Shown here piece by piece: positions 1-64,000 of a stretch of DNA of 64,000 nt; the first letter of the stretch is position 1; each line of letters opens with the position of its first letter. Source of the DNA: Roseibacillus persicicus (lineage in GTDB: Bacteria > Verrucomicrobiota > Verrucomicrobiia > Verrucomicrobiales > Akkermansiaceae); NCBI RefSeq assembly GCF_014651675.1, contig NZ_BMXI01000001.1:251968-315967 (forward strand). Reading direction: 5' to 3'. The position numbers and the translations under genes were made by a program. A model generated the notes under the pieces. That model saw only the letters and a program-made list of their open reading frames with translations, was not told the origin of the DNA and ran no database searches.

Positions 1-2018
<2,018 letters not shown>

Positions 2019-3725
2019 ATGACCGTCCTTAATTTTTGCCGCCTCGGAACCACACTTACTCTCCTCGCTCTCTTTGGATGCTCGGCTGATTACTACGAAA
2101 AACAAGCGGACAAGGATGTCTATCAGATCTTGAAGACGGTCGAAAAAGATATCTTCGGCGAGTCTTCCCAGTTTTCCATCGCCAGCGGAAAGTCATCCAA
2201 AGAGCAGCAGGCGCTGACCCCAGTCAAGATCCTCAACGACCGCAAATCCACTGAGAAAGTGCGACTCTCGCTCAACCAGGCCTTGGACTATGCGGTTGCC
2301 AATAGTCGCGAATACCAGTCGGAAAAGGAACGGCTCTATCTCACCGCGCTCACCCTAACAGGCGAGCAGCACGAGTTTCGGCCCAACCTGTTCGGCAGCT
2401 CCCAAGCGAACTACACACGCCAGATCGACGGTGAAGAAGTGGGCACCGCCTCCTCGGCCCTCGGGGTCAATCAGGCCTTGGCGACGGGAGGAAGCCTGGG
2501 AGTCACCCTCGCCAATGACCTCTTGCAATATTTCTCCGGCGATCCCCGGCGCTCGGCCACTTCGCTCATCACGCTCAATCTCGCGCAGCCCTTGCTTCGC
2601 GGAGCCGGACGCGATGTCGCGGTCGAGAACCTGACCCAGGCCAACCGCAATGTGGTCTACGCCATCCGCGATTACACTCACTTTCAAAACACCTTCTCGG
2701 TGAGCATCGTGAATGAATACTTCGACCTCCTACGCTCCAAGGACGTCATCTTCAACGAATACAATAACTATCAGTCCCGCAAAAAGAACGTCGAGTACCT
2801 GAGTGCCCGCGTCGACCGCGAGCGGCCCGAAGCGGTGGGCATCGCGGAGCAAGACGAGCTGAGCGCACGCAACCGCTACATCAGCGCCATCTCCGACTAC
2901 CGCAACGCGCTCGACAGCTTCAAGGTCACCCTCGGCCTGCCGCAGACCACCCAGTTGCGGCTCGACGATGCGGAAATCATCAAGCTGCGCGCGGGTGGCC
3001 TGAAGCCGATTTCACTTTCCAGCCGGGAGGCCTTTGCCATCGCCCTTGATCACCGTCTCCCCCTCTTCAATCAGGTGGACCGCTTCGAGGACAGCAAACG
3101 ACAAGTCGGCATCGCGGCCAACCAGTTGAAGGCAGACCTGGCCCTCGTAGGGAACGCCTCATTGGCGAACAGCGGTGGCCCGGTGGACTACACCAAGTTC
3201 AACTTCAACGACGTGCGTGCGACGGTCGGCTTGCAGCTCAACCTGCCCCTCGACCGGCTGCGGGAACGCAACCAATACCGCGCCACCCTCATCAACTTCG
3301 AGTCCTCGATCCGCACTCTCAGCCGGAACTTTGATGAGTTGCGCAACCTGCTCGACCGCCGCATTCGCGAGCTGGAAGAATTCCGGCAAAGCTACGAGAT
3401 TCAAAAGGGCGCGGTGAAGCTGGCTCGCAACCGGGTGGAAGGCAACCAGTTGCGCTTGCAGGCGGGCACGGTGGAATTCCGCCAGCTCAGCGAATCCCAA
3501 GACGCCCTCATCAGCGCCCAGAACGCGGAGACCAGCGCCATCGTGAACTACCTCAGCGCGCGACTCGGGCTCCTCGTCGAACTGGGGGTATTAGATCCGA
3601 ACAGCAAGGATTACTGGCTCAGCGACAACCCTTCCAAAATCAAAGCCCTGGGCCGCCCAGCCAACCCGCAACCCGCCTTCGCCCCTTCCGACAAAGTCCC
3701 CACCCCCGAAGAACTCTTCGAGTAA
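2019..3725 (+). CDS. TolC-family outer-membrane efflux lipoprotein
   Basis: Outer-membrane channel component of a tripartite exporter. The N-terminus has a lipoprotein signal: a hydrophobic run TLLALFGC with a lipobox cysteine at about residue 21, followed by SADYYEKQ. The rest (568 residues) has the TolC pattern of long alpha-helical hairpins, with two repeats of helix-rich sequence (for example LNQALDYAVANSREYQ near residue 90 and SREAFAIALDHRLPLF near 340) and a terminal NYLSARLGLLVELG segment. It is followed after 6 bases by a MacA-like adaptor, then an ABC ATPase and a permease, so it should supply the outer-membrane exit for that pump. The substrate is unknown; antibiotics, lipopeptides or siderophores are the usual cargos. 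No Shine-Dalgarno sequence precedes the ATG. Confidence 0.88.
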   Translation: MTVLNFCRLGTTLTLLALFGCSADYYEKQADKDVYQILKTVEKDIFGESSQFSIASGKSSKEQQALTPVKILNDRKSTEKVRLSLNQALDYAVANSREYQSEKERLYLTALTLTGEQHEFRPNLFGSSQANYTRQIDGEEVGTASSALGVNQALATGGSLGVTLANDLLQYFSGDPRRSATSLITLNLAQPLLRGAGRDVAVENLTQANRNVVYAIRDYTHFQNTFSVSIVNEYFDLLRSKDVIFNEYNNYQSRKKNVEYLSARVDRERPEAVGIAEQDELSARNRYISAISDYRNALDSFKVTLGLPQTTQLRLDDAEIIKLRAGGLKPISLSSREAFAIALDHRLPLFNQVDRFEDSKRQVGIAANQLKADLALVGNASLANSGGPVDYTKFNFNDVRATVGLQLNLPLDRLRERNQYRATLINFESSIRTLSRNFDELRNLLDRRIRELEEFRQSYEIQKGAVKLARNRVEGNQLRLQAGTVEFRQLSESQDALISAQNAETSAIVNYLSARLGLLVELGVLDPNSKDYWLSDNPSKIKALGRPANPQPAFAPSDKVPTPEELFE

Positions 3726-3731
3726 AGCCCC

Positions 3732-5222
3732 ATGAAAAAACTGCTGATAAACCGACTCTTCCTTGGCCTTCTCGTCTTTGCGGGAATCCTGGTCCTGCTC
3801 ATCACCTTCTCGCGAAAAAAGACCGAGACGCAAGGTCTCTATCACACCGTGAGCAAGGCCGACCTCATCATCTCCATCGTGGAGGGCGGCACCATCGAGG
3901 CTGTCAATGAGGTGGTGGTGAAGAACACCATCGATGGCGAATCCCAGATCATCTACCTCATCCCCGAGGGCTCCTACGTGAAAGAGGGCGATCTGTTAGT
4001 CGAGTTCGACAAAGGTCAGGCGGAAAGCAGCTTGCAAGAGGCGCAGGTCAAATTCGAAACCCATCAGGCAGAGGTCATCAAGGCCACCAACGACCTCATC
4101 ATCACCCGCTCGACGGTGGATAGTGAGCTGAGCGCCGCGAAGCTGGCGGTGCAGTTTGCCGAGATGGATCGACAGAAATTCCAAGACCTCGATCGTCAGC
4201 ACCGGCTGCGCAGCTCCGAGCTCGCCATCGATACCGAAGCCGAGGCCCTCAAGCTGGCCCAGCAACGTTACGAGTGGTCCGAAAAGCTGGCCGAAAAGGG
4301 CTTTGAAACCAAAAGCCAAGTCGACCGCGATCGACTGGAAGTGAGCAAAAGCTCCAAGGCGGTCGAGACCGCCCAGTCGACCTTCGAGATGTTGAAAGAA
4401 TACGACTTGAAAAAAGAAGAGACCAAATTCCTCTCCGACCTCAAGGAAGCCCAAGCCAAGTTGGAGCGCACTCGCAAAGAAGGTGAATCCAAAATCGCGC
4501 AACAGGAGGCCGCCGTGAATTCAGCCAAGTCGACCCTGCGCATCACAGAGGAACAGCTCGAGCGTTTCCGCGAACAACTCAATTCAACTAAACTCTACGC
4601 TCCCCAGAATGGCCTCGTGATCTACGCCAAGTCGGACCGAAGCTGGGACAACGAACCAGAGATCGCGGAGGGCTCGAAGATTCGCAACCGCCGCGATGTC
4701 ATCAAGATTCCCGACACCTCGAAGCTGAAGGTTCAGGTCAAGATCCATGAGTCGACCATCAGCCAAATCCAGAAGGGACAGCGAGCCTACGTGGTGCTGG
4801 ACTCACAACCCGACCGCCGCTTTTTGGGTAAAGTGACCAAAGTGGCCATCCTTCCCGACAGCAACGGCCGCTGGGGCGACAACAAGAAAGTCTACACCAC
4901 CGAAATCGAAATCACCGACCCCATGGAAGGGGTCAAACCCGGGGTCTCCGCGCGGGCCGAAATCATCATCGAAGAGCTGAAGAACGTTTTCTCCGTCCCG
5001 ATCCAAGCCGTCACCACCCAGAACGGAAAGCAAGTTTGCTACCTGAAGGGCGACGACCAACCGACCGAAGTCGAAGTCGGTCTCTTCAACACCAAATACA
5101 TCGAGATTCGCTCCGGTCTGCATCAGGGCGACAAAGTCAGCCTCGATCCCCCGCTGGACGACAAACTCAATCTCTCGGGCGAGACCACTGGTCTGAAGCT
5201 GAACGAGGAACCTGCCAACTGA
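3732..5222 (+). CDS. HlyD/MacA-family periplasmic adaptor protein
   Basis: Membrane-fusion (adaptor) subunit linking an inner-membrane ABC permease to the outer-membrane factor. The 496-residue protein opens with one transmembrane helix (about residues 7-27, LFLGLLVFAGILVLLITF). A first half of the barrel-sandwich (lipoyl-like) domain follows with the sequence IEAVNEVVVKNTIDGESQI. A long coiled-coil hairpin spans roughly residues 95-285, rich in E, K, Q and A. The second lipoyl half has TKLYAPQNGLVIYAK, and beta-barrel and membrane-proximal domains close the protein. The order OMF-adaptor-ATPase-permease and the tight spacing indicate a single operon. The closest functional model is MacA. The coiled coil is long, consistent with direct contact to the upstream TolC-type protein. 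Confidence 0.9.
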   Translation: MKKLLINRLFLGLLVFAGILVLLITFSRKKTETQGLYHTVSKADLIISIVEGGTIEAVNEVVVKNTIDGESQIIYLIPEGSYVKEGDLLVEFDKGQAESSLQEAQVKFETHQAEVIKATNDLIITRSTVDSELSAAKLAVQFAEMDRQKFQDLDRQHRLRSSELAIDTEAEALKLAQQRYEWSEKLAEKGFETKSQVDRDRLEVSKSSKAVETAQSTFEMLKEYDLKKEETKFLSDLKEAQAKLERTRKEGESKIAQQEAAVNSAKSTLRITEEQLERFREQLNSTKLYAPQNGLVIYAKSDRSWDNEPEIAEGSKIRNRRDVIKIPDTSKLKVQVKIHESTISQIQKGQRAYVVLDSQPDRRFLGKVTKVAILPDSNGRWGDNKKVYTTEIEITDPMEGVKPGVSARAEIIIEELKNVFSVPIQAVTTQNGKQVCYLKGDDQPTEVEVGLFNTKYIEIRSGLHQGDKVSLDPPLDDKLNLSGETTGLKLNEEPAN

Positions 5223-5231
5223 GTCCTCGCC

Positions 5232-5933
5232 ATGCCCGAAGCCGTCATCGAGATCCGCCAAATCGTCAAAAATTTTCAAGTTGGCGATAGCACCGTGCGT
5301 GCCCTGCGGGGCGTGGACCTGACCATCGAGCGCGGATCCTTCGTCGCCATCATGGGGCCTTCCGGATCGGGCAAATCCACTCTGCTCAATATCCTGGGCT
5401 GCTTGGATCGGCCTACTTCGGGAAAGTATTTTCTAGGTCCCGATGATGTGGCGGAGATGGATGACGACACTCTTTCGCGGGTGCGTGGCAAGCGGCTGGG
5501 CTTCATCTTCCAGTCCTACAACCTCATCGCCCAACTCACCGTCATCGAGAACATTCAGGTCCCCCTCATCTATCAGCAGGAGGACTTGGAGGAACACCAC
5601 GACCGCTGTGTCGCACTCGCCAAGTTGGTGGGGCTGGAGAACCGCTTGGACCATCGCCCCAACCAGTTGTCAGGGGGCCAACAGCAGCGCGTCGCCATCG
5701 CCCGATCGCTCGTCAACGAACCCCTCATGATTCTGGCCGACGAGCCCACCGGAAACCTGGACTCCGAGACCGAGGCCGAGGTCCTGGACATCCTCAACGA
5801 CCTCAACAGCGAGGGAAAGACCATCGTCATGGTGACCCACGATGACGCCGTGGCCCAACACGCGCATCGCGTAATCCACATGAAGGACGGCGTGATTGCC
5901 CGCGAGGTCATCAATGAGCCAGCCATCCGTTAG
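5232..5933 (+). CDS. ABC transporter ATP-binding protein, MacB/LolD type
   Basis: Cytoplasmic ATPase that powers the neighbouring MacB-type permease. All nucleotide-binding motifs are present in the 233 residues: Walker A GPSGSGKST at 42-50, Q-loop in FIFQSYNL, signature LSGGQQQR near 145, Walker B MILADEPTGNLD, and the H-loop histidine in VMVTHD. The DEPTGNLDS sequence after Walker B is characteristic of the LolD/MacB/FtsE subfamily (3.A.1.122/125). In classical MacB the ATPase is fused to the permease; here the two are separate genes, as is common outside Proteobacteria. Nine bases separate it from the adaptor gene. Confidence 0.95.
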   Translation: MPEAVIEIRQIVKNFQVGDSTVRALRGVDLTIERGSFVAIMGPSGSGKSTLLNILGCLDRPTSGKYFLGPDDVAEMDDDTLSRVRGKRLGFIFQSYNLIAQLTVIENIQVPLIYQQEDLEEHHDRCVALAKLVGLENRLDHRPNQLSGGQQQRVAIARSLVNEPLMILADEPTGNLDSETEAEVLDILNDLNSEGKTIVMVTHDDAVAQHAHRVIHMKDGVIAREVINEPAIR

Positions 5934-5974
5934 ATTTTTCCTTCTGCCCGCCAGCCTGCCCTCGCCCAATCGCA

Positions 5975-7261
5975 ATGCTCTCCTCCCACTTTCTCAACAC
6001 CGTTCAGCTCGCCGTCAAAAGCCTGCTGATGCACAAGCTCCGTTCGGGGCTGACGATGCTTGGCATTATCTTTGGAGTCTGCTCGGTGATCGCGATGTTG
6101 GCCATCGGCGAAGGCGCTTCCTACGAAGCCCAGGAACGCATCAAACGTCTGGGCAGTGAGAACATCATCATCAACTCGGTGAAGCCTCCCGAGGACAACA
6201 AGCAAACCTCGCAACAGAGAAACTGGTCGGTGGAATACGGACTGACCTACAAGGACGTCACCCGCATTCAGGACACCATCCCCTCCATCGAACGCGTGGT
6301 GCCGCTGCGCATCATTCGCGAGAATATCCGCTTCGACCGCAATCAGGAATCCGGCCAAGTGATTGGCACCCTGCCCTCCTACCGCGAAGTGCAGAGCATT
6401 GACCTGGTCGCCGGTCGCTTTCTCAGTCCCACCGACGAGCTCAACAAGCGCACAGTCTGCGTGATCACCCACAATCTCGCCCGCCAGCTCTTCCCCTATC
6501 AGGACCCGCTGGAATCCACCGTGCGGGTGGATGACACCTACTATCAGGTCATCGGCATCGTCAACGAGACCGGCACCGCCGAGCAACGACCGCAGGGACA
6601 GGAGAGCGAAGGACAGGCCATTGACAACAACATCTACATCCCCCTCTCCGCCGCCCGCACCCGCTTTGGCGAAACCCTCATCACGCGCACCTCGGGAAGC
6701 TTCAATTCCGAGCGCGTGGAGTTGCACCGGCTGATCATCAAGATGAAAGACTCCCCCTCCGTCATTGTCGGCGAGGCCCAGATTCAGCATTTGATGAATC
6801 ACTTTCACGAGAAAAACGACTTCGAGCTCATCGTGCCCTTGCAGCTTTTGCGCGAAGCCGAAGCGACCAAGAAAATGTTCAACATCGTCCTCGGATCCAT
6901 CGCCGCCATCTCGCTGTTAGTCGGCGGAATCGGGATCATGAACATCATGCTCGCCACCGTCACCGAACGGACTCGCGAGATTGGGATTCGCCGCGCCCTG
7001 GGAGCCACGCGGAAGGACATCATCACCCAGTTCCTCATTGAGACCATCGTGTTGTCAGTCGGCGGCGGAATCATCGGGGTGATTCTCGGCATCATTGTTC
7101 CCATCGGGGTCGAATTTTTCACCGAGATGCAGACTATCATCACCCTTTGGTCGGTCTTGCTCGCCTTTGGCATTTCCGGTCTCACGGGAGTCATCTTCGG
7201 CCTCTACCCCGCCTCCCAAGCCGCCAAGCTCGATCCCATCGACGCCCTGCGACAGGAATGA
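5975..7261 (+). CDS. MacB-type ABC transporter permease (MacB_PCD and FtsX domains)
   Basis: Inner-membrane subunit of a mechanotransmission-type ABC exporter. The 428 residues show the family layout. TM1 follows the N-terminal LRSGLTMLGIIFGVCSVIAMLAIGEGA motif region (about residues 22-45). A large periplasmic MacB_PCD domain spans about 45-300. Three further helices follow near the C-terminus (SIAAISLLVGGIGIMNIMLATV, TIVLSVGGGIIGVILGIIVPIG and VLLAFGISGLTGVIFGLYPA). The TERTREIGIRRALGATRKDI coupling motif contacts the ATPase. It ends with AAKLDPIDALRQE, the typical MacB/LolC tail. It lies 41 bases after the ATPase gene and completes the four-gene export operon beginning at 2019. Confidence 0.94.
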   Translation: MLSSHFLNTVQLAVKSLLMHKLRSGLTMLGIIFGVCSVIAMLAIGEGASYEAQERIKRLGSENIIINSVKPPEDNKQTSQQRNWSVEYGLTYKDVTRIQDTIPSIERVVPLRIIRENIRFDRNQESGQVIGTLPSYREVQSIDLVAGRFLSPTDELNKRTVCVITHNLARQLFPYQDPLESTVRVDDTYYQVIGIVNETGTAEQRPQGQESEGQAIDNNIYIPLSAARTRFGETLITRTSGSFNSERVELHRLIIKMKDSPSVIVGEAQIQHLMNHFHEKNDFELIVPLQLLREAEATKKMFNIVLGSIAAISLLVGGIGIMNIMLATVTERTREIGIRRALGATRKDIITQFLIETIVLSVGGGIIGVILGIIVPIGVEFFTEMQTIITLWSVLLAFGISGLTGVIFGLYPASQAAKLDPIDALRQE

Positions 7262-7496
7262 TTTCTTTCGGAATGTGACCACTCCTCACAAAATCACCGC
7301 GAGTGGGAAGAGCGGAATCAAGGTCTCCAGCGCTCAATCAACCGTGCGGTTGGAAAGGCCTTTTGTCATTTCACCTTCGATAACAGCGACGTTCGACCCT
7401 GACTGCTTCGACTAAGAACTTTCCTTTCTCCATCGAAATCCAAGGCATTCAGGAAGCCGCATTGACCCGAGGGCGCTTTCTTCCCATGCTCCCAAC

Positions 7497-8183
7497 GTGC
7501 CTCACCGTGCTTTCGCTCTCCTTTTCCTAGTTCCGCTGCCTCTCCTCGCCGAGGTTGAGGACGATCTCACCCTGGGGATCGAGACGGTGACCGGCCTGCG
7601 CTCGGCCTACAATTACCGTGGATTCCAACTCGCAGACGCGACGTTGGAGACTCAGATCGAGACCGAAATCTCGCTGGGAGAAGGTTTCGCCCTGGGCCTG
7701 GTGGCTTGGCATGTGGCAGAATCCAGTGACGACTTCGCGGAGACCGCTTTCGGCGTGAGCCTGCGACGGGACTTCGAGGAGGTCAGCCTGACCGCCTCGC
7801 TGGACTACCATCTCTTCTCGGAAAGCCTCTTTGAAGACGGGGTCGACCTCGGGCTCAAGGCGCAATGGTTCGTCGACGAGAACTGGGATTTGGCTGCAAA
7901 AGCCCACTACGACTTTGGCGCCGAGGGCACCTACTTCGCGCTGGAGGGCGGATGGTCTCACCCCCTTTCCGAAGACCTCTTCATCGCGGCCGAATCCGGC
8001 ATCAGCGCGGTCGGCGACTACTATGAACGGAGCGGGATGAACGACTTCTACGGCCGTCTTTCCCTGACCTACAACGTCAATTCCTTCCTCTCACTCACTC
8101 CCTTCGCTGGCTACTCCATTGGCCTCAGCGACGACGCGGACGACGAAGCCTATGCGGGCATCTGGCTCGCGGTCTCATTCTAA
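7497..8183 (+). CDS. Secreted outer-membrane beta-barrel protein, Gcw_chp-like
   Basis: Probable outer-membrane porin-like barrel of unknown substrate. A GTG start gives a short Sec signal (RAFALLFLVPLPLLA, cleavage before EVEDD). The rest (to 228 residues) alternates hydrophobic and polar residues in amphipathic strands rich in Tyr, Phe, Asp and Gly, and ends with an aromatic residue (AGIWLAVSF), the classic BAM-recognised C-terminus. The early SAYNYRGFQLAD segment resembles the R-G motif of the TIGR02001 (Gcw_chp) family, but I cannot confirm membership. It precedes glnD by 11 bases on the same strand, though a functional link is unclear. A DNA heptamer TCTAACA lies exactly over its stop codon. 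Confidence 0.6.
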   Translation: MPHRAFALLFLVPLPLLAEVEDDLTLGIETVTGLRSAYNYRGFQLADATLETQIETEISLGEGFALGLVAWHVAESSDDFAETAFGVSLRRDFEEVSLTASLDYHLFSESLFEDGVDLGLKAQWFVDENWDLAAKAHYDFGAEGTYFALEGGWSHPLSEDLFIAAESGISAVGDYYERSGMNDFYGRLSLTYNVNSFLSLTPFAGYSIGLSDDADDEAYAGIWLAVSF

Positions 8184-8194
8184 CAAACCCTTTC

Positions 8195-10903
8195 GTGAAA
8201 ACCGAACTCGCCCCTCCCACCCTCCCCGATGCGCGCACTCTGAACGACGCATCCCCCAAGGACAGACTAACCACTCTGAAGACCTACCTCACCGAAAGCC
8301 GGGAGATGTTAGAGCGAGAGCACCAGAGCGGGCAAAGCGGTCTCGAGAATGCTTCCGCGCGCGCCAACTTCATCGACATCCTGATGAAGCGGCTCTTCGA
8401 AATGGCAGACCTGAAGAATCCCGGGGCCAAGCTGGCGCTCGTTGCCAACGGTGGATATGGTCGGGGCTACCTCAACCCGGGCTCGGACCTGGACCTCCTT
8501 TTTCTCCTACCCAAAGCCGCCCCCAAACTGTCGAAGGCCGAGAAGGACTTCATCGACGCGGTTCTCTATCCGCTCTGGGACTTGGGCTTCAAGGTCGGGC
8601 AGGCCTGCCGCTCTATCAAAGAATGCATCGCCGAGGGCCAAAGCGATTCCCACACCCGCACCACCCTCTTCGACTCCCGCCTGCTCATTGGCGACCAACA
8701 GTTGTTTGAGACCTTTCAAACCCGCTTTCGCAAAGAGGTTATCGAAAAGAAACGGGCGGAGTTTCTCGATGACCGACGGGCGGACATGGCGAAGCGCTAC
8801 CAGGACTTTTCGGACACCGTCTTTCTCCAAGAGCCCAATGTGAAAGAGTCGCCCGGAGCCTTGCGCGACTTTCACAACTTGCTCTGGATCTCCGACGCGC
8901 TCTTCGAGACCCGCGACCTCGACGAGCTCCGGCGAAAGGGCGTGCTTTCCCAGAATGCGAGCGACGAGCTGACAGAAGGCTTCGAGTTTCTCATGCGGGT
9001 TCGCAACGATTTGCACTATCGCGAAGGCAGCAATGCCGACGTCCTCACCCTGCGCCGGCAAGGTCCCATCGCCAACTTCTTCGGCTATCCTAGCCGAAAC
9101 CTGCTCAAGCGAATCGAGGCCCTGATGCGGGACTACTACCGCCACGCCCGGCGCATCCGCCAGCACACCGAGACCCTCTTCGAGATCGCGGAGCTGGAGG
9201 AAAAGATCCGTCCCAAGAACATTTTCGGCAAGGCCACCGTCACCAAACCGGACCGGACCTTTGATCACTTCTATGCGCAGGAGGGGCGACTCTTTGCGAA
9301 CTCCCCCAAGGTCTTCGAGGAGGACTCCACCAACCTGCTTTCCCTTTTCCGGCTTTGCCAAAAGTTCGACCTGAGCCCCTCGCCCGACTTGCGAAAGCTC
9401 ATCAAGGCGCACCGCCATCTCATCGACGGCCCCTTCCGCGTGGCCAAGGCCAACCGCGACACCTTTCAAAGCATTCTCGAGCAAAAAGGAAAGGTCGGCC
9501 CCACCCTGCGCCTGATGCACCGGGTTGGAGTGCTTGGTCTCTTTTTACCGGAGTTCGGAAAGATGGAGTGCCTCGTGCAGCACGAGTTTTTCCACCGCTA
9601 CACTGCCGACGAGCACACCTTGCGCTGCATCGACCAACTGGATGCTCTCATTGATTCCGACGATCCCGGCCATGTCGTCTACCGCGACATCCTGATCAAC
9701 CATCAGGATCCCTACGCCCTCTACCTCGCGCTCATCATGCACGACTCCGGCCGCGCGATGGGGGTCGAGGAACACATCGACGGCTCGGCAATTCTAACAG
9801 ACCGAGTCTGCCGCCGACTGGTCATCAAGGGAGAGCGCCGCAAGCTGATCATTTTTCTCGTCGACCAGCACCTCGCCCTCTTCTCCATCGCCACCCGCAA
9901 GGACCTGTCCGATCCCGATGTCATCGCCGACTTTGCCGCCCAGATGAAGACCAAGCACAATCTGGATTCCCTCCTCCTTTTCACCTTCGCCGACGCCAAT
10001 GGCACCAATGAAGAAGCGTGGTCCAGTTGGAAGGAGACCCTCATGCAGCAGCTCTATCGCGCCACCCGATCCTTTTTGGTCAAAGGCGAGGCCGAGTACG
10101 ACGCCGCCGCCCGCAAGGAGCTGGAGAAGCGGCGCGAACAAGTGGCCAACCGCCTCTCCTCGCGCTACTCCCACCTCATCGAAGGTCACTTCGAGCAAAT
10201 GCCCAAGCGCTACTTCCGCTTCCGGTCCGCGCGCTCCATTCGCCATCACCTGCGGGCGATCGGTCAGTATTGGGAACGGCGCCAGCGGCGTCCCGACACC
10301 TACTTCGAGTGTGCGGTGCGTTGGATCGAGCATCCCAAGGATGGCTACAGCGAGCTCATCATCGCGGCCGAAAATCAGCCCGGGCTTTTGCGCCGAATCT
10401 CCTGCGCCCTCGCCGCCCACCACATCAACATTCTTTCCGCCGACGCCTTCACCCGGATGGACGGCATCGTGCTGGACCTCTTTCGCGTCACCACCGACGA
10501 CGCGGAGGCCGTCGCGGACAAGATTCACCAACTCTCCTTCGTCACTACTCTCTACGAGATTTCTAGTAGCGAGAGTTACGACCCCAGCAAATATCTGCAA
10601 AAGCCCAAGAACTATCTGGAAGAAGGTCCCATTACCGAGTTCTCCGTCCCGACCCGCGCCAGCGTTCGCAACGACATCGACCCCGTCTACACCGTGGTCG
10701 AGATTCAAGCCGTCGACCGGCTGGCGCTTTTGCACGATATCTTGGGAATCTTCGAGCGCCACGAATACGCCATCACCCACGCCCGAATCTGCACCGAAAA
10801 AGGCGTGGCCCTGGACGCCTTCTATATCTTGGACAAAAACAACCAACTCCTCAGCGACCAAGCGGCAGCAGAGTTGGAAGAAGAACTGAATCCGATTTTA
10901 TAA
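8195..10903 (+). CDS. glnD: Bifunctional [protein-PII] uridylyltransferase/uridylyl-removing enzyme GlnD
   Basis: Nitrogen-status sensor that uridylylates PII proteins when glutamine is low and removes UMP when it is high. Domains are in the family order. The nucleotidyltransferase site NGGYGRGYLNPGSDLDLLFL lies near residues 86-108 (catalytic G-x-D-x-D). A GlnD-specific helical domain has the sequence KESPGALRDFHNLLWI. An HD hydrolase region around residue 515 has IMHDSGR and upstream QHEFFHRYTADEHT. Two C-terminal ACT glutamine-sensing domains follow (AENQPGLLRRISCALAAHHINILSA near 730 and DRLALLHDILGIFERHEYAITHA near 845). Length 902 is normal. The start is GTG. No amtB, glnB or glnA gene lies nearby. 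Confidence 0.95.
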   Translation: MKTELAPPTLPDARTLNDASPKDRLTTLKTYLTESREMLEREHQSGQSGLENASARANFIDILMKRLFEMADLKNPGAKLALVANGGYGRGYLNPGSDLDLLFLLPKAAPKLSKAEKDFIDAVLYPLWDLGFKVGQACRSIKECIAEGQSDSHTRTTLFDSRLLIGDQQLFETFQTRFRKEVIEKKRAEFLDDRRADMAKRYQDFSDTVFLQEPNVKESPGALRDFHNLLWISDALFETRDLDELRRKGVLSQNASDELTEGFEFLMRVRNDLHYREGSNADVLTLRRQGPIANFFGYPSRNLLKRIEALMRDYYRHARRIRQHTETLFEIAELEEKIRPKNIFGKATVTKPDRTFDHFYAQEGRLFANSPKVFEEDSTNLLSLFRLCQKFDLSPSPDLRKLIKAHRHLIDGPFRVAKANRDTFQSILEQKGKVGPTLRLMHRVGVLGLFLPEFGKMECLVQHEFFHRYTADEHTLRCIDQLDALIDSDDPGHVVYRDILINHQDPYALYLALIMHDSGRAMGVEEHIDGSAILTDRVCRRLVIKGERRKLIIFLVDQHLALFSIATRKDLSDPDVIADFAAQMKTKHNLDSLLLFTFADANGTNEEAWSSWKETLMQQLYRATRSFLVKGEAEYDAAARKELEKRREQVANRLSSRYSHLIEGHFEQMPKRYFRFRSARSIRHHLRAIGQYWERRQRRPDTYFECAVRWIEHPKDGYSELIIAAENQPGLLRRISCALAAHHINILSADAFTRMDGIVLDLFRVTTDDAEAVADKIHQLSFVTTLYEISSSESYDPSKYLQKPKNYLEEGPITEFSVPTRASVRNDIDPVYTVVEIQAVDRLALLHDILGIFERHEYAITHARICTEKGVALDAFYILDKNNQLLSDQAAAELEEELNPIL

Positions 10904-10959
10904 AGAAGCTTGCTGATAATCATCTCGTCCCGATGTTTTGACGGTGACTCTGACAAACC

Positions 10960-11249
10960 GGGGCTCTGTTCATGGACAAGAATGTCCATGCTCCGGCAGA
11001 GTCCACTTGAGAAAAGGACCGCGAGAGTTCTGGAGTGTTCGAGAGGTTCTCTCGCGGACGAAGAGCGTTAGCCAGGGGACCTTCCCCGAACATTCGCGGC
11101 TGTTTTGGCAAAACAGCCCTACCGACGGGGCAGGGACATTTCTGTCCCTGGAACGGTCCGGCTGAGCCGAATTGCCCAAACTGAAACCACCCCGACGAAG
11201 GTTCTGAAACCCCGAGGCTCTGTTCATGGACAGGAATGTCCACGCTCCG
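10960..11249. repeat. Cluster of palindromic hairpin repeats between glnD and the M42 peptidase
   Basis: The 355-base gap after glnD holds at least five inverted repeats and no credible gene. Two units in the same orientation share GGCTCTGTTCATGGACA: 10960-10996, with a perfect 8-bp stem CATGGACA/TGTCCATG (10971-10978 with 10983-10990), and 11213-11249, with the same stem and one G-T pair. A related unit at 11131-11150 has stem CAGGGACA/TGTCCCTG. TGTTTTGGCAAAACA at 11101-11115 is another hairpin, and CCGCGAGAG at 11019-11027 pairs perfectly with 11049-11057. The pattern resembles REP/REPIN-type dispersed elements or a structured 3' untranslated region. Short frames across it are repeat artefacts. 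Confidence 0.7.
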
Positions 11250-11258
11250 TCGCACTTC

Positions 11259-12311
11259 TTAGTGGGACCAGTCCCAAGAATCCAGGTTGCACACCGCAGC
11301 GACAAGGAGGTCGATACCACCCTGCAGGTCGGACTTATGGCACATCTCGATGACTTGGTGAATGTGGCGGGTTGGGATCGAGATTGCCCCCGCGATGGAC
11401 CCACCAGGGCTCATGCGCTGCAGCCCGGCGGTATCGGTTCCGCCTGCAGCGAGAATCTCGGGCTGCCACGTAATGGCCTCCTTACCCGCAAGATCCTTCA
11501 AGAAAGCCACCATACGACGATCACAGATTGTGGAGCTATCCATGATCTTGATGCCCACTCCTTTTCCGAGTTCCGTACAACGCTCCTGTGGCTTCGAACC
11601 CGGGACGTCGTAGGCGATGGTGGTATCGAGACCGAAGCCAAAGTCCGGCTGAATCTCAAGCGCAGAGGCATTGGCTCCGCGCAATCCGACTTCCTCCTGC
11701 ACGGTAAAAACCGCATAAAAATCGTAAGTCGGAGTCTTGTCCTGAAGGTTGCGAAGAGCCTCTACCAAAAGAAAAACTGACGCCCGGTTGTCGAGAGACT
11801 TCACGTTCACGCACTCCCCCATCTCGATGAGCTTGCGTTCCCGGGTGATGGAATCGCCCACTTCCACCAACTTGACCACTTCGCTTTTCGGCAAACCCAG
11901 ATCGATGAAAAAATCGGTGAGCTTCACATTCTTACCACGCTCTTCGGGCGACATGATGTGGATGGGTTTGGAACCCATCACGCCGATGACATCCTCACGC
12001 CCGTGGATGATGACCCGCTGCGCGGAAAGGGTCTTGGGGTCAAAACCTCCGAGGGGGTTGAATCGGACAAAACCCTTGTCGTCAATATGGGTCACAATGA
12101 AGCCAATCTCGTCCATATGCGCGGCGGCCATGGTCTTTTTCTCCGAAGAGGCCCCTTTCTTGAGAGCCACCACGTTGCCCATGGAATCGACCCGAATCTC
12201 ATCCGCCAATCCCTCGATTTCCTTCAAAACCAAATCCCTGATGGGCTTCTCAAATCCAGGAGCTCCGGGCACTTCACAAATCTTGGCGAGTAAATCTACA
12301 TTGATTGGCAT
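11259..12311 (-). CDS. M42 family metallopeptidase (glutamyl/leucyl aminopeptidase, FrvX-like)
   Basis: Cytoplasmic di-metal aminopeptidase of the tetrahedral aminopeptidase (TET) family, trimming N-terminal residues of short peptides. The 350 residues carry the family metal ligands: H65 in AAHMDEIGF, the bridging Asp in VKSLDNRASV, the catalytic Glu pair in VQEEVGLRGA, the Asp in FGLDTTIAYD and the final His in IPTRHIHQ. The N-terminal VPGAPGFEKPIRD motif is also typical. The start MPINVDLL is well placed. It is divergent from galM with under 200 bases between them. The 3' end abuts the hairpin repeat cluster, which may act as its transcript end. Confidence 0.92.
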   Translation of the reverse strand: MPINVDLLAKICEVPGAPGFEKPIRDLVLKEIEGLADEIRVDSMGNVVALKKGASSEKKTMAAAHMDEIGFIVTHIDDKGFVRFNPLGGFDPKTLSAQRVIIHGREDVIGVMGSKPIHIMSPEERGKNVKLTDFFIDLGLPKSEVVKLVEVGDSITRERKLIEMGECVNVKSLDNRASVFLLVEALRNLQDKTPTYDFYAVFTVQEEVGLRGANASALEIQPDFGFGLDTTIAYDVPGSKPQERCTELGKGVGIKIMDSSTICDRRMVAFLKDLAGKEAITWQPEILAAGGTDTAGLQRMSPGGSIAGAISIPTRHIHQVIEMCHKSDLQGGIDLLVAAVCNLDSWDWSH

Positions 12312-12504
12312 CGAGGGAAGCTAGCAGGCGAAGCAGAACACTCAAGGCTTCATAATCGACTTTCTGACGAAAATTAAACCTTATCGACACGTCACCGCAT
12401 TGAGAAATTCTCCTATTGTTTCGCGAAACGATCCTTGGATACTCTCGGGCTCGAACCCGCCTCGGCGACTTGAACGTCGAGCTCACCTCAAAAGACCTCC
12501 CATT

Positions 12505-13542
12505 GTGGAAATATACGGAAAACTCAGTGACGGACGTGAAGTCAAAATCTTCACCTTGCAGAATAAGAACGGCATGATCGCCAAGGTCTCGGAATTCGGG
12601 GCCATTCTCACCAATTTGATGGTCCCTGACCGGAATGGTCAGGTGCAGGATCTGACGCATGGATATGATGACCTGGCTGGCTGGGAGTCTAACAATTCTT
12701 ACTTTGGATCCACCGTCGGCCGCTTCGGCAACCGCATCGCCAATGGAAAGTTCACGCTCGATGGAGAAACCTACCAGTTGGCGACCAACAACGACCCCGG
12801 CGGACTCCCCTGCCACCTCCATGGGGGTCTCGCGGGTTTCGACAAGGTCCTGTGGAAGGGCGAGCTCAACGGGCAAGAAGTCAAACTGACCTATGTCTCC
12901 AAGGACGGCGAAGAGGGCTATCCCGGCGAGCTGACGGTGACTATCACCTACAGCCTGAACGACGACAATGAACTGACTTGGAGCGCGGAAGCAACCACCA
13001 ATCGGGCAACTCCGGTCAATATTGTGCACCACTCCTATTGGAATCTATCAGGCGACCCGACGACCTCGATCAATGACCATCTATTGACTCTGAATGCCGA
13101 TCGCTACCTCCCCACCAATGCGGGGCTCATTCCCACTGGGGAAATTCGCTCCGTTGATGAAACCCCCATGGATTTTCGTGAGCCAACCGAAATCGGGGTT
13201 CGCGTGGAGACCCCATACGAGTGCCTCCTGTTTGGCGGAGGCTATGATCATGCCTGGGTCTTGAATGAAGACGGAATGCGATTGGCCGCAAAAGTGGAAG
13301 ACCCGAAGACGGGCCGCACACTCGAACTCTTCACCGATCAACCGGCGGTTCAATTTTACGGAGGGAACTTCCTCGATGGTCAAACTGCGGGCAAAAATGG
13401 TCTCAAGTATGAAAAACGCACCGGATTGTGCCTGGAGACAGAGCTCTTTCCAGACGGTCCCAACCAACCTTCCTTTCCCAATTGCATCCTGCGGCCTGGC
13501 GAGACCTATCGCCACACCATGATTCATCGGTTTGGCTGGTGA
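12505..13542 (+). CDS. galM: Aldose 1-epimerase (galactose mutarotase)
   Basis: Interconverts alpha and beta anomers of galactose and other aldoses. The beta-supersandwich signature is clear: FGAILTNLMVPDRNG near the N-terminus, NRIANGKFTLDG, the substrate-binding His in LHGGLAGFDKVLW, the catalytic His in NIVHHSYWNLSG, and the catalytic Glu in CLETELFPDGPNQPSFP. I chose the GTG at 12505 (protein begins EIYGKLSDGREV, 345 residues) because this matches the usual family N-terminus. An upstream in-frame ATG at 12400 would add 35 Arg-rich residues with no counterpart in the family. A strong terminator follows at 13601. No galactose-operon partners adjoin it. Confidence 0.92.
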   Translation: MEIYGKLSDGREVKIFTLQNKNGMIAKVSEFGAILTNLMVPDRNGQVQDLTHGYDDLAGWESNNSYFGSTVGRFGNRIANGKFTLDGETYQLATNNDPGGLPCHLHGGLAGFDKVLWKGELNGQEVKLTYVSKDGEEGYPGELTVTITYSLNDDNELTWSAEATTNRATPVNIVHHSYWNLSGDPTTSINDHLLTLNADRYLPTNAGLIPTGEIRSVDETPMDFREPTEIGVRVETPYECLLFGGGYDHAWVLNEDGMRLAAKVEDPKTGRTLELFTDQPAVQFYGGNFLDGQTAGKNGLKYEKRTGLCLETELFPDGPNQPSFPNCILRPGETYRHTMIHRFGW

Positions 13543-13600
13543 CTTGTCACTTCCCCCCAGAAGCTTTGCCGCTTCAATCACCTCCCTGTTCTCGTTCTCA

Positions 13601-13630
13601 CCCCTGGCTCTGATGAGCTGGGGGTTTTTT
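13601..13630 (+). terminator. Rho-independent terminator after galM
   Basis: CCCCTGGCTC pairs with GAGCTGGGGG across a TGAT loop (10 pairs, two of them G-T) and is followed directly by a run of T. It lies 58 bases after the galM stop. Confidence 0.8.
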
Positions 13631-13803
13631 GTTGTTTCCTTACAAAAGTGTACAGAAACCCACCGGGCGATTGTTTGGAAGATAGCAGAACCGCAGCCCG
13701 TTCAAGACGACAATCCACCCGAACATATAGGTCAATCTCGGTAACTTTTCTTTCAAAAAATTCTATGAAATCTGCAGTTTCCATGACTCTCAATATTTAC
13801 AAA

Positions 13804-14463
13804 ATGAAAGCATTACTGATTTTACCTCTTCTCGCTTCGACAGCTTTCTCCAGTGCTGCAGTCACCTACAACTTTACCAACAGTGGAAACTTCGATGGAG
13901 ATGGAAATGGCGAGTCGTGGGAGGTGGCGGACTCCGTCGATCCCAGCGTCCTCGTAACCCTCACAACTGTTGATATATTGGGATACCAAGGCGCAGGAAC
14001 AAGCTTGGCATCGGAGGGGGGAAGTCACACTACGAACGTCAATAACGGCAACACCCTGGGTGTCAATTCTCAGGATGACCCAGGGGTGAGCGGGGAAAAC
14101 TCAAACTTCAATCCAGGCGAGGCATGGATTATTTCCTTTAATTCTTCCATTCAATTCAACGATATCGACTTTTCCGGTTGGAATGGCAGCGACGGAGGAG
14201 AAATCACTATCTCGGCAGCAGGAATCACAGATATCGTAATCGGCGGAAACGACATCGATGATAGCGACGACACTTATAGCTTCACCGCCCCCGAAACGAT
14301 TGCAGCCAACACCCCCGTGACCATTGCTATGACGAACATCACAGGGGAAGACGGAATCCGAATTTCAAACTTCACTGTCACCGCAATCCCCGAGCCCAGC
14401 TCCCTTCTTTTGGTCCTGCTCGGCTCCAGCGCTTTCGGTCTTTGCCGGAAACGCCATACCTAG
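13804..14463 (+). CDS. PEP-CTERM sorted secreted protein
   Basis: Exported protein of unknown function with a cell-envelope sorting tail. From the ATG at 13804 it has a Sec signal (KALLILPLLASTAFSSAAV) and a mature domain of about 170 residues rich in Gly, Asp, Ser and Thr. The tail IPEPSSLLLVLLGSSAFGLCRKR is a PEP motif, hydrophobic helix and basic end, recognised by exosortase. Earlier in-frame ATG codons (13765, 13783) would put residues before the signal, so 13804 is preferred. The mature domain is clearly related to the first 200 residues of the next gene: both have TTVDI, then ALGVNS or TLGVNS, then NPGEAW and a following sandwich-type domain, suggesting local duplication. PEP-CTERM proteins usually join the extracellular matrix. 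Confidence 0.8.
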   Translation: MKALLILPLLASTAFSSAAVTYNFTNSGNFDGDGNGESWEVADSVDPSVLVTLTTVDILGYQGAGTSLASEGGSHTTNVNNGNTLGVNSQDDPGVSGENSNFNPGEAWIISFNSSIQFNDIDFSGWNGSDGGEITISAAGITDIVIGGNDIDDSDDTYSFTAPETIAANTPVTIAMTNITGEDGIRISNFTVTAIPEPSSLLLVLLGSSAFGLCRKRHT

Positions 14464-14527
14464 CCCCAGTCAGACACCCCGAGGCGAAGCCCTTTCAGCT
14501 CTTCCTCTTTCACCCCGAAAAACAACC

Positions 14528-16723
14528 ATGAAACCAACAGGAACCTCACGCTTTCTTCTTCTAGCAACCAGCTCAGTTGTCTTCTCTTCCAGCCTCCCCG
14601 GTGAAGTCACCTTCGAATTTCCGAATGGGAATCACTTCGATTCTGCGGGCATCGGAGCCAATGCAACGCTCTTGGATCCAGTAACAAACTCCAACGCCAT
14701 CCTCACGACAGTCGACATTAAGGGACAAGACGGCAGCCTGGCTTCATCCGGCGACCCTGACACCAACCACCTCACCAATAGCACTGGCAACAACGCCCTT
14801 GGTGTCAATTCGAACCTGAATCCGGGAGGCTACTCGAACCAATCCCGTGACTTTAATCCCGGGGAGGCCTGGACATTTAGCTTCAATGTCGAAGTGAAGT
14901 TGGAAGAGCTTGATTTCGCAGGCTGGACTGGACCAGCGGAAATCACCCTTTCCTCCTCCGCCTTCACCAATATCGTCTTCAACGACGACGGCACCGCAGA
15001 AGGAACCCTCGACCTCGGTTCCACTGTCGTTCCCCCCAATACTCCCATCACGATGGAGATGACCAGCGACGACACCGAAGGAAATGATACCGGGGTGAGG
15101 CTGTCTTATCTCAAGGTCTCAGCCAGTGCCCCTCCCTCGGATGGAGCCAACCTCACATACAATGGCGGAGACGGAGGAGCCTGGGATACCGCAACTGCAA
15201 ACTTTCTAAACGAAAGCACTCCGAGTGTATTTGCAACGGGCGACAACGTCACCTTCGATTCGTCTGCAGAAGTCGTGCTGACAAACGCCGGCATCGTGGC
15301 AGGGGCTCTGCATACGACTCACGACAGCGGCACGGTAACCTTTTCAGGAGGCCTCTTGACCGCCGATTCACTCAACGTCTCGGGCTTCGGTGCCGTGGCG
15401 TTGGAGAATGATTCTTTGTTCGAGATCACCGTAGTGGCAGGAGGAATCCTGGAAGTCCGCGACGGAGGGGTGCTCACCACTGACTCTCTCGCCCTTTCGG
15501 AAAACAGCGAAGTCAACATTCTAACAGGAGGACAAATGTTGGTTAACGGAGTCACCGTCCTGGGTGACCAAGGCACACTCCTCAATGTGGAAGAGTCCCT
15601 CACTCTCGGTAACGTTACCAATGACATTCCCAGCAATTTTTTCATCAAAGATGGAGCTGGCACTCTCTTCTTGGACGACGGGCTGGGCTCGCAAACAACG
15701 GGGCCTGTCGCTCTCTGGATCGATGAAGGAACAGTGGTGGCCACTGGCACGGGGGGAGGCAAGCAGATCAACATCAGCGGCGATACAACCTTTGAAGGCC
15801 AACTGGTTCTCGATGGACCCCAGCTGATGGTTCACGCTTCCATTATCGATGGCAGCGGCTCGATCCTAATCCAGTCCCCTTCCACGATCAAATCACGGCT
15901 CAATCAAGGGGCAGTCACCCTGGACGTCCCTATCCTGCTGGAATCCCCCCTCACCTTGGAAGCTCAAAGCGGGAACAACCAGGTGAACTGCACCCAGCCA
16001 ATCAGCGGGGAATCAAGCCTGGTCAAAGCGGGAAATGGAATTGTCCGCCTGACTGGATTCAATAGCTATACGGGTGACACCAGCATCACGGCGGGAACCT
16101 TGCTGCTCAGCGAAGCCTATCTAACAGATACTGCTGCGGTTTCCATCGAGGGCAATGGACAGCTCGAGCTGGAACACGGCCTGGGAGACACCGTGGACAC
16201 CCTCTTCATCAATCAGGTGCAAATGCCAGCGGGAACCTATGGTAGCCCGGACGTCACAGCCGTGACGCTGGATAACGTGAACGACACTTACTTCAACGGC
16301 ACCGGCTACTTGATCGTGACCAATGGCCCCGTGGCCACGGATTACGACAACTGGGCTGCGGGCTTCAGCTTGGTTGGAGGGATGATGGATGATGATGACT
16401 CCGATGGAGTGAGCAATGGCGATGAATATGCCTTTGGGCTCGAACCAACAAACCCAGCATCGGTGAACGCTATCAGTGCGCCTCTAAATGCATCTGCGGG
16501 GACCTTCAGCTTTACTCGACGCAATCCGGCAAGATTCGCCACCGGTCTCACATACACTTACGCCTACTCGACGACTCTCGATGCCGATTGGACGGACTTC
16601 ACCTTGGATGCTGAGACGGGAGAACTCGCTGATGAGGGAGATCCCACCCAGACAGTCACGGTCACTCTGCCGCCCTCACTCTTGGGCAACGACAAACTCT
16701 TTGTTCGAGTCACTGCCCAGTAA
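14528..16723 (+). CDS. Large secreted protein with autotransporter-type beta-helix repeat
   Basis: Predicted extracellular surface protein of 731 residues. A Sec signal (FLLLATSSVVFSSSLPGE) leads into a 200-residue domain paralogous to the upstream PEP-CTERM protein. A Thr/Gly/Val-rich parallel beta-helix region follows (about 200-560), including the autotransporter-associated repeat SLVKAGNGIVRLTGFNSYTG near 500. The C-terminal module begins YDNWAAGF, carries a calcium-loop-like DDDDSDGVSNGDEYAFGLEP at about 615-635, and ends in a beta-sandwich finishing LFVRVTAQ. The same C-terminal module occurs in the protein at 20633. It has no PEP-CTERM tail, unlike its neighbour, so the C-terminal module may be its own export or anchoring signal. 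Likely role: adhesion or glycan binding; not established. Confidence 0.72.
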   Translation: MKPTGTSRFLLLATSSVVFSSSLPGEVTFEFPNGNHFDSAGIGANATLLDPVTNSNAILTTVDIKGQDGSLASSGDPDTNHLTNSTGNNALGVNSNLNPGGYSNQSRDFNPGEAWTFSFNVEVKLEELDFAGWTGPAEITLSSSAFTNIVFNDDGTAEGTLDLGSTVVPPNTPITMEMTSDDTEGNDTGVRLSYLKVSASAPPSDGANLTYNGGDGGAWDTATANFLNESTPSVFATGDNVTFDSSAEVVLTNAGIVAGALHTTHDSGTVTFSGGLLTADSLNVSGFGAVALENDSLFEITVVAGGILEVRDGGVLTTDSLALSENSEVNILTGGQMLVNGVTVLGDQGTLLNVEESLTLGNVTNDIPSNFFIKDGAGTLFLDDGLGSQTTGPVALWIDEGTVVATGTGGGKQINISGDTTFEGQLVLDGPQLMVHASIIDGSGSILIQSPSTIKSRLNQGAVTLDVPILLESPLTLEAQSGNNQVNCTQPISGESSLVKAGNGIVRLTGFNSYTGDTSITAGTLLLSEAYLTDTAAVSIEGNGQLELEHGLGDTVDTLFINQVQMPAGTYGSPDVTAVTLDNVNDTYFNGTGYLIVTNGPVATDYDNWAAGFSLVGGMMDDDDSDGVSNGDEYAFGLEPTNPASVNAISAPLNASAGTFSFTRRNPARFATGLTYTYAYSTTLDADWTDFTLDAETGELADEGDPTQTVTVTLPPSLLGNDKLFVRVTAQ

Positions 16724-16747
16724 GTTTTTTCCCAAACTCATCTCCCT

Positions 16748-18154
16748 GTGCCCCGCATCCCATCGCCTCAAACCAGCATCAGAGCTCTTCTTCGTCGGGA
16801 CTGGAGACTCCCCGCGCTGGTGTTTTCACTCGCTGCACTTTTACTCCCCGAAGCGTCTCAAGCCGAACTCATTGAAGTCTCGCGGGGACCGGGCAAATCT
16901 TGGAAAGAGCTGCCCACCCGCACTCTGGCCGACCTCCCGGCTTTGGCCCCTGATGGAAAGACTGGGGCTTTTGGAGGCTTGGTGGTTGCGACTCCCCGTC
17001 CGAGCGGTTTCTTCTCCACCACCTTTGCCAATGGCCGCTGGTGGCTGGTCGACCCCGAGGGCTTTCCTTTTCTCAATCGCGGAGTCACCTCTATCAAGGA
17101 GACCAAAACCAAGTCGGCTCGAGAGGAGCTCAAAAGACGTTTCGAAAACCCCGAGGGATGGGCCAAGGAAACCAAAGCCCTGTTGAAAGAGCACGGCTTC
17201 AACGGTCTCGGGCCCTGGTGCGATGAAGACGTCTTGCAGCCCGCCCAGTCCGGGCTCCCCTACACCAAGCTCTGGAACTTCATGTCTGCTTATGGGAAAA
17301 AGCGCGGGGGAACTTTCCAAAAATCCGGGCACCGTGGTTATCCCGGAGACTGCCCCTTCATCTTTGACCCCGAGTTCAAAGACTTCTGCGATCAACATGC
17401 AGCCCAATTGGCGGCAACCAAGGATGACCCCTGGCTGCTGGGCCACTTCACTGACAATGAGTTGCCCTGGAACATCAAGATGCTGGATCGCTACTTGGCT
17501 TTGCCAGACAAGGACCCGGGCCATCAGGCAGCGATGAAGTGGTTGCAGGACGAGGGCATCTCCAAGCCGTTCACTGAAAAAAACCGGGGCGACTTCGTGG
17601 GCTATGCCGCCGGGGTCTACTTCCAGACGGTCTGCGACGCGATTCGCAAGCACGACCCCAACCACCTCATCCTCGGATCGCGCTTTCACGGATCGGGTCT
17701 GCGGGTTCCCCAGCTCTTTGAAGCAGCGGGCCGCCACCTCGACGTCATCAGCGTGAACTACTATCATGCGTGGACCCCCGAGCAGGACAGACTGAAAGCC
17801 TGGTCGGAGAAAGCCGGCAAACCCATCCTGATCACAGAGTGGTATGCCAAAGGGGTCGATAGTGGAATGGGCAATACTTCCGGGGCTGGCTGGCTGGTGA
17901 AAACCCAAGAGGACCGAGCCGCGTTCTATCAGAATTTCACTCTCGGGCTACTGGAATCCAAAGTGTGTGTCGGTTGGCATTGGTTCCGCTACTCGGACAA
18001 CGACCCCAATCAGAAAGGCGTCGACCCCTCCAATCTGGACGCCAACAAAGGAATCGTGACCAGTCACTACGAACCCTACCAAGCTCTCCTTGATGCCATG
18101 AAGGCGGTCAACACCCGCACCTACCGCATCGCCGACTACTTTGATCAAAACTAA
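16748..18154 (+). CDS. Secreted GH-A clan glycoside hydrolase, GH50 agarase-like
   Basis: Probable exported polysaccharide hydrolase. From a GTG start there is a long Arg-containing signal sequence (hydrophobic core ALVFSLAALLLPEASQAE). The mature protein has the agarase-type opening GRWWLVDPEGFPFLNRGV near residue 97 and a TIM-barrel sequence. Two candidate acids stand at the expected strand ends: E238 in FTDNELPW (acid/base) and E364 in ILITEWYAKG (nucleophile). This pairing fits clan GH-A, and the N-terminal motif points to GH50-like enzymes; substrate specificity cannot be read from the sequence. The next gene starts on the base after the TAA, so the hydrolase and the esterase-sulfatase are co-transcribed and probably act on one glycan, perhaps a sulfated algal galactan. 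Confidence 0.7.
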   Translation: MPRIPSPQTSIRALLRRDWRLPALVFSLAALLLPEASQAELIEVSRGPGKSWKELPTRTLADLPALAPDGKTGAFGGLVVATPRPSGFFSTTFANGRWWLVDPEGFPFLNRGVTSIKETKTKSAREELKRRFENPEGWAKETKALLKEHGFNGLGPWCDEDVLQPAQSGLPYTKLWNFMSAYGKKRGGTFQKSGHRGYPGDCPFIFDPEFKDFCDQHAAQLAATKDDPWLLGHFTDNELPWNIKMLDRYLALPDKDPGHQAAMKWLQDEGISKPFTEKNRGDFVGYAAGVYFQTVCDAIRKHDPNHLILGSRFHGSGLRVPQLFEAAGRHLDVISVNYYHAWTPEQDRLKAWSEKAGKPILITEWYAKGVDSGMGNTSGAGWLVKTQEDRAAFYQNFTLGLLESKVCVGWHWFRYSDNDPNQKGVDPSNLDANKGIVTSHYEPYQALLDAMKAVNTRTYRIADYFDQN

Positions 18155-20602
18155 ATGAAGCGCACCCCATCCGCCTATCTGGCCCCATTGCTCCTGCTCC
18201 TATTGAGCCCTCTCTCCTTGGCCAAAGACCCTCCGGCAGAGGCGCCGCCGGGAGTCGAGATTCAGCGCGACCTTTCGTTTCTCAGTCCCGATCGGGAGGA
18301 AAAGCTCGATCTCTATCAACCGGAAAACCACACCGCGGACGAGCGTCTGCCCGCGGTGGTCATCATCCATGGCGGAGGCTGGACCAGCGGCGACAAGAAC
18401 CGGATGCGGGAATACGTCACAGGCACTTCCTTGGCCAAGGAGGGCTATCTCGCCATCAGCATCAATTACGAAACTCGCGCGGGCAAGCGCTGGCCTAACA
18501 ACCTGCATGACTGCAAAAATGCAGTGCGATGGCTTCGCAAAAATGCCGACACCCTCGGCGTGGATTCCGACCGCATCGGCGTCATTGGAGGTTCGGCGGG
18601 AGGACATCTCGCGCTCATGGTGGCTTACACCGGCGACCACCCCAAGCTGAGCCCCACCACCCCCTACCCCGGGATCTCGGACAAGGTGAGTGCCTGCGTG
18701 GACATGTATGGCATCACCAACTTGCTCACCCGCCAATACACTGAGAAAGACGGCACCCCCAACGGCAAGCTGAAGGGTCATCGTCTTTTCAAAGAAGAGC
18801 GAGAAGAAGCGCCCGCCAAATGGCGCAATGCCTCGCCCGTGAACTACATCAACGCCCAGACGCCCCCCACCCTCATCTTTCACGGCACTGAGGACGCAAC
18901 CGTGGACCGCGATCAATCGAAAGAGCTTCACGCCCTTTTGCAAAAAACAGGAGTCGATTCCACCCTGCGGATGATCGAGGGAGCGGACCATGCCTGGCCA
19001 CTCCAGACCAAAGACTTCGATCTACGGGGCGAGATGGTTGCCTTCTTCGACAAGCACTTGAAAAAGGCTCTCGTTGAAAAAGCCACCAGTCTGCGTCCAG
19101 CTAACAACTCGAAAAAGCCAAACGTCCTTTTCATCTCCGTCGACGATTTGAACGACTGGGAGGGAGCACTCGACGGCCACCCCCAGGCCCAAACTCCCCA
19201 CATGGATCGCCTTTTCCAACAAGGAACTCTCTTCACCAATGCCCACTGCTCGCAGGCGGTATGCACCGCCTCCCGCAACTCCTTACTCAGTGGTCTCCAC
19301 CCCAGCAATTCCGGCTGGTATAGCTCCACCACCTCGATGCGCAAAAGCTACGAGAAGGTGATGGGCGACCACAAAATGCTCCCGCAACATTTCCGCGACA
19401 ACGGCTATCACACGATGGCGGTGGGCAAGGTTTTTCATCAGGGAACTTCTGACTACAAAGAACGCACCAAGGACTTTTGGGACGAGACTGGACCAAAATA
19501 CAAAATCCCCAAAGAGCTACTCGAGCGTGGTGACGGTTACGGCGGAAAGCACTTCTATCCTTTCCCCAAACAGGGCAGCCAAATCAGTCGGCACTACGGC
19601 AAGAAATACGAGGACGGCAACTCCCTCGCCTGCGGCCCGCTCGATCGCGACGATATGCCCGAGGGCAAAATGTTCGACGAAATCATCGCCGAATGGGCCG
19701 TTGAGCAGTTGGAGAAGGAACAGAGTGAGCCTTTCTTTTTGGCGGTGGGATTTGTCCGCCCCCACGCCCCCTTCACCGCTCCCCGCGAATTTTTCAAGCC
19801 CTACGAAAACCTCGAAATCAAAGTCCCCCACATCCCGGCGGACGAGATGAGCGACATTCCCCTGATGGGCAAGTCTATCGCCCACGGTCGCCTGCCCGGT
19901 GGAGATCATCAGGCCGTCATCAACCTGAGCGACACCTATTGGAAGGAGATGGTCACCAGCTATCTGGCCTGTGTCTCCTTCGTTGACGCCCAGATTGGCA
20001 AAGTGATCGAGGCCCTCGAAGCCAGCCCCCATCGCGAGAACACCATCATTGTCCTATGGTCCGATCACGGGCAACACCTCGGCGAGAAAAAGCATTGGCG
20101 AAAGCAAAGCCTCTGGGAAGAGTCGACCCGCGTGCCTCTCTTTTTCAAAGCTCCCGGGACCACTAGTCCTGCCACCAAGAGCCCGCAAGTGGTCAGCCTG
20201 TTAGATATCTACCCCACGTTGGTTGAGCTCTGCGACCTCCCGCAGGCCCCCAAGCTGGACGGAGAGTCTCTCTTGCCATTGCTCAAAGATCCCTCGGCAA
20301 GCCGCGAGACTCCCGTGCTGCAGAGTTGGTACTATGGCAATTATGCCGTCCGTAGCAACGACTGGCGCTACATCCAGTATCGCGACGGTTCGGAAGAACT
20401 CTACGATCACCGTAAGGACCCGGGCGAACATCACAACCTCGCCCAGGATTCCCGCTACACTCACATCATCGCCGAGCACCAAAAGTGGATTCCCAAGAAC
20501 GGAGCCCTTCCCGCCGGAAGCGACAGTTGGAAGGGTGACAAACTCGACCGCCGAATCGAGGAATGGAAAGAGAACGACTCCCTTCCCGATTGGCTCAAAT
20601 AG
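18155..20602 (+). CDS. Esterase-sulfatase fusion protein (alpha/beta hydrolase plus type I sulfatase)
   Basis: A two-enzyme secreted protein of 815 residues. After a Sec signal (LAPLLLLLLSPLSLAK), residues about 28-305 form an alpha/beta hydrolase of the carbohydrate-esterase/BD-FAE type: oxyanion HGGGW near 72, nucleophile Ser147 in GGSAGG, a late Asp in GTEDATVDRD and His in EGADHAWPL. Residues about 320-815 are an iduronate-2-sulfatase-like type I sulfatase with FISVDDLNDW metal ligands and C370-T-A-S-R, the formylglycine site. WSDHGQHLGEKKHW and a typical C-terminal SNDWRYIQYRDGSEELYDH also occur. The product should remove ester groups (acetyl or feruloyl) and sulfate from the same polysaccharide. 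The cysteine must be matured by a formylglycine-generating enzyme, not present in this window. Confidence 0.88.
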   Translation: MKRTPSAYLAPLLLLLLSPLSLAKDPPAEAPPGVEIQRDLSFLSPDREEKLDLYQPENHTADERLPAVVIIHGGGWTSGDKNRMREYVTGTSLAKEGYLAISINYETRAGKRWPNNLHDCKNAVRWLRKNADTLGVDSDRIGVIGGSAGGHLALMVAYTGDHPKLSPTTPYPGISDKVSACVDMYGITNLLTRQYTEKDGTPNGKLKGHRLFKEEREEAPAKWRNASPVNYINAQTPPTLIFHGTEDATVDRDQSKELHALLQKTGVDSTLRMIEGADHAWPLQTKDFDLRGEMVAFFDKHLKKALVEKATSLRPANNSKKPNVLFISVDDLNDWEGALDGHPQAQTPHMDRLFQQGTLFTNAHCSQAVCTASRNSLLSGLHPSNSGWYSSTTSMRKSYEKVMGDHKMLPQHFRDNGYHTMAVGKVFHQGTSDYKERTKDFWDETGPKYKIPKELLERGDGYGGKHFYPFPKQGSQISRHYGKKYEDGNSLACGPLDRDDMPEGKMFDEIIAEWAVEQLEKEQSEPFFLAVGFVRPHAPFTAPREFFKPYENLEIKVPHIPADEMSDIPLMGKSIAHGRLPGGDHQAVINLSDTYWKEMVTSYLACVSFVDAQIGKVIEALEASPHRENTIIVLWSDHGQHLGEKKHWRKQSLWEESTRVPLFFKAPGTTSPATKSPQVVSLLDIYPTLVELCDLPQAPKLDGESLLPLLKDPSASRETPVLQSWYYGNYAVRSNDWRYIQYRDGSEELYDHRKDPGEHHNLAQDSRYTHIIAEHQKWIPKNGALPAGSDSWKGDKLDRRIEEWKENDSLPDWLK

Positions 20603-20632
20603 GCACTCCCCCAATTCTAACAATTTTATATT

Positions 20633-23593
20633 TTGAAAATCAAACTCCCCTTGTTCAGCCCTCTCGTCGGGCTTGCCCTCACCCTTTCCAGCGAAGCCCT
20701 TTCCCCCGGCGATCTGATGATCGTCGGTTTCAATTCCCAGGGTGACGACTCCTTCAGTTTTGTCACCTGGGTGGAGCTTCCTCCCGATGAAACCATCCTG
20801 TTTATGGACGGCCGATACGATGGCGGAGGCGACGGCAGTGGAGAAGGTTCAGGTGGCGGCACCTATGAAGGAGCTAATCCGCTCTACTGGACCAATGGCA
20901 ATACTCCCCTGTCCCCGGGCACGGTAGTGGTGTTGAGCGGCCTTTCCAATAACAGCTCGACCCCAAGCATCGGGACCTCGACCGGAGGGTTCGGACTTAC
21001 CAACGGCGGCGAACAGTTCTTCATCGCGCAAGGAACGATCGTGGACGACCAACTCGATGGCGACCTCATTTTTGGTCTCGATTACGAGGGAACGGCAGGC
21101 TGGACCGGCGGCGGCGAATCCGAACTACCCGAAGCACTTAATCTGGCGAATGCCAACATCAGCTTTGCCCATGCGGACACCCTGGAGTTCAGCCAAGCGC
21201 GCAACACCCTCGAGCTCGCCGCCTATCCGGCGCAAGTGTCCAGCAGCAGCAATTGGTCCGCACCTTCCGGGAGCTTGTCCTCGGAGTCTTTCCAAAACAA
21301 CACCGAGCCCCCCGTTGCCATCCCGGATCAACTCGGCGACGCCAGCGAAGGGGTGCTCTTTTTCCCCAAAAGGCTCAATGGCGGACAGCCCATCATCGAT
21401 GAGACCTGGGCACGTGCGCAAGGCATGACCTCGGGCGAAGCGAGTAACATCAACGGACCCAGCTGCATCGCTTTGCCCAGTTGGCTGCCTTCCGAGAACC
21501 GCGCGGATCCCGATGCCAACTACTACCTCTACTTCGCCCACCACTCGGGCGACTACATTCGCATGGCCTGGGCGGAGAATGTCGAAGGACCTTGGACCGG
21601 CTTCAACCTCGATTCCTCCCTCCCCATTGCCCAACGCGGAGTGCTCAGTCTGGGCACTGCCGACCGGATCTATCCCGGCAACGACGTCGAGGTGAACCGG
21701 CACATCGCCTCTCCCCAAGTCTTGGTCGATGACGTCAACCAGCGCTTCATCATGTATTACCATGGTTACACCGACCATGATGGAGTGGACAAAGGGCAGA
21801 GCACCATCGTCGCCACCTCCCCCGACGGTCTCAATTTCAATCTCCCGGCCAACGGTGGTCATGCCGGTCACGGAACGCGGCCCGTGATTCTGGGCGAAAG
21901 CTACTTCCGGGTCTTCGAGCAAGCGGGCAATCTCTACGCCCTGTCCAACACGGGAGACATCTGGGAATCCCCCGATCCGCTCAATCCCTGGACTCCGCCC
22001 TCCGGCTACGACTACAGCCGGGACTACTGGGACCGGGGCCCAAATCCCTTTACCACCCAATCGCAAGCCCACGGTTGGCCCACCATTCGTCCCCGCCACT
22101 TTGGGGTTCTGCAGCGCGATGGCATTCTCTACGCCTTTCTCACTTACAAAGAAGGAAGACCCGAGCGCGTCACGGTCTCGACCTTCGATTTTTCCGAGTT
22201 GGATGCGAACTACGACAACTGGGCGGGAGACTTCCCTGACCAAGAGCTCCTGCGCGCGGAAGAGACTTGGGAAGGCGCGCTCTTCCCTCCCCTCGCCTCC
22301 GAATCCGGCCGCATGGACGACGGGGTCAACCAACTGCGCGACCCCGCGATCCTCACTGACAACGATGGCCGGACCTACCTTTTCTATTGCGGGCAAGGCG
22401 AAGACGCGCTCGGCGTCGCCCAAATCGTCGCCGCCCCCCAGGTTACCGGCCCTACCGAAGTGACCACCGGCCAGGACGAGACTTTCCAAATCAATACCGA
22501 CCTCGATGTGACGCCCGCGATGCGAAAGATTGCGCACGCAAGTCCGGTCGATCTCACCTTTGACGCCGAGGAAGCGACCTCACCGCTCACCTATGCAGGT
22601 AGCGGTGGATATGCCTTCCAGCAAAGCGCCACCGTGGGAGCTGGGAGCCAGACCTTTCAACTGGCCCACCTGTCGGAAAACGGAGACGAGACCTTGACCT
22701 TCCCGGGCACCTACTATGTCCGTCCCGGTGCCAGCTTCAGCTTTCTCAGCCGACTGGCCAACTCCACCGACGGCCAGGTGGCCCGCATCGAAGTGAGCTT
22801 CGATGGCAGCGAGTGGCAAGCGATTTGGATTCGCATCGGCGGTGGCAATGAGGGCAGCTTCAAACAAGTCGATGTCGACTTGAAAGGCCTGGAAGGCCGG
22901 GCCTTCGAACTCCGTCTCCGCTACCAGCACGACGAACTGCGCAACGAGTCCCTCACCACTGGCGCGGGTGCCAACCAAGGCTGGTTCATCGACGACTTCA
23001 CCTTCGAAGGACTCGAAGAGGTGACCACTTTGTCGGAAGAGACTTTCACGACTAACAGCTTCACCCTCGATGAAATCGCGTCGCTCCTGAGCCCCCATCT
23101 CAGTTTCGATAGCGAGCTGGAAGACCGCTTCATCGTGAGCGTGAGCGGTCTGCACGACGGAGAGTCAACCGGCTATGGCAAGCCCTTCGTCATTCGGGTG
23201 CGCAGCAGCTACGAGGACTTTCTCGCCCAGCACTTTAGCGAAAGCGAGCAGGCCGACCCGCTCCTCGCCGGCCTCGACGCCGATCCCGAGGGCGATGGTC
23301 TCAGCAACTTGGTCGAGCACGCCTTTGGCACCAGCCCCAATGAGAAAGACCAATGGCCTACCGAGTTCGGGATCACCGCCGGTAACCCCGCGCTGACTTT
23401 CCCTTGGAATCCAGACGCCAGTGTGCGCTACGCCCTGCAGATGAGCACCGACCTCACCGACTTCGAAGACATTCTCGCCACCGACAGCGTCTCCAGTCAG
23501 GGCGAACTGTTAGAGGTCACGCTGGAACCGGACTCCAGTCTTTTTCCCTTAGGCGAAAAAGCCTTCTTCCGGTTGCGGGTGGAGGCGAATTAG
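20633..23593 (+). CDS. Secreted multidomain protein with GH43-like propeller
   Basis: Extracellular protein of 986 residues starting at TTG; the start is supported by the signal peptide KLPLFSPLVGLALTLSSEALS. The first domain (about 25-210) opens GDLMIVGFNSQGDDSFSFVTW, a beta-sandwich type often found on secreted nucleases and surface proteins. Residues about 220-590 look like a five-bladed propeller of the GH43/GH32/GH117 kind, with blades YYLYFAHHSGDYIRMAWAENVEGPW, RFIMYYHGY and RTYLFYCGQGEDALGVAQ. A jelly-roll region (620-800) and the C-terminal DPEGDGLSNLVEHAFGTSP module follow. Catalytic acids are not certain, so it could bind rather than cleave glycan. A TCTAACA heptamer lies just before the start. 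Confidence 0.68.
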   Translation: MKIKLPLFSPLVGLALTLSSEALSPGDLMIVGFNSQGDDSFSFVTWVELPPDETILFMDGRYDGGGDGSGEGSGGGTYEGANPLYWTNGNTPLSPGTVVVLSGLSNNSSTPSIGTSTGGFGLTNGGEQFFIAQGTIVDDQLDGDLIFGLDYEGTAGWTGGGESELPEALNLANANISFAHADTLEFSQARNTLELAAYPAQVSSSSNWSAPSGSLSSESFQNNTEPPVAIPDQLGDASEGVLFFPKRLNGGQPIIDETWARAQGMTSGEASNINGPSCIALPSWLPSENRADPDANYYLYFAHHSGDYIRMAWAENVEGPWTGFNLDSSLPIAQRGVLSLGTADRIYPGNDVEVNRHIASPQVLVDDVNQRFIMYYHGYTDHDGVDKGQSTIVATSPDGLNFNLPANGGHAGHGTRPVILGESYFRVFEQAGNLYALSNTGDIWESPDPLNPWTPPSGYDYSRDYWDRGPNPFTTQSQAHGWPTIRPRHFGVLQRDGILYAFLTYKEGRPERVTVSTFDFSELDANYDNWAGDFPDQELLRAEETWEGALFPPLASESGRMDDGVNQLRDPAILTDNDGRTYLFYCGQGEDALGVAQIVAAPQVTGPTEVTTGQDETFQINTDLDVTPAMRKIAHASPVDLTFDAEEATSPLTYAGSGGYAFQQSATVGAGSQTFQLAHLSENGDETLTFPGTYYVRPGASFSFLSRLANSTDGQVARIEVSFDGSEWQAIWIRIGGGNEGSFKQVDVDLKGLEGRAFELRLRYQHDELRNESLTTGAGANQGWFIDDFTFEGLEEVTTLSEETFTTNSFTLDEIASLLSPHLSFDSELEDRFIVSVSGLHDGESTGYGKPFVIRVRSSYEDFLAQHFSESEQADPLLAGLDADPEGDGLSNLVEHAFGTSPNEKDQWPTEFGITAGNPALTFPWNPDASVRYALQMSTDLTDFEDILATDSVSSQGELLEVTLEPDSSLFPLGEKAFFRLRVEAN

Positions 23594-23708
23594 ACGGCCC
23601 TATTGCCTCGCAAGTTTACAAATTCGACTTCGATTGTTTCTTGCAGAGCTAAAACTGCGAGATTCTCGCTTTCTTCTTGGCGGGAGAGAGTGCACTTTTC
23701 GCTCAGAA

Positions 23709-25067
23709 ATGAAACTTTTCGAACCTTTAGAACTCTCCCCCGGACTCACCCTTCCCAACCGCATCGTGATGGCACCGCTGACCCGCGACCGTGCAGGAGA
23801 AGGCAATGTTCCCACCGAATTGATGGCCGAGTATTACCGGCAAAGGGCGTCCTTTGGCCTGATTATCAGCGAAGCCACTCCTGTAAATGCCGCCGGACAC
23901 GGCTATCCCGCCACTCCCGGAATCCATACCCCCGAACAAATCGAGGGTTGGAAAAAGGTCACTGCGGCAGTCCACGAAGCGGGGGGACGCATCTTTTGCC
24001 AACTGTGGCACTGCGGCCGTATTTCTCATCCCGCCTATCAGCCCAAGGGCAAATTCCCCCCCGCACCTTCCCCCATTGGCGCGCGCGACTCCCAAATTTG
24101 GAAGCCTGATTGGACTCCAGTGGACAAAGTCGTGAAACCCAAGGAAATGACGCCCGATGACATCGACTTCACGGTCGAAGATTACCGCAAGGCGACCCGC
24201 GCAGCCCGCGAGGCGGGTTTCGACGGAGTAGAGATTCACGGCGCCAATGGCTACCTCGTGAACCAGTTCCTGGCCGAGAACAGCAACAAACGAAAGGACG
24301 AGTATGGTGGCTCCATCGAAAATCGGGCGCGCTTTCTCTTCGAGGTCCTCGACGCGGTGACCACCGAGTGGCCCGACCGGGTCGCCCTGCGCCTTTCCCC
24401 TCCCGGCACCTTCAACGACATCGACGCCAAGAATGCCGAACCGCTCTACAAGCACGTCATCGACAAACTCAACGAATATGACTTGGCCTACCTTCACCTC
24501 GTGGAGCCCCGCATGTTTGCCGACTATGACTTGAGCACCTACGATTTGCCACTCTCCTCCAAAACCTGGCGCCCCATCTTCAAAGGAACTCTCATTTCTT
24601 CCGGAGGTCATCTCAAGGAAAGCGCGTCCGTGCTGCTCAATCATGCGCAGGCCGACCTCATCGCCTTTGGACGACTGGCCATCTCCAACCCCGATCTTCC
24701 CCGTCGGTTCGAGATCGACGCTCCTCTCAACGACTACGATCGGGACAGCTTCTACGGCGGCACCGAAGTGGGATACACCGACTACCCGACCCTCGAACAA
24801 GTCGAAGCCGACCCATCACTCAAGAAGCCCTACCTCCATGAACGCCCCGAAAAGGCCGTTGAAGAAGTCACGGATCTAGCGAGCGAGGAGGAAGAAAAGA
24901 CCCCGGACGACAACCCATCTCAGGCAAGTTCCTCCCACGAAAGCGAGCCTCCGCCCGCCGCTGAACCTAGCGAGGCCGGGGAACCGAAGCCAACCACCAA
25001 GCCTGCTCCCGAAATTGATTTCGTTGAAGAAACCTTCAATCTCGGCGACCCCAAGGACTCGGCTTGA
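23709..25067 (+). CDS. Old Yellow Enzyme family NADH:flavin oxidoreductase with acidic tail
   Basis: FMN-dependent ene-reductase acting on activated double bonds or nitro compounds, cytoplasmic. Family features: KLFEPLELSPGLTLPNRIVMAPLTRDRA (N-terminal barrel strand and FMN contact), QLWHCGRISHP, HGANGYLVNQFLAENSNKRKDEYGGS with the paired substrate-binding His/Asn, and AFGRLAISNPDLPRR near the phosphate site. The ATG at 23709 gives the classic N-terminus; an in-frame ATG at 23634 only adds unrelated residues. The OYE barrel ends near residue 375. The last 75 or so residues (EEVTDLASEEEEKTPDDN onward) are acidic, Pro/Ser-rich and apparently disordered, which is unusual for this family. Confidence 0.9.
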   Translation: MKLFEPLELSPGLTLPNRIVMAPLTRDRAGEGNVPTELMAEYYRQRASFGLIISEATPVNAAGHGYPATPGIHTPEQIEGWKKVTAAVHEAGGRIFCQLWHCGRISHPAYQPKGKFPPAPSPIGARDSQIWKPDWTPVDKVVKPKEMTPDDIDFTVEDYRKATRAAREAGFDGVEIHGANGYLVNQFLAENSNKRKDEYGGSIENRARFLFEVLDAVTTEWPDRVALRLSPPGTFNDIDAKNAEPLYKHVIDKLNEYDLAYLHLVEPRMFADYDLSTYDLPLSSKTWRPIFKGTLISSGGHLKESASVLLNHAQADLIAFGRLAISNPDLPRRFEIDAPLNDYDRDSFYGGTEVGYTDYPTLEQVEADPSLKKPYLHERPEKAVEEVTDLASEEEEKTPDDNPSQASSSHESEPPPAAEPSEAGEPKPTTKPAPEIDFVEETFNLGDPKDSA

Positions 25068-25505
25068 TTTCTAGATACTCCAGTAAAAAGACACCCGGCG
25101 GTTGCTCGGGCGGGAAATCTGTGTTCCAAGCAGAGCGCGATCCGCCGCTTGGGAGACCCCGCTAGCGCCGCTCCAAGACTGCCCCGCCTAGGGACGGCGG
25201 GAGAACGATTCTCGGTTCATTCAAACTTTCTCAAGAAAACGCACCCGGCCGAACAGCCTGCTTGCATTGAAGACAATGCCCGTGAAAACCAATGAATCAG
25301 AGCCTCTTCGAAAACGACTTAAACGACTGATTATTAACTATTTAAACTTTAACTCCAGGAAAGAAAAAGAGGCCTCCTCTCAACCGTTTTCCTGAAAAAT
25401 ATGTCCGGTTTTCCAGAGGAAGATGTCGCAATGATTGCATTTTCTTACACGTATTTACAAAAGAAGCTTGCCGCACACAGAGCTTCTACGGTATAAATAC
25501 ATTGT
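25068..25505. other. AT-rich intergenic region upstream of a small coiled-coil gene
   Basis: 438 bases with no credible gene. Base composition falls from GC-rich near the OYE gene to distinctly AT-rich after 25310, with A/T runs such as GATTATTAACTATTTAAAC near 25330. Apart from the promoter candidate at 25468-25497, I see no tRNA, riboswitch or repeat. Confidence 0.5.
25468..25497 (+). promoter_or_regulatory. Candidate sigma-70-type promoter for the small coiled-coil gene
   Basis: TTGCCG at 25468-25473 and TATAAA at 25492-25497 are separated by 18 bases. The initiator region would fall at about 25503-25506, almost on the ATG of the gene at 25506, implying a leaderless or near-leaderless transcript. 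Confidence 0.45.
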
Positions 25506-25832
25506 ATGACGATGCTTAAGAGGGATATCACGGATGACTTGGAGAGGGACTTGGAATTGGTTTCCGCTGAACTGACAAATGAGATGGTTCGTGCCGAGCG
25601 CGAACTTGAGCTCGAAACTGCTCAGCTGAAATCACTTATCGGGACTGAAAACCCAGCTTTGGTAGAACAAATCAAGGCTATGGAAGAAAGTATTACCCGA
25701 CTCTACAACGGCTTGGAGAAAGCCACGATGTATATACAGCTCGCCCAAGGCGAAAGCTACATCCTTCGCCAGCAGATTCTCAACAGTATGCCTGCGCCCA
25801 GTTCAACTCCGGAACTGAGTTCGGTGGCCTAG
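25506..25832 (+). CDS. Small coiled-coil protein of unknown function
   Basis: A 108-residue, Glu/Leu-rich protein that I do not recognise. Residues about 5-50 (DLERDLELVSAELTNEMVRAE) and 60-95 have heptad-like Leu/Ile spacing and charged flanks, indicating a helical hairpin or coiled coil. The last 15 residues are Pro/Ser-rich and unstructured. There is no signal peptide or membrane helix. It stands alone between two long spacers and has the best-looking promoter in the window, so it is probably a monocistronic gene. Its moderate GC content contrasts with neighbouring metabolic genes. Confidence 0.6.
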   Translation: MTMLKRDITDDLERDLELVSAELTNEMVRAERELELETAQLKSLIGTENPALVEQIKAMEESITRLYNGLEKATMYIQLAQGESYILRQQILNSMPAPSSTPELSSVA

Positions 25833-26183
25833 CAACCACCGCAACCTTTCGCGCTGAATTACGAGAGTTTATCCCCTCCAACGGGAAGGTTCTGCCGCCC
25901 CCTCTCCGACGATCAAAACGGCCTACCCGTGAAGCATCGCTAGCAAGATTTACCCAATAACCGCCCTCGGCAGAAGTCCCCAGTTCTACTCTGCCTCAAG
26001 CCCAGCCGCCTTGTCGGCCACTCTGGATAGACGGCCCGAAGGGGTCGCCCCCTCTATCCACCTGGCTTGGCTGGGCACAAAATGTGCTCAAGCCATTGGG
26101 TGACAAGATCAGGCACTCCACCTTCCATACAGTTTTCGCAACATTATCTGGATTCCCTTCTAAAGAGAGCCAATGATTAAACT
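25833..26183. other. Intergenic region before the branching enzyme gene, with one strong hairpin
   Basis: 351 bases without a gene. Around 26023-26060 GGATAG and a G run pair with a C run and CTATCC, forming a stem without a T tract; it may end the upstream transcript or be a dispersed palindrome. Nothing else stands out. Confidence 0.4.
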
Positions 26184-28145
26184 ATGGAATCAGAACTAGC
26201 CCTCGTCCGTGATGACCCATGGCTGACCCCCTACACCAACGCGATTGAGGCTCGCCGCGATCGTTTCTCGGAAGCTTGGGGAACCGGCTTGCGCTCCGAG
26301 GCCCAGCTCCATCGCACCAATGGTCTTCTCTTCGACGAAGAAAACCAGCAGTGGACCTATCACGAGTATGCTCCCCATGCCCACCAGCTTTCCCTCGTGG
26401 GTGACTTCAATAACTGGGACAACAATGCCCACCCCGCGACCCGCGACGAGCACGGCAATTGGCACCTGACCCTCCCGGCCGACACTCTCACCCACCTTTC
26501 TTCTTACAAAGTCTGCGTCGTGGGCGACAATGGCACCCACCACCGGCTCTCCCCCTTCACGCGCTATGCCTTGCAGAATGAGGACACTCACGAGTTCACG
26601 GGTACCGTCTGGCATCCCGAAGAAACTTATCAGTGGAAGAACGAAGCCCCACCCAAGCCCACTGCCCCCCGCATCTACGAAGCCCACATCGGCCTCGCCA
26701 CCGAGCGCGAGGGAGTCGGCACCTACGACGAATTCCGCACCTTCGTTCTGCCCCGCATCGCCAAGCTCGGCTACGACACCGTGCAGCTCATGGCCATCGC
26801 CGAGCACCCCTACTACGGGTCGTTTGGCTACCATGTCGCCAATTTCTTCGCTCCCTCCAGCCGCTTCGGCACTCCCGATGAGCTCCGCGCCATGGTGGAT
26901 GAAGCTCATGGCTTAGGTATAACGGTTGTCTTGGATCTGGTGCACTCCCACACCGTGAAAAACTTTGCCGAAGGCATCCGCGAGTTCGATGGGCAAGAAG
27001 GCTACCTCCTCCACAGTGGACCTGCGGGCGAGCACGAGCAGTGGGATTCCCTGCTCTTCGACTACGGCCACCCCGCCACCCGCGGATTCCTCCTCTCCAA
27101 CCTCGCCTACTGGCTGGAGGACTTTCGCTTTGATGGCTTCCGCTTCGATGGAGTGACCTCGATGCTCTACCATCATCACGGCGACACCACCTTCGATCAT
27201 TACGACAAGTATTTTTACGATGGCGTGGACTGGAGCTCGGTCACCTATCTCCAACTCGCCAATGCCTTAATCCGCGAAATCAATCCCCAGGCCCTCACCA
27301 TTGCGGAAGATTTTTCCGGCATGCCGGGCTGCTGCCAGCCACCGGAAGAAGGCGGACTGGGCTTCGACTATCGCCTCGGGATGGGGATTCCCGACCATTG
27401 GATCAAGCTGTTGAAACACACGCCCGACGAGCAGTGGGACCTCAACGTCATTTGGAACCAGCTTTCTAACAGACGCTTTGGGGAAAAGACCGTGGCCTAT
27501 GCCGAGTCCCACGACCAGGCCCTCGTCGGCGACAAGACTCTCGCCTTCTGGCTGATGGATAAAGAGATGTATTGGCACATGAAGAAAGGGGACGAGAACC
27601 CCATCATCGACCGCGGCATCGCCTTCCATAAGATGATTCGCCTCCTGACCATGATCGCGGGAGGAGAAGCCTGGCTCAGCTTCATTGGAAACGAATTCGG
27701 CCATCCCGAGTGGCTGGACTTTCCGCGTGAGGGCAACGATTGGTCCTACAAGTATGCCCGCCGCCAATGGAGCCTCGCCGACAACCCCAAGCTGAAATAC
27801 GGAGGCTTGCAGAACTTCGAAGGTGCAATGCTCCAACTGGTTCGCGATCACAAAGTCCTCGAGTCCGCTCCCGCACAGCTCCTCAACATTGATCAGGAAA
27901 ATCTCTCGATTCAATTCGAGCGCGCCAACCTCATCTTCGCCTTGAACTTCCATCCCCACAACAGCATCGCGGACTACCAGTTCTCCACCCACGTCCCCGG
28001 CACTTTCCGGCACCTGCTGGATACCGATCAACCGGAGTTCGATGGCCTGGAACGCTTGACGCCAAAGACCCTGCACCACGCGCTCGACGGACATCTCAGC
28101 GCCTATCTGCCCGCCCGCTGCGCGGTGGTGTTTGAAAAAGTTTAA
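26184..28145 (+). CDS. glgB: 1,4-alpha-glucan branching enzyme, GH13_8-like
   Basis: Makes alpha-1,6 branches in glycogen by cutting and transferring alpha-1,4 chains. A CBM48 starch-binding domain lies at about residues 45-130 (YAPHAHQLSLVGDFNNWDNNAHP). The GH13 barrel follows with conserved regions VVLDLVHSH, DGFRFDGVTSML (nucleophile Asp), LTIAEDFSGMPG (acid/base Glu) and YAESHDQALVG (stabilising Asp). GNEFGHPEWLDFPREGNDWSYKYARRQW is diagnostic of branching enzymes, and the compact N-terminus and HHHGDTTFDHYDKYF insert resemble the eukaryotic/GH13_8 type rather than the E. coli GlgB type. At 653 residues it is slightly short of the eukaryotic form. No other glycogen gene is adjacent. Confidence 0.92.
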   Translation: MESELALVRDDPWLTPYTNAIEARRDRFSEAWGTGLRSEAQLHRTNGLLFDEENQQWTYHEYAPHAHQLSLVGDFNNWDNNAHPATRDEHGNWHLTLPADTLTHLSSYKVCVVGDNGTHHRLSPFTRYALQNEDTHEFTGTVWHPEETYQWKNEAPPKPTAPRIYEAHIGLATEREGVGTYDEFRTFVLPRIAKLGYDTVQLMAIAEHPYYGSFGYHVANFFAPSSRFGTPDELRAMVDEAHGLGITVVLDLVHSHTVKNFAEGIREFDGQEGYLLHSGPAGEHEQWDSLLFDYGHPATRGFLLSNLAYWLEDFRFDGFRFDGVTSMLYHHHGDTTFDHYDKYFYDGVDWSSVTYLQLANALIREINPQALTIAEDFSGMPGCCQPPEEGGLGFDYRLGMGIPDHWIKLLKHTPDEQWDLNVIWNQLSNRRFGEKTVAYAESHDQALVGDKTLAFWLMDKEMYWHMKKGDENPIIDRGIAFHKMIRLLTMIAGGEAWLSFIGNEFGHPEWLDFPREGNDWSYKYARRQWSLADNPKLKYGGLQNFEGAMLQLVRDHKVLESAPAQLLNIDQENLSIQFERANLIFALNFHPHNSIADYQFSTHVPGTFRHLLDTDQPEFDGLERLTPKTLHHALDGHLSAYLPARCAVVFEKV

Positions 28146-28205
28146 AGACGGCGTCTTCTGGGAGGAAGAAAGACCCAACTCTCTCTCGGGCGACCCGGAG
28201 TCTTT

Positions 28206-30059
28206 TCAAGGACTTTCAATCACCCAGCGATCATTGCTAAATTCCACCTTCTCCCATTCTTGCTCAAGCCGTGTAACCCCTCCCTGTCCCGCAAACCAGT
28301 TTTCTAGAATATCTTTCTCCCAAGTCTTTCCGTCCAGAGATTTGACCAACATCCGTCGGAGCGCTTCCTTGTCTCCTGCCTCCGCGCCCCAGAGCACGCG
28401 GACGTGGTCTCCCCCGAAACCAAACTTGGTCCGTCGCCAGCCCTCGCGCTTTATTCGATCCAAATCGATCCCCGGATGCCCCGCAGCCCCTTGCATAACC
28501 GTGTCCAAAACTTTGCCGTGCATGTTCAGAATCTGCCTTTCTAACATCGGCCCCATCTCTTTGTCACCCAGCGCAATCAGAGCGAGCAACGATTGCGGCC
28601 CGACCTTCCGCCCCGCCATCAAATGACTTTTTAAAAGCGGCAAAGCCTCTTCCGCCCATCCTTTGCGCACCATCAACTCCCCATAGACCGGACTCCACTT
28701 CAGGCGCTTTAACAGCTGCGCTTTGTGGCTCTCTTGGACATTCTTCGCCAAAAACGCCATCAAAGTCGTGTCCCAAAATTTGCTGCTATAGGGTCCTCGT
28801 TGCAAGATGAGCGCAATACTTTCAGGGTCTCGGTACAGCTCTAGCTGCCTCCGAACAGCATCGCTACTGTGACCGTTCCGATTGTTACTATCCACTCGAT
28901 CAACCAGCGCAAAAACCGTCTCGACCGGCTCCTCCCTCTCCTCGACAAGCTCCTCTAAATCGAGCCGATGTCCTTTCTGCCCTTCCCAATGCCCAATCAA
29001 CAGCGACAGCTGTGCCCCTTCTAACAAACCCTCTTTTGACACTTTATTTTCGGGCAGCATCAAGGGTGAAAGAATCTCAAAATCCTGCCTCACCACCTCC
29101 AAAGGCAAAAAGGGAATCTGCTCACCAGCAATTGAATGACGGTTCTGCACCGGCACCCCAAAATACCCGTTGCCGTAACGGGCAACCGCAGCCTCCACCT
29201 GCAAAGGCTTCCGTGACAGCCCACCCGCTCGACTAATCTCGACCGAAACTCGCAAGCGCGAACCTGTCGACCAGCGAACATTGTGAATCCGCACCTTCAA
29301 GTCTTCCAAAGACTTTTCCTCACCCTTCTTCAGCGGGAGGGTCGTCACACTCGGATGAGAAGTCGAAATCGTTCCTATTTCCGACCAATCCCATCCCCTA
29401 CCCAACCACTTTCCCTCTTGCCAGACTTCAAAACGATTTTCAGGAACCAGCGCAAGCACAGTTCTTCCGCTACCGGCCGATCCTGAACGAACTGGAAAGT
29501 ATCCACCCATTGGAGTGCTCGTCCACGCTGTCACGCTCATCATCCCAACCGCAACCCAGCCCCCTTGCGTTCGGGCCTTCCCTCCAATCTTCCTCAAAAA
29601 AAAACCTAGTCCGTAGGCGAATACTAACAAAGCAAGATGCCAAGAGATCATCGCTCTCCAAAGCTTCTCCCACAATACTTGCCAACCCATTTGAGAAGGC
29701 TCTAGAACTTCGGAAACCACTAACAAGCGAACTAGCAAGAGGGGCGCAAATACAAGAAAGAGCAACAACACGCTTCCCATCCCAAACGCCCAAGGCATGA
29801 GGGGACGACTCCGCCACCCATCAAAACTCCCAAAGGCACCTTCACTCATCGCCACCCGTGCAGTAACCAGCGCGACCAGTCCCACTTCTAGCATCACTAC
29901 TCCATCCATCCGGAGCCCATGCCAAAGTAGCCTCAACTGTCCTCCATCCAACGAGAACTTCCCTGCCATCGCGCTCAACAAAAGCGAGACCACCACGAGC
30001 GTCAGAATTTCCCAACGATGCCTCTTCCACAAACAAGTCAACACTCCTAATACGTTCAT
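28206..30059 (-). CDS. Membrane subunit 2 of GntR-controlled ABC transporter, unknown C-terminal domain
   Basis: Last gene of a four-gene minus-strand operon. The ATG at 30059 overlaps the upstream TGA as ATGA, so I prefer it over an in-frame start 27 codons earlier. The 617-residue protein has about five transmembrane helices in the first 200 residues (for example WEILTLVVVSLLLSAMAG, MLEVGLVALVTARVAM and FGMGSVLLLFLVFAPLLLVRLLVV). A soluble region of about 400 residues follows. Near its C-terminus, VRKGWAEEALPLLKSHLMAGRK matches an equivalent segment in the upstream subunit, showing that the two are paralogues. ABC-2-like permease function is inferred from context; the soluble domain is unrecognised, with HEAT-like helical repeats a possibility. 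Confidence 0.7.
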   Translation of the reverse strand: MNVLGVLTCLWKRHRWEILTLVVVSLLLSAMAGKFSLDGGQLRLLWHGLRMDGVVMLEVGLVALVTARVAMSEGAFGSFDGWRSRPLMPWAFGMGSVLLLFLVFAPLLLVRLLVVSEVLEPSQMGWQVLWEKLWRAMISWHLALLVFAYGLGFFLRKIGGKARTQGGWVAVGMMSVTAWTSTPMGGYFPVRSGSAGSGRTVLALVPENRFEVWQEGKWLGRGWDWSEIGTISTSHPSVTTLPLKKGEEKSLEDLKVRIHNVRWSTGSRLRVSVEISRAGGLSRKPLQVEAAVARYGNGYFGVPVQNRHSIAGEQIPFLPLEVVRQDFEILSPLMLPENKVSKEGLLEGAQLSLLIGHWEGQKGHRLDLEELVEEREEPVETVFALVDRVDSNNRNGHSSDAVRRQLELYRDPESIALILQRGPYSSKFWDTTLMAFLAKNVQESHKAQLLKRLKWSPVYGELMVRKGWAEEALPLLKSHLMAGRKVGPQSLLALIALGDKEMGPMLERQILNMHGKVLDTVMQGAAGHPGIDLDRIKREGWRRTKFGFGGDHVRVLWGAEAGDKEALRRMLVKSLDGKTWEKDILENWFAGQGGVTRLEQEWEKVEFSNDRWVIESP

Positions 30060-32515
30060 TGTGATTCTCCTCTCTCTTGATAAATCCATTTCTCCCTCAA
30101 GCCATCCCATTGGAAATCCTCCGCTTGATAGCGACTCCACTTTTTCTCCGAATCGTTAGATGCCAGGATGAAGTAGTCTCTTTTCGTCCTATCGCCGAAC
30201 AATGAGTAGGCTGTGCTATTGTCATCAGACAACGAAATGGATTCGAGAAAAGCCTCCAACATCTTCCGATTTCCAAGCCGAAGAGCGCCTGCCCAGCCTC
30301 CGGTTTCAATACTCCCTCTCCCAGTGAGAATACGCTCCGACAACCTACCCTTGACTTGTGGAATCGACGCTTCAAGAGCTTCACTCAGTTGCGACTCCAA
30401 TCCAGCTACCTCTGACAATGCCATCACCAATTCGTCGCCCGCGCTCTTACGAGCTCTCGCCAGACCGGCATCAATAGCCTTCTTACTACCCAGATAGATC
30501 CCCAGTCTCAGCACATTCTCGCTCGCTCTGCCTTCCGCGATTAAGGTCTCAATTTTCGGCAAAGCATCTTCCCCCCACCCTCTCTCTACGAGTGTACTCA
30601 TAGCCGAATTCGGCAACAATTCCAGGCGCTCAATGAAGGCTCCCTTTAGCTCCTCTCCAGCGCCTTTCTCAAAGGCACGAAGCGCAGTCCCATCTCGTGA
30701 AAGCACCTCGGCCTCCAGCAAAAGTTCCCCATGCTCAATGGCAAACTCGGCGAGGTCATCCCCTTTGAGCTTCAATGGAAATGAGCTTAAAATTTGACGA
30801 ATCCTGCCTCCCACCTGCTCCTTGGTCGCTCCCTCAACCTCAGGTCGACTGTCAGCTAAAAGAGAGAGCGCCGCATTCGCACTGGAAGGTCCCACATCCG
30901 AAATCCCATAGTAAGGATTCTGTCGGGTTCGAGGATTTGGAGCCCCCACCTCCTCATTGACCGCCAAACGACCCACTCTCCGCACTTGTGTGCGAAAGAC
31001 CATCAGTCGACCTTTGGAGTATTCATCTTTAGTCAAGGGCTTGCCGCGGTAAGGGTTCAATTTAAATTCGAGGTCTGAGCTCTCAATCTGAACCCCTGCA
31101 AAGTGAGCGACCACCCCGAAACCATTCAGGTTGGCGCTCAAAACTAAATCACCAGACTCACTCACGAACACAAATAACCACGAGACATCGTTTACGTATG
31201 ACGGGAGACGACTCCGCTGAACTTCTTCCACAGAAAAACGCGGATTCTTGGGACTCTTCGATGACAGATTCGCTTCGTATCTGAGGGTTAGACCTTCTCT
31301 GCTCACCTCCGCATCTTTGCCGGCGGGCAAGTCCGCTACCTTTTCATATTCAATTGCGTGAGCAAGAAGCTCCCCTTGAAAGCTCACTCCATTTTGCCAC
31401 CCTTCGATCGAACCATTTTTTTGAAACTGAAGATCACCATCCCAGAAACTTCGGTTGGAGACGTTTGCCAATCGATTGGGCCCTTCCACAGTCAGGGCAT
31501 TTTCATTTCTGAGAAGCTCGCCAAAGACTTCCCAAGTTGGGTCAATCGCCCCACTCGTGTGAAGAAACCATCCAGAGCCATATGGATGCAGCCATCCAGA
31601 GCCATTCCCCTCCTTATGAAAGCGTCTATCACCTTTCATAAGGGTTCCGTCAAACGCCGTTACCCATGACAAAGCTCCTTCCGTCAGGTCCCTGTCATTA
31701 ATAGGCACCCGAAATCCTACTTCGGGGTTTCCATCAGGCCCCTCTCCCAATAACTGAAGCTCGACCTTTCTTGCCTCCAGCTCCGGGTAGTGCAGAAAAT
31801 ACCCTTCACTGAGATACCAAGCAGTTGCTCCCCACCCGCTGAGAACAAACCCAACCACAAAAAGCACTCGAGCCAGCTCAGCCCGCTTCTTTAACCACCG
31901 ATAGCTAACCAGAATCAAAACGCAAGGCACCCAAATAGGGAACCAGAATCTCCAGTTCGACTCGGTCGCCAGAGTGTTTGTCCAAGGTCCCAAAAGACCT
32001 TGGATTCCAGTGGCGTCCATGAGGGTTTGCAACAAAAGCAGTATCAAGAAAGTCAGCGCCAACCACTTCGCCCTTTCCAAAACACTCACCACACAAGCCA
32101 AGAAGCTCCAGAGCGGCACGATCACAATCGCGACCCAGCCCGCATCAATCAGCCCTTGCCGGGCGGAAAAGCCAAATACTAAGAACCATCCGATGGTGGA
32201 AAGTAGAACCGGCACGACCAAGGCCAACGCCACGATGATTGAGCGCACCACAAGCACCGCACGACGGCTGACGGGACGAAGATTTACCACTCCCCGCCCC
32301 CGTGACGAAGACCAAGACAAAAGCGCTACCCCTAGCAAGAGAAGCATGAAGCCACCCCAAACCCGCAGCGAATACGGCCACCTTGGAATCTCGGTGCTCG
32401 GACCAATCGCGAGATGAACAAGGATCGGCAAAAGGACTAAGAACCAGCACGCAAAAACGAACCAACGCGCCAGTCGCCACTCGCTCTGCCAAACTTGTCG
32501 AAACCCCGTAATCAT
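30056..32515 (-). CDS. Membrane subunit 1 of GntR-controlled ABC transporter, large unknown C-terminal domain
   Basis: An 819-residue protein starting four bases inside the ATPase gene (ATGA overlap). Six or seven hydrophobic helices fill the first 230 residues, including FVFACWFLVLLPILVHLAIG, FMLLLLGVALLSWSS, IIVALALVVPVLLSTIGWFL and WLALTFLILLLLQTLMDATG. The rest is a large beta-rich then helical soluble region with no motif I know. Its ending includes VERGWGEDALPKIETLIAEGR, which parallels the downstream subunit. Together with the ATPase these two would form a heterodimeric ABC-2-type transporter or signalling complex. Substrate unknown; YtrA-type GntR operons often answer cell-wall antibiotics. 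Confidence 0.7.
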   Translation of the reverse strand: MITGFRQVWQSEWRLARWFVFACWFLVLLPILVHLAIGPSTEIPRWPYSLRVWGGFMLLLLGVALLSWSSSRGRGVVNLRPVSRRAVLVVRSIIVALALVVPVLLSTIGWFLVFGFSARQGLIDAGWVAIVIVPLWSFLACVVSVLERAKWLALTFLILLLLQTLMDATGIQGLLGPWTNTLATESNWRFWFPIWVPCVLILVSYRWLKKRAELARVLFVVGFVLSGWGATAWYLSEGYFLHYPELEARKVELQLLGEGPDGNPEVGFRVPINDRDLTEGALSWVTAFDGTLMKGDRRFHKEGNGSGWLHPYGSGWFLHTSGAIDPTWEVFGELLRNENALTVEGPNRLANVSNRSFWDGDLQFQKNGSIEGWQNGVSFQGELLAHAIEYEKVADLPAGKDAEVSREGLTLRYEANLSSKSPKNPRFSVEEVQRSRLPSYVNDVSWLFVFVSESGDLVLSANLNGFGVVAHFAGVQIESSDLEFKLNPYRGKPLTKDEYSKGRLMVFRTQVRRVGRLAVNEEVGAPNPRTRQNPYYGISDVGPSSANAALSLLADSRPEVEGATKEQVGGRIRQILSSFPLKLKGDDLAEFAIEHGELLLEAEVLSRDGTALRAFEKGAGEELKGAFIERLELLPNSAMSTLVERGWGEDALPKIETLIAEGRASENVLRLGIYLGSKKAIDAGLARARKSAGDELVMALSEVAGLESQLSEALEASIPQVKGRLSERILTGRGSIETGGWAGALRLGNRKMLEAFLESISLSDDNSTAYSLFGDRTKRDYFILASNDSEKKWSRYQAEDFQWDGLREKWIYQERGESQ

Positions 32516-33423
32516 GATCCCACCTCCACTCGTCCTGCTTTTGTTAAAACCCGCAACACATCCCGCAAGCTCACTCTTTGCAGCGCCGGATCTGCAGTGA
32601 GCGGAAAGTGAGTCTTCAACTTTTCACCCAAATCCTCCTTGGCGTATTTGGACTCGTAGAACCGCACTACCATCCCCACCCGCTTAACGTTCAACCACTC
32701 ACTCGGATATCGTGCAGGCTCCTCCCACTCGTCAGTAACGAGGACTTCGACTCTGCGCCACTTTTCTAACAGCTCCTCACGATCTCCCGCCAGCTCCACC
32801 TTCCCTAGCTTCATCACCACCACTCGGTCGGCCAAACGTTCAACTTCCTCGATATCATGGGTCGCGATCACCACTCCCCACGAATCCTGGTCGGCCAGCT
32901 CCAAAATACTCTTCGTCAAATCGTCCCTGACCAACGGGTCAAGGCCCGAAAACGGTTCATCGAGAATTAACAATTCGGGACGATAGGAAAGTACACTCAA
33001 GAGCGCCGCCTTCATCCGCTGACCTCGTGAAAGCGCCTTGAGAGGGCGATTACTTGGGACGTGAAAGATTCCCCGTAGCTTCTCCTCCAACTTACGGTCC
33101 CAATCGGGGTAAAGAGGACGGCACCAATTGAGATATTGGTCCACAGTCATCCACTCCGGCATCTCCATTCCTTCCGCCACATAGCCAATCTTGCGCAACT
33201 CAACCGGACCAATTCTTCGCGAGTCTTGACCGAGCACTCGCACGAGTCCCTGCGACGGCTTTTCGAGGTTGAGCGCCACTCGAAGAGCGGTGGACTTGCC
33301 CGCTCCGTTTGCGCCTAACAGGGCCGTGACCGATCCTTTAGGAACAGTGAAACTGGCACCCGATAGCGCGGAGACTCCCCCAAATCGCTTTTTGACTTTT
33401 TCAAATTCTAACAAATCACTCAT
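32512..33423 (-). CDS. ABC transporter ATP-binding protein in GntR-linked operon
   Basis: Energises the two membrane proteins encoded downstream. Walker A GANGAGKST near residue 39, signature variant LSRGQRMK near 133, Walker B LLILDEPFSGLD and the switch His in VIATHDIEEVERLADR are all present. The C-terminal 90 residues form the small accessory domain seen in YtrB/CcmA-type exporters. The ATG at 33423 (MSDLLEFEKV) overlaps the regulator stop by eight bases and is better than the in-frame start at 33450, because it gives a typical ATPase N-terminus. The 4-8 base overlaps along this operon imply translational coupling and fixed stoichiometry. Confidence 0.93.
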   Translation of the reverse strand: MSDLLEFEKVKKRFGGVSALSGASFTVPKGSVTALLGANGAGKSTALRVALNLEKPSQGLVRVLGQDSRRIGPVELRKIGYVAEGMEMPEWMTVDQYLNWCRPLYPDWDRKLEEKLRGIFHVPSNRPLKALSRGQRMKAALLSVLSYRPELLILDEPFSGLDPLVRDDLTKSILELADQDSWGVVIATHDIEEVERLADRVVVMKLGKVELAGDREELLEKWRRVEVLVTDEWEEPARYPSEWLNVKRVGMVVRFYESKYAKEDLGEKLKTHFPLTADPALQRVSLRDVLRVLTKAGRVEVGS

Positions 33424-33790
33424 TCTCTTCCAGTTCTTGTAAAAGTTCACTCAACTCCACTACACCTAAACCTAGTAGCTTCGCTTCCCGCAGAAGCTCC
33501 TCCGCTGGCTCACGAAGCTGTTCGCGCAAAACTTCTGTGCCCAACTTATCTTTACCCACAACCACCATCCCAACTCCTGGTCGCGAGACCAGAAAGCCAC
33601 CTTCCTTCAGCTCTAGGATCGCCTTGTGAACGGTCGTGGGGCTCACTTTCAACTCCTGCGCCATTACCCGCACGGACGGAAAAATAGTTCCGCCCACAAG
33701 CTCCCCGCTCAAGATCGCCCGCACCGAGGCACGGAACATCTGCTCCGAGACCGGAAGACCATCTTGTAACTGGAGACGAAAAGGCAACAT
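33416..33790 (-). CDS. GntR-family transcriptional regulator, YtrA subfamily
   Basis: Autoregulatory repressor candidate and first gene of the ABC operon. The 124 residues hold an N-terminal winged helix (QLQDGLPVSEQMFRASVRAILSGEL, PSVRVMAQELKVSPTTVHKAILELKEGGFLVSRPGVG) followed by only about 50 residues of helix (LREQLREPAEELLREAKLLGLG), the short effector/dimer arm that defines the YtrA type. Such proteins repress their own ABC transporter operon. A perfect inverted repeat lies 18 bases before its start codon. Confidence 0.9.
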   Translation of the reverse strand: MLPFRLQLQDGLPVSEQMFRASVRAILSGELVGGTIFPSVRVMAQELKVSPTTVHKAILELKEGGFLVSRPGVGMVVVGKDKLGTEVLREQLREPAEELLREAKLLGLGVVELSELLQELEENE

Positions 33791-33808
33791 TGCGTTCTTG
33801 GTGTATCA

Positions 33809-33822
33809 GTAACAACTGTTAC
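33809..33822 (-). promoter_or_regulatory. Candidate operator for the GntR regulator
   Basis: GTAACA-AC-TGTTAC is a perfect 6-bp inverted repeat with a 2-bp spacer, 18 bases upstream of the regulator ATG, where it would cover the promoter. Assignment to the GntR protein is inferred from position and symmetry. Confidence 0.55.
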
Positions 33823-33937
33823 GCCTGTTTAGCAAGGCATTTTTTGATCAAGAGATCAGTGAACGAACCGAAGGCCGACAGAGGCGCGAAGTTGATTTCC
33901 CTCTAATCGCATCTACGGTGCAATCGCGATTCTCCTA

Positions 33938-36628
33938 GTGAAGAAAGATTCCCTCATCAACATAAGCACCCGCCCAGCCCTGCACTTGCCTGCGCTGGAC
34001 CTCTACTTGGATCCCCATCGCGGCCTCCCCCATGCTTTCGTCTCCCATGCTCACGCGGACCACTTTGCCCGCCATGAGAAAATTCTCTGTTCGACCGCCA
34101 CGGGCCATCTCTTGCGAAAGCGTTTTCGGGTGGGGGCCAACCGGATTCAAACCCTCGCTTACCACGAAGTCCTCGAAATAGCCGGACACGAGATTCGCCT
34201 TCTCCCCGCCGGGCACATCTTCGGCTCCGCGATGCTTCACGTCACGCGCCGCGAGGACCAGGCAACCCTCCTCTACACCGGAGATTATAAGCTGCGCGGC
34301 TCCCTCACCAGCGAGCCCACCGAACTTCTCCCCGCCGACACCCTCATCATGGAGACCACTTTCGGTCGGCCGAACTTCGTCTTTCCGCCCCGCGAAAAAA
34401 TCGTCGCCGACATCATTCACTTCGTAAAGTCCACGCTGGAGGATGGCGAGCAACCGGTCCTCTTGGGCTACTCTTTGGGAAAAGCGCAGGAAGCATTGGC
34501 CATCCTCCAGGAAGCGAACATTCCGGTGATGGCCCACAAAACCGTCGCCGAGATGTCAGTGGCTTGTCACGAGGCCGGACTTCCCTTTCCTCCCCCTCCC
34601 GTCTTCGAAGGAACTCTCCCCGAGGGATTCGCTTTGGTCGCTCCGCCCAATGCAGTTCGCGCCAAACAAGTCAAAGGACTCAAGAAACGACGAGTGGCGA
34701 TGCTCTCGGGATGGGCGCTCACTCCCGGCTCGCAATACCGCTACCAAACCGATGCGGTCTTCCCGCTCTCGGACCACGCCGACTATCCCGAGCTGATAGA
34801 AACAGTGAGAAAGGTTTCCCCGAAGCTGGTTCTCACCCTCCACGGTTCCACCCGCGAATTCGCCCGCGATCTTCGCCGGGAAGGATTCGAGGCTTGGTCC
34901 ATCTACGGGGACGACCAAATCGAACTGTCCTTGGAAAAAGAAGAAGAGGCCAGCCCCCTCGCGACCTCGCCTGAAGGCTCCTTGGGCCAAGGCCAGTTCG
35001 CGGACTTGGCTCAGACAATTACAAAAGTCAGCGAGACGCCTTCCCGCCTGCGCAAGATTTCTCTGCTGGCCGATTATCTACGGCCCTTGGACGATGAGGT
35101 GCTCGCGCTCTCCGTCCATTTTCTCTCGGGGAAGCTGTTGGGAGAACGAAAAGCCCTCACCCTCGGGACCGCCGCTATCCGCCAGGCCTTGTTGGAGGCC
35201 ACCCAGTCATCGCTCGCCCACTATCGGCAAATCTCCAACACCACCGCCGATGCCGCCCGCACGGCCCGAATTCTGTTAGAACAAACTCAACTGGAATCCC
35301 CGGAAAATAGCGGGCCTGTAAATCTAACCGATTTCGCCGAACTCTTCCAACAGCTCGCCAGCATCCCCGGGACCTTGCAAAAGTCTTCTCTGCTCGCGAC
35401 TACCTTTCGCCAACTCCTGCCTGCTCAGAGCGAGTTCCTGGTCCGCCTCCTCACCGGCGACCTCCGGGCTGGACTCAAGACAGCCCTGTTAGAAGACGCA
35501 GTGGCCGAAGCCTTTTCGGCCGATCCAAAGCAAGTTCGCCGGGCCCACATGCTGGAGGGAGATTTGGCAAAAACCGCTCTGCTGGCCAAGTCCGGCACAC
35601 TGGACTCCGCCAGCCTGCGCGCCCATTCTCCTCTCTCCCCTATGCTGGCCTCCCCCGAACCCGACGCGGAAGCTATCGTGCAACGACTGGGCGAGTTCCC
35701 GATTCATCTCGAACCCAAACACGACGGTATTCGAGCCCAGCTGCATTACGATGGACAAGAGGCCTCGCTTTTTTCCCGCGACCTCCGCTCACTGGGCGAA
35801 GAATTTCCAGAGGTTCTGGAAGCCGCAAAAACCCTTCCCGCCCCCTGTATTCTGGATGGAGAATTGATCGCTTTCGCGGCGGGACGACAACTCAATTTCT
35901 TTGACCTGCAAAAGCGGCTGGGCCGCAAGCGCCATCAAGGCGACCTCTTTTTCGGCGAAGCCGTTCCAGTGCGTTTTGTAGCCTTCGACTTGCTCTCGCT
36001 TGATGAGGAAAATCTTCTGGAAAGTCCCTATCTGGAGCGGCGGAAGCACTTGGAAGAACTCTCTCTCACCGAACCCTTTCACACCATTGAACACTACCAA
36101 GCAAGCAGCTTGGAGGAGGTCGAACAACAGTTCAAACACGCTCTCGCCGCCGGTCACGAGGGGCTCATCGCGAAGGAACCGAAGTCCCCCTACTCACCCG
36201 GTCGACGGGGCAAATCCTGGCTCAAGCTCAAGGGCATGATGCCCACCTTGGATTGCGTGGTGATTGCGGCACAGCAGGGACACGGTCGCCGTGCCGAAGT
36301 TCTCTCCGACTACACCTTTGCCGTTCGCGATGAACGCACCGGAGCCTTGGCGACCATTGGAAAAGCCTACTCCGGTCTCACCGACGAGGAAATCGAGGAC
36401 CTCACCGAGCATTTCAAAAAGACGACCCTCGAAAAGAAGCGGCGCGTGCAGTGGGTGGAGCCCACCATCGTCTTGGAAATCGCTTTCGATTCCATCAACC
36501 CTTCCAAGCGCCACGACTCCGGCCTCGCGCTGCGCTTTCCATGCATCAAGGCGATCCGACGGGACAAGGGCCCCGCCGACATCGATACATTGGCCTCAGC
36601 ACAAGCCCTTGCAGGCAGGAAACCCTAG
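33938..36628 (+). CDS. Fused ligase-associated exonuclease and ATP-dependent DNA ligase
   Basis: A two-domain DNA repair enzyme of 896 residues from a GTG start. Residues about 1-330 are a metallo-beta-lactamase/beta-CASP nuclease: H37-x-H-x-D-H42 metal motif (SHAHADHF), LLPAGHIFGSAM, LLYTGDYK and LSDHADYPELIE, matching the ligase-associated exonuclease family (TIGR04122 type). Residues about 350-896 are an ATP-dependent DNA ligase: a helical DNA-binding domain, nucleotidyl lysine K594 in EPKHDGIR, LDGELIAF (motif III), GLIAKEPKSPYSPGRRGKSWLKLKG (motifs IV-V) and an OB domain. In many bacteria these are separate neighbours accompanied by a DEXH helicase and a phosphoesterase; here they are fused, and neither partner is in the window. 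Confidence 0.92.
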   Translation: MKKDSLINISTRPALHLPALDLYLDPHRGLPHAFVSHAHADHFARHEKILCSTATGHLLRKRFRVGANRIQTLAYHEVLEIAGHEIRLLPAGHIFGSAMLHVTRREDQATLLYTGDYKLRGSLTSEPTELLPADTLIMETTFGRPNFVFPPREKIVADIIHFVKSTLEDGEQPVLLGYSLGKAQEALAILQEANIPVMAHKTVAEMSVACHEAGLPFPPPPVFEGTLPEGFALVAPPNAVRAKQVKGLKKRRVAMLSGWALTPGSQYRYQTDAVFPLSDHADYPELIETVRKVSPKLVLTLHGSTREFARDLRREGFEAWSIYGDDQIELSLEKEEEASPLATSPEGSLGQGQFADLAQTITKVSETPSRLRKISLLADYLRPLDDEVLALSVHFLSGKLLGERKALTLGTAAIRQALLEATQSSLAHYRQISNTTADAARTARILLEQTQLESPENSGPVNLTDFAELFQQLASIPGTLQKSSLLATTFRQLLPAQSEFLVRLLTGDLRAGLKTALLEDAVAEAFSADPKQVRRAHMLEGDLAKTALLAKSGTLDSASLRAHSPLSPMLASPEPDAEAIVQRLGEFPIHLEPKHDGIRAQLHYDGQEASLFSRDLRSLGEEFPEVLEAAKTLPAPCILDGELIAFAAGRQLNFFDLQKRLGRKRHQGDLFFGEAVPVRFVAFDLLSLDEENLLESPYLERRKHLEELSLTEPFHTIEHYQASSLEEVEQQFKHALAAGHEGLIAKEPKSPYSPGRRGKSWLKLKGMMPTLDCVVIAAQQGHGRRAEVLSDYTFAVRDERTGALATIGKAYSGLTDEEIEDLTEHFKKTTLEKKRRVQWVEPTIVLEIAFDSINPSKRHDSGLALRFPCIKAIRRDKGPADIDTLASAQALAGRKP

Positions 36629-37956
36629 GCTCCCAGCTTTTCTAACAAGACCTTGCTGAGACGAATTCCGGCTTCGAAATTCTCAACGGTGAAGTTCTCG
36701 TTGGGCGAGTGAATCTGACAATCCGGTAGAGCCAAACCAAGCATGAGAGTGTCGGTGCCGAGAATCTCCTTCATGCTCTGGATGATGGGAATGCTGCCTC
36801 CCTCGCGAATCAAGACCGGTGGACGGCCAAAGACTTCCTCGAGTGCCTCCTGAGCCGCCTTGCCCGCCTCCGAATGAGGATCAGCAACATAAGCTTTCCC
36901 CGAGTGACCGGGCGTAAATTCCATCGTCACGCCGGTGGGAAGGTGGGCTTCGAGGTGCTTCTGCACGCGAGCAATGATCACCTCCGGCTCTTGGTCAGGA
37001 ACCAAACGACAGGACAATTTGAAACAAGCATAGGATGGCAGAACCGTCTTCGAGCCCTCGCCCTGATAGCCGCCCCACATGCCATTGACCTCACAAGTCG
37101 GACGCGCCCAAAGGCGTTCCGCTGAACTGAAGCCCGCTTCGCCGAAGACAGCCGGTGAACCAGTAACCTCGAGCAAGTCGGACTCCGAGACGCCTGGAAC
37201 TTGGCTCCACATCTCGCGTTCCCAGTCGGCCAGAGGCTCGACTTCATCATAGAATCCTTCCACCGCAACCTTGCCTTCTGAATCGTGTAAACTGGCGATG
37301 AGCTGCGCCGCCGCAGTCGCCGGATTGGCCACCGCGCCGCCATAGAGACCGGAGTGCAAGTCCTTGTCCGGACCGTTCACCTTCACCTCGCAGCAAGTGA
37401 TTCCCCGCAGGCCATAGCCCAGGGTGGGAATTCCCTTGGCCACCATTCCGGTATCGCTCACCGCGATGACGTCGCAGGCCAGCTCTTCTTTGCGCTCCTC
37501 AAGAAAGCCCGGGAGGTTGGGGCTCCCAATTTCCTCTTCCCCTTCTAACAGGAAGATGAGGTTCACGGGCAATTCGCCCTTTTCCTTGATGGTTTCTTCC
37601 ACTCCCAACAGGTGCGCCATGTGCTGGCCCTTGTTGTCGGTCGCTCCGCGGGCCCAGATTTTTCCATCCTTGATGACAGGCTCGAAGGGCGCGCTGTCCC
37701 AGAGTTCAATCGGGTCAACAGGCTGGACATCATAGTGCCCATAGATGAGAACTGTTTTACGTCCAGAGACTGGTTCGTTTTTCGCCAACACGATGGGATG
37801 CTTGGCGGTTTCGCAGAGCTCGACCGAAAGGCCCATGCTCTTGAACTTGTCGACATACCACTGCGCACAAGCCCGCACATCGCTGGCGTGATTGGAGTCA
37901 GTGGAGATACTGGGGAAACGGAGAACGGCGAAGAGGTCTTCCAATGCAGGAGTCAT
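36625..37956 (-). CDS. M20-family metallopeptidase (CNDP-like dipeptidase)
   Basis: Zinc-dependent peptidase of 443 residues, likely cleaving dipeptides in the cytoplasm. Metal and catalytic residues are visible: His and Asp in LIYGHYDVQP, the bridging Asp in GATDNKGQHMAHL, the catalytic Glu pair in LLEGEEEIGSPNL, Asp in VSDTG, and the dimerisation-domain His in DLHSGLYGG. The terminal LALPDCQIHSPNENF supplies the last zinc His. The layout matches the carnosinase/CNDP and DUG1 group. Its TAG stop overlaps the stop of the convergent ligase gene. Confidence 0.93.
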   Translation of the reverse strand: MTPALEDLFAVLRFPSISTDSNHASDVRACAQWYVDKFKSMGLSVELCETAKHPIVLAKNEPVSGRKTVLIYGHYDVQPVDPIELWDSAPFEPVIKDGKIWARGATDNKGQHMAHLLGVEETIKEKGELPVNLIFLLEGEEEIGSPNLPGFLEERKEELACDVIAVSDTGMVAKGIPTLGYGLRGITCCEVKVNGPDKDLHSGLYGGAVANPATAAAQLIASLHDSEGKVAVEGFYDEVEPLADWEREMWSQVPGVSESDLLEVTGSPAVFGEAGFSSAERLWARPTCEVNGMWGGYQGEGSKTVLPSYACFKLSCRLVPDQEPEVIIARVQKHLEAHLPTGVTMEFTPGHSGKAYVADPHSEAGKAAQEALEEVFGRPPVLIREGGSIPIIQSMKEILGTDTLMLGLALPDCQIHSPNENFTVENFEAGIRLSKVLLEKLGA

Positions 37957-37994
37957 GGCGGCATCTTCCGCATCCCTACGAAATTCGCAAGCCT

Positions 37995-38219
37995 TCAGGA
38001 AAAATCCTCGAACTCATCCTCTTCCAGAATCTCCCGCCGCACCCGCAAGGCATCGTAGGCAGCCAGCATCAGCATCCAGACAGTGAGAAATGTCGTCCCA
38101 CCCCACCAGACAATGAAGCGAGGCCGGGTGCTTTCCACCCAGTCACTCAAAAACCAATTGCCCAAAACTAACAGGGTGAGAATCACGATGAGAAGTTGAG
38201 CCAGAAAGCGACGCCGCAT
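37995..38219 (-). CDS. Small two-helix membrane protein
   Basis: A 74-residue protein (from MRRRFLAQ) with two membrane helices, LLIVILTLLVLGNWFLSDWV and FIVWWGGTTFLTVWMLMLAAYDAL, and an acidic tail EILEEDEFEDFS. I do not know a function. An in-frame start at 38354 would add 45 residues, but that extension crosses a dispersed repeat-like sequence (38326-38348), so the ATG at 38219 is preferred. Similar small membrane proteins recur in Verrucomicrobiota as I recall, though I cannot check this. Confidence 0.6.
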   Translation of the reverse strand: MRRRFLAQLLIVILTLLVLGNWFLSDWVESTRPRFIVWWGGTTFLTVWMLMLAAYDALRVRREILEEDEFEDFS

Positions 38220-38325
38220 CGCCCGATCTCGCAAGATGGACCGCGAAAAATACCAGATATCGATGAGGAAACTCTGCTTCTTTGCCACAACTGAACCAAG
38301 GTGGACCAAAGCCGAAGGGGATTCA

Positions 38326-38348
38326 ACCACGAAGGCCACAAAGGCACG
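38326..38348. repeat. Possible copy of a dispersed CACGAAGG-type repeat
   Basis: The sequence ACCACGAAGGCCACAAAGG followed by CACG is a short tandem-like unit (CACGAAGGC/CACAAAGGC). From memory it resembles a dispersed element common in Verrucomicrobiota and Acidobacteriota. There is only one copy in the window, so this is tentative. Confidence 0.3.
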
Positions 38349-38381
38349 TAGCACCGCTCGTTCCTGCTCCTTTTGGCGAAC

Positions 38382-38693
38382 CTACCTCTGACTCCGTTTG
38401 TTCCGGCGCAGCCCATAGGAAGGATGGCGGTTGTCGTGTCTGAGAGCGGCAATCCAGATCCCCTCTTCATCAACCTCATAGAGAAAGTGGTAGGGAAAGG
38501 AGCGCAACCCTGCTCGACGATAACCCCCATCGGAGAAGTGATGTCCTTTGGGTCGTTTCTCGATCGCTGAAATACAGCTTTCCACCTCTGCGAAAAATCG
38601 ATCGGCTAGATCTGGCCCACCCTCAAACTCGTAATAGTCCAGCGCAACTCTCAAGTCGCGAGGAACCAAGCGGTGATACTCTGTCTCCATCAA
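38382..38693 (-). CDS. ParE/RelE-superfamily toxin
   Basis: Toxin half of a type II toxin-antitoxin pair. The 103 residues show the ParE/RelE fold pattern: an N-terminal ALDYYEFEGGPDLADRFFAEVESCISAIEKRPKGH two-helix region, then beta strands RRAGLRSFPYHFLYEVDEEGIWIAALRHDNRHPSYG. The conserved Arg in the R-x-F-P-Y strand and the closing H-x-x-R-x-P-x-Y-G motif are typical of ParE toxins. It follows the antitoxin gene by 14 bases. Whether it targets gyrase or mRNA cannot be decided here. Confidence 0.88.
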   Translation of the reverse strand: MMETEYHRLVPRDLRVALDYYEFEGGPDLADRFFAEVESCISAIEKRPKGHHFSDGGYRRAGLRSFPYHFLYEVDEEGIWIAALRHDNRHPSYGLRRNKRSQR

Positions 38694-38707
38694 CTCGACG
38701 ACGGAAA

Positions 38708-38917
38708 TTAGCGACCTATCTCAGCCTTCACCTGTGCCCACGTTCTGCGGGAAGTTGGATCCGCACGCATCTCGGCGAGACGTCTGCCGGCCTCGTCCGA
38801 ACCATCATCCGAGTCGGCCAAAACCGCAGGCAGAGAGCCCAGCAATTCAGCGACCAATTTTGCCCGCTGGTCTTCGGGTAAATTCATTGCTTCGGAGCAA
38901 ATTTCTGTCGCATTCAT
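38708..38917 (-). CDS. Addiction-module antitoxin (TIGR02574-like)
   Basis: A 69-residue protein with the opening MNATEICSEAMNLPEDQRAKLVAELLGSL, the typical helical start of the addiction-module component family, and a charged C-terminal arm ending RRTWAQVKAEIGR that would wrap the toxin. It lies directly upstream of the ParE-like gene on the same strand, the usual antitoxin-first order. It probably represses its own operon. Confidence 0.85.
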   Translation of the reverse strand: MNATEICSEAMNLPEDQRAKLVAELLGSLPAVLADSDDGSDEAGRRLAEMRADPTSRRTWAQVKAEIGR

Positions 38918-38952
38918 TGCCAGATGATACCGCCGAAAGGAAAGATTGCGAA

Positions 38953-39975
38953 CTATTCTGGGTCAGAAGAAAGGCCAGTCCCCTCCTCCGGCACTGAAGG
39001 AAGTTGCGGGGGCTGCGGGACATTGGGAACGGGGGCATTGACCCAAGAGGGAGCCTTGGGGGTCACGTCGGCATACCACGCCACGAACCCCATCCCAATC
39101 GCTCCTACGAATCCCGCATAGCCCGTGGTCACCGCTGCGGCCATGCCGATGACGAAGGGGGTGAAAAAGAGGAGACCAATGATCATCCAGCTCGGCTTCA
39201 CCTCATAGTGATGCACCACCAGCCGAATCCGCGACCGGGCCATCGCCAACCCCAAGACCGTGTAGCAGAAGAAAATCCCATAAGCATTCAGATGGAAAAA
39301 CACCCCCGCTCCGCCCGTGCGCGCACCCGCCGACATTAAGCAAGCCATCATTGAAAGCGCCATCGAGCCCAAGAACAATCCCAGCACCCCGATGCGCGCA
39401 ATCATGCCTTTGAAAGACGAGGCCCCAATCGCCCCCGACGCAATCATTCCCGATCCCAAGACCACCGTGAGGGCCAGCGAAATATTCCGCCCCACATCAA
39501 TTCCGCCGATGAAATAGCGCACGATGGCGTAGGGCAGCAGCGAGGAAAAAGTCAGCAGGCAAATTCCCCACAGCGTCAGGAACTTGCCGCGCACCACTTT
39601 CCAGCGGCTTAAAGGAGTCATCAGGAGCAGCTCGTGATTTCCCTCCTCCAGCTCCTGCCCCATCAGCATCAGCCCGCCCAGTGGCATCATCACCAGACAG
39701 ATCAGCCCGACCACCACCCAGAACGGGCCTGAAAACATTTCCCCTGGAAAGAACATGAGGAAATTGAGGGGTCCCCCGAACTCGGTCGATTTCTCGATGT
39801 CATCGATATTCATCTGGAACTCCACCGCCATGGCCGCAATGGCGAAGACCTGAATCCCAATGAACGGATAAAGGAAAAGCCCCCGCCGCAGTCCTTGGCG
39901 AAGCTCCTTGGTCATCATCGGCCCCAGCCGCTCGGGCAAATCCCGTGACTTCCACCAATCCTGCGACGAATCCAT
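38953..39975 (-). CDS. ABC-2-type transporter permease without adjacent ATPase
   Basis: Inner-membrane protein of 340 residues. The sequence PMMTKELRQGLRRGLFLYPFI at the N-terminus is the cytoplasmic helix common to ABC-2 permeases. Six or more membrane helices follow (FWVVVGLICLVMMPLGGLML, FLTLWGICLLTFSSLLPYAI, LALTVVLGSGMIASGAIG and others), and GQELEEGNHELLLMTPLSRWKVVRGKF is the coupling-helix region of NatB/CcmB-like permeases. The last 45 residues are Pro-rich and soluble. No ATPase gene is adjacent, so its partner is elsewhere. Confidence 0.75.
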   Translation of the reverse strand: MDSSQDWWKSRDLPERLGPMMTKELRQGLRRGLFLYPFIGIQVFAIAAMAVEFQMNIDDIEKSTEFGGPLNFLMFFPGEMFSGPFWVVVGLICLVMMPLGGLMLMGQELEEGNHELLLMTPLSRWKVVRGKFLTLWGICLLTFSSLLPYAIVRYFIGGIDVGRNISLALTVVLGSGMIASGAIGASSFKGMIARIGVLGLFLGSMALSMMACLMSAGARTGGAGVFFHLNAYGIFFCYTVLGLAMARSRIRLVVHHYEVKPSWMIIGLLFFTPFVIGMAAAVTTGYAGFVGAIGMGFVAWYADVTPKAPSWVNAPVPNVPQPPQLPSVPEEGTGLSSDPE

Positions 39976-40154
39976 AGCGGGAAGTTAGAGAGAAGAACTG
40001 GCGGGCGAAAGAAGGAAAGTCGCCAAAGACGCCACCTCTTTCTTTGCTAAGAAACGCTTTCGACAGCCATTTTTCCCTTTCCTATCGCATAAAACCCCGA
40101 AATTCGTATCGGCCTGTCATTGACAGAAAGAGCGAGCTAGGGAACGAAACCGCC

Positions 40155-41645
40155 ATGGACAATCGGGTCGAAACAATGGCGGAAGCCGATGTGGTTCTCA
40201 TCGGCGGTGGAGTAATGAGCGCAACCCTCGGAGTTCTGCTCCACCAGCTCGACCCCACTCTCAAGATTCAAATCGTGGAGGCCCTCGCCGAAGTGGCCAA
40301 GGAAAGCTCCAACCCCTGGAACAATGCCGGCACCGGACATGCTGCCCTTTGCGAGCTGAACTACACCAGCGAAAAGCCTGACGGCTCCATCGACATTTCC
40401 AAGGCGCTCAAAATAAACGAAGCTTTCGAGCAGTCAAAACAGTTCTGGTCCTTCCTGACCAAAGCCGGCGTGCTGCCCCAGCCCGAGCAATTCATCCAGC
40501 CCGTTCCGCACATGAGTTTTGTCTGGGGCGACGAAAACCGCCGCTATCTCAAGGCCCGCTACGAGACCATGAAGCAGCACCACTTTTTCTCCGAGATGGA
40601 ATACTCGGAGGACCCCGCGGTCATTCGGGAATGGGCTCCCCTACTTCTAGAAGGCCGGGACCCGCGCGATGTGGTCGCCGCCACCCGCGTGAAAACTGGA
40701 ACCGATGTCAACTTCGGCGCCCTGACGGAAAGCCTGGTGGAATACCTCGATGCGCAGGACGGCATTCGTCTGGCCACCCACCACATCGTGAAAGATCTGG
40801 AGCGCCGCAAAGATGGTCGCTGGCGGGTGGAGGTGCGCAACCTCACCAAGGGCATCAACCGCACCATCGACACTCCCTTCGTATTCGTGGGAGCAGGTGG
40901 AGCGTCTTTGCCTCTGCTGCAGAAATCGAAGATCAAGGAAGGCAAGGGCTTCGGCGGCTTCCCCGTCAGCGGACAGTTCCTCGTCTGTGACAACCCCGAG
41001 GTCGTCAATCAGCACCAGGCCAAAGTCTACGGAAAGGCCGCAGTCGGTGCCCCGCCCATGTCCGTCCCCCACCTCGACACCCGCGTCATCGATGGCAAGC
41101 GCTCCCTTCTCTTCGGGCCCTTCGCTGGATTCTCTCCCAAATTCCTCAAGACCGGTTCCATTCTCGATCTCCCGAGCTCGGTCAAGCTCTCCAACCTGAC
41201 TCCCATGCTCGCGGTGGGAGCCAATAATCTCGATCTAACCAAATACCTCATCGAGCAATGCCTTCAGTCCCCCGAGGACAGGCTGGAAGCTCTGCAGGAG
41301 TTCTTCCCCGACGCCCAGTTGGACAACTGGAAACTCGTCACCGCCGGCCAGCGCGTGCAAGTCATCAAGTCCGACGATCACAAGGGTGGAGTTCTGCAGT
41401 TCGGAACGGAAACCATCGTTGCCGAAGACGGCTCCCTCGCCGCTCTCCTGGGGGCTTCCCCCGGTGCGTCCACAGCGGTCAACATCATGCTGGACCTCAT
41501 CGCCAAAGCCTTTCCCAAGCGTCTGCCGGAGTGGACCGCGCAACTGAAGGAGATGATTCCCAGCTATGGCACCACCTTGGCGGAAACTCCCGATGCCTAC
41601 CGGGAAATCCGATCCGAAGCCGACACCACTTTGGGCATCAACTAA
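40155..41645 (+). CDS. mqo: Malate:quinone oxidoreductase
   Basis: FAD-dependent membrane-associated enzyme oxidising L-malate to oxaloacetate and passing electrons to quinone (TCA cycle). The sequence is unmistakable: VVLIGGGVMSATLGVLLHQLDP (FAD Rossmann), ESSNPWNNAGTGHAALCELNYT, the MSFVWGDENRRYLKARY segment, TGTDVNFGALTESLV, FVGAGGASLPLLQKSKI, GFPVSGQFLVCDNPEVV and the closing FGTETIVAEDGSLAALLGASPGAS. The ATG at 40155 gives 496 residues, the normal length; an in-frame ATG at 40044 adds 37 residues unlike the family. It lies 133 bases before tRNA-Lys. Confidence 0.97.
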   Translation: MDNRVETMAEADVVLIGGGVMSATLGVLLHQLDPTLKIQIVEALAEVAKESSNPWNNAGTGHAALCELNYTSEKPDGSIDISKALKINEAFEQSKQFWSFLTKAGVLPQPEQFIQPVPHMSFVWGDENRRYLKARYETMKQHHFFSEMEYSEDPAVIREWAPLLLEGRDPRDVVAATRVKTGTDVNFGALTESLVEYLDAQDGIRLATHHIVKDLERRKDGRWRVEVRNLTKGINRTIDTPFVFVGAGGASLPLLQKSKIKEGKGFGGFPVSGQFLVCDNPEVVNQHQAKVYGKAAVGAPPMSVPHLDTRVIDGKRSLLFGPFAGFSPKFLKTGSILDLPSSVKLSNLTPMLAVGANNLDLTKYLIEQCLQSPEDRLEALQEFFPDAQLDNWKLVTAGQRVQVIKSDDHKGGVLQFGTETIVAEDGSLAALLGASPGASTAVNIMLDLIAKAFPKRLPEWTAQLKEMIPSYGTTLAETPDAYREIRSEADTTLGIN

Positions 41646-41722
41646 AGAGGGATGGAGGGTAAGAACGGGAAATTCCGAATTTTTTCCAAATTCGTTTCAA
41701 AATTCCCTTGCATCCCCCACGA

Positions 41723-41739
41723 GGAGCCTTTAAGGCTCC
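41723..41739. repeat. Palindrome downstream of mqo
   Basis: GGAGCCTTTAAGGCTCC is perfectly symmetrical around its central base, 78 bases after the mqo stop. No T run follows, so it may be a weak terminator or a dispersed palindrome. Confidence 0.4.
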
Positions 41740-41778
41740 CGCCCCGCCGGTAACACGGAGGGTCAAGCAACACAAAAT

Positions 41779-41854
41779 GCGTGGGTAGCTCAGTCGGTAG
41801 AGCAGTTGGCTTTTAACCAATTGGTCCTGGGTTCGAATCCCAGTCCACGTACCA
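41779..41854 (+). tRNA. tRNA-Lys (anticodon TTT)
   Basis: A complete 76-base tRNA with encoded CCA. The acceptor arm GCGTGGG pairs with TCCACGT (G-T pairs at both ends). The D arm is GCTCAGTCGGTAGAGC, the anticodon stem TTGGC..., with loop CTTTTAA giving anticodon TTT for lysine. The T arm is CTGGG-TTCGAAT-CCCAG. Its last 30 bases are duplicated at 61860, which marks it as the integration target of the 20-kb element to its right. The intact copy stays at the left junction. Confidence 0.97.
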
Positions 41855-41901
41855 CTTTCGAAACCCGCTAAGCCCCAAAGGCCTAGCGGGTTTCCTCGTT
41901 T
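41825..41901 (+). repeat. Left attachment repeat (attL)
   Basis: Contains the last 30 bases of tRNA-Lys (from TCCTGGGTTCGAATCCC) plus the downstream hairpin. It matches 61860-61936 in direct orientation with mismatches only around 41873, 41875 and 41877. The crossover presumably lies within the 48-base perfect part. Confidence 0.9.
41861..41893 (+). terminator. Terminator hairpin after tRNA-Lys
   Basis: AAACCCGCTA pairs perfectly with TAGCGGGTTT around a 13-base loop that can add GCC/GGC. It begins seven bases after the tRNA. The same structure, with three loop changes, recurs at 61896-61928 in the right-hand repeat. Confidence 0.75.
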
Positions 41902-41917
41902 CTAGAGGCGGTGAATT

Positions 41918-41937
41918 AGTAACATAGTAGTAACAGT
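41918..41937 (+). promoter_or_regulatory. Candidate left arm-type site for integrase or excisionase
   Basis: Two AGTAACA-type units (AGTAACATAG then TAGTAACAGT) lie 16 bases inside attL. The same 20 bases with one change occur at 61747-61766, just inside the right end. Confidence 0.5.
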
Positions 41938-42200
41938 TCATAACGTCCGGCTAAGTTCGGGGAAGGCTCAGAGCCCCTTCAACAGCCCTCCCCGTTAGCC
42001 GAGGATTGAACGTCTCGCGCGCTGTTCAGAATTCACCGTTTCATCCCTCAGAAAGACTTAGGCATTCATAGCCTCAAATCTCGTCGATTCCTTTTGGTTC
42101 ATCCCTCTCTTTCAAAGAGAGCTTTCATCAGCGGACCTTTTCTCTTGGCTGACCACCTTGATCACGGGAAAACAAGCTTAGCCCTTGCCTCAAATTCGCT
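41938..42200. other. Left-end spacer of the element
   Basis: 263 bases between the arm-like site and the first minus-strand gene. No credible gene, repeat or RNA is seen; the frame at 42094-42366 has no recognisable product and overlaps the opposing gene. Confidence 0.4.
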
Positions 42201-42812
42201 TCAGCCTGAAACCCCTTCGTCTTCCCATCTGGACTTCACCCACCAAGGGGCCCAGTTGGCGCGGAAGCTGCCAAGCTCCCTCAAGGCCTCCCAAATCTCG
42301 ATTGCTGTGTCTGGATACAGAGTGATTCCCCTGTTTTCGCCATTCAGTATCACCGCCTGCCATTGAATCGCGGCTTGAATGTGAGGCTTTCTCATCAAGC
42401 GGCTTGCACTGGCTTTTGCTGCACTTTTACTCATGACATTCGGATAAGCCTTGAGGTAAGCCACATACGCTCGTCTTCTGAAGGTGAATAGGCCATTACC
42501 GGTTTCGCCTAGAACGTAGTAGCGGGCAAAATTCCAATGACGAATACTGATCACCTTCTCTACCTCTGCTCTCATTGGTGGTAATTTTGTCGGACGAGTT
42601 TTGTTAACTTTTCTCACGAGCAACGAGGGCCTACCTCGCTTTCCCTGGCGTTTGAAAAGCTCCACAAAACCACGTCGTTCCGCTTCTTCGAGTACAAGCC
42701 TACTAATTTCGTGATTCCGTTCCAAATGACGACTCGTGACCTCACCCCCATTTCGTTCAATGGCACTCTCTATGGCAGCGAGTTTTTCTACCGTGAGGAC
42801 GTTCTTTCTCAT
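42201..42812 (-). CDS. Winged-helix protein with terminase small-subunit-like C-terminal half
   Basis: A 203-residue protein, first from the left end of the element. Residues about 5-65 look like a winged helix (EVTSRHLERNHEISRLVLEEAERRG, then the basic wing FKRQGKRGRPSLLVRKV). Residues about 90-150 (FRRRAYVAYLKAYP, SKSAAKASASRLMRKPHIQAAI) resemble the helix-turn-helix of phage terminase small subunits (Terminase_2), which bind DNA for packaging. The ATG at 42812 is chosen; an in-frame TTG at 42953 would add 47 residues with no clear structure. If the resemblance is real, it would let the element redirect packaging of a helper phage; a regulator is the alternative. Confidence 0.5.
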   Translation of the reverse strand: MRKNVLTVEKLAAIESAIERNGGEVTSRHLERNHEISRLVLEEAERRGFVELFKRQGKRGRPSLLVRKVNKTRPTKLPPMRAEVEKVISIRHWNFARYYVLGETGNGLFTFRRRAYVAYLKAYPNVMSKSAAKASASRLMRKPHIQAAIQWQAVILNGENRGITLYPDTAIEIWEALRELGSFRANWAPWWVKSRWEDEGVSG

Positions 42813-43013
42813 GATAATATGATTGGAAACCAAAGGCGGATGAACTCTCCACTTACCTCGACTGAGTCCGTTTCCATTAGTGATTCCCGGAAACTCCACA
42901 CCACTCAAGATTTCGGCACCGTGGTTTCCGCTCGTTTCTTTTTTAGTTTCCAATTCAAGGCTCTCGTTTCCTGTTCTCCCCCTTAAGAGGAGAAACAGGA
43001 AACCGACACTAGC

Positions 43014-44072
43014 CTAGGCTGGCATATAACGGCCATTGTTGATCCGTATTTTCCCATCAGACTGAAGCGTTTTCGCCCACTTCGAAATGGTGCCTTTTGC
43101 TTTTCCTAGCTCATTGGCAATATCGGAAGCTGATGTCATTCCTCCAAGAATCATATCCAGCATCTGCGACTTGGGGTCGTAGGTCTCAGTGGTTACTTCG
43201 GCCCTGCCACCGGTCGTATCAATCTTCCAAAGCAAGGGAGGGGCATCTGCAGCTGGACAGTTTCGACACTTGGTAAAGCGAGTCTTGAATTGGTGTGACG
43301 ACTCATCGCCATCGCCTGACTCCTCCAAGCTTACGATCCAATGCGCAGCATCCTCCCGACGACTCGTGCCTCGAATCAGACCGTTGCGTCCTGCGTGACA
43401 AACCAGAACCACAGCGATGCCCCTTCGCCGAAGATCGAGAAGCCATGGTCCGACTCGTTCCCAAGAATCACTTTCATTTTCGTTCAAGCCACGAAAAGCC
43501 GTTGAGAGATTATCCAGAATCAAAACCTTAACACCTTCGGTCTCACATAGTCCAAGGAGAGCGATTTGCTGTGACGGGTCTGCCAAATTCAAAGTGATTT
43601 CATCATTAGAACGCTCGAAAAGTGATTCATGGCTGAGAACGTGAAACTGGGGGCTTCGAATATCTAGTAGCTCACAACGCTTTTGAAGGTCGGCAATGTT
43701 CATTTCTGAATCGAGATACAGACACTTTTGTTTGAGGGGAGCTTCCCAGTGCTGACCTACGCCCATACCTTCCGAAAGAGCTTTCCCCATGAGAAGACTG
43801 AGCCAACTCTTCCCAACTCCACGCGGCGCGAAGAGAATCCCATAGTCACCTTCACGAAAGAATGGTGAGAGATAGGTTGCTCTCTCTGGAATCTCTTGAG
43901 CGAGAAAAGCAGGTGCAGAAGCCAAGGAAGCAGCGAAGGCACTTTCCAAGGCGCTTTTGTTCTCCTCGTTCTCGGTGGCCTCTAGAAGTCGCGGCCCGTT
44001 TTGAATACCCGCCTCCATTCGTTCTCGAGCTAGCGCTTCCTCGGCCTTTGTAAGTTCTTTTGATGCGCTCAT
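43014..44072 (-). CDS. RepA-like RecA-fold ATPase (AAA_25), probable replicative helicase
   Basis: A 352-residue P-loop protein of the plasmid RepA/DnaB-like group. Walker A APRGVGKSW lies at 82-90, the Walker B strand VKVLILDNLST near 180, followed by FRGLNENESDSWERVGPWLLDLRRRGIAVVLVCHAGRNGLIRGTSRREDAAHWIVSL, the characteristic sensor and H-loop region. The C-terminal 60 residues form a helix-turn-helix (MTSASDIANELGKAKGTISKWAKTLQSDGKI). The ATG overlaps the primase stop as ATGA, so the two are translated together. It likely unwinds or loads at the element origin during excision-replication. Confidence 0.82.
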   Translation of the reverse strand: MSASKELTKAEEALARERMEAGIQNGPRLLEATENEENKSALESAFAASLASAPAFLAQEIPERATYLSPFFREGDYGILFAPRGVGKSWLSLLMGKALSEGMGVGQHWEAPLKQKCLYLDSEMNIADLQKRCELLDIRSPQFHVLSHESLFERSNDEITLNLADPSQQIALLGLCETEGVKVLILDNLSTAFRGLNENESDSWERVGPWLLDLRRRGIAVVLVCHAGRNGLIRGTSRREDAAHWIVSLEESGDGDESSHQFKTRFTKCRNCPAADAPPLLWKIDTTGGRAEVTTETYDPKSQMLDMILGGMTSASDIANELGKAKGTISKWAKTLQSDGKIRINNGRYMPA

Positions 44073-45217
44073 GATGCGGAGTGGTCGAGGTAAAGAAGGG
44101 TTGCGGGCACTTTGGTTTTCTCGTGTATGCAGGAGGGCATTCTCAAGGGCGCAGATGAGCACGAGTCAAGAAGGACAAGGTCTATCCGTAGCCCGGGAGC
44201 GAGCGTTCTCACTGCCGTGAGAGCATCTTGGGACGGTCTATCAAACCAGAGATGGAGACTCTTGTTTCCGGTGTCGATAACAGCACGGAGGTGCAGCCCG
44301 AGCTCCTTTTGACAATACCCCGCCAAGGCATGGCTAAGGACTTTGTTCCGCCTCTTCTCCTCATCGGTGACAGGCTTCTTGCCAATCAAATCGTCGCTCT
44401 CGATTACGATGAAGGGACTGGTAATCACATTATCTTTCGAACGACTGACTGAGCCTGCTTGGAAATGCCCGGCTGCAACACGAGACGGAAGTGAGCTTTG
44501 TCTTATCCACTCCCGACAGGTCTTGAAGTTCTCCCGATGCTTCTCTTTACCAGTCTCGTGACACTCCCCCATCCAGATAATCGCTTCAGGAGGAAAAAGA
44601 ACGTCTATGAATGCAAAAGTCGCCAAGGCTGGAGTATCGGCCCATACTGGTGAGCTATACCAGAGATCCGCCCGCCAATCTTTGGAGAGGTAGGGTCTCA
44701 ATTTCTCATGGAGATTTTCACGTTGATACCTAGTGAGAGTTTCCTGCTCGAGAAGTTCCCTTTGCCGCTTCTTCGACTGGGTGTAGGCAATCCGATTCTG
44801 CTCGGCCCATGCTCGCCGATCCGCTTGAGATGGCCGTAGAGAGCGTTCGAGCTGAACCCCTAGCGATTGAGCTACTGATTCGATGGCCTCAAAGCTACAG
44901 GGGTTGAGTCCTGTCTTCTCAGCATGGAGGTCAATGAGGGAACCCGCACGACCACAAGAGAAACAATTGAAAAGCCAAACCCCTTTCCTATCGTCAACAA
45001 TGCACGAGGGCGTTCTATCCTCGTGAAAGGGACAGTGAAGAGACAGGCTGTGAGCTGTTCGCTTCTGAATATGCTCCGAGTGATACCGTTCAAGATAGAA
45101 CGGCAGTCTCTCTTTGAGTTCTTCCAGCTTGATTGACTGCTTGATGTGGCTAACCTCGTCAGGTCGGACTGCAAATCGACTCTCTGAGGAAGCCACTCGA
45201 AAGAGTGGCTTTTTCAT
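44069..45217 (-). CDS. CHC2 zinc-finger primase of the element
   Basis: A 382-residue protein with a DnaG-type CHC2 zinc finger at the N-terminus: C62-P-F-H65 and C85-F-S-C88 (LHCPFHEDRTPSC, WLFNCFSCGRAGSL). The C-terminal half (DTGNKSLHLWFDRPS, VLLDSCSSAPLRMPSC) resembles the catalytic or DNA-contact region of plasmid and phage primase-replication proteins. A classical DnaG TOPRIM motif is not obvious. It would synthesise primers for element replication. A good Shine-Dalgarno sequence (GGAGGAG) lies upstream, which is rare in this window. The start overlaps the excisionase-like stop by one base. Confidence 0.78.
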   Translation of the reverse strand: MKKPLFRVASSESRFAVRPDEVSHIKQSIKLEELKERLPFYLERYHSEHIQKRTAHSLSLHCPFHEDRTPSCIVDDRKGVWLFNCFSCGRAGSLIDLHAEKTGLNPCSFEAIESVAQSLGVQLERSLRPSQADRRAWAEQNRIAYTQSKKRQRELLEQETLTRYQRENLHEKLRPYLSKDWRADLWYSSPVWADTPALATFAFIDVLFPPEAIIWMGECHETGKEKHRENFKTCREWIRQSSLPSRVAAGHFQAGSVSRSKDNVITSPFIVIESDDLIGKKPVTDEEKRRNKVLSHALAGYCQKELGLHLRAVIDTGNKSLHLWFDRPSQDALTAVRTLAPGLRIDLVLLDSCSSAPLRMPSCIHEKTKVPATLLYLDHSAS

Positions 45218-45465
45218 TACTCGGACTCCTCCTTGTTTTGGTTCTCAGGTAAGAAGCTTTCAATGTAGGCTTCAATCGACTTCGCATCGAATAGACGGGT
45301 CGCCCGCGCCATCCCGGGCTCTTGCAGAGACACGGTGCGAATCTTTCCTTCTTTACCGAGTCTCCAAAGCTTAGTGCGACTGATGGAATAGATAGCCACA
45401 GCTTGCTTGTCGCGAAGCCAGAGGGCCTTTTGATTCATGGAGGTTAGGTTCATGTTCGTATTCAT
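45217..45465 (-). CDS. Excisionase/AlpA-like DNA-binding protein
   Basis: An 82-residue MerR/HTH_17-type protein. The core ALWLRDKQAVAIYSISRTKLWRLGKEGKIRTVSL is the winged-helix pattern of excisionases and AlpA regulators (helix, turn, recognition helix SRTKLWRL, wing). The C-terminal FDAKSIEAYIESFL is also typical. Several in-frame ATG codons (45465, 45453, 45438) are possible starts. It heads the co-translated primase-RepA group, so it may both assist integrase in excision and control the replication genes. Confidence 0.8.
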   Translation of the reverse strand: MNTNMNLTSMNQKALWLRDKQAVAIYSISRTKLWRLGKEGKIRTVSLQEPGMARATRLFDAKSIEAYIESFLPENQNKEESE

Positions 45466-45525
45466 GACGCCCAACAGTAGACATTCTCATGCCACTACGT
45501 TCCACCCGCTGAAAGAGAAGTTTAC

Positions 45526-46935
45526 TTAATTTCCATTTTTTCTCTTCACCTTCGCGGTTTTCACAAAATTGCGAAACTCAAGCCAAGTAATCTCCTTGAG
45601 TTTGGAAGCTTCCGGATTCGAGAAGCAGCATGGATTGGCATCAGACTTGGGATCTCTTATCCCACCGAGATATTTGAACACACTCGCCGGGGTCGTCTTG
45701 GCATTTGCCTTCTCGAGCCGTTCCAAAGACTTTGCAATAAGCAGCGTCCAAGGGTGAGGCTTCTTCCCTGGCGGGTTGATCAAAGCGGATCTGACTTTCT
45801 CCTCCAAATCACCGTTCCCAAAGAACTCAAAGAGAACCTGACGCCTGCCATAACGGACGACGGATTGTAGAAGATTCCAAAAACTCTCGGACTCCTTTGC
45901 TTGGGTTAGCCAGCTATTCTCCGACTCTCCCATTGCCGTCTTCATCATCGAGTCGATTCCTTCAGCGGCTTGAGCAAACAAAGCGGCCTGCTCCCCTCCT
46001 CCCTCGGCTTCCGGTAACTCCTTGAGAGACTTGGCCCATACTATTTCTTTCCAAAACTCCTCCTTGGGACTCAGAGGCTCTAGCTCCCTTTTGAGTTCTT
46101 GAACTCGTGGATGAGAGTGAAGCGTCCATGTTAGAGAAGCGGGAGGGTGCCACCCCCTACCGCGATTCTGCAAAACTACCGGAAACAGCTCTTTGCCCTC
46201 CTTCCCTTTTCGGCTTTCGACTGCCTTGAATCGTCCTCCTCCAAAATCTGCTTCCACCCATCCTCGCTTAACCAATCTTCGAGCTTGTTCGGGCTTTCGC
46301 ACCTGACTTTCCGCTTCTTTCAGAAGACGCTTCTCCCAGAATTCGAGGTAGCGCTCCCAATGCAAATCAACTTCAGCGGTATAGGCCATGCCCGGCTCAA
46401 GTGAACGAACCCAAGAAATTGTCTCAGCATACTCCTCGAAAAGTTCGATTTCCCACTCAGGAAGCTTCTTTTGAACCCTCTTGGAAGTCACACGATGATA
46501 CCAGGCGAGAGGCATCCGATTGAAATCTCGCCGCTTCTCACTCGACACCGCCGGGCTCGGATCCAGAACAAACAGCCCCTCCTCGTCTTCATCGGTTACT
46601 ACCCAACGCCAAGCTCCCTTCTCCTCCTTGAATTGGATTGCCACCAATGCTTGAGCAGGAACACTCTTCCAATCTTTCGCCGCAACCTTCCCTCCAAGCT
46701 CCCAGCCCAGCGCATCGAGAAACTCCCTGAATTCTTCGATGCCCATCCAATGGCCTTTATCCCAGCAATTGCTCCCCCAAAGCGCCTTTCCTGCTTTAAG
46801 GACATCCTCAAAAGTCAGCCTCGACAGCATGGCCAAGCAGGCAACGGCACACGAGGTTCCTGATCGTTGAGTGATTCGGCGCATCTTCCGCAAAGCCTTC
46901 TTTTCCGAGCGGATTTTGAATTCTTCTAGATTCAC
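45526..46935 (-). CDS. C39-peptidase-like protein lacking the usual catalytic histidine
   Basis: A 469-residue cargo protein. Its first 145 residues match the C39/papain-like opening: Gln23 (oxyanion) and Cys29 in QRSGTSCAVACLAML, a helix FEDVLKAGKALWG, then VPAQALVAIQF and LFVLDPSP. At the position where C39 enzymes have the catalytic His before W/Y-VV, the sequence reads GAWRWVV, so His appears replaced. The remaining 320 residues are Trp-, Glu- and Lys-rich and unrecognised, with segments such as EYAETISWVRSLEPGMAYTAEVDLHWERYLEFWEKRL. There is no signal peptide or membrane helix. It might be an inactive sensor domain or an unusual peptidase. A 38-residue frame precedes it by 27 bases. Confidence 0.6.
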   Translation of the reverse strand: MNLEEFKIRSEKKALRKMRRITQRSGTSCAVACLAMLSRLTFEDVLKAGKALWGSNCWDKGHWMGIEEFREFLDALGWELGGKVAAKDWKSVPAQALVAIQFKEEKGAWRWVVTDEDEEGLFVLDPSPAVSSEKRRDFNRMPLAWYHRVTSKRVQKKLPEWEIELFEEYAETISWVRSLEPGMAYTAEVDLHWERYLEFWEKRLLKEAESQVRKPEQARRLVKRGWVEADFGGGRFKAVESRKGKEGKELFPVVLQNRGRGWHPPASLTWTLHSHPRVQELKRELEPLSPKEEFWKEIVWAKSLKELPEAEGGGEQAALFAQAAEGIDSMMKTAMGESENSWLTQAKESESFWNLLQSVVRYGRRQVLFEFFGNGDLEEKVRSALINPPGKKPHPWTLLIAKSLERLEKANAKTTPASVFKYLGGIRDPKSDANPCCFSNPEASKLKEITWLEFRNFVKTAKVKRKNGN

Positions 46936-46962
46936 TTCTGCTACTAATTTTTACTCCAACCA

Positions 46963-47079
46963 TCATTTGAGAGCTTCGGCCAAATCTTCGGGGTAGATAT
47001 TGAGAACCTTTACCCGCCAATGGTCGCCGCTTCCGGCCACTACTCGACTTCTCAACTTGAACTCCATTTGATTAAACAT
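46963..47079 (-). CDS. Possible 38-residue small protein
   Basis: An ATG frame encoding MFNQMEFKLRSRVVAGSGDH followed by WRVKVLNIYPEDLAEALK. The composition (alternating basic and hydrophobic strand, then an amphipathic helix) looks protein-like. It fits between the Res gene and the C39-like gene in the same orientation. There is no homologue I recognise, and its small size leaves real doubt. Confidence 0.4.
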   Translation of the reverse strand: MFNQMEFKLRSRVVAGSGDHWRVKVLNIYPEDLAEALK

Positions 47080-47160
47080 CGGTTCCAGCAAGCCCAGAAG
47101 GGGCCGACATCAACTAGCCAACATCTGAACGCCCCCTTGACGAGCAATTTGAGCTTATAC

Positions 47161-50100
47161 CTAATCTTGAAGAAGACTCATCAAGCTATCGTAGCTCTCA
47201 ATGACATCGTAGCGAACTTCGTCTTGAGTGATCTTTGCGAAGAACTTTTTCGCACAATCAATCTTGGCCTTCTCAATCTCGCGAAGCTGCAGTGACGACA
47301 TCGATCCCTTCGTCTCAGCAATGAAGTAAAGATGCTTCACTTTTCCGCTCTCGAAGGCAATTGCCCAGTCGGGGTTGTAATCACCGACCGGAGTGGGGAT
47401 GGAGAAGCCTCGCGGAAGTTTGGCGTAGACGGTGACCTCGGCGGAAGTGTCCAAGTTTCCCACAAACGTGCGCTCTCCCTTGGAGTCGGTGAACACGTAG
47501 TCATAGATGTGGTTGTTTGCCTTGTAGGCTTGGCTGAAGTCGGCGTGCTTGGGACTAGTGAAAATGGTCGAATCAAAGCGCTCATCGACCGGGTCATAAG
47601 CGAGATGCTCGATGATGGCGGTTGCTTTTTGCTCCTTGATGAGCCGGGAGGCCTGCGTGATGAAATCCTCGGGATTCGTCCGGAATTGATTGAAGACCGG
47701 CAGCTCCAAGCCTTGCAGAATGCTTCCGACCGTTCGACGAGTCAGCTGGGTGTGCGCGGCAATCTCGCCAATGAGATCGTAGGAGACTGTCGATTGGATG
47801 CTCTTGGCATTGTATTCCGTTTCTTGAGCCCGAAGAACGAAGCTCTTTCCCGCTTCGAGACTCTCTTGCGAAATCTCGTCTTCTTGCTGCCCTTTCTTCA
47901 ACTGGAACTGCAGCTTAGCAACACGCAAGTTAGTGTTCACCGCCTTGATTGCCTTTTGCACCAATTCTTCGCTATCAAAGGCCACCGTGTAGGCCGCTCG
48001 GTGATTGATGCGTTTCCAGAGTTCTTGGAATTCCTTCTTCTGGAAGTTCTCATTGAGGCGATTTTCCTTCGCGGCCCGGTTATCCACAATCTGCGGCATC
48101 GCGGCGTCAGAGAAGACGGTGTCGATGAGGACCACTAGCGAGTCGGTGTAGGCTTCCAATTCCGGAGGCAGCTTCGCCAAGGTCCCGTTCTCTTTCGCTC
48201 CGTGATACTCCTCCGTAATGAGGTCTCCCTCATCGATGTAATCGTGCTTGATGAGATAGCGGTGAATCTTCTTCGCCAAGCCCTTGTCGATGGTGACCTG
48301 CTGCCCCTCGGCATCGGTGATCACCTTGCCTTCAAAGAACGACTCTGTAGCCATCTTGGGACGACTGGACAGACTGTCGCGAATGTCCGCTTGCAGCCCC
48401 TTCACGAAGACTTCGTAGGATTCGTTTGCGATGACGGTGAGCTGATTGATCTCGTGTGCCGTCGCCGGGTCGTCCAAACGCTCTCCATCTTGATTCACAC
48501 AAAGCCGCATCCCACGTCCCACCTCCTGACGGCGGGAAACGGTGTTCTCGCTGTGCTTCAGGGTGCAAATGACGAAGACATTGGGGTTATCCCAGCCTTC
48601 GCGCAAAGCGGAGTGGGAGAACAGGAAGCGGGTGGGCTCTGCAAAAGACAGCAGGCGCTCCTTGTCCTTCAAGATGAGGTCGTAGGCCGAGACGTCATCG
48701 GTCAGCCCCGCATCTTCCCCTTTGGCTTTGACCTTGGGGTCGATGAGGCGTCCTTTCTTGTCGATGGCGAAGTAGCCATTGTGCGTTTTCTTCGGAGCGA
48801 TGCCTTTGAGATATTTTTGAAAGCCGTCTTCGCCGAGTTCCAAGTATTCGTTCAGAAGCTCGTTGTATTCATCCTCAAAGACTTTGGCATACTCCCCTGC
48901 TTCTTCCTCGCCCTCCTCATTGTAGCTACGGTATTTGGCCACCTCATCGATGAAGAAGAGAGTCAGCACCTTGATGCCTTGCTCGTGCAGCTCCCGCTCC
49001 TTCTCCAAGTGCGCGCGAATCGCTTCTCGAATCTGGATCCGTCGCAGGGCCTCCTCATTGAGATCACCCGAGACTCGTCCCACCGGAAGCTCCTTGCCGT
49101 TGGTGAAGATGATTTTGTCGTGAATGGCATCAATGTCGGAGACCACGTAGCCTTGGTATTGGCCCAATTCCCCGGAAAGCTCGAAGAGATTATCGCCTAC
49201 CGATATCCTGCGCAGGGTGCGCTTAATGTGGCCGCTCTTGGATTGAATCTCGAACTCCAAGCGCGCCACGGGTTTGGAGCGGGAAAGAGTCAATCCTTCC
49301 AGGTAAAGATAGCTATCCGTGCCCGTGAGCCCCTTCTGAGCAATCCCGTGCACCGCAATCTTCTTCACCAGCTTCTGATTGTAGGCATCCAGGGCATCGA
49401 GACGATGGACCAGGTTGTGCGTGGTCTTGTGAGTAGCCGAGTAGCGCAGCACAAAGAGGGGGTTAAACTCCTTGAGGGAGTCCTGCGTTTTCTTCCCTTC
49501 CATCCGCTGGGGCTCATCGAGAATCAGAATGGGCCGGTTCGCCTTGATGACGTCGATGGGACGACGGGATTGGAAGTCATCCAGCTCCTCGTAGATCCGG
49601 CGCTGATCCTTCCCTCTGGCGGCGAAGGCCTGCGTATTGATGATCATCACATTGATACCCGCGTCGGAGGAAAAGGACTCCAGATTGTGCAGTTGCTTGG
49701 AGTTGTAGATGAAGAAGCGGGCCTTCTTGTGATAATCCTGCAGAAAGTGCGCGCTGGTCAGCTCCAAGGACTTCTGGATCCCCTCGCGAATCGCAATACT
49801 AGGGACCACGATGATGAACTTGCTCCAGCCATAACGACGGTGCAGCTCGAACATGGTCTTGATGTAGACATAAGTCTTCCCCGTGCCAGTCTCCATCTCC
49901 ACATCGAGGTTGACATCGGCGTTGACGGTCTTCACGAGGTTCTTGGACACCGTCAGGTTTTGCCCGCGTTGAACAGATTTGACGTTTTCCAGTAGGGCCT
50001 CAGTCGGCAAGGCCAAGTCGGCATTACGAAAAGCGTTGTCCTGATAATCCATTTCCTTCTGCCCGTCCGTCCCCTCCTTTTTGCCCGGATCAAGACGGTA

Positions 50101-50196
50101 GGTAAGTCCGGCCTGTTTGGGTTGCCCCATAAAGCAATCGACGACGGCGTGGACGGCGGCTGCTTGGTAAGCCTTGTGGGTGAATTGGAGTTTCAT
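47161..50196 (-). CDS. Type III restriction enzyme, Res subunit
   Basis: ATP-dependent translocase-endonuclease that cuts foreign DNA when paired with the Mod subunit. In 1011 residues (normal length) it has Walker A ETGTGKT at 102-108, DEPQ box in PILILDEPQRMEG near 228, the helicase lobe 2 motif HSALREGWDNPNVFVICTLKHSENTVSRRQEVGRGMRL near 545-580, and a C-terminal PD-(D/E)XK nuclease (GDYNPDWAIAFESGKVKHLYFIAETKGSM). It is separated from its Mod gene by a toxin-antitoxin pair, which is unusual because mod and res normally adjoin. Its upstream spacer has three 21-bp-spaced TCACA repeats. Confidence 0.95.
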   Translation of the reverse strand: MKLQFTHKAYQAAAVHAVVDCFMGQPKQAGLTYRLDPGKKEGTDGQKEMDYQDNAFRNADLALPTEALLENVKSVQRGQNLTVSKNLVKTVNADVNLDVEMETGTGKTYVYIKTMFELHRRYGWSKFIIVVPSIAIREGIQKSLELTSAHFLQDYHKKARFFIYNSKQLHNLESFSSDAGINVMIINTQAFAARGKDQRRIYEELDDFQSRRPIDVIKANRPILILDEPQRMEGKKTQDSLKEFNPLFVLRYSATHKTTHNLVHRLDALDAYNQKLVKKIAVHGIAQKGLTGTDSYLYLEGLTLSRSKPVARLEFEIQSKSGHIKRTLRRISVGDNLFELSGELGQYQGYVVSDIDAIHDKIIFTNGKELPVGRVSGDLNEEALRRIQIREAIRAHLEKERELHEQGIKVLTLFFIDEVAKYRSYNEEGEEEAGEYAKVFEDEYNELLNEYLELGEDGFQKYLKGIAPKKTHNGYFAIDKKGRLIDPKVKAKGEDAGLTDDVSAYDLILKDKERLLSFAEPTRFLFSHSALREGWDNPNVFVICTLKHSENTVSRRQEVGRGMRLCVNQDGERLDDPATAHEINQLTVIANESYEVFVKGLQADIRDSLSSRPKMATESFFEGKVITDAEGQQVTIDKGLAKKIHRYLIKHDYIDEGDLITEEYHGAKENGTLAKLPPELEAYTDSLVVLIDTVFSDAAMPQIVDNRAAKENRLNENFQKKEFQELWKRINHRAAYTVAFDSEELVQKAIKAVNTNLRVAKLQFQLKKGQQEDEISQESLEAGKSFVLRAQETEYNAKSIQSTVSYDLIGEIAAHTQLTRRTVGSILQGLELPVFNQFRTNPEDFITQASRLIKEQKATAIIEHLAYDPVDERFDSTIFTSPKHADFSQAYKANNHIYDYVFTDSKGERTFVGNLDTSAEVTVYAKLPRGFSIPTPVGDYNPDWAIAFESGKVKHLYFIAETKGSMSSLQLREIEKAKIDCAKKFFAKITQDEVRYDVIESYDSLMSLLQD

Positions 50197-50240
50197 GGGG
50201 CCGGGTAGGGACTAATTGGTGGCGCGAGCATCTGGCGTAA

Positions 50241-50291
50241 AGTCACATGCTTGTGCGCCAAGGTCACATGCCTAAGCTGCAAAATCACAAG
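50241..50291. repeat. Three direct repeats with 21-bp period upstream of res
   Basis: AGTCACATGC, GGTCACATGC and AATCACAAGG have TCACA at 50243, 50264 and 50285, exactly 21 bp (two helical turns) apart. They lie 45-95 bases before the res start codon, so they could be binding sites for a regulator of res. Confidence 0.5.
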
Positions 50292-50337
50292 GGGTGCTTA
50301 AAGGAGAATTGACTACGGCGAAGAGTTTGCACGGAAG

Positions 50338-50946
50338 CTAGCTGGAAATCGGCCAACGATCCGCCAGAGTGGGTTGCAAATGTTCGGCTTGTTTCATGGG
50401 TTCCAAGGAATTGGGGTCTTCGAAGGCATTTCGAAACAAAGCAAAGTTAGTTCCTGTAATGCCCGACTGATGACAGGCGTTGGAAGGAAAGGCGATGCCC
50501 GCTACAAGTTGCGGTATATTGTCAACCAGTCCGAAAACCTTTCGCTCAGCAATCGCGGCACCGATCTGATGTAGGGGGAGGGACTCTCGCTTCATCCGGC
50601 GATCGATACCGGCAAAGAAGTCGCGTTCCTCAAGTCCAAAAGTAGCCCAACTGCTCTCATCCTGTAGATCAAGTAAAAGCCGACAACGCAAATAGGCAAT
50701 GAACTGGTGAGCTTCACCAGTGGGGATGTGGAAGCGATACTCCCTCTTTGCGGTTTCGCCCTCAGGCGAAACATATAGGGCGTGGACTCCCATGGCATTG
50801 CACCGGTTGGGGTTCCCTGTAACGTGGAGCAAAGAACGGGGATCGCACTCCTGATAGGTTCTTTTAGGGACTACTCGGTGGACGCAGCCGAAGAAGAATG
50901 TCGTTGGAGCAGTGGTTTTCTGCGTTTTGTATATCAGTTCCATCAA
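50338..50946 (-). CDS. RES-domain toxin
   Basis: Toxin of a RES-Xre type II toxin-antitoxin pair; known members degrade NAD+. In 202 residues the RES core is visible: the early Arg in HRVVPKRTYQ, then NPNRCNAMGVHALYVSPEGETAKREY (the G-R-W/C-N-x-x-G, Y-x-S, A-x-x-E pattern), and later GIAFPSNACHQSGITGTNFALFRNAF (G-I-x-F-P-S and G-x-N-x-x-L-F). Canonical Trp is replaced by Cys in the R-C-N motif. The gene follows its antitoxin by nine bases. Either of two adjacent ATG codons (50946, 50943) may be used. Confidence 0.8.
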   Translation of the reverse strand: MMELIYKTQKTTAPTTFFFGCVHRVVPKRTYQECDPRSLLHVTGNPNRCNAMGVHALYVSPEGETAKREYRFHIPTGEAHQFIAYLRCRLLLDLQDESSWATFGLEERDFFAGIDRRMKRESLPLHQIGAAIAERKVFGLVDNIPQLVAGIAFPSNACHQSGITGTNFALFRNAFEDPNSLEPMKQAEHLQPTLADRWPISS

Positions 50947-50955
50947 TCCTAGCGT

Positions 50956-51957
50956 TTAACTAGGATTACCCTCTAAGATACGTGCTGCCAAGCCCGCAAC
51001 TGCATCGACATCTCCTTCCAGGATGCACTGCCGGGGCGACGCGTCTTCCAAGCTCCAATTGTCCGCTCCTAACCAGGCATTGAATTCAGCCTCGCTCATT
51101 ACGGTTCGCAAGCGGGCGATCAGCTCGAAGTTGCGCAGACAGTCCTGCAGCCGATCATTGTCGGGGGTGGCAGAAAAGGCCGCTGCGGAAACCGGCCGAT
51201 CCAACGATTGCGAGAGAATGGTGGCCATCTCTTTGCCACGATAGCCAAAGATTTTTCCAATTTTCTTGCCGCACAAGCGGCTTGGCTTGGAATCGGAGTA
51301 AAGGTCGGCGATTCCCTTGAGACCATCCCTCGCGTCATCAAGAAGGGTAGGCGCTTCCGTCCAATCGGCGACCGCTTTGCTAAAGGCTTCGCTAAGCTCG
51401 TTCTCCAGATTCTCCAAGTGGTGGGCAATCTCCACTCGTCCCTTCAAGCGCGGATATTGACCAAACAAGCGCGAAGTGAGAGCTAGCGTCAAAGTCGATG
51501 GCTCCGCAAAGACGATCACGAGGTAACTGGCATTGCCCTCGTCATTCAACCTTTCAATGACGGGGTGGATATCCTCAAGAAAGCGCTCCGGGTAATCCTC
51601 CTCAATCACGGTGGTAAAGACCACGAATTCGGGCAGAGTGGCCCGCTCTACAAGTCCCTCCACTTCATCCTCATAGACATCAACTGCCACATTGGCCGCA
51701 TCCAAGAAGGCCTGCATCTCGGCCTTGCCCAACAAATGGGCCTTCAACTCGGCTAGCTGCTTGTCAACCAGAGCGGTGGCCCGGGCAATCGCTTGCTGAC
51801 TCTGAGCTTTCTTGGAGGGTTTGCGGTTCCGATTCTTTAACATTAGTCGGTTCTGTCCTTTCCTGAGGACTTTATTCCCTAACGCCTGTCCTGCGACCGA
51901 GCAGAGCGACGTTTTGCGGGGTTTAACCGGGGCGGTGCTCACTTTCGTTGCGCTCAT
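50956..51957 (-). CDS. Oversized Xre/MbcA/ParS-type antitoxin with long N-terminal extension
   Basis: Antitoxin partner of the RES toxin. The last 110 residues fit the family: helix-turn-helix-like GKKIGKIFGYRGKEMATILSQS, then the toxin-binding DUF2384 end MSEAEFNAWLGADNWSLEDASPRQCILEGDVDAVAGLAARILEG. Usual antitoxins are about 120-160 residues, but this protein has 333. The N-terminal 50 residues are Lys/Arg-rich and disordered. Residues about 60-215 form an unrecognised mixed alpha/beta domain (FVVFTTVIEEDYPERFLEDIHPVIERL, YLVIVFAEPSTLTLALTSRLFGQYPRLKG). That extra domain could sense a trigger. The pair sits between mod and res. Confidence 0.75.
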   Translation of the reverse strand: MSATKVSTAPVKPRKTSLCSVAGQALGNKVLRKGQNRLMLKNRNRKPSKKAQSQQAIARATALVDKQLAELKAHLLGKAEMQAFLDAANVAVDVYEDEVEGLVERATLPEFVVFTTVIEEDYPERFLEDIHPVIERLNDEGNASYLVIVFAEPSTLTLALTSRLFGQYPRLKGRVEIAHHLENLENELSEAFSKAVADWTEAPTLLDDARDGLKGIADLYSDSKPSRLCGKKIGKIFGYRGKEMATILSQSLDRPVSAAAFSATPDNDRLQDCLRNFELIARLRTVMSEAEFNAWLGADNWSLEDASPRQCILEGDVDAVAGLAARILEGNPS

Positions 51958-52161
51958 CTGATTTTATTTTCGTATCTCTAATTTACACTTGAACTGGTTT
52001 TTAGCACGGGATTCCTCGTCTTTCCTCCCTAGCCAAACTCCACCCTAACAGGCGGAAGGCGGGGAGAATAGGTTTCATTGCTATAAAATCAAACGAAAAT
52101 CAAAGATTATTCAAGCCTCATTAAGGTTCTACTCTGTCTGCAGCCATTTTCAGGTGATCGC

Positions 52162-54126
52162 TCAAATCGCCCGCACCTCGGTGTGGGGGCTGAGGGTCTT
52201 GAAGAGTTGCTCCACGTTGATGCGGGCGGCATCGTCGGCAAAGGAAGCATCGCGGAAGACGGCCCGCAGGGGATGCTTCTTGGCGAGGGCTTTGGAGAAA
52301 TCGTCACCGAGACCAGCCTCGAAGCAGGCCGCTAGGGCGGCGTCCTCATTCTGCCCATTGCCGGGGGCCACGAAGAAAACTTCCTTGCCCGCGATGGTCT
52401 CGCGCGTGATGGGGAGCGCGAGGTCCACTCCCCAATCGAGCATCACTTGGAAGAGGAGGTCCTCAGGGCTGCGGTCGGGCTTGATGTTCTCCACCGCGAG
52501 GTCGAGGCCGTCTTGGGTGGTTTGGTCGGGGCGCTTGTAGTAGTCGCCCGTCATGTTGGAGCTGTCGACTTTGAGGACGCGAAAGCCAGTGTCGAGCTGG
52601 GCCAGCTTGGCGGTGATTTCGTTATGCTTTTCGGAGCCTGGCAATTCGCCTTCGAGCTGCGCTGTCAGTTCTTCTCTGATCTTCGCACCGGCGCGGCGGA
52701 TGCGCTCTTTGCCAATCTCGGCAATGGTCGCGTAACCGGCTTTGAAGGCCGCTGACTTTTCATCACAAGGCTCGGGGAGTTGAACTTGGATGTGCCGCCT
52801 TGATCCTCCGTCTTCGGCGTTGAGTTTCATGACGGCGTGGGCTGAGGTTGCGGATCCGGAGAAGAAGTCGAGGATGATGTCGTTGGGGTTCGCCCCAATG
52901 AGAGCTATTCTTTGTAAAAGAGCGACTGGTTTAGGTGTTGAAAACGACGGACCATCAAAAAGCCTTCCTAGTTCCTTCTTCGCCTGATCACTGTGACCTA
53001 CATCTTCAAAAGACCAAAAAGTTTGCGGAGTAACAGCACTCTGAACTTCTGACAGAAATCGTTTAAGTCGAGGTCGAGAGGTTCCTTCAACGCCAAACCA
53101 AATACGATTGTCAGATATTAGCTCATCAATCTTGTCTCGGTTGTAACGCCAGCTGCTCCCATCGGGAGGAAGAAACTCCTCATTGGTTTTGGGAGACTTG
53201 ATTGGAAAGATTGCATATTCACGCGCTTCAGTTCGAAGCAAATTATCACTCGTCCACCTTCCTCGAGAATCATTGTCCGGATTCTTATAAATACTAAGTT
53301 GTTTTTCGGTTCTAGGCAGCCCATTGAGAAAGACTTTTTCCGAACGTTTACCGTAAACAACGATATGATCGTGTGATTCCGAAATGTGTCTCGAGTCTGA
53401 TTTTGTGCTATACTTCTTTTGCCAAATAATATTCGCAATAAAATTTTCGGCTCCAAAGACCTCGTCAGAAACTCTTCTCAAGTTAGCGATTTCATTATCA
53501 TCAATCGAAATAAAAATCACCCCATCCTCCCTCAATAAATTCCGCGCCAGCTTCAGCCTTGGGTACATCATGCTAAGCCACTCCGAGTGATAGCGGCCTC
53601 GCGCACTGGAATTCTGCTGCCACTTTTCCTCATCGAACATCTGATTCCCGTCTTCATCGACGTCACCTGAGAGCTCCCGATAATCCTCGCGCGTCATGGA
53701 GTAGTTATCGTCGTAGATGAAGTCGTTGCCGGTATTATAAGGCGGGTCAATGTAGATCATCTTCACCTTGCCAAGGTAGGTCTCTTGCAAGAGCTTGAGG
53801 GCATCAAGGTTGTCGCCCTCGATGTAGAGATTCTCGGTGCTCTCAAAGTCCATCGACTCCTCGCGACACGGTCGCAGGGTCTTGGCGATGGGAGCATTGG
53901 CCGTGGCCAGCGCCTCCCGCTTGCCCGGCCAGTCCAAGCGATACCGCTCCTGCGGCCCCTCCACGAGATCCGCCGACAACTCCTGCCGCAGGAGGTCGAA
54001 GTCGATACCGCTCTTCACCGAGCCATCCTCCGTGAGGGTCTCGGTCATGCAGTTGGGAAAGAGTTCGGCGAGCTTTTCAATATTTTCCATGGTGAGGTCC
54101 TTGGAGTGGAGCTTGAGTTTGTTCAT
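52162..54126 (-). CDS. Type III DNA-methyltransferase, Mod subunit (N6-adenine, beta class)
   Basis: Recognises the target and methylates adenine, protecting host DNA and guiding Res. The DPPYNTG catalytic motif is at 127-133, before the AdoMet-binding motif IILDFFSGSATSAHAVM near 400, the order of the beta class. The N-terminal segment EGDNLDALKLLQETYLGKVKMIYI and QKKYSTKSDSRHISESHDHIVVYGK are typical of Mod proteins. The central target-recognition part (about 240-370) is more AT-rich in DNA than the flanks, consistent with recombination of specificity regions. Length 654 is normal. It lies 17 bases after the TOPRIM gene. Confidence 0.95.
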   Translation of the reverse strand: MNKLKLHSKDLTMENIEKLAELFPNCMTETLTEDGSVKSGIDFDLLRQELSADLVEGPQERYRLDWPGKREALATANAPIAKTLRPCREESMDFESTENLYIEGDNLDALKLLQETYLGKVKMIYIDPPYNTGNDFIYDDNYSMTREDYRELSGDVDEDGNQMFDEEKWQQNSSARGRYHSEWLSMMYPRLKLARNLLREDGVIFISIDDNEIANLRRVSDEVFGAENFIANIIWQKKYSTKSDSRHISESHDHIVVYGKRSEKVFLNGLPRTEKQLSIYKNPDNDSRGRWTSDNLLRTEAREYAIFPIKSPKTNEEFLPPDGSSWRYNRDKIDELISDNRIWFGVEGTSRPRLKRFLSEVQSAVTPQTFWSFEDVGHSDQAKKELGRLFDGPSFSTPKPVALLQRIALIGANPNDIILDFFSGSATSAHAVMKLNAEDGGSRRHIQVQLPEPCDEKSAAFKAGYATIAEIGKERIRRAGAKIREELTAQLEGELPGSEKHNEITAKLAQLDTGFRVLKVDSSNMTGDYYKRPDQTTQDGLDLAVENIKPDRSPEDLLFQVMLDWGVDLALPITRETIAGKEVFFVAPGNGQNEDAALAACFEAGLGDDFSKALAKKHPLRAVFRDASFADDAARINVEQLFKTLSPHTEVRAI

Positions 54127-54143
54127 GGGAGAGTGGACGTTGT

Positions 54144-54713
54144 TCAGAGTTGAAGGGCGCTTTCAGGAAAGAAGTGGGCGATGGTTTTCCAGAAGACTTG
54201 GAAGCTGTGGGACTGAATCCGAGAGGAATCGAGATGGGGAGCGATAGCGTGGGCCTTTGCGGTCTTGCTGGAGACACCAGTGATTTTGGCGAGTTCTTCC
54301 GAAGGGTTGCCGAGACTGTCAGGATTTCGGAATCTTGCGGTATTGGTGTGGTTGGTTGCGCGAGAGTGAGGATAGGCTTGCTGAATGGCTTCCATGTCAC
54401 CCAGCAACCAAGCTTCCAACTCTTGGCAGACGAGGCGAATATGATAGGGCTTCCCCGTGGTGCGAGCCCGTTCGCGGAGTCGCTCCTTCAACACCGTGCA
54501 ATCGGCACCATCATTGTCCCGCAAGATGATGAAGTGGGGAGAAAGATAGGACCAGCTGCGCATCTTGTGGGGAAAATTTTTCTCGAGATCGGCTTTCCCC
54601 TGAAAGGCAATAATTTGCCAATGGATCCCCTCCACTAAACTGGGGTAGTATCGGGTAAAAAGCGCGACAAGGGTGGCCCGCATGGAGGCCTCTTCAGAGA
54701 GGATGACGATCAT
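54144..54713 (-). CDS. DUF4276-like TOPRIM-fold nuclease partner of AAA ATPase
   Basis: A 189-residue protein with a TOPRIM-like metal site: Glu7/Glu8 in MIVILSEEAS and D66-N-D68 in FIILRDNDGADC, followed by YHIRLVCQELEAWLLGDMEAI, a segment typical of DUF4276/AbiLii-RloB relatives. The C-terminal helix pair ITGVSSKTAKAHAIAPHL also fits. Its start overlaps the stop of the AAA ATPase gene (ATGA), so the two act as a unit. Two-gene ATPase-TOPRIM pairs are known antiphage modules (for example AbiL-type); assignment here is by analogy. Confidence 0.75.
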   Translation of the reverse strand: MIVILSEEASMRATLVALFTRYYPSLVEGIHWQIIAFQGKADLEKNFPHKMRSWSYLSPHFIILRDNDGADCTVLKERLRERARTTGKPYHIRLVCQELEAWLLGDMEAIQQAYPHSRATNHTNTARFRNPDSLGNPSEELAKITGVSSKTAKAHAIAPHLDSSRIQSHSFQVFWKTIAHFFPESALQL

Positions 54714-55921
54714 ATCCCAGCATTGAGGCGGTTGGCGACTCCGTTGAACTCCCCCTGCTCCCAGAGGGTGCCCGGCTTCCAGCCTTCGGCAACTTGTTCG
54801 GCGAGAATCTTGTCGTTCTTCACTCGATGAATAGCCGAGATGCCTTTTTCCTTTTCAATCAAATAGAGACTATCGAGGGGGACTGCATTGAGAAACTGTG
54901 GGGAGTGAGTTGAAACGAAGACCTGGCCCCCACGACTGGCATATTCCATAAATTCTTCGGCAAGAATCTCCATCAACTCGGGGTAGAGCTGATTCTCCGG
55001 CTCCTCCACGCACAGAATGGGATGAGGCAAGGGGTCGTGCAGTAGTATGAGGTAAGCGAACATCTTGACGGTGCCATCGGAGACGTTCTTATCGATAAAG
55101 GGATCTTTAAAGGCTCCGTCCTTGTAGCGCATCAGGAGACGCCCGTCCTCGGTGAGCTTGACCTCGATATCGTCCACCCCCGGGACCCGCTCGCGCATTT
55201 TTCGCTTCACTTCCTCGAAGCGTTCCGGGTGATGCTCCATCAGGAAGCGAGCGACGGACGGAAGGTTGTCACCCGAGGCGGAAAGGTGCCGCGCATCGTC
55301 GTCGTCCTTGACCCCGCGGGCGTCGCCGATGTGGAAGTCGGAGATGTGCCATTGCTCGATGAGGGTTCGGAAGGCTTGCGCCGCTTTAAATTTGTCAAAC
55401 TGTCCCAGCCCTTTGATAGCTAGGGTGTCGGGAGAAGTTAGCTTTTGAAACTCTCGCTCTAGCTCTTCGTCGGGCTTGGTGAAATCTTCTTCATTGGTGA
55501 TGGCGTAGCCTTCGCCGTATTGAAAGTTGAGAAAGCGGTAAGGACTGCCATAGCGGCCGCGCTTGTAACGCAGCTCTTCGTGCGCGACGACTGGCTTGCT
55601 ATCTTTGTTCTCAATTTTGAGAGCATAGGTCACGAGGCGGTTTTTTCCCGCAATCTCCATGCGGAATTGAATCTCGATCTCGATCGCTTCCTCCAGATGA
55701 CCTCGAGTGACCACCTCTGAGAAGCCATTACGCCCTCCTTCGCGATTGAGAGCGGTGCGGACATTGGTTTCCAGGCAGCTCTTCAAAAAGGCAAAGGTCC
55801 GGAAGAGGGTTGTCTTTCCTGAACCATTACGTCCCACGAAGGCGCAGAAGGAAGGTAGATCGGTAAGGTCAACCGACTGCAAGGACTTGAAGTTTTGGAT
55901 CCGAATGGTTTCGATGCGCAT
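54710..55921 (-). CDS. AAA_21/RloA-type ATPase of an ATPase-TOPRIM defence pair
   Basis: ABC/SMC-like ATPase of 403 residues. The N-terminal strand RIETIRIQNFKSL and Walker A GRNGSGKTT (30-38) are followed by a long middle insertion, the short signature NVSDGTVKMFAYL near 285, Walker B ILCVEEPENQLYP, and the switch His in VFVSTHSPQFLNAV. This is the COG4637/AAA_21 layout found in OLD, RloA and AbiL systems, where the ATPase senses infection and licenses a nuclease partner. A 10-bp inverted repeat in the upstream spacer suggests that the pair has its own promoter. Confidence 0.85.
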   Translation of the reverse strand: MRIETIRIQNFKSLQSVDLTDLPSFCAFVGRNGSGKTTLFRTFAFLKSCLETNVRTALNREGGRNGFSEVVTRGHLEEAIEIEIQFRMEIAGKNRLVTYALKIENKDSKPVVAHEELRYKRGRYGSPYRFLNFQYGEGYAITNEEDFTKPDEELEREFQKLTSPDTLAIKGLGQFDKFKAAQAFRTLIEQWHISDFHIGDARGVKDDDDARHLSASGDNLPSVARFLMEHHPERFEEVKRKMRERVPGVDDIEVKLTEDGRLLMRYKDGAFKDPFIDKNVSDGTVKMFAYLILLHDPLPHPILCVEEPENQLYPELMEILAEEFMEYASRGGQVFVSTHSPQFLNAVPLDSLYLIEKEKGISAIHRVKNDKILAEQVAEGWKPGTLWEQGEFNGVANRLNAGI

Positions 55922-56009
55922 GGTGAATCTGTTGAGAACTGTAGGTCGACCTCTCCTAAAATTGCACCAAGAATGAACCGTAGTTGTGAAATCGTCCAGA
56001 AGCCGGAGT

Positions 56010-56039
56010 CCATTTATACCCGAAATCGAGTATAAATGG
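56010..56039 (-). promoter_or_regulatory. Inverted repeat upstream of the AAA-TOPRIM pair
   Basis: CCATTTATAC and GTATAAATGG form a perfect 10-bp inverted repeat with a 10-bp spacer, about 90 bases before the ATPase start. The A/T-rich arms contain TATAAAT-like sequence, so this could be an operator over a promoter or a hairpin ending the upstream message. Confidence 0.55.
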
Positions 56040-56056
56040 GTCTAAGTTGGTATTTT

Positions 56057-56713
56057 CTAGGATTGGAGGGTGTCGAGTTGGTCTTTGAGAAGATTGAGTT
56101 CCTGATTGAGGGCCACTCGACGGTTAAACTGCTTTTCACGGTTCGCTTTATTCTGAAGGGCTTGGATTTGGCGGGAGAGGAGTTGGTGCTGCTTGTTGCG
56201 GAGGATGAGGGCTTCGAGGGGTTCGTTTGACCGGGCGGAAAGCGGAAGCAATTGCTCGAAGAGGATGAGGTAGAGCTTTTCGAGATCAAGGGCGGTGGGG
56301 AGAACAAGAGGTGATGAAGATTGCGGCGTGAAAGGCGTGGAAAAGCGGGAGCCGAGAACGTGACCGAATAATTCACTTTCGCTGGGACGCTTGTAGGCGG
56401 CTGAGTAAGCCAGATGGCCCTCGATATTCTTCAAACGAAAGATAATGGGATGCGGGATGCTTTTGTCGAGGAAGTCGAGGAGGTCGGGGTGCACGTCTTT
56501 CCCCTTGAGGGCGAGATGAAAGACCTCGATTTCAGCTACGGCGGGAGTCGCCGGGAGGTTGATAGACTCTGGCGAGAGCTTGGCATGCCAAATGATATCT
56601 TGGACCTGCGACGTCAACAATTCACGGATACGCGTGGATGGATGGCTATTGGCCAGGAACTTGGCCTTGGCGATCTTGCGGTTAAGCAGGGAGGCTGGAG
56701 GGCAAATAAACAT
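56057..56713 (-). CDS. DUF4391-family protein
   Basis: A 218-residue protein resembling DUF4391: N-terminal MFICPPASLLNRKIAKAKFLAN (P-x-S-x-x-N-K-K-I-x-K pattern), IIWHAKLSPESINLPATPAVAEIEVFHLALKG, then IPHPIIFRLKNIEGHLAYSAAYKR, and a C-terminal coiled coil from about residue 170 (LILRNKQHQLLSRQIQALQNK). The function is not known. From memory this family is repeatedly found beside an SNF2-like helicase and type III methylases, as here. The ATG at 56713 matches the family start; a TTG at 56734 overlapping the upstream gene is the alternative. Confidence 0.75.
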   Translation of the reverse strand: MFICPPASLLNRKIAKAKFLANSHPSTRIRELLTSQVQDIIWHAKLSPESINLPATPAVAEIEVFHLALKGKDVHPDLLDFLDKSIPHPIIFRLKNIEGHLAYSAAYKRPSESELFGHVLGSRFSTPFTPQSSSPLVLPTALDLEKLYLILFEQLLPLSARSNEPLEALILRNKQHQLLSRQIQALQNKANREKQFNRRVALNQELNLLKDQLDTLQS

Positions 56714-56721
56714 CGGTCTGC

Positions 56722-57099
56722 TCACCTTAGCCAAATCAGTTGTCTGCCCTTCATCCGCCCGCTGAGATCGAACTTGGCTTGAGCTCCACGACCTAAGCCA
56801 AGACCGTAGTAGAAGTTCGCTGAAATAGAATATCCCTCTTCGGTGCGCTGAATCTCCAACTCCAAAACAGACTGAGGCTCGTCAGGCAGAAGCTCTCCCT
56901 CTCTCGCAAAAACCCCGGGATCCTTTAGATAGTCATCTCTCATGAAGAAGCTGACCAGAGAAAACAAATCAGCGGTAGCGGGAACTTCAGCAAAATCCTC
57001 GCAAAAAGAGTGGGGTTCAAGGAGCTGCTTCATCATGGCCGTGGCATGGGCAGGGCGTCGAATTTTACCAAATTCTTTCAGAAGTTGATTGGCGTTCAT
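56722..57099 (-). CDS. Unknown 125-residue protein between helicase and DUF4391 gene
   Basis: No family recognised. The N-terminal half is helical (MNANQLLKEFGKIRRPAHATAMMKQLLE), with an acidic middle (FCEDFAEVPATADLFSLVSFFMRDDYLKDPGVF). The C-terminal half is beta-rich with a repeated Gly motif (EGYSISANFYYGLGLGRGAQAKFDLSGRMKGRQLIWL). It starts inside the helicase stop codon (ATGA overlap) and ends eight bases before the DUF4391 gene, so it is clearly part of the same translated unit and probably a subunit of that complex. Confidence 0.7.
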   Translation of the reverse strand: MNANQLLKEFGKIRRPAHATAMMKQLLEPHSFCEDFAEVPATADLFSLVSFFMRDDYLKDPGVFAREGELLPDEPQSVLELEIQRTEEGYSISANFYYGLGLGRGAQAKFDLSGRMKGRQLIWLR

Positions 57100-60000
57100 G
57101 GTCTGATAACAAGAAAAGCGATGAGCTCGAAATCGTCGAGCCCCTTGATGGAACCGACCAATGCGCTCGTGCCGCCAGGGGTAAATAGGCTATCAACGTC
57201 TGACTCTTCCTTGACCTCAATCATGGAACGAATGGCTTGGTCGAGGAGGTCGGAGTAGCGATTCATCTTGCGGCCGTCGTCGGTGGCCGCGTTGAAAGAT
57301 TGGCAAAGCTCAGCAAGGGGCTCACTCCGGCCTCGACAGGCGGTGCGGAGGAGGTCGAGAAGACGCTTGGGCTCGGTGTGCTTCACCTGAACGTCTCCAT
57401 TCTCCCCCACGAAAACGAGATAGTAGGGATGGAGGCGGTTGAGCTTGTCGATATTGACCTCTTCGATGCGATTGCGGAGGGCAAAGATGGCTCCGGGATG
57501 AAGCCCCCTCGCGGGGTCTGCGGGTACCACGGCATGAATCCCATGAGGGGTGCGGGTTATGTCTCCGTGCTCACGCAAATAACCGAGGAGGTCCATGCGA
57601 AAATCATTGAGCCCGAGGTCGGTGATGGAGATCCCGGTCTTGAGGTCTTCCATCTCGATGACTTCGTCTTGGAGCTTACGCAGTTGCTCTTTGCGGTATG
57701 AGACTTCGTTGGCTGCAGGGTCGAGAACGTTGTCGCTCCCAGTGCCAGTCATATCGACGATGACCATGCGGCTTTCTACGCGCTCCTTGAGGTTGATGTA
57801 TTCGTCCAGCGAAAGGTCGGGCCAGTAGTTGACGAGTCGGATGGACTCGTTGGGAGAACCAATCCGGTCCACCCGACCAAAGCGCTGGATGATGCGCACC
57901 GGGTTCCAGTGGATGTCATAGTTGATGAGGTAGTCGCAATCCTGCAAGTTCTGTCCCTCGGAGATACAGTCCGTGGCAATGATGAGATCGATCTCGTGGG
58001 ACTCATCCGGAAGGAGGAGGTCTTTCTCCTTAGAGCGAGGAGAAAAGAGAGTGAGGACTTCTTGAAAGTCGTGAGACTTTGCGAGCGTGGTCTTGGGTGC
58101 TGAAGTGCCGGTGATTTTTCCGACATGGAGACCAAAGCGGGCAAGGTGGGTGTTGGCGACTTGCTCATAGAGATAGTCGGCGGTGTCAGCAAAGGCGGTG
58201 AAGAGGAGAACCTTCTTGTTGCCTGGGTTGATCGGGTTTTCGACCTTCTGTTGCAGATGGGTAAGGAGGTGCTGGAGTTTCTGGTCGTGCCCTGGAGTGA
58301 CTTTATCCATCTCAGCAAGAAGGTCGGAGGCGATAGACGAATCAGCCGAGAGCTCGCGCGCCCAACTCGTGAGATCGAGGTCGTCGAAGTCAAAGTCCCC
58401 TGCCGATTGCGAGGGGTCTGGAAAATCGTCTTCCTCAAAATCAAAGTCGACGGAGAGACCGGCGGCCTTTGCTCCTTTGGCAAGTTGACCAGATTGAAAG
58501 GCTTCGATTCGCTCCAGAGTTTGGTGAATGTTGCGGTAGAGCTTACCCAGCGTGATACGGAAGGAATGAACCGAACTTTCTAACCGCTTGAGCAAGTTGA
58601 CCGTCATCAAGGACTTGATGCCCGCTTGCTGGCCTTCGAGTGAAACGTTGCGAGAGATTCCTTCGAGGTCTTCGTAGGAGCCTTCGTATTTGGATCGACG
58701 ACTTGGGAGAAGGTAACTTGCCGGAGTATAGACAGCGAGGGTTAGAGCAGTGAGGGAAGCGTGAATCTCCGAAAAGGATGGCACATCTTCGCGCTCGGTG
58801 AGTGGTGGTCGAAAGGAGATCGGCGGGCGACGAGTGGGAAAGGTGCCAATCTCGCTGGTGTCGTAGTGGGTCTCGATATGCTTGCGGGAGCGAGCGATGG
58901 TGACGCTATCGAGAAGCCCAAAGAACTCGAAGTCGAGGGAAGAAAGGATGGCCTCGGAGGTGCGTTCTTCCGCTGGTAATTTGCTCCAGCGAGTGAAGGC
59001 CGCCTGCGCTTGACGAAAAATTTCCTCGACCGAATTGTCGGTGCCAAGCTTCTCGCGAAGAGTCTCGGACTCGCCCTCGTAAGCGAGCGCGAGTTGGTTC
59101 TTAAGATCGGAAAAGCGATTGTTAACCGGCGTAGCCGAGAGCATGAGAACCTTGGTCCGCACCCCAGAGCGAATCACTTGATTCATGAGGCATTCGTAGC
59201 GCGACTCTCGCTCTTCTTCGCCCAGCTTGGCGTTGCGAAAGTTGTGGGATTCGTCAATGACCACGAGGTCGTAGTTGCCCCAATTGACTTGGTTGAGCTT
59301 GAAGCCGTAGGACTCCCCAGAGGTGCGCTGGAGGTCAGTATGGTTGAGCACGTCGTAGTTGAATCGATCAGCGGCCAAGATATTCGTCTTAGCGTTTCGA
59401 TTATAGGTGAGCCAGTTGTCAGACAACTTCTTTGGGCAAAGCACGAGAACGGACTTGTTGCGAAGCTCGTAGTATTTGATGACTGCGAGAGCGGTAAAGG
59501 TCTTACCCAAGCCTACGCTGTCGGCAAGGATACAGCCGTTGTAGGTCTCAACCTTGTTGACGATACCAATGGCGGCGTCTCGCTGAAAGTTGAAGAGCTT
59601 TTTCCAGACCACGGTGTCTTCGTAACCGGTCTTGTCGTTGGGAAGATTGTCTTCGTCGATGTCGTCTAGGAACTCGTTGAAGATGTTGTAGAGGATGACG
59701 AAGTAGATGCACTCGGGGGAGTTCTCCGCGTAAACCGTCGAGATGTGCTCGATTACCTCGTCAGTGACGTCACGAAGCTTCTCTTCGTCCTGCCAAATTT
59801 GCTCGAAGGTGGAGAGAAAGCTCCGGGTCATCTCGGAGCCTGAGAACTTGTTAACGAGATTAGAGAAAGCTTCACCCTTTTGATAACCGAGGTCCACGGA
59901 AGTAAATCCCTGAAACGGGAAATAGACAGAGGGCTCGGAATTCGGAGAATTGACGCAAGCCATCGGCTGCATCGCGGCCTTGGTAGCATTGGAGCGGAAG

Positions 60001-60362
60001 GTGGCCTTGCGACGAATCCAGTCCGCGCACTCGCGGGCAACGGCCTTTTGATTGAGTTTATTGCGAAGTTGAATCTCGAACTCGGTGCCGTAGAGGCTTC
60101 GCTCGCGTTCAAGCTTGGGGATGAAAAATTCGCGCTGTTCTTTCCGAATCTTATCCGTCGCTTCCCCGTGAGAGAAAGTTGGGGAGGTGAAAATGAATTC
60201 GAGTTCGTCGATTTGCTCCAACTCATTCTTGAGAGCCTGATAGGCGAACATGGAGAAGCAAGAAGCAGCAATTCGAAGCTTCGAACCCGTTTCAAGAGCT
60301 TCCTTGAGATTGTCCCCTAACAGGGAGTTGACGTTATCGATGGTTTCCATCTGATTTATCAA
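57096..60362 (-). CDS. SNF2-family DEAD/DEAH helicase of the defence cluster
   Basis: A 1088-residue superfamily 2 helicase/translocase. Walker A ADSVGLGKTF lies at 280-289, DESH box in DLVVIDESHNFRNA at about 370, motif III LMLSATPVNNRFSD, and lobe 2 with KVLLFTAFADTADYLYEQ, LIIATDCISEGQNLQDCDYLINYDIHWNPVRIIQRFGRVDRIGS (motifs V-VI). The first 150 residues resemble the phospholipase-D-like domain of related helicases, but I do not see an HxK catalytic pair. A 130-residue stretch around 620-690 is acidic and possibly flexible. It is the first gene of the helicase-125aa-DUF4391 unit and likely translocates on incoming DNA. Confidence 0.9.
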   Translation of the reverse strand: MINQMETIDNVNSLLGDNLKEALETGSKLRIAASCFSMFAYQALKNELEQIDELEFIFTSPTFSHGEATDKIRKEQREFFIPKLERERSLYGTEFEIQLRNKLNQKAVARECADWIRRKATFRSNATKAAMQPMACVNSPNSEPSVYFPFQGFTSVDLGYQKGEAFSNLVNKFSGSEMTRSFLSTFEQIWQDEEKLRDVTDEVIEHISTVYAENSPECIYFVILYNIFNEFLDDIDEDNLPNDKTGYEDTVVWKKLFNFQRDAAIGIVNKVETYNGCILADSVGLGKTFTALAVIKYYELRNKSVLVLCPKKLSDNWLTYNRNAKTNILAADRFNYDVLNHTDLQRTSGESYGFKLNQVNWGNYDLVVIDESHNFRNAKLGEEERESRYECLMNQVIRSGVRTKVLMLSATPVNNRFSDLKNQLALAYEGESETLREKLGTDNSVEEIFRQAQAAFTRWSKLPAEERTSEAILSSLDFEFFGLLDSVTIARSRKHIETHYDTSEIGTFPTRRPPISFRPPLTEREDVPSFSEIHASLTALTLAVYTPASYLLPSRRSKYEGSYEDLEGISRNVSLEGQQAGIKSLMTVNLLKRLESSVHSFRITLGKLYRNIHQTLERIEAFQSGQLAKGAKAAGLSVDFDFEEDDFPDPSQSAGDFDFDDLDLTSWARELSADSSIASDLLAEMDKVTPGHDQKLQHLLTHLQQKVENPINPGNKKVLLFTAFADTADYLYEQVANTHLARFGLHVGKITGTSAPKTTLAKSHDFQEVLTLFSPRSKEKDLLLPDESHEIDLIIATDCISEGQNLQDCDYLINYDIHWNPVRIIQRFGRVDRIGSPNESIRLVNYWPDLSLDEYINLKERVESRMVIVDMTGTGSDNVLDPAANEVSYRKEQLRKLQDEVIEMEDLKTGISITDLGLNDFRMDLLGYLREHGDITRTPHGIHAVVPADPARGLHPGAIFALRNRIEEVNIDKLNRLHPYYLVFVGENGDVQVKHTEPKRLLDLLRTACRGRSEPLAELCQSFNAATDDGRKMNRYSDLLDQAIRSMIEVKEESDVDSLFTPGGTSALVGSIKGLDDFELIAFLVIRP

Positions 60363-60484
60363 GAGAGTGAAGGAGAAATTGAGGATAAAAGAAACACCAA
60401 TCGCATCCTCATGTCGTTCCGTAGCGTCTCATGAGGCCTTGTCGAGCACACATATCTCTGAGTTAAAGGTCTCGCAGTTAGGGA

Positions 60485-61735
60485 TCAGCCCACACTCACT
60501 CCAGGGATACGCTCTACTCCCTCTCTCAAAGTTTCCAATTCAAGGTGGGTATAAATCTGATGCGTCGCGCTTTCGGTATGGCCGGTCATCTTCTGGCGGA
60601 CCTCCTCCGAAACATTGGCCTTCGCAAGCATCGAGGTGAAGCTGTGGCGCAATGAGTGAAAAGAACGAGAAGCGGTCTCACGGGCGGCGCCGTCCTTGGT
60701 TCTGCGGGTGACGTGACGCTCTATCTCGGCAGCGTTCATGATGTCCTTGAAGCGAGAAGAAAGACCATTGCGTCCACTTGTAGAAACTTTCGCCAAGGTC
60801 GGAAAAAGAGGGTTCGCGGCAAAAGGCGCGGGCGGGTTCTCTGTGAAATAAGCGACAAGCTCCGAGTGAAGGGGGATTTCCAAGACCTTCTTCTTCCGGT
60901 CGGACTTGCGCGGCATAAATCGCAGGACTTGGCGTTCGAGATCGATATTCCCTACCTTGAGCTTAGCGCAATCGGTGAGACGAAGGCCCGCGAAGGCTCC
61001 CAAGAGAATGACTCCCCGCCAATCCACATTAGGCGAAGATTCGAGAAGCTGCTGAATCTCGGCAGGGGTAAAGGGCTCTCGAGAGGTCGAGTCATCCTCG
61101 TTGACTTGCTTCACCGAGGAAGCTGGGTTTTGAAGGAGAGCAGACGCTTTGACCGCATCCCCAAAGATGGAGCGTAGGCACTTGAGCTTGTGATTCGCAG
61201 TTTTTCCGGTGCGTCCGTTGGCGATAACGGAATCCCGAAAAGCACGGATATCAGCAGAGGTAACCGTCTCGAGGTGATTGTCGGCTCGTTCGCCAAGAAA
61301 GTTGAGGAAGTCCTTGGTGGTGGAGCGATAGAAGCGAACGGTCGCGATCTTGGTGGTAGCCTCCTTATCCTTCATCCATTCAGAGAACCACTCTCGGCAA
61401 GAACGTTCTTTCAAACTCCCCTGCCCGGAAACTTCCATAATCTCACCAATGAGACGCCGAGCATGAGCGGGGTTAAGTCTACCCTTGAGAGCCAGTTCAC
61501 CGGCCTCGCGCACCTTGGAGAGAATGGCCTCGGCGTGCTTGTCACTCGCGCCCGCTTCCGCAAGAGCCTCCCTTTCAAGCTGATTGGCTACCGCTAGAGC
61601 CTCCTTTTTCGTGGTGTGGCCCGTGGTCTTCTTCACCTGCTTAAACCCACCGTCCGAAGTGGGAACCCGAAAGAAAGCGTAATACTTGGAAGACAGCTTG
61701 CCCGAAGGCTCCTTCATACGATGAACGGTTGCCAT
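60485..61735 (-). CDS. int: Tyrosine recombinase (integrase) of the tRNA-Lys element
   Basis: Catalyses integration and excision at the tRNA-Lys 3' end. The 416 residues have a basic N-terminal arm-binding region, a SAM-like core-binding domain (about 110-205, REWFSEWMKDKEATTKIATVRFYRSTTKDFLNFLGE), and the catalytic domain with R252 (FAGLRLTD), K near 277, H360-S-L-R363, H386 (TGHTES) and nucleophile Y395 (IYTHLE). It lies immediately inside the right repeat and is transcribed inward. A 20-bp arm-like site lies 12 bases before its start codon, where integrase or excisionase binding could also repress it. Confidence 0.96.
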   Translation of the reverse strand: MATVHRMKEPSGKLSSKYYAFFRVPTSDGGFKQVKKTTGHTTKKEALAVANQLEREALAEAGASDKHAEAILSKVREAGELALKGRLNPAHARRLIGEIMEVSGQGSLKERSCREWFSEWMKDKEATTKIATVRFYRSTTKDFLNFLGERADNHLETVTSADIRAFRDSVIANGRTGKTANHKLKCLRSIFGDAVKASALLQNPASSVKQVNEDDSTSREPFTPAEIQQLLESSPNVDWRGVILLGAFAGLRLTDCAKLKVGNIDLERQVLRFMPRKSDRKKKVLEIPLHSELVAYFTENPPAPFAANPLFPTLAKVSTSGRNGLSSRFKDIMNAAEIERHVTRRTKDGAARETASRSFHSLRHSFTSMLAKANVSEEVRQKMTGHTESATHQIYTHLELETLREGVERIPGVSVG

Positions 61736-61746
61736 GGCGAAATAGT

Positions 61747-61766
61747 AGTAACACAGTAGTAACAGT
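61747..61766 (+). promoter_or_regulatory. Candidate right arm-type site
   Basis: Paired AGTAACA units, 19 of 20 bases identical and in the same orientation as 41918-41937. It lies between the integrase start and attR. Confidence 0.5.
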
Positions 61767-61859
61767 CAATGGTGTTTCACTACGTTCACCAAAATACGAT
61801 TCATTGATTTAACAAGGATTACAGCACCTCCTCGAACGTAATGGACACAAGGAATCGAA

Positions 61860-61936
61860 TCCTGGGTTCGAATCCCAGTCCACGTACCACTTTCGAAACC
61901 CGCTAAGTCTCCAAGGCCTAGCGGGTTTCCTCGTTT
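61860..61936 (+). repeat. Right attachment repeat (attR) with tRNA-Lys 3' fragment
   Basis: Carries the last 30 bases of tRNA-Lys including CCA, then the terminator hairpin (61896-61928). It is not a functional tRNA because the D and anticodon arms are absent. The upstream base (ATCCTGGG against GTCCTGGG at the left) marks the repeat boundary. Confidence 0.9.
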
Positions 61937-62039
61937 TAAGATGAGCCCTTCGGGGCACCATGACTCCGCAGCAGACAAGCTGCTGCTAGCGAAATCTTTT
62001 CCAGCCTTTGGCTCTCAGGAGCTTCTCTATCTTCCCCCT

Positions 62040-64000
62040 CTACTCCTCTTTGCTCGAGGGTGTGATGGTAATCGGAACGCGAGCCAGGGTGCGGCGATCT
62101 TGGGCTGCTATGTAGCGAATCTCAGCCTCTCCAGCCTCGTCTGGGGCCTCAATCCCGGCAGGTGACTCTGCGTTGGCGTAGACATACTTCAGCCACTTCT
62201 TCTCGGGAGTGTTTTTGGGCACGATGGTGATGAAGTCGCCCTGATTATTGGGCGCGGTCCACTCGACGTTCACCTTGCTCCCAGCTTCGGCGCTGGCGGC
62301 CGCCGTGAGCACGATGGTCGGGGCTTCGATGGTGATGGGAATGCGAGCGAGGGTGTCGCGACCTTGACCTGCAATGTAGCGGATTTCCGCCTCCCCCGCA
62401 TCGAGGGGCGCGGCGACCTTTAGGGGCGAACCGATATCGGTGTAGGCATACTTTGCCCATTTCTTCTCGGGCAAGTCCTTGGGCACCACGGTTATAAAAT
62501 CGCCCGCGTTGTTCGGCCCCGTCCACTCGATTTCCACATCCGATCCCGCGACGATGGTTTCGGGAGCAGACAAGGTCACGGTCGCTTCGGTGAGCTCAAT
62601 ATCGACCCGAGCAAGGGTTTCGCGCCCCTGACCCACGATGTAGCGAATCTCGGCAGCGCCCGGGGTCATGGGAGCTTGGATTTGGGCCGGCTGATTTTTC
62701 TCATCGGCATAGGCATACTTCGCCCACTTTTTCTCGGGGGTGTCCTTGGTCACGATGGTGATGAAATCTCCCGGCGTCATGGGGCCCGTCCACTCCACGG
62801 GCACGGTCGAGCCGACGACTACGGACTCGGGCGCGGAAAGAGTCGCCGCAGCTTCGGTGAGAAGAATGTCCGCGCGAGCCAGCGTGGTGCGATCCTGACC
62901 CAAAAGATAGCGAATCTCGCAGGGACCTGCGGTGGGCAGACCCGCGACTTTGACCACGGACTCACCCGGCTTGACGTAGGCGTATTTGGCCCAGGTTTTC
63001 TCTTCGGCATCCTTGCTGACGATGGTGATGAAGTCCCCGGGATAGGCAGGACCAGTCCACGTGATCTCCACCTGCGAGGCAGCAGTCGCTTCAGTCGCCG
63101 CGCTCACAGTCGCGGTCACGGCGGTCAACTCGATGGGACGGCACCCCAAGGTCTTGCGGGTTTGTCCGGAAAGATAGCGAATCTCGGCTTTCTGAGGGTC
63201 GGGAAGCGCGGTGATTTCCACCGGACTGCCATCCCGCGTGTAGCTGTAGTTGTCCCAGAGCCGCTCTTCGGTGTCGATGGGAACAATGGTGATGAAGTCT
63301 CGCTCATGCCCCTTGCCCTCTCCTTCGAACGCAAAGCCCACTTCGAAGCGCGCCCCCGCAGCAACTGTATCGGGTGCTGTTAGAGTAACCGGATTCTCCA
63401 GGATGGGCTCCACTTCCACCTCTTCCTCGGGCGTGACGATAGTGTCGACCGCCATTCCAATCGCGGTGGCCAGCGACGCGGCATCTCCAGCAGGCAAGAA
63501 CTGTCCTCCAGTCTCGGTCGCCAGACATTCCACGGTGAGGGCGTCCTTGGCCGTGAGGTCAAAGGCCACGACATGCGCGGTGAAGTCGATGCCTTGCTCC
63601 TCCAACATCTTGGCGGTGGCACAAGGATCGCGGTCGCAGTTCTCCAGCCCATCGGTGACGAGAATCACGGAGCTTTTCTCCTCCGCGAAATTAAGGGCCT
63701 GCGCCGCGAACTCGACCGAAGCAGTGAGGGGTGTCTTTCCCTTGGGCACAATGTTGTTCACCGTGTCCTGAAACTTCGCGCGATCCACCTTTCCCGGAGG
63801 AATGAGAAGCTCGATGTCATCGCAATCCCCTTCCCGCCGATGACCATAGGCCACCAGCCCTAATTCCAAGTCCGAAGGCAAGTCGGCCAAGAGCTCGGCG
63901 ATGACATCGCGCGCAATTTCGATTTTGGCCTTTCCTTCAATCTGACCCCACATGCTGCCCGAGGCATCGAGCACGATGATCGCTTGAGGGGTATCGCCTA
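62040..64000 (-). CDS. VWA-domain protein with five repeated domains, N-terminus beyond window
   Basis: Probably exported protein; the frame is open at base 64000, so its signal sequence is outside the window. The visible part begins GDTPQAIIVLDASGSMWG, a von Willebrand A domain with intact MIDAS (D-x-S-x-S), LGLVAYGHRREGDCDDI, GKTPLTASV (MIDAS Thr) and ILVTDGLENCDRDPC, ending near residue 200. An acidic linker (TPEEEVEVEP) follows, then five beta-sandwich repeats of about 90 residues, each with a pattern like APxxVxAGS, WTGPxxxGDFITIV, KWxKYxY and AEIRYxxGQxRxTLAR. It ends close to the element border but belongs to the chromosome. Role unknown; adhesion or envelope scaffolding is plausible. 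Confidence 0.85.
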   Translation of the reverse strand, partial: GDTPQAIIVLDASGSMWGQIEGKAKIEIARDVIAELLADLPSDLELGLVAYGHRREGDCDDIELLIPPGKVDRAKFQDTVNNIVPKGKTPLTASVEFAAQALNFAEEKSSVILVTDGLENCDRDPCATAKMLEEQGIDFTAHVVAFDLTAKDALTVECLATETGGQFLPAGDAASLATAIGMAVDTIVTPEEEVEVEPILENPVTLTAPDTVAAGARFEVGFAFEGEGKGHERDFITIVPIDTEERLWDNYSYTRDGSPVEITALPDPQKAEIRYLSGQTRKTLGCRPIELTAVTATVSAATEATAASQVEITWTGPAYPGDFITIVSKDAEEKTWAKYAYVKPGESVVKVAGLPTAGPCEIRYLLGQDRTTLARADILLTEAAATLSAPESVVVGSTVPVEWTGPMTPGDFITIVTKDTPEKKWAKYAYADEKNQPAQIQAPMTPGAAEIRYIVGQGRETLARVDIELTEATVTLSAPETIVAGSDVEIEWTGPNNAGDFITVVPKDLPEKKWAKYAYTDIGSPLKVAAPLDAGEAEIRYIAGQGRDTLARIPITIEAPTIVLTAAASAEAGSKVNVEWTAPNNQGDFITIVPKNTPEKKWLKYVYANAESPAGIEAPDEAGEAEIRYIAAQDRRTLARVPITITPSSKEE

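Follow-up and report, generated by a model that had tools for sequence, protein, structure and literature searches.

A probable phage-satellite-like integrative island with defence cargo at a tRNA-Lys gene of Roseibacillus persicicus, and related islands in Verrucomicrobiales

A 20,035-bp island was found in the window, i.e., the whole 64-kb stretch of DNA that was analysed. As listed in Table 1, the island is bounded by an 82-nt direct repeat, the left copy of which begins within a tRNA-Lys gene; the two copies are 94% identical, with exact stretches of 48 nt and 24 nt. The integrase gene lies at the end opposite the gene for a terminase-small-subunit-like (TerS-like) protein. All 14 island genes are on the minus strand, and the integrase and replication genes are thus not divergent. 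An arm-type-like pattern occurred twice in the 64 kb when up to 3 mismatches were allowed, compared to a mean of 0.00 in 100 shuffles, and these paired sites were confined to the two island ends. Around the rep gene, the origin search gave only short inverted repeats and two-copy repeats. In a genus-mate genome (G432), the right-hand neighbour gene was kept, but neither a tRNA nor a match to the left flank was found in the 16 kb taken, so that no empty site could be shown.

Table 1. Coordinates of the island and its features in the window
Feature	Position	Strand	Evidence or remark
tRNA-Lys (TTT), integration site	41779-41854	+	ARAGORN
attL	41825-41906	.	from the 3' part of tRNA-Lys through the downstream hairpin; 94% identical to 61860-61941
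Arm-type-like repeat TAGTAACATAGTAGTAACAGT, left copy	41917-41937	+	putative integrase or AlpA site
TerS-like protein, 203 aa	42201-42812	-	winged helix, residues about 7-70; TerS-type DNA-binding domain, about 88-156
RepA-like hexameric helicase ATPase (AAA_25), C-terminal HTH	43014-44072	-	Pfam AAA_25 1.3e-20
Primase, CHC2 zinc finger and C-terminal part with AEP-like motifs	44069-45217	-	Pfam CHC2 1.7e-11
AlpA-like excisionase/regulator (HTH_17)	45217-45474, or from ATG 45465	-	Pfam 1.1e-4; PHROGs excisionase phrog_66 7.5e-4
469-aa protein	45526-46935	-	weak C39-peptidase-like stretch, PF03412 E 0.0026, below cut-off
Type III restriction enzyme Res	47161-50196	-	PADLOC E 0; Pfam
RES-domain protein	50338-50946	-	Pfam 2.7e-6
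333-aa protein without recognised family	50956-51957	-	
Type III methyltransferase Mod	52162-54126	-	PADLOC 3e-234
DUF4276 protein, HEC-01 candidate defence pair	54144-54713	-	PADLOC 1.3e-46
AAA ATPase, HEC-01 candidate defence pair	54710-55921	-	PADLOC 1e-180
DUF4391 protein	56057-56734	-	Pfam 4.2e-45
SNF2 helicase, HKD+Snf2 type	57096-60362	-	PADLOC 2.9e-125
Tyrosine integrase	60485-61735	-	Pfam 6e-15; phrog_1 6.6e-49
Arm-type-like repeat, right copy	61746-61766	+	immediately upstream of the integrase start
attR	61860-61941	.	second copy of the 82-nt repeat

The sequence-only reading had placed four neighbouring genes at the left end, for an AlpA-like protein, a primase, a RepA-like ATPase and a TerS-like protein; all four exist on the minus strand. 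The AlpA gene shares 1 base with the start of the primase gene, as had been described, and the 4-base overlap (ATGA) between the primase and RepA-like genes was confirmed, provided that the latter starts at ATG 44072 and not at GTG 44162 of the ORF list. By the Pfam matches and the overlap read in the sequence, a PICI-type module of primase and replication initiator is present in the island, in addition to the PICI features of integrase and att repeats. The HTH_17 match of the AlpA-like protein was below the curated cut-off of the family, and its PHROGs match was likewise modest. An AlpA homologue was found in the G595 island (E 2.2e-35), and AlpA homologues adjoin primase or RepA genes in G595, G453 and G385. 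Residues D275, S320, H322, D346 and R359 of the primase were invariant in 9 sequences, and comparison with the PrimPol AEP domain 6zp9 gave an E of 0.0091. The RepA-like protein matched the PDB structure of RepA (1g8y) with an E of only 0.081.

The defence cargo, which in Table 1 extends from the type III restriction enzyme to the SNF2 helicase, sits between the integrase and AlpA genes, and its helicase/methylase/restriction part recurs in another genome, where it adjoins a gene of the TerS-like family. Weak Pfam matches, such as those to DUF7437 and PRA-CH, were taken as chance. Pfam on 14/14 island ORFs and PADLOC on 9/14 agree with the earlier statement that the element has no capsid, relaxase or conjugation gene. 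Moreover, no structural gene or large terminase (TerL) was named by Pfam (14/14 ORFs), PADLOC (9/14) or PHROGs (7/14), the 333-aa ORF matching nothing. No family match to an Stl-type master repressor was obtained in the island, in which the 333-aa and 469-aa proteins are without clear family.

Since homologues align from ATG 42812, the TerS-like gene probably starts there, giving a 203-aa product. The family comprises 24 ORFs at E<1e-20 in the ORF calls, including that of the window, and the gene is not a chance ORF because this family is conserved. The protein matched the PHROGs terminase small subunit phrog_51 at 1.8e-5 and Pfam Terminase_2 at 0.015, the latter below cut-off; NCBIfam gave no match, and a TerS-family profile gave no convincing match among PDB sequences. 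Of its relatives included in a PHROGs scan of 10 proteins, the one in G171C55 matched only phrog_2606 at 0.012, and L105, L096 and L037 matched no family.

The predicted model of the protein reached a pLDDT of 82. Fold searches with the whole model gave no match at E<=0.001, and none of the PDB rows listed was a TerS. The second look at PDB with the whole model was filled by the winged helix, and the C-terminal domain was therefore folded alone. With this model, the DNA-binding domain of the SF6 TerS ranked first and second among the 619 PDB chains aligned (Z 5.4/5.3, rmsd 2.2/2.0, 57/57 residues for the best, 23% identity), and the next unrelated row had a Z of 3.1. A Z of 5.4 is modest, and taken alone it could reflect a common arrangement. 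In a viral structure library, 13 of the 22 first rows were named terminase small subunit, all at E>=0.07. The half of the protein that had been called TerS-like is thus predicted to fold like a TerS DNA-binding domain. This part of the proposal stood, but the protein differs from it in its extra N-terminal winged helix and in the lack of an evident oligomerisation domain: the models show only three short helices after the DNA-binding domain, and no oligomerisation hairpin was predicted. Three replication-type proteins of the DUF3987 family end, at the C terminus, in a related winged helix; the winged-helix half may therefore serve replication.

Judged from their sequences, related islands recur within the same bacterial order. 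The TerS-like family was matched in 30 of 386 genomes of the order (E<=0.001) and the primase in 38 of 386 (1e-12). Among 17 chosen loci tested, 8 related elements of 5.2-17.3 kb were repeat-bounded at tRNAs, and 6 of the 8 carry the TerS-like family. The gene also occurs without the cargo of the window, in small tRNA-inserted elements that are too short to contain it. Together with the window's island, seven repeat-bounded elements carry the family; a replication gene was recognised in five (window, G228, G369C1, G419 and G476), and the TerS-like gene adjoins the att repeat opposite the integrase in four (window, G228, G263 and G331). The genes in the related loci are longest-ORF picks with rough boundaries, and a strong match in G591:C39 was missed by the ORF calls. 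Island relatives carry DUF3987 or DUF5906 proteins, and an AlpA-like HTH protein of G263 matched TerS profiles in PHROGs.

From the 38 genomes matching the primase, 27 primase loci were taken, 24 of which had the primase in the ORF calls (G190, G206 and G302 did not). Most of the 24 showed no recognised TerS. However, a TerS of another family was recognised downstream of the primase in four loci: phrog_57 in G258 and G288a, phrog_51 in G288b, and phrog_4102 in G453. These candidates were small downstream proteins picked by eye before the PHROGs scan, which covered two proteins of G258 (one TerS) and seven of G288a, G288b, G453, G557 and G500 (three TerS). G288b shares RepA (1.7e-128), primase (9.6e-35) and integrase (7.6e-36) with the window, and G453 shares integrase (7.8e-91), AlpA (9.4e-14) and primase (4.4e-88).

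TerL was searched for with two profiles. By phrog_2, none was found on the TerS contigs of 24 genomes except in G228, at a distance of 3.9 Mb (G288 and G453 were outside this search); by PF03354, none was found in the 24 genomes. The window's own genome has no TerL anywhere by either profile, and no helper phage was found. Since many relatives sit on short contigs, the absence of TerL, like that of a relaxase, is weakened. The TerS-like protein had no tblastn match in phage or plasmid records. For the primase, matches came from 74 phage records and 31 plasmid records; each of them spanned less than 80% of the query, and those listed lay mostly in the zinc-finger part. No relative was found among IMG/VR viral contigs, a weak negative because the scans used only one or two short patterns each.

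A phage satellite is a self-copying element thought to travel in helper-phage particles. Taken together, we consider the island likely to be a phage-satellite-like integrative island, one that a helper phage would presumably induce and package. The related elements are best grouped with it as phage-satellite-like islands whose function would resemble that of PICIs; they are not strict PICIs, because the integrase is not divergent and no repressor was recognised. Most of the checks proposed with the sequence-only reading came out in favour of a satellite, and that interpretation is supported in large part. From the PICI gene set originally proposed, integrase, AlpA and primase-rep were borne out, whereas a strict PICI was not shown (one strand, no Stl-type repressor recognised, no helper found). 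We propose that infection by, or induction of, a helper phage would switch AlpA on, and that AlpA and the integrase would excise a circle, probably via the paired TAGTAACAnAGTAGTAACAGT sites. The primase and RepA-like protein would then replicate the excised island, and the TerS-like protein would mark island DNA and pass it to the large terminase of the helper, so that it could leave inside the helper's particles. In the integrated state, the cargo (type III R-M, the HEC-01-type pair and the SNF2/HKD helicase) may protect the host from other phages.

The same genes could instead form a tRNA-inserted island that replicates on excision and is not self-packaged, its transfer depending on generalised transduction, on transformation or on the conjugation machinery of another element; the TerS-like protein would then be a DNA-binding protein of two domains that recognises the origin or regulates the rep operon, its fold simply that of a DNA binder. 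The kinship of its winged helix to the ends of the three DUF3987 proteins, its lack of an evident oligomerisation domain, its place beside the replication genes and the failure to find a helper all fit this explanation, which we nevertheless regard as rather unlikely. The closest solved fold found for the protein is a small terminase DNA-binding domain, and four primase-sharing loci have recognised TerS of other families downstream of the primase, which a role as replication factor leaves unexplained.

Genes for integrase, primase/helicase and TerS also occur in prophages, and the island could be a decayed prophage that kept them and lost its structural genes. This is improbable, since there are recurring compact elements of 5.2-20 kb that combine a TerS-like gene with differing replication genes, the att repeats of the window are still 94% identical over 82 nt, and PHROGs named no structural gene or TerL among 10 proteins of G263, G331 and G258. 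Even less credible is an integrative mobilizable element whose oriT is cryptic or whose relaxase went unrecognised. The 333-aa and 469-aa proteins without clear family leave some room for it, as does the one relaxase gene of the same genome, which lies on a separate contig (C9). However, the outcome that the sequence-only reading had named as adverse to its proposal, relatives always accompanied by conjugation genes, was not seen: a relaxase of PF03432, the one relaxase family searched, was present in 2 of 24 genomes, in neither case near the TerS-like gene or the primase locus.

Most of the satellite families described so far stem from a small number of well-studied bacterial groups. If the phage-satellite-like reading is true, satellites are also common in Verrucomicrobiales and transfer type III restriction-modification, along with other defence systems, from host to host, and the two-domain TerS-like protein offers a handle for finding such islands and for probing how a satellite diverts packaging. 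A more specific version, which we put forward tentatively and with some doubt, is a Verrucomicrobiales satellite family outside the classes compared here. Its packaging protein would join a winged helix, resembling the one that ends the DUF3987 replication proteins of similar loci, to a TerS DNA-binding domain and might thereby couple the end of replication to the start of packaging; unrelated TerS families would fill this role in sister islands, and the shared helicase/methylase/restriction block would be carried between hosts. Among the papers listed in the literature searches, which covered few subscription journals, none was about satellites in Verrucomicrobiota, as judged by title and start of abstract.

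As defined in PMC11389934, a phage satellite is a non-phage element encoding mechanisms or DNA signals that favour packaging in phage-made particles. The island is likewise not a phage, with no structural or TerL gene recognised, and its candidate packaging feature is a TerS-type DNA-binding domain predicted from sequence and model. The full 56-57-residue DNA-binding domain of the SF6 small terminase G1P (PDB 4zc3, 2cmp) aligned with that of the island protein (rmsd 2.0-2.2, 23% identity); unlike in G1P, however, the domain sits C-terminal to a winged helix and has a short three-helix tail, in an element with no recognised TerL gene. As outlined in PMC6092414, PICIs and SaPIs have in common with the island an integrase, an excision/AlpA factor, primase and rep, and sometimes TerS. 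According to the same outline, the PICI integrase is transcribed opposite to the excision and replication genes, which may not hold for all Gram-negative PICIs, and the existence of an Stl/Rpr-type repressor in the latter is called unclear; the island differs in that its integrase gene shares a strand with the replication genes and that no Stl repressor was recognised. It also differs from PICIs in the added winged helix of its TerS-like protein, in its size of 20 kb, a large share of which is defence cargo, and in its Verrucomicrobiales host. The PICMIs of Vibrionaceae, as presented in PMC10803314, share the int, alpA and primase core, and their search model names the DUF3987/DUF5906 primase families, one or the other of which island relatives carry. 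However, that model requires insertion at fis, whereas the island lies at tRNA-Lys, and the PICMI type element is 6,110 bp. The island is further set apart by its TerS-like gene and its large cargo; the word "terminase" is absent from the main text of that paper. In SaPIs, accessory genes may sit between int and stl (PMC6092414, same outline), like the cargo of the island. Furthermore, the P4-like satellites with defence hotspots, as excerpted from PMC9122126 and PMC8628076, carry variable anti-phage cargo as the island does, the comparison covering the cargo.

Read from its integrase end, the 20,035-bp island ran in the order Int, cargo, 469-aa protein, AlpA, primase, RepA and TerS-like gene, on a single strand throughout, with the last four genes forming one of its ends. 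The left copy of the bounding direct repeat begins within the 3' part of tRNA-Lys. Two copies of the pattern TAGTAACAnAGTAGTAACAGT were present in the 64 kb, one just inside each repeat (mean in shuffles, 0.00; n = 100), and these copies may serve the integrase or AlpA as arm-type sites. The four adjacent minus-strand genes were present as described by the sequence-only reading, as were the overlaps of 1 base between AlpA and primase and, if RepA starts at 44072, of 4 bases (ATGA) between primase and RepA. The absence of capsid, relaxase and conjugation genes noted in that reading also agreed with our annotation, in which none of these and no large terminase (TerL) was named among the island ORFs by Pfam (14 of 14 ORFs), PADLOC (9 of 14) or PHROGs (7 of 14). 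The sole match of the 469-aa protein was a sub-threshold C39 peptidase, and the 333-aa protein, encoded between the RES-domain gene and Mod, had no match at all. Outside the island, two small genes at 38382-38917 resemble by eye a RelE/ParE-type toxin-antitoxin pair.

Since the homologues of the 42201 protein align from the ATG at 42812, the protein is probably 203 aa long. It matched phrog_51 (TerS) at 1.8e-5 and Pfam Terminase_2 at 0.015, under the cut-off; of four relatives scanned with PHROGs, one matched phrog_2606 at 0.012 and three had no match. On sequence, the case for a TerS is modest. The whole model (pLDDT 82) had two parts, a winged helix at the N terminus followed by a helical domain at the C terminus, and in a second look at the PDB the winged helix took up the rows. 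When the C-terminal part was modelled separately (pLDDT 85.7), the predicted structure placed the SF6 small terminase DNA-binding domain at ranks 1 and 2 among 619 aligned chains (Z 5.4 and 5.3, rmsd 2.2 and 2.0, 57/57 and 56/56 residues, 23% identity), and the next row had Z 3.1. In a viral structure library, 13 of the best 22 rows were named terminase small subunit, all with E of at least 0.07. The proposed small-terminase fold thus appears to hold for the C-terminal part; the winged helix is extra, and with just three short helices predicted after the TerS-type domain, no oligomerisation domain was recognised.

Of the two replication proteins anticipated, the CHC2 primase was borne out by Pfam (zinc finger, 1.7e-11). 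The RepA-like ATPase was called AAA_25 by Pfam and matched the RepA structure 1g8y weakly (E 0.081). The C-terminal part of the primase drew no Pfam call; it holds residues invariant across nine sequences, which we take to resemble archaeo-eukaryotic primase (AEP) motifs. The family profile matched the PrimPol AEP domain 6zp9 in the PDB at E 0.0091, and was found in 38 of 386 Verrucomicrobiales genomes at 1e-12.

Features of the island and of related loci (G, Verrucomicrobiales genome; L, locus in its own coordinates)
Feature	Position or length	tRNA	Content
Direct repeat (att)	41825-41906 and 61860-61941		82 nt, 94% identical
TerS-like (42201) gene	42201-42812 (-)
RepA-like gene	43014-44072
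Primase gene	44069-45217
AlpA gene	45217-45474
469-aa protein gene	45526-46935
333-aa protein gene	50956-51957
Int gene	60485-61735
Window element	20,035 bp	Lys	TerS-like family
G228 element	12,288 bp	Ser	TerS-like family; DUF3987
G263 element	about 5,230 bp	Arg	TerS-like family
G369C1 element	7,508 bp	Arg	TerS-like family; DUF3987
G331 element	5,340 bp	Cys	TerS-like family
G419 element	8,915 bp	Arg	TerS-like family; DUF3987
G476 element	17,344 bp	Lys	TerS-like family; helicase phrog_2373
G288a element	about 10.6 kb	Ser	TerS of another family, phrog_57 (4.3e-9)
G258 element	7,769 bp	Met	TerS of another family, phrog_57 (1.1e-9)
G288b locus			TerS of another family, phrog_51 (1e-9)
G453 locus			TerS of another family, phrog_4102 (6.3e-23)
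Winged-helix-ended protein, 495 aa	L111:8557-10044		DUF3987
Winged-helix-ended protein, 845 aa	L112:7262-9799		DUF3987, CHC2, Prim-Pol
Winged-helix-ended protein, 531 aa	L164:3521-5116		DUF3987

The TerS-like family profile was found in 30 of the 386 genomes (E<=0.001), the weak matches among them spanning one half only, and 24 family proteins, counting that of the window, were present in the ORF calls at E<1e-20. All genomes recovered by the class search with the single protein (4/285) and by the phylum search with the profile (2/288) were Verrucomicrobiales; named records were Verrucomicrobiaceae, Akkermansiaceae and Prosthecobacter. No relatives were found in viral contigs, phage records or plasmid records. 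An integrase lay upstream on the same strand in 10 of the 26 tabulated TerS rows (the window's own lies beyond the tabulated stretch), and several of the others stop at a contig end or look decayed. The modules nearest to that of the window retained its gene set and were found in G595 (AlpA 2.2e-35, RepA 9.7e-130, TerS 1.3e-65) and on contig C269 of G523 (primase 3.6e-151, RepA 2.2e-132, TerS 1.3e-43). An integrase-cluster gene downstream of a TerS-like gene in G523 (L102:181-1398) perhaps belongs to the second of two tandem islands. Elsewhere, a phrog_51 TerS-like gene (L108:10039-10557, 2.1e-6) overlapped the end of a 2323-aa ORF by 4 bases, and a genome of the window's family carried a strong stand-alone TerS (L109:10585-11067, phrog_51 5.2e-26); neither contig had a phrog_2 TerL match.

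Exact repeats were sought at 17 loci. Nine had one, 31-64 nt long and located at a tRNA, and seven of these elements carry the window's TerS family; no such repeat was found at G171C55, G554, G378, G453, G385, G288b, G288c and G500. A replication gene was recognised in five of the seven, and in G263 and G331 its place was occupied by a related gene without Pfam family. In the window, G228, G263 and G331, no gene separated the TerS-like gene from the att repeat at the end opposite Int; between the two lay one ORF in G419, three small ORFs in G369C1 and about 10.7 kb of other genes in G476. In the search for the module free of defence cargo, as had been suggested, the TerS-like gene was found in the tRNA-inserted G263 and G331 elements, which are too short to hold the window's cargo. 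PADLOC gave no match for 10 proteins of G263, G331, G369C1 and G258; a gene of G263 bears a weak resemblance to PD-(D/E)XK.

The primase was present in the ORF calls of 24 of the 27 primase loci taken, four of which carried a recognised TerS of another family. AlpA proteins can trigger phrog_57, since this profile starts with an AlpA-like HTH; the G258 and G288a matches extend far past it into the remainder. Because G288b has RepA (1.7e-128), primase and Int in common with the window, TerS alone differs in kind there. Among the chosen proteins scanned, most other primase loci had no recognised TerS. A passage of PMC6092414 states that TerS is present in just some PICIs. G288, a single contig of 3.5 Mb, holds three loci with the window-type primase (L159, L160, L161); two have TerS of differing families, and none was recognised by eye in the third.

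The cargo comprised type III Res and Mod, a HEC-01-type ATPase/DUF4276 pair, an HKD+Snf2 helicase adjoining DUF4391, and a RES-domain protein. Snf2-DUF4391-Mod-Res is probably one defence unit moved whole, because it recurs contiguously in G342 (L091:7786-16670; E 0, 4.2e-45, 1.5e-208 and 0 to the window's), where a TerS-like gene belonging to the window's family lies some 450 bases away. A Snf2 match (1.6e-233) also lay within the repeat-bounded G476 element.

The phage-satellite reading was favoured by the gene set, the predicted TerS-type fold and the att repeats at the tRNA. Relatives always accompanied by conjugation genes would speak against it; relaxase PF03432 occurred in 2 of 24 genomes (on another contig of the window's genome, and 2.8 Mb away in G228) and never near a TerS-like locus. 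TerL phrog_2 was found in 14 of 24 genomes (G288 and G453 outside this set), on no TerS-bearing contig save that of G228, 3.9 Mb from TerS, and PF03354 in 0 of 24, G288 and G453 among them; many short contigs weaken these TerL and relaxase absences. Since neither TerL profile matched in the window's genome, no helper prophage was found there. The main doubt is whether packaging or replication is the task of the 42201 protein: matches to the winged-helix part of its family profile were also found at the C termini of three replication-type proteins (table). We regard the satellite reading, with packaging inferred, as the most likely one and hold it with reasonable, by no means full, confidence. 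Judged by title and opening of the abstract, none of the papers listed in the literature searches dealt with satellites in Verrucomicrobiota.

By its gene set, the island may work like a PICI or PICMI. A passage of PMC10803314 gives DUF3987 and DUF5906 as primase families in the PICMI model, and the island's relatives likewise carry DUF3987 or DUF5906 proteins. However, PICMIs insert at fis whereas the window island sits at tRNA-Lys, and the divergent-integrase layout given for PICIs is absent, so that the PICI part of the sequence-only reading stands for the gene set but not in the strict sense. Since both features failed, the island was filed in an unclassified phage-satellite-like group. 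Its cargo position is like that in SaPIs, whose accessory genes, according to PMC6092414, may sit between int and stl.
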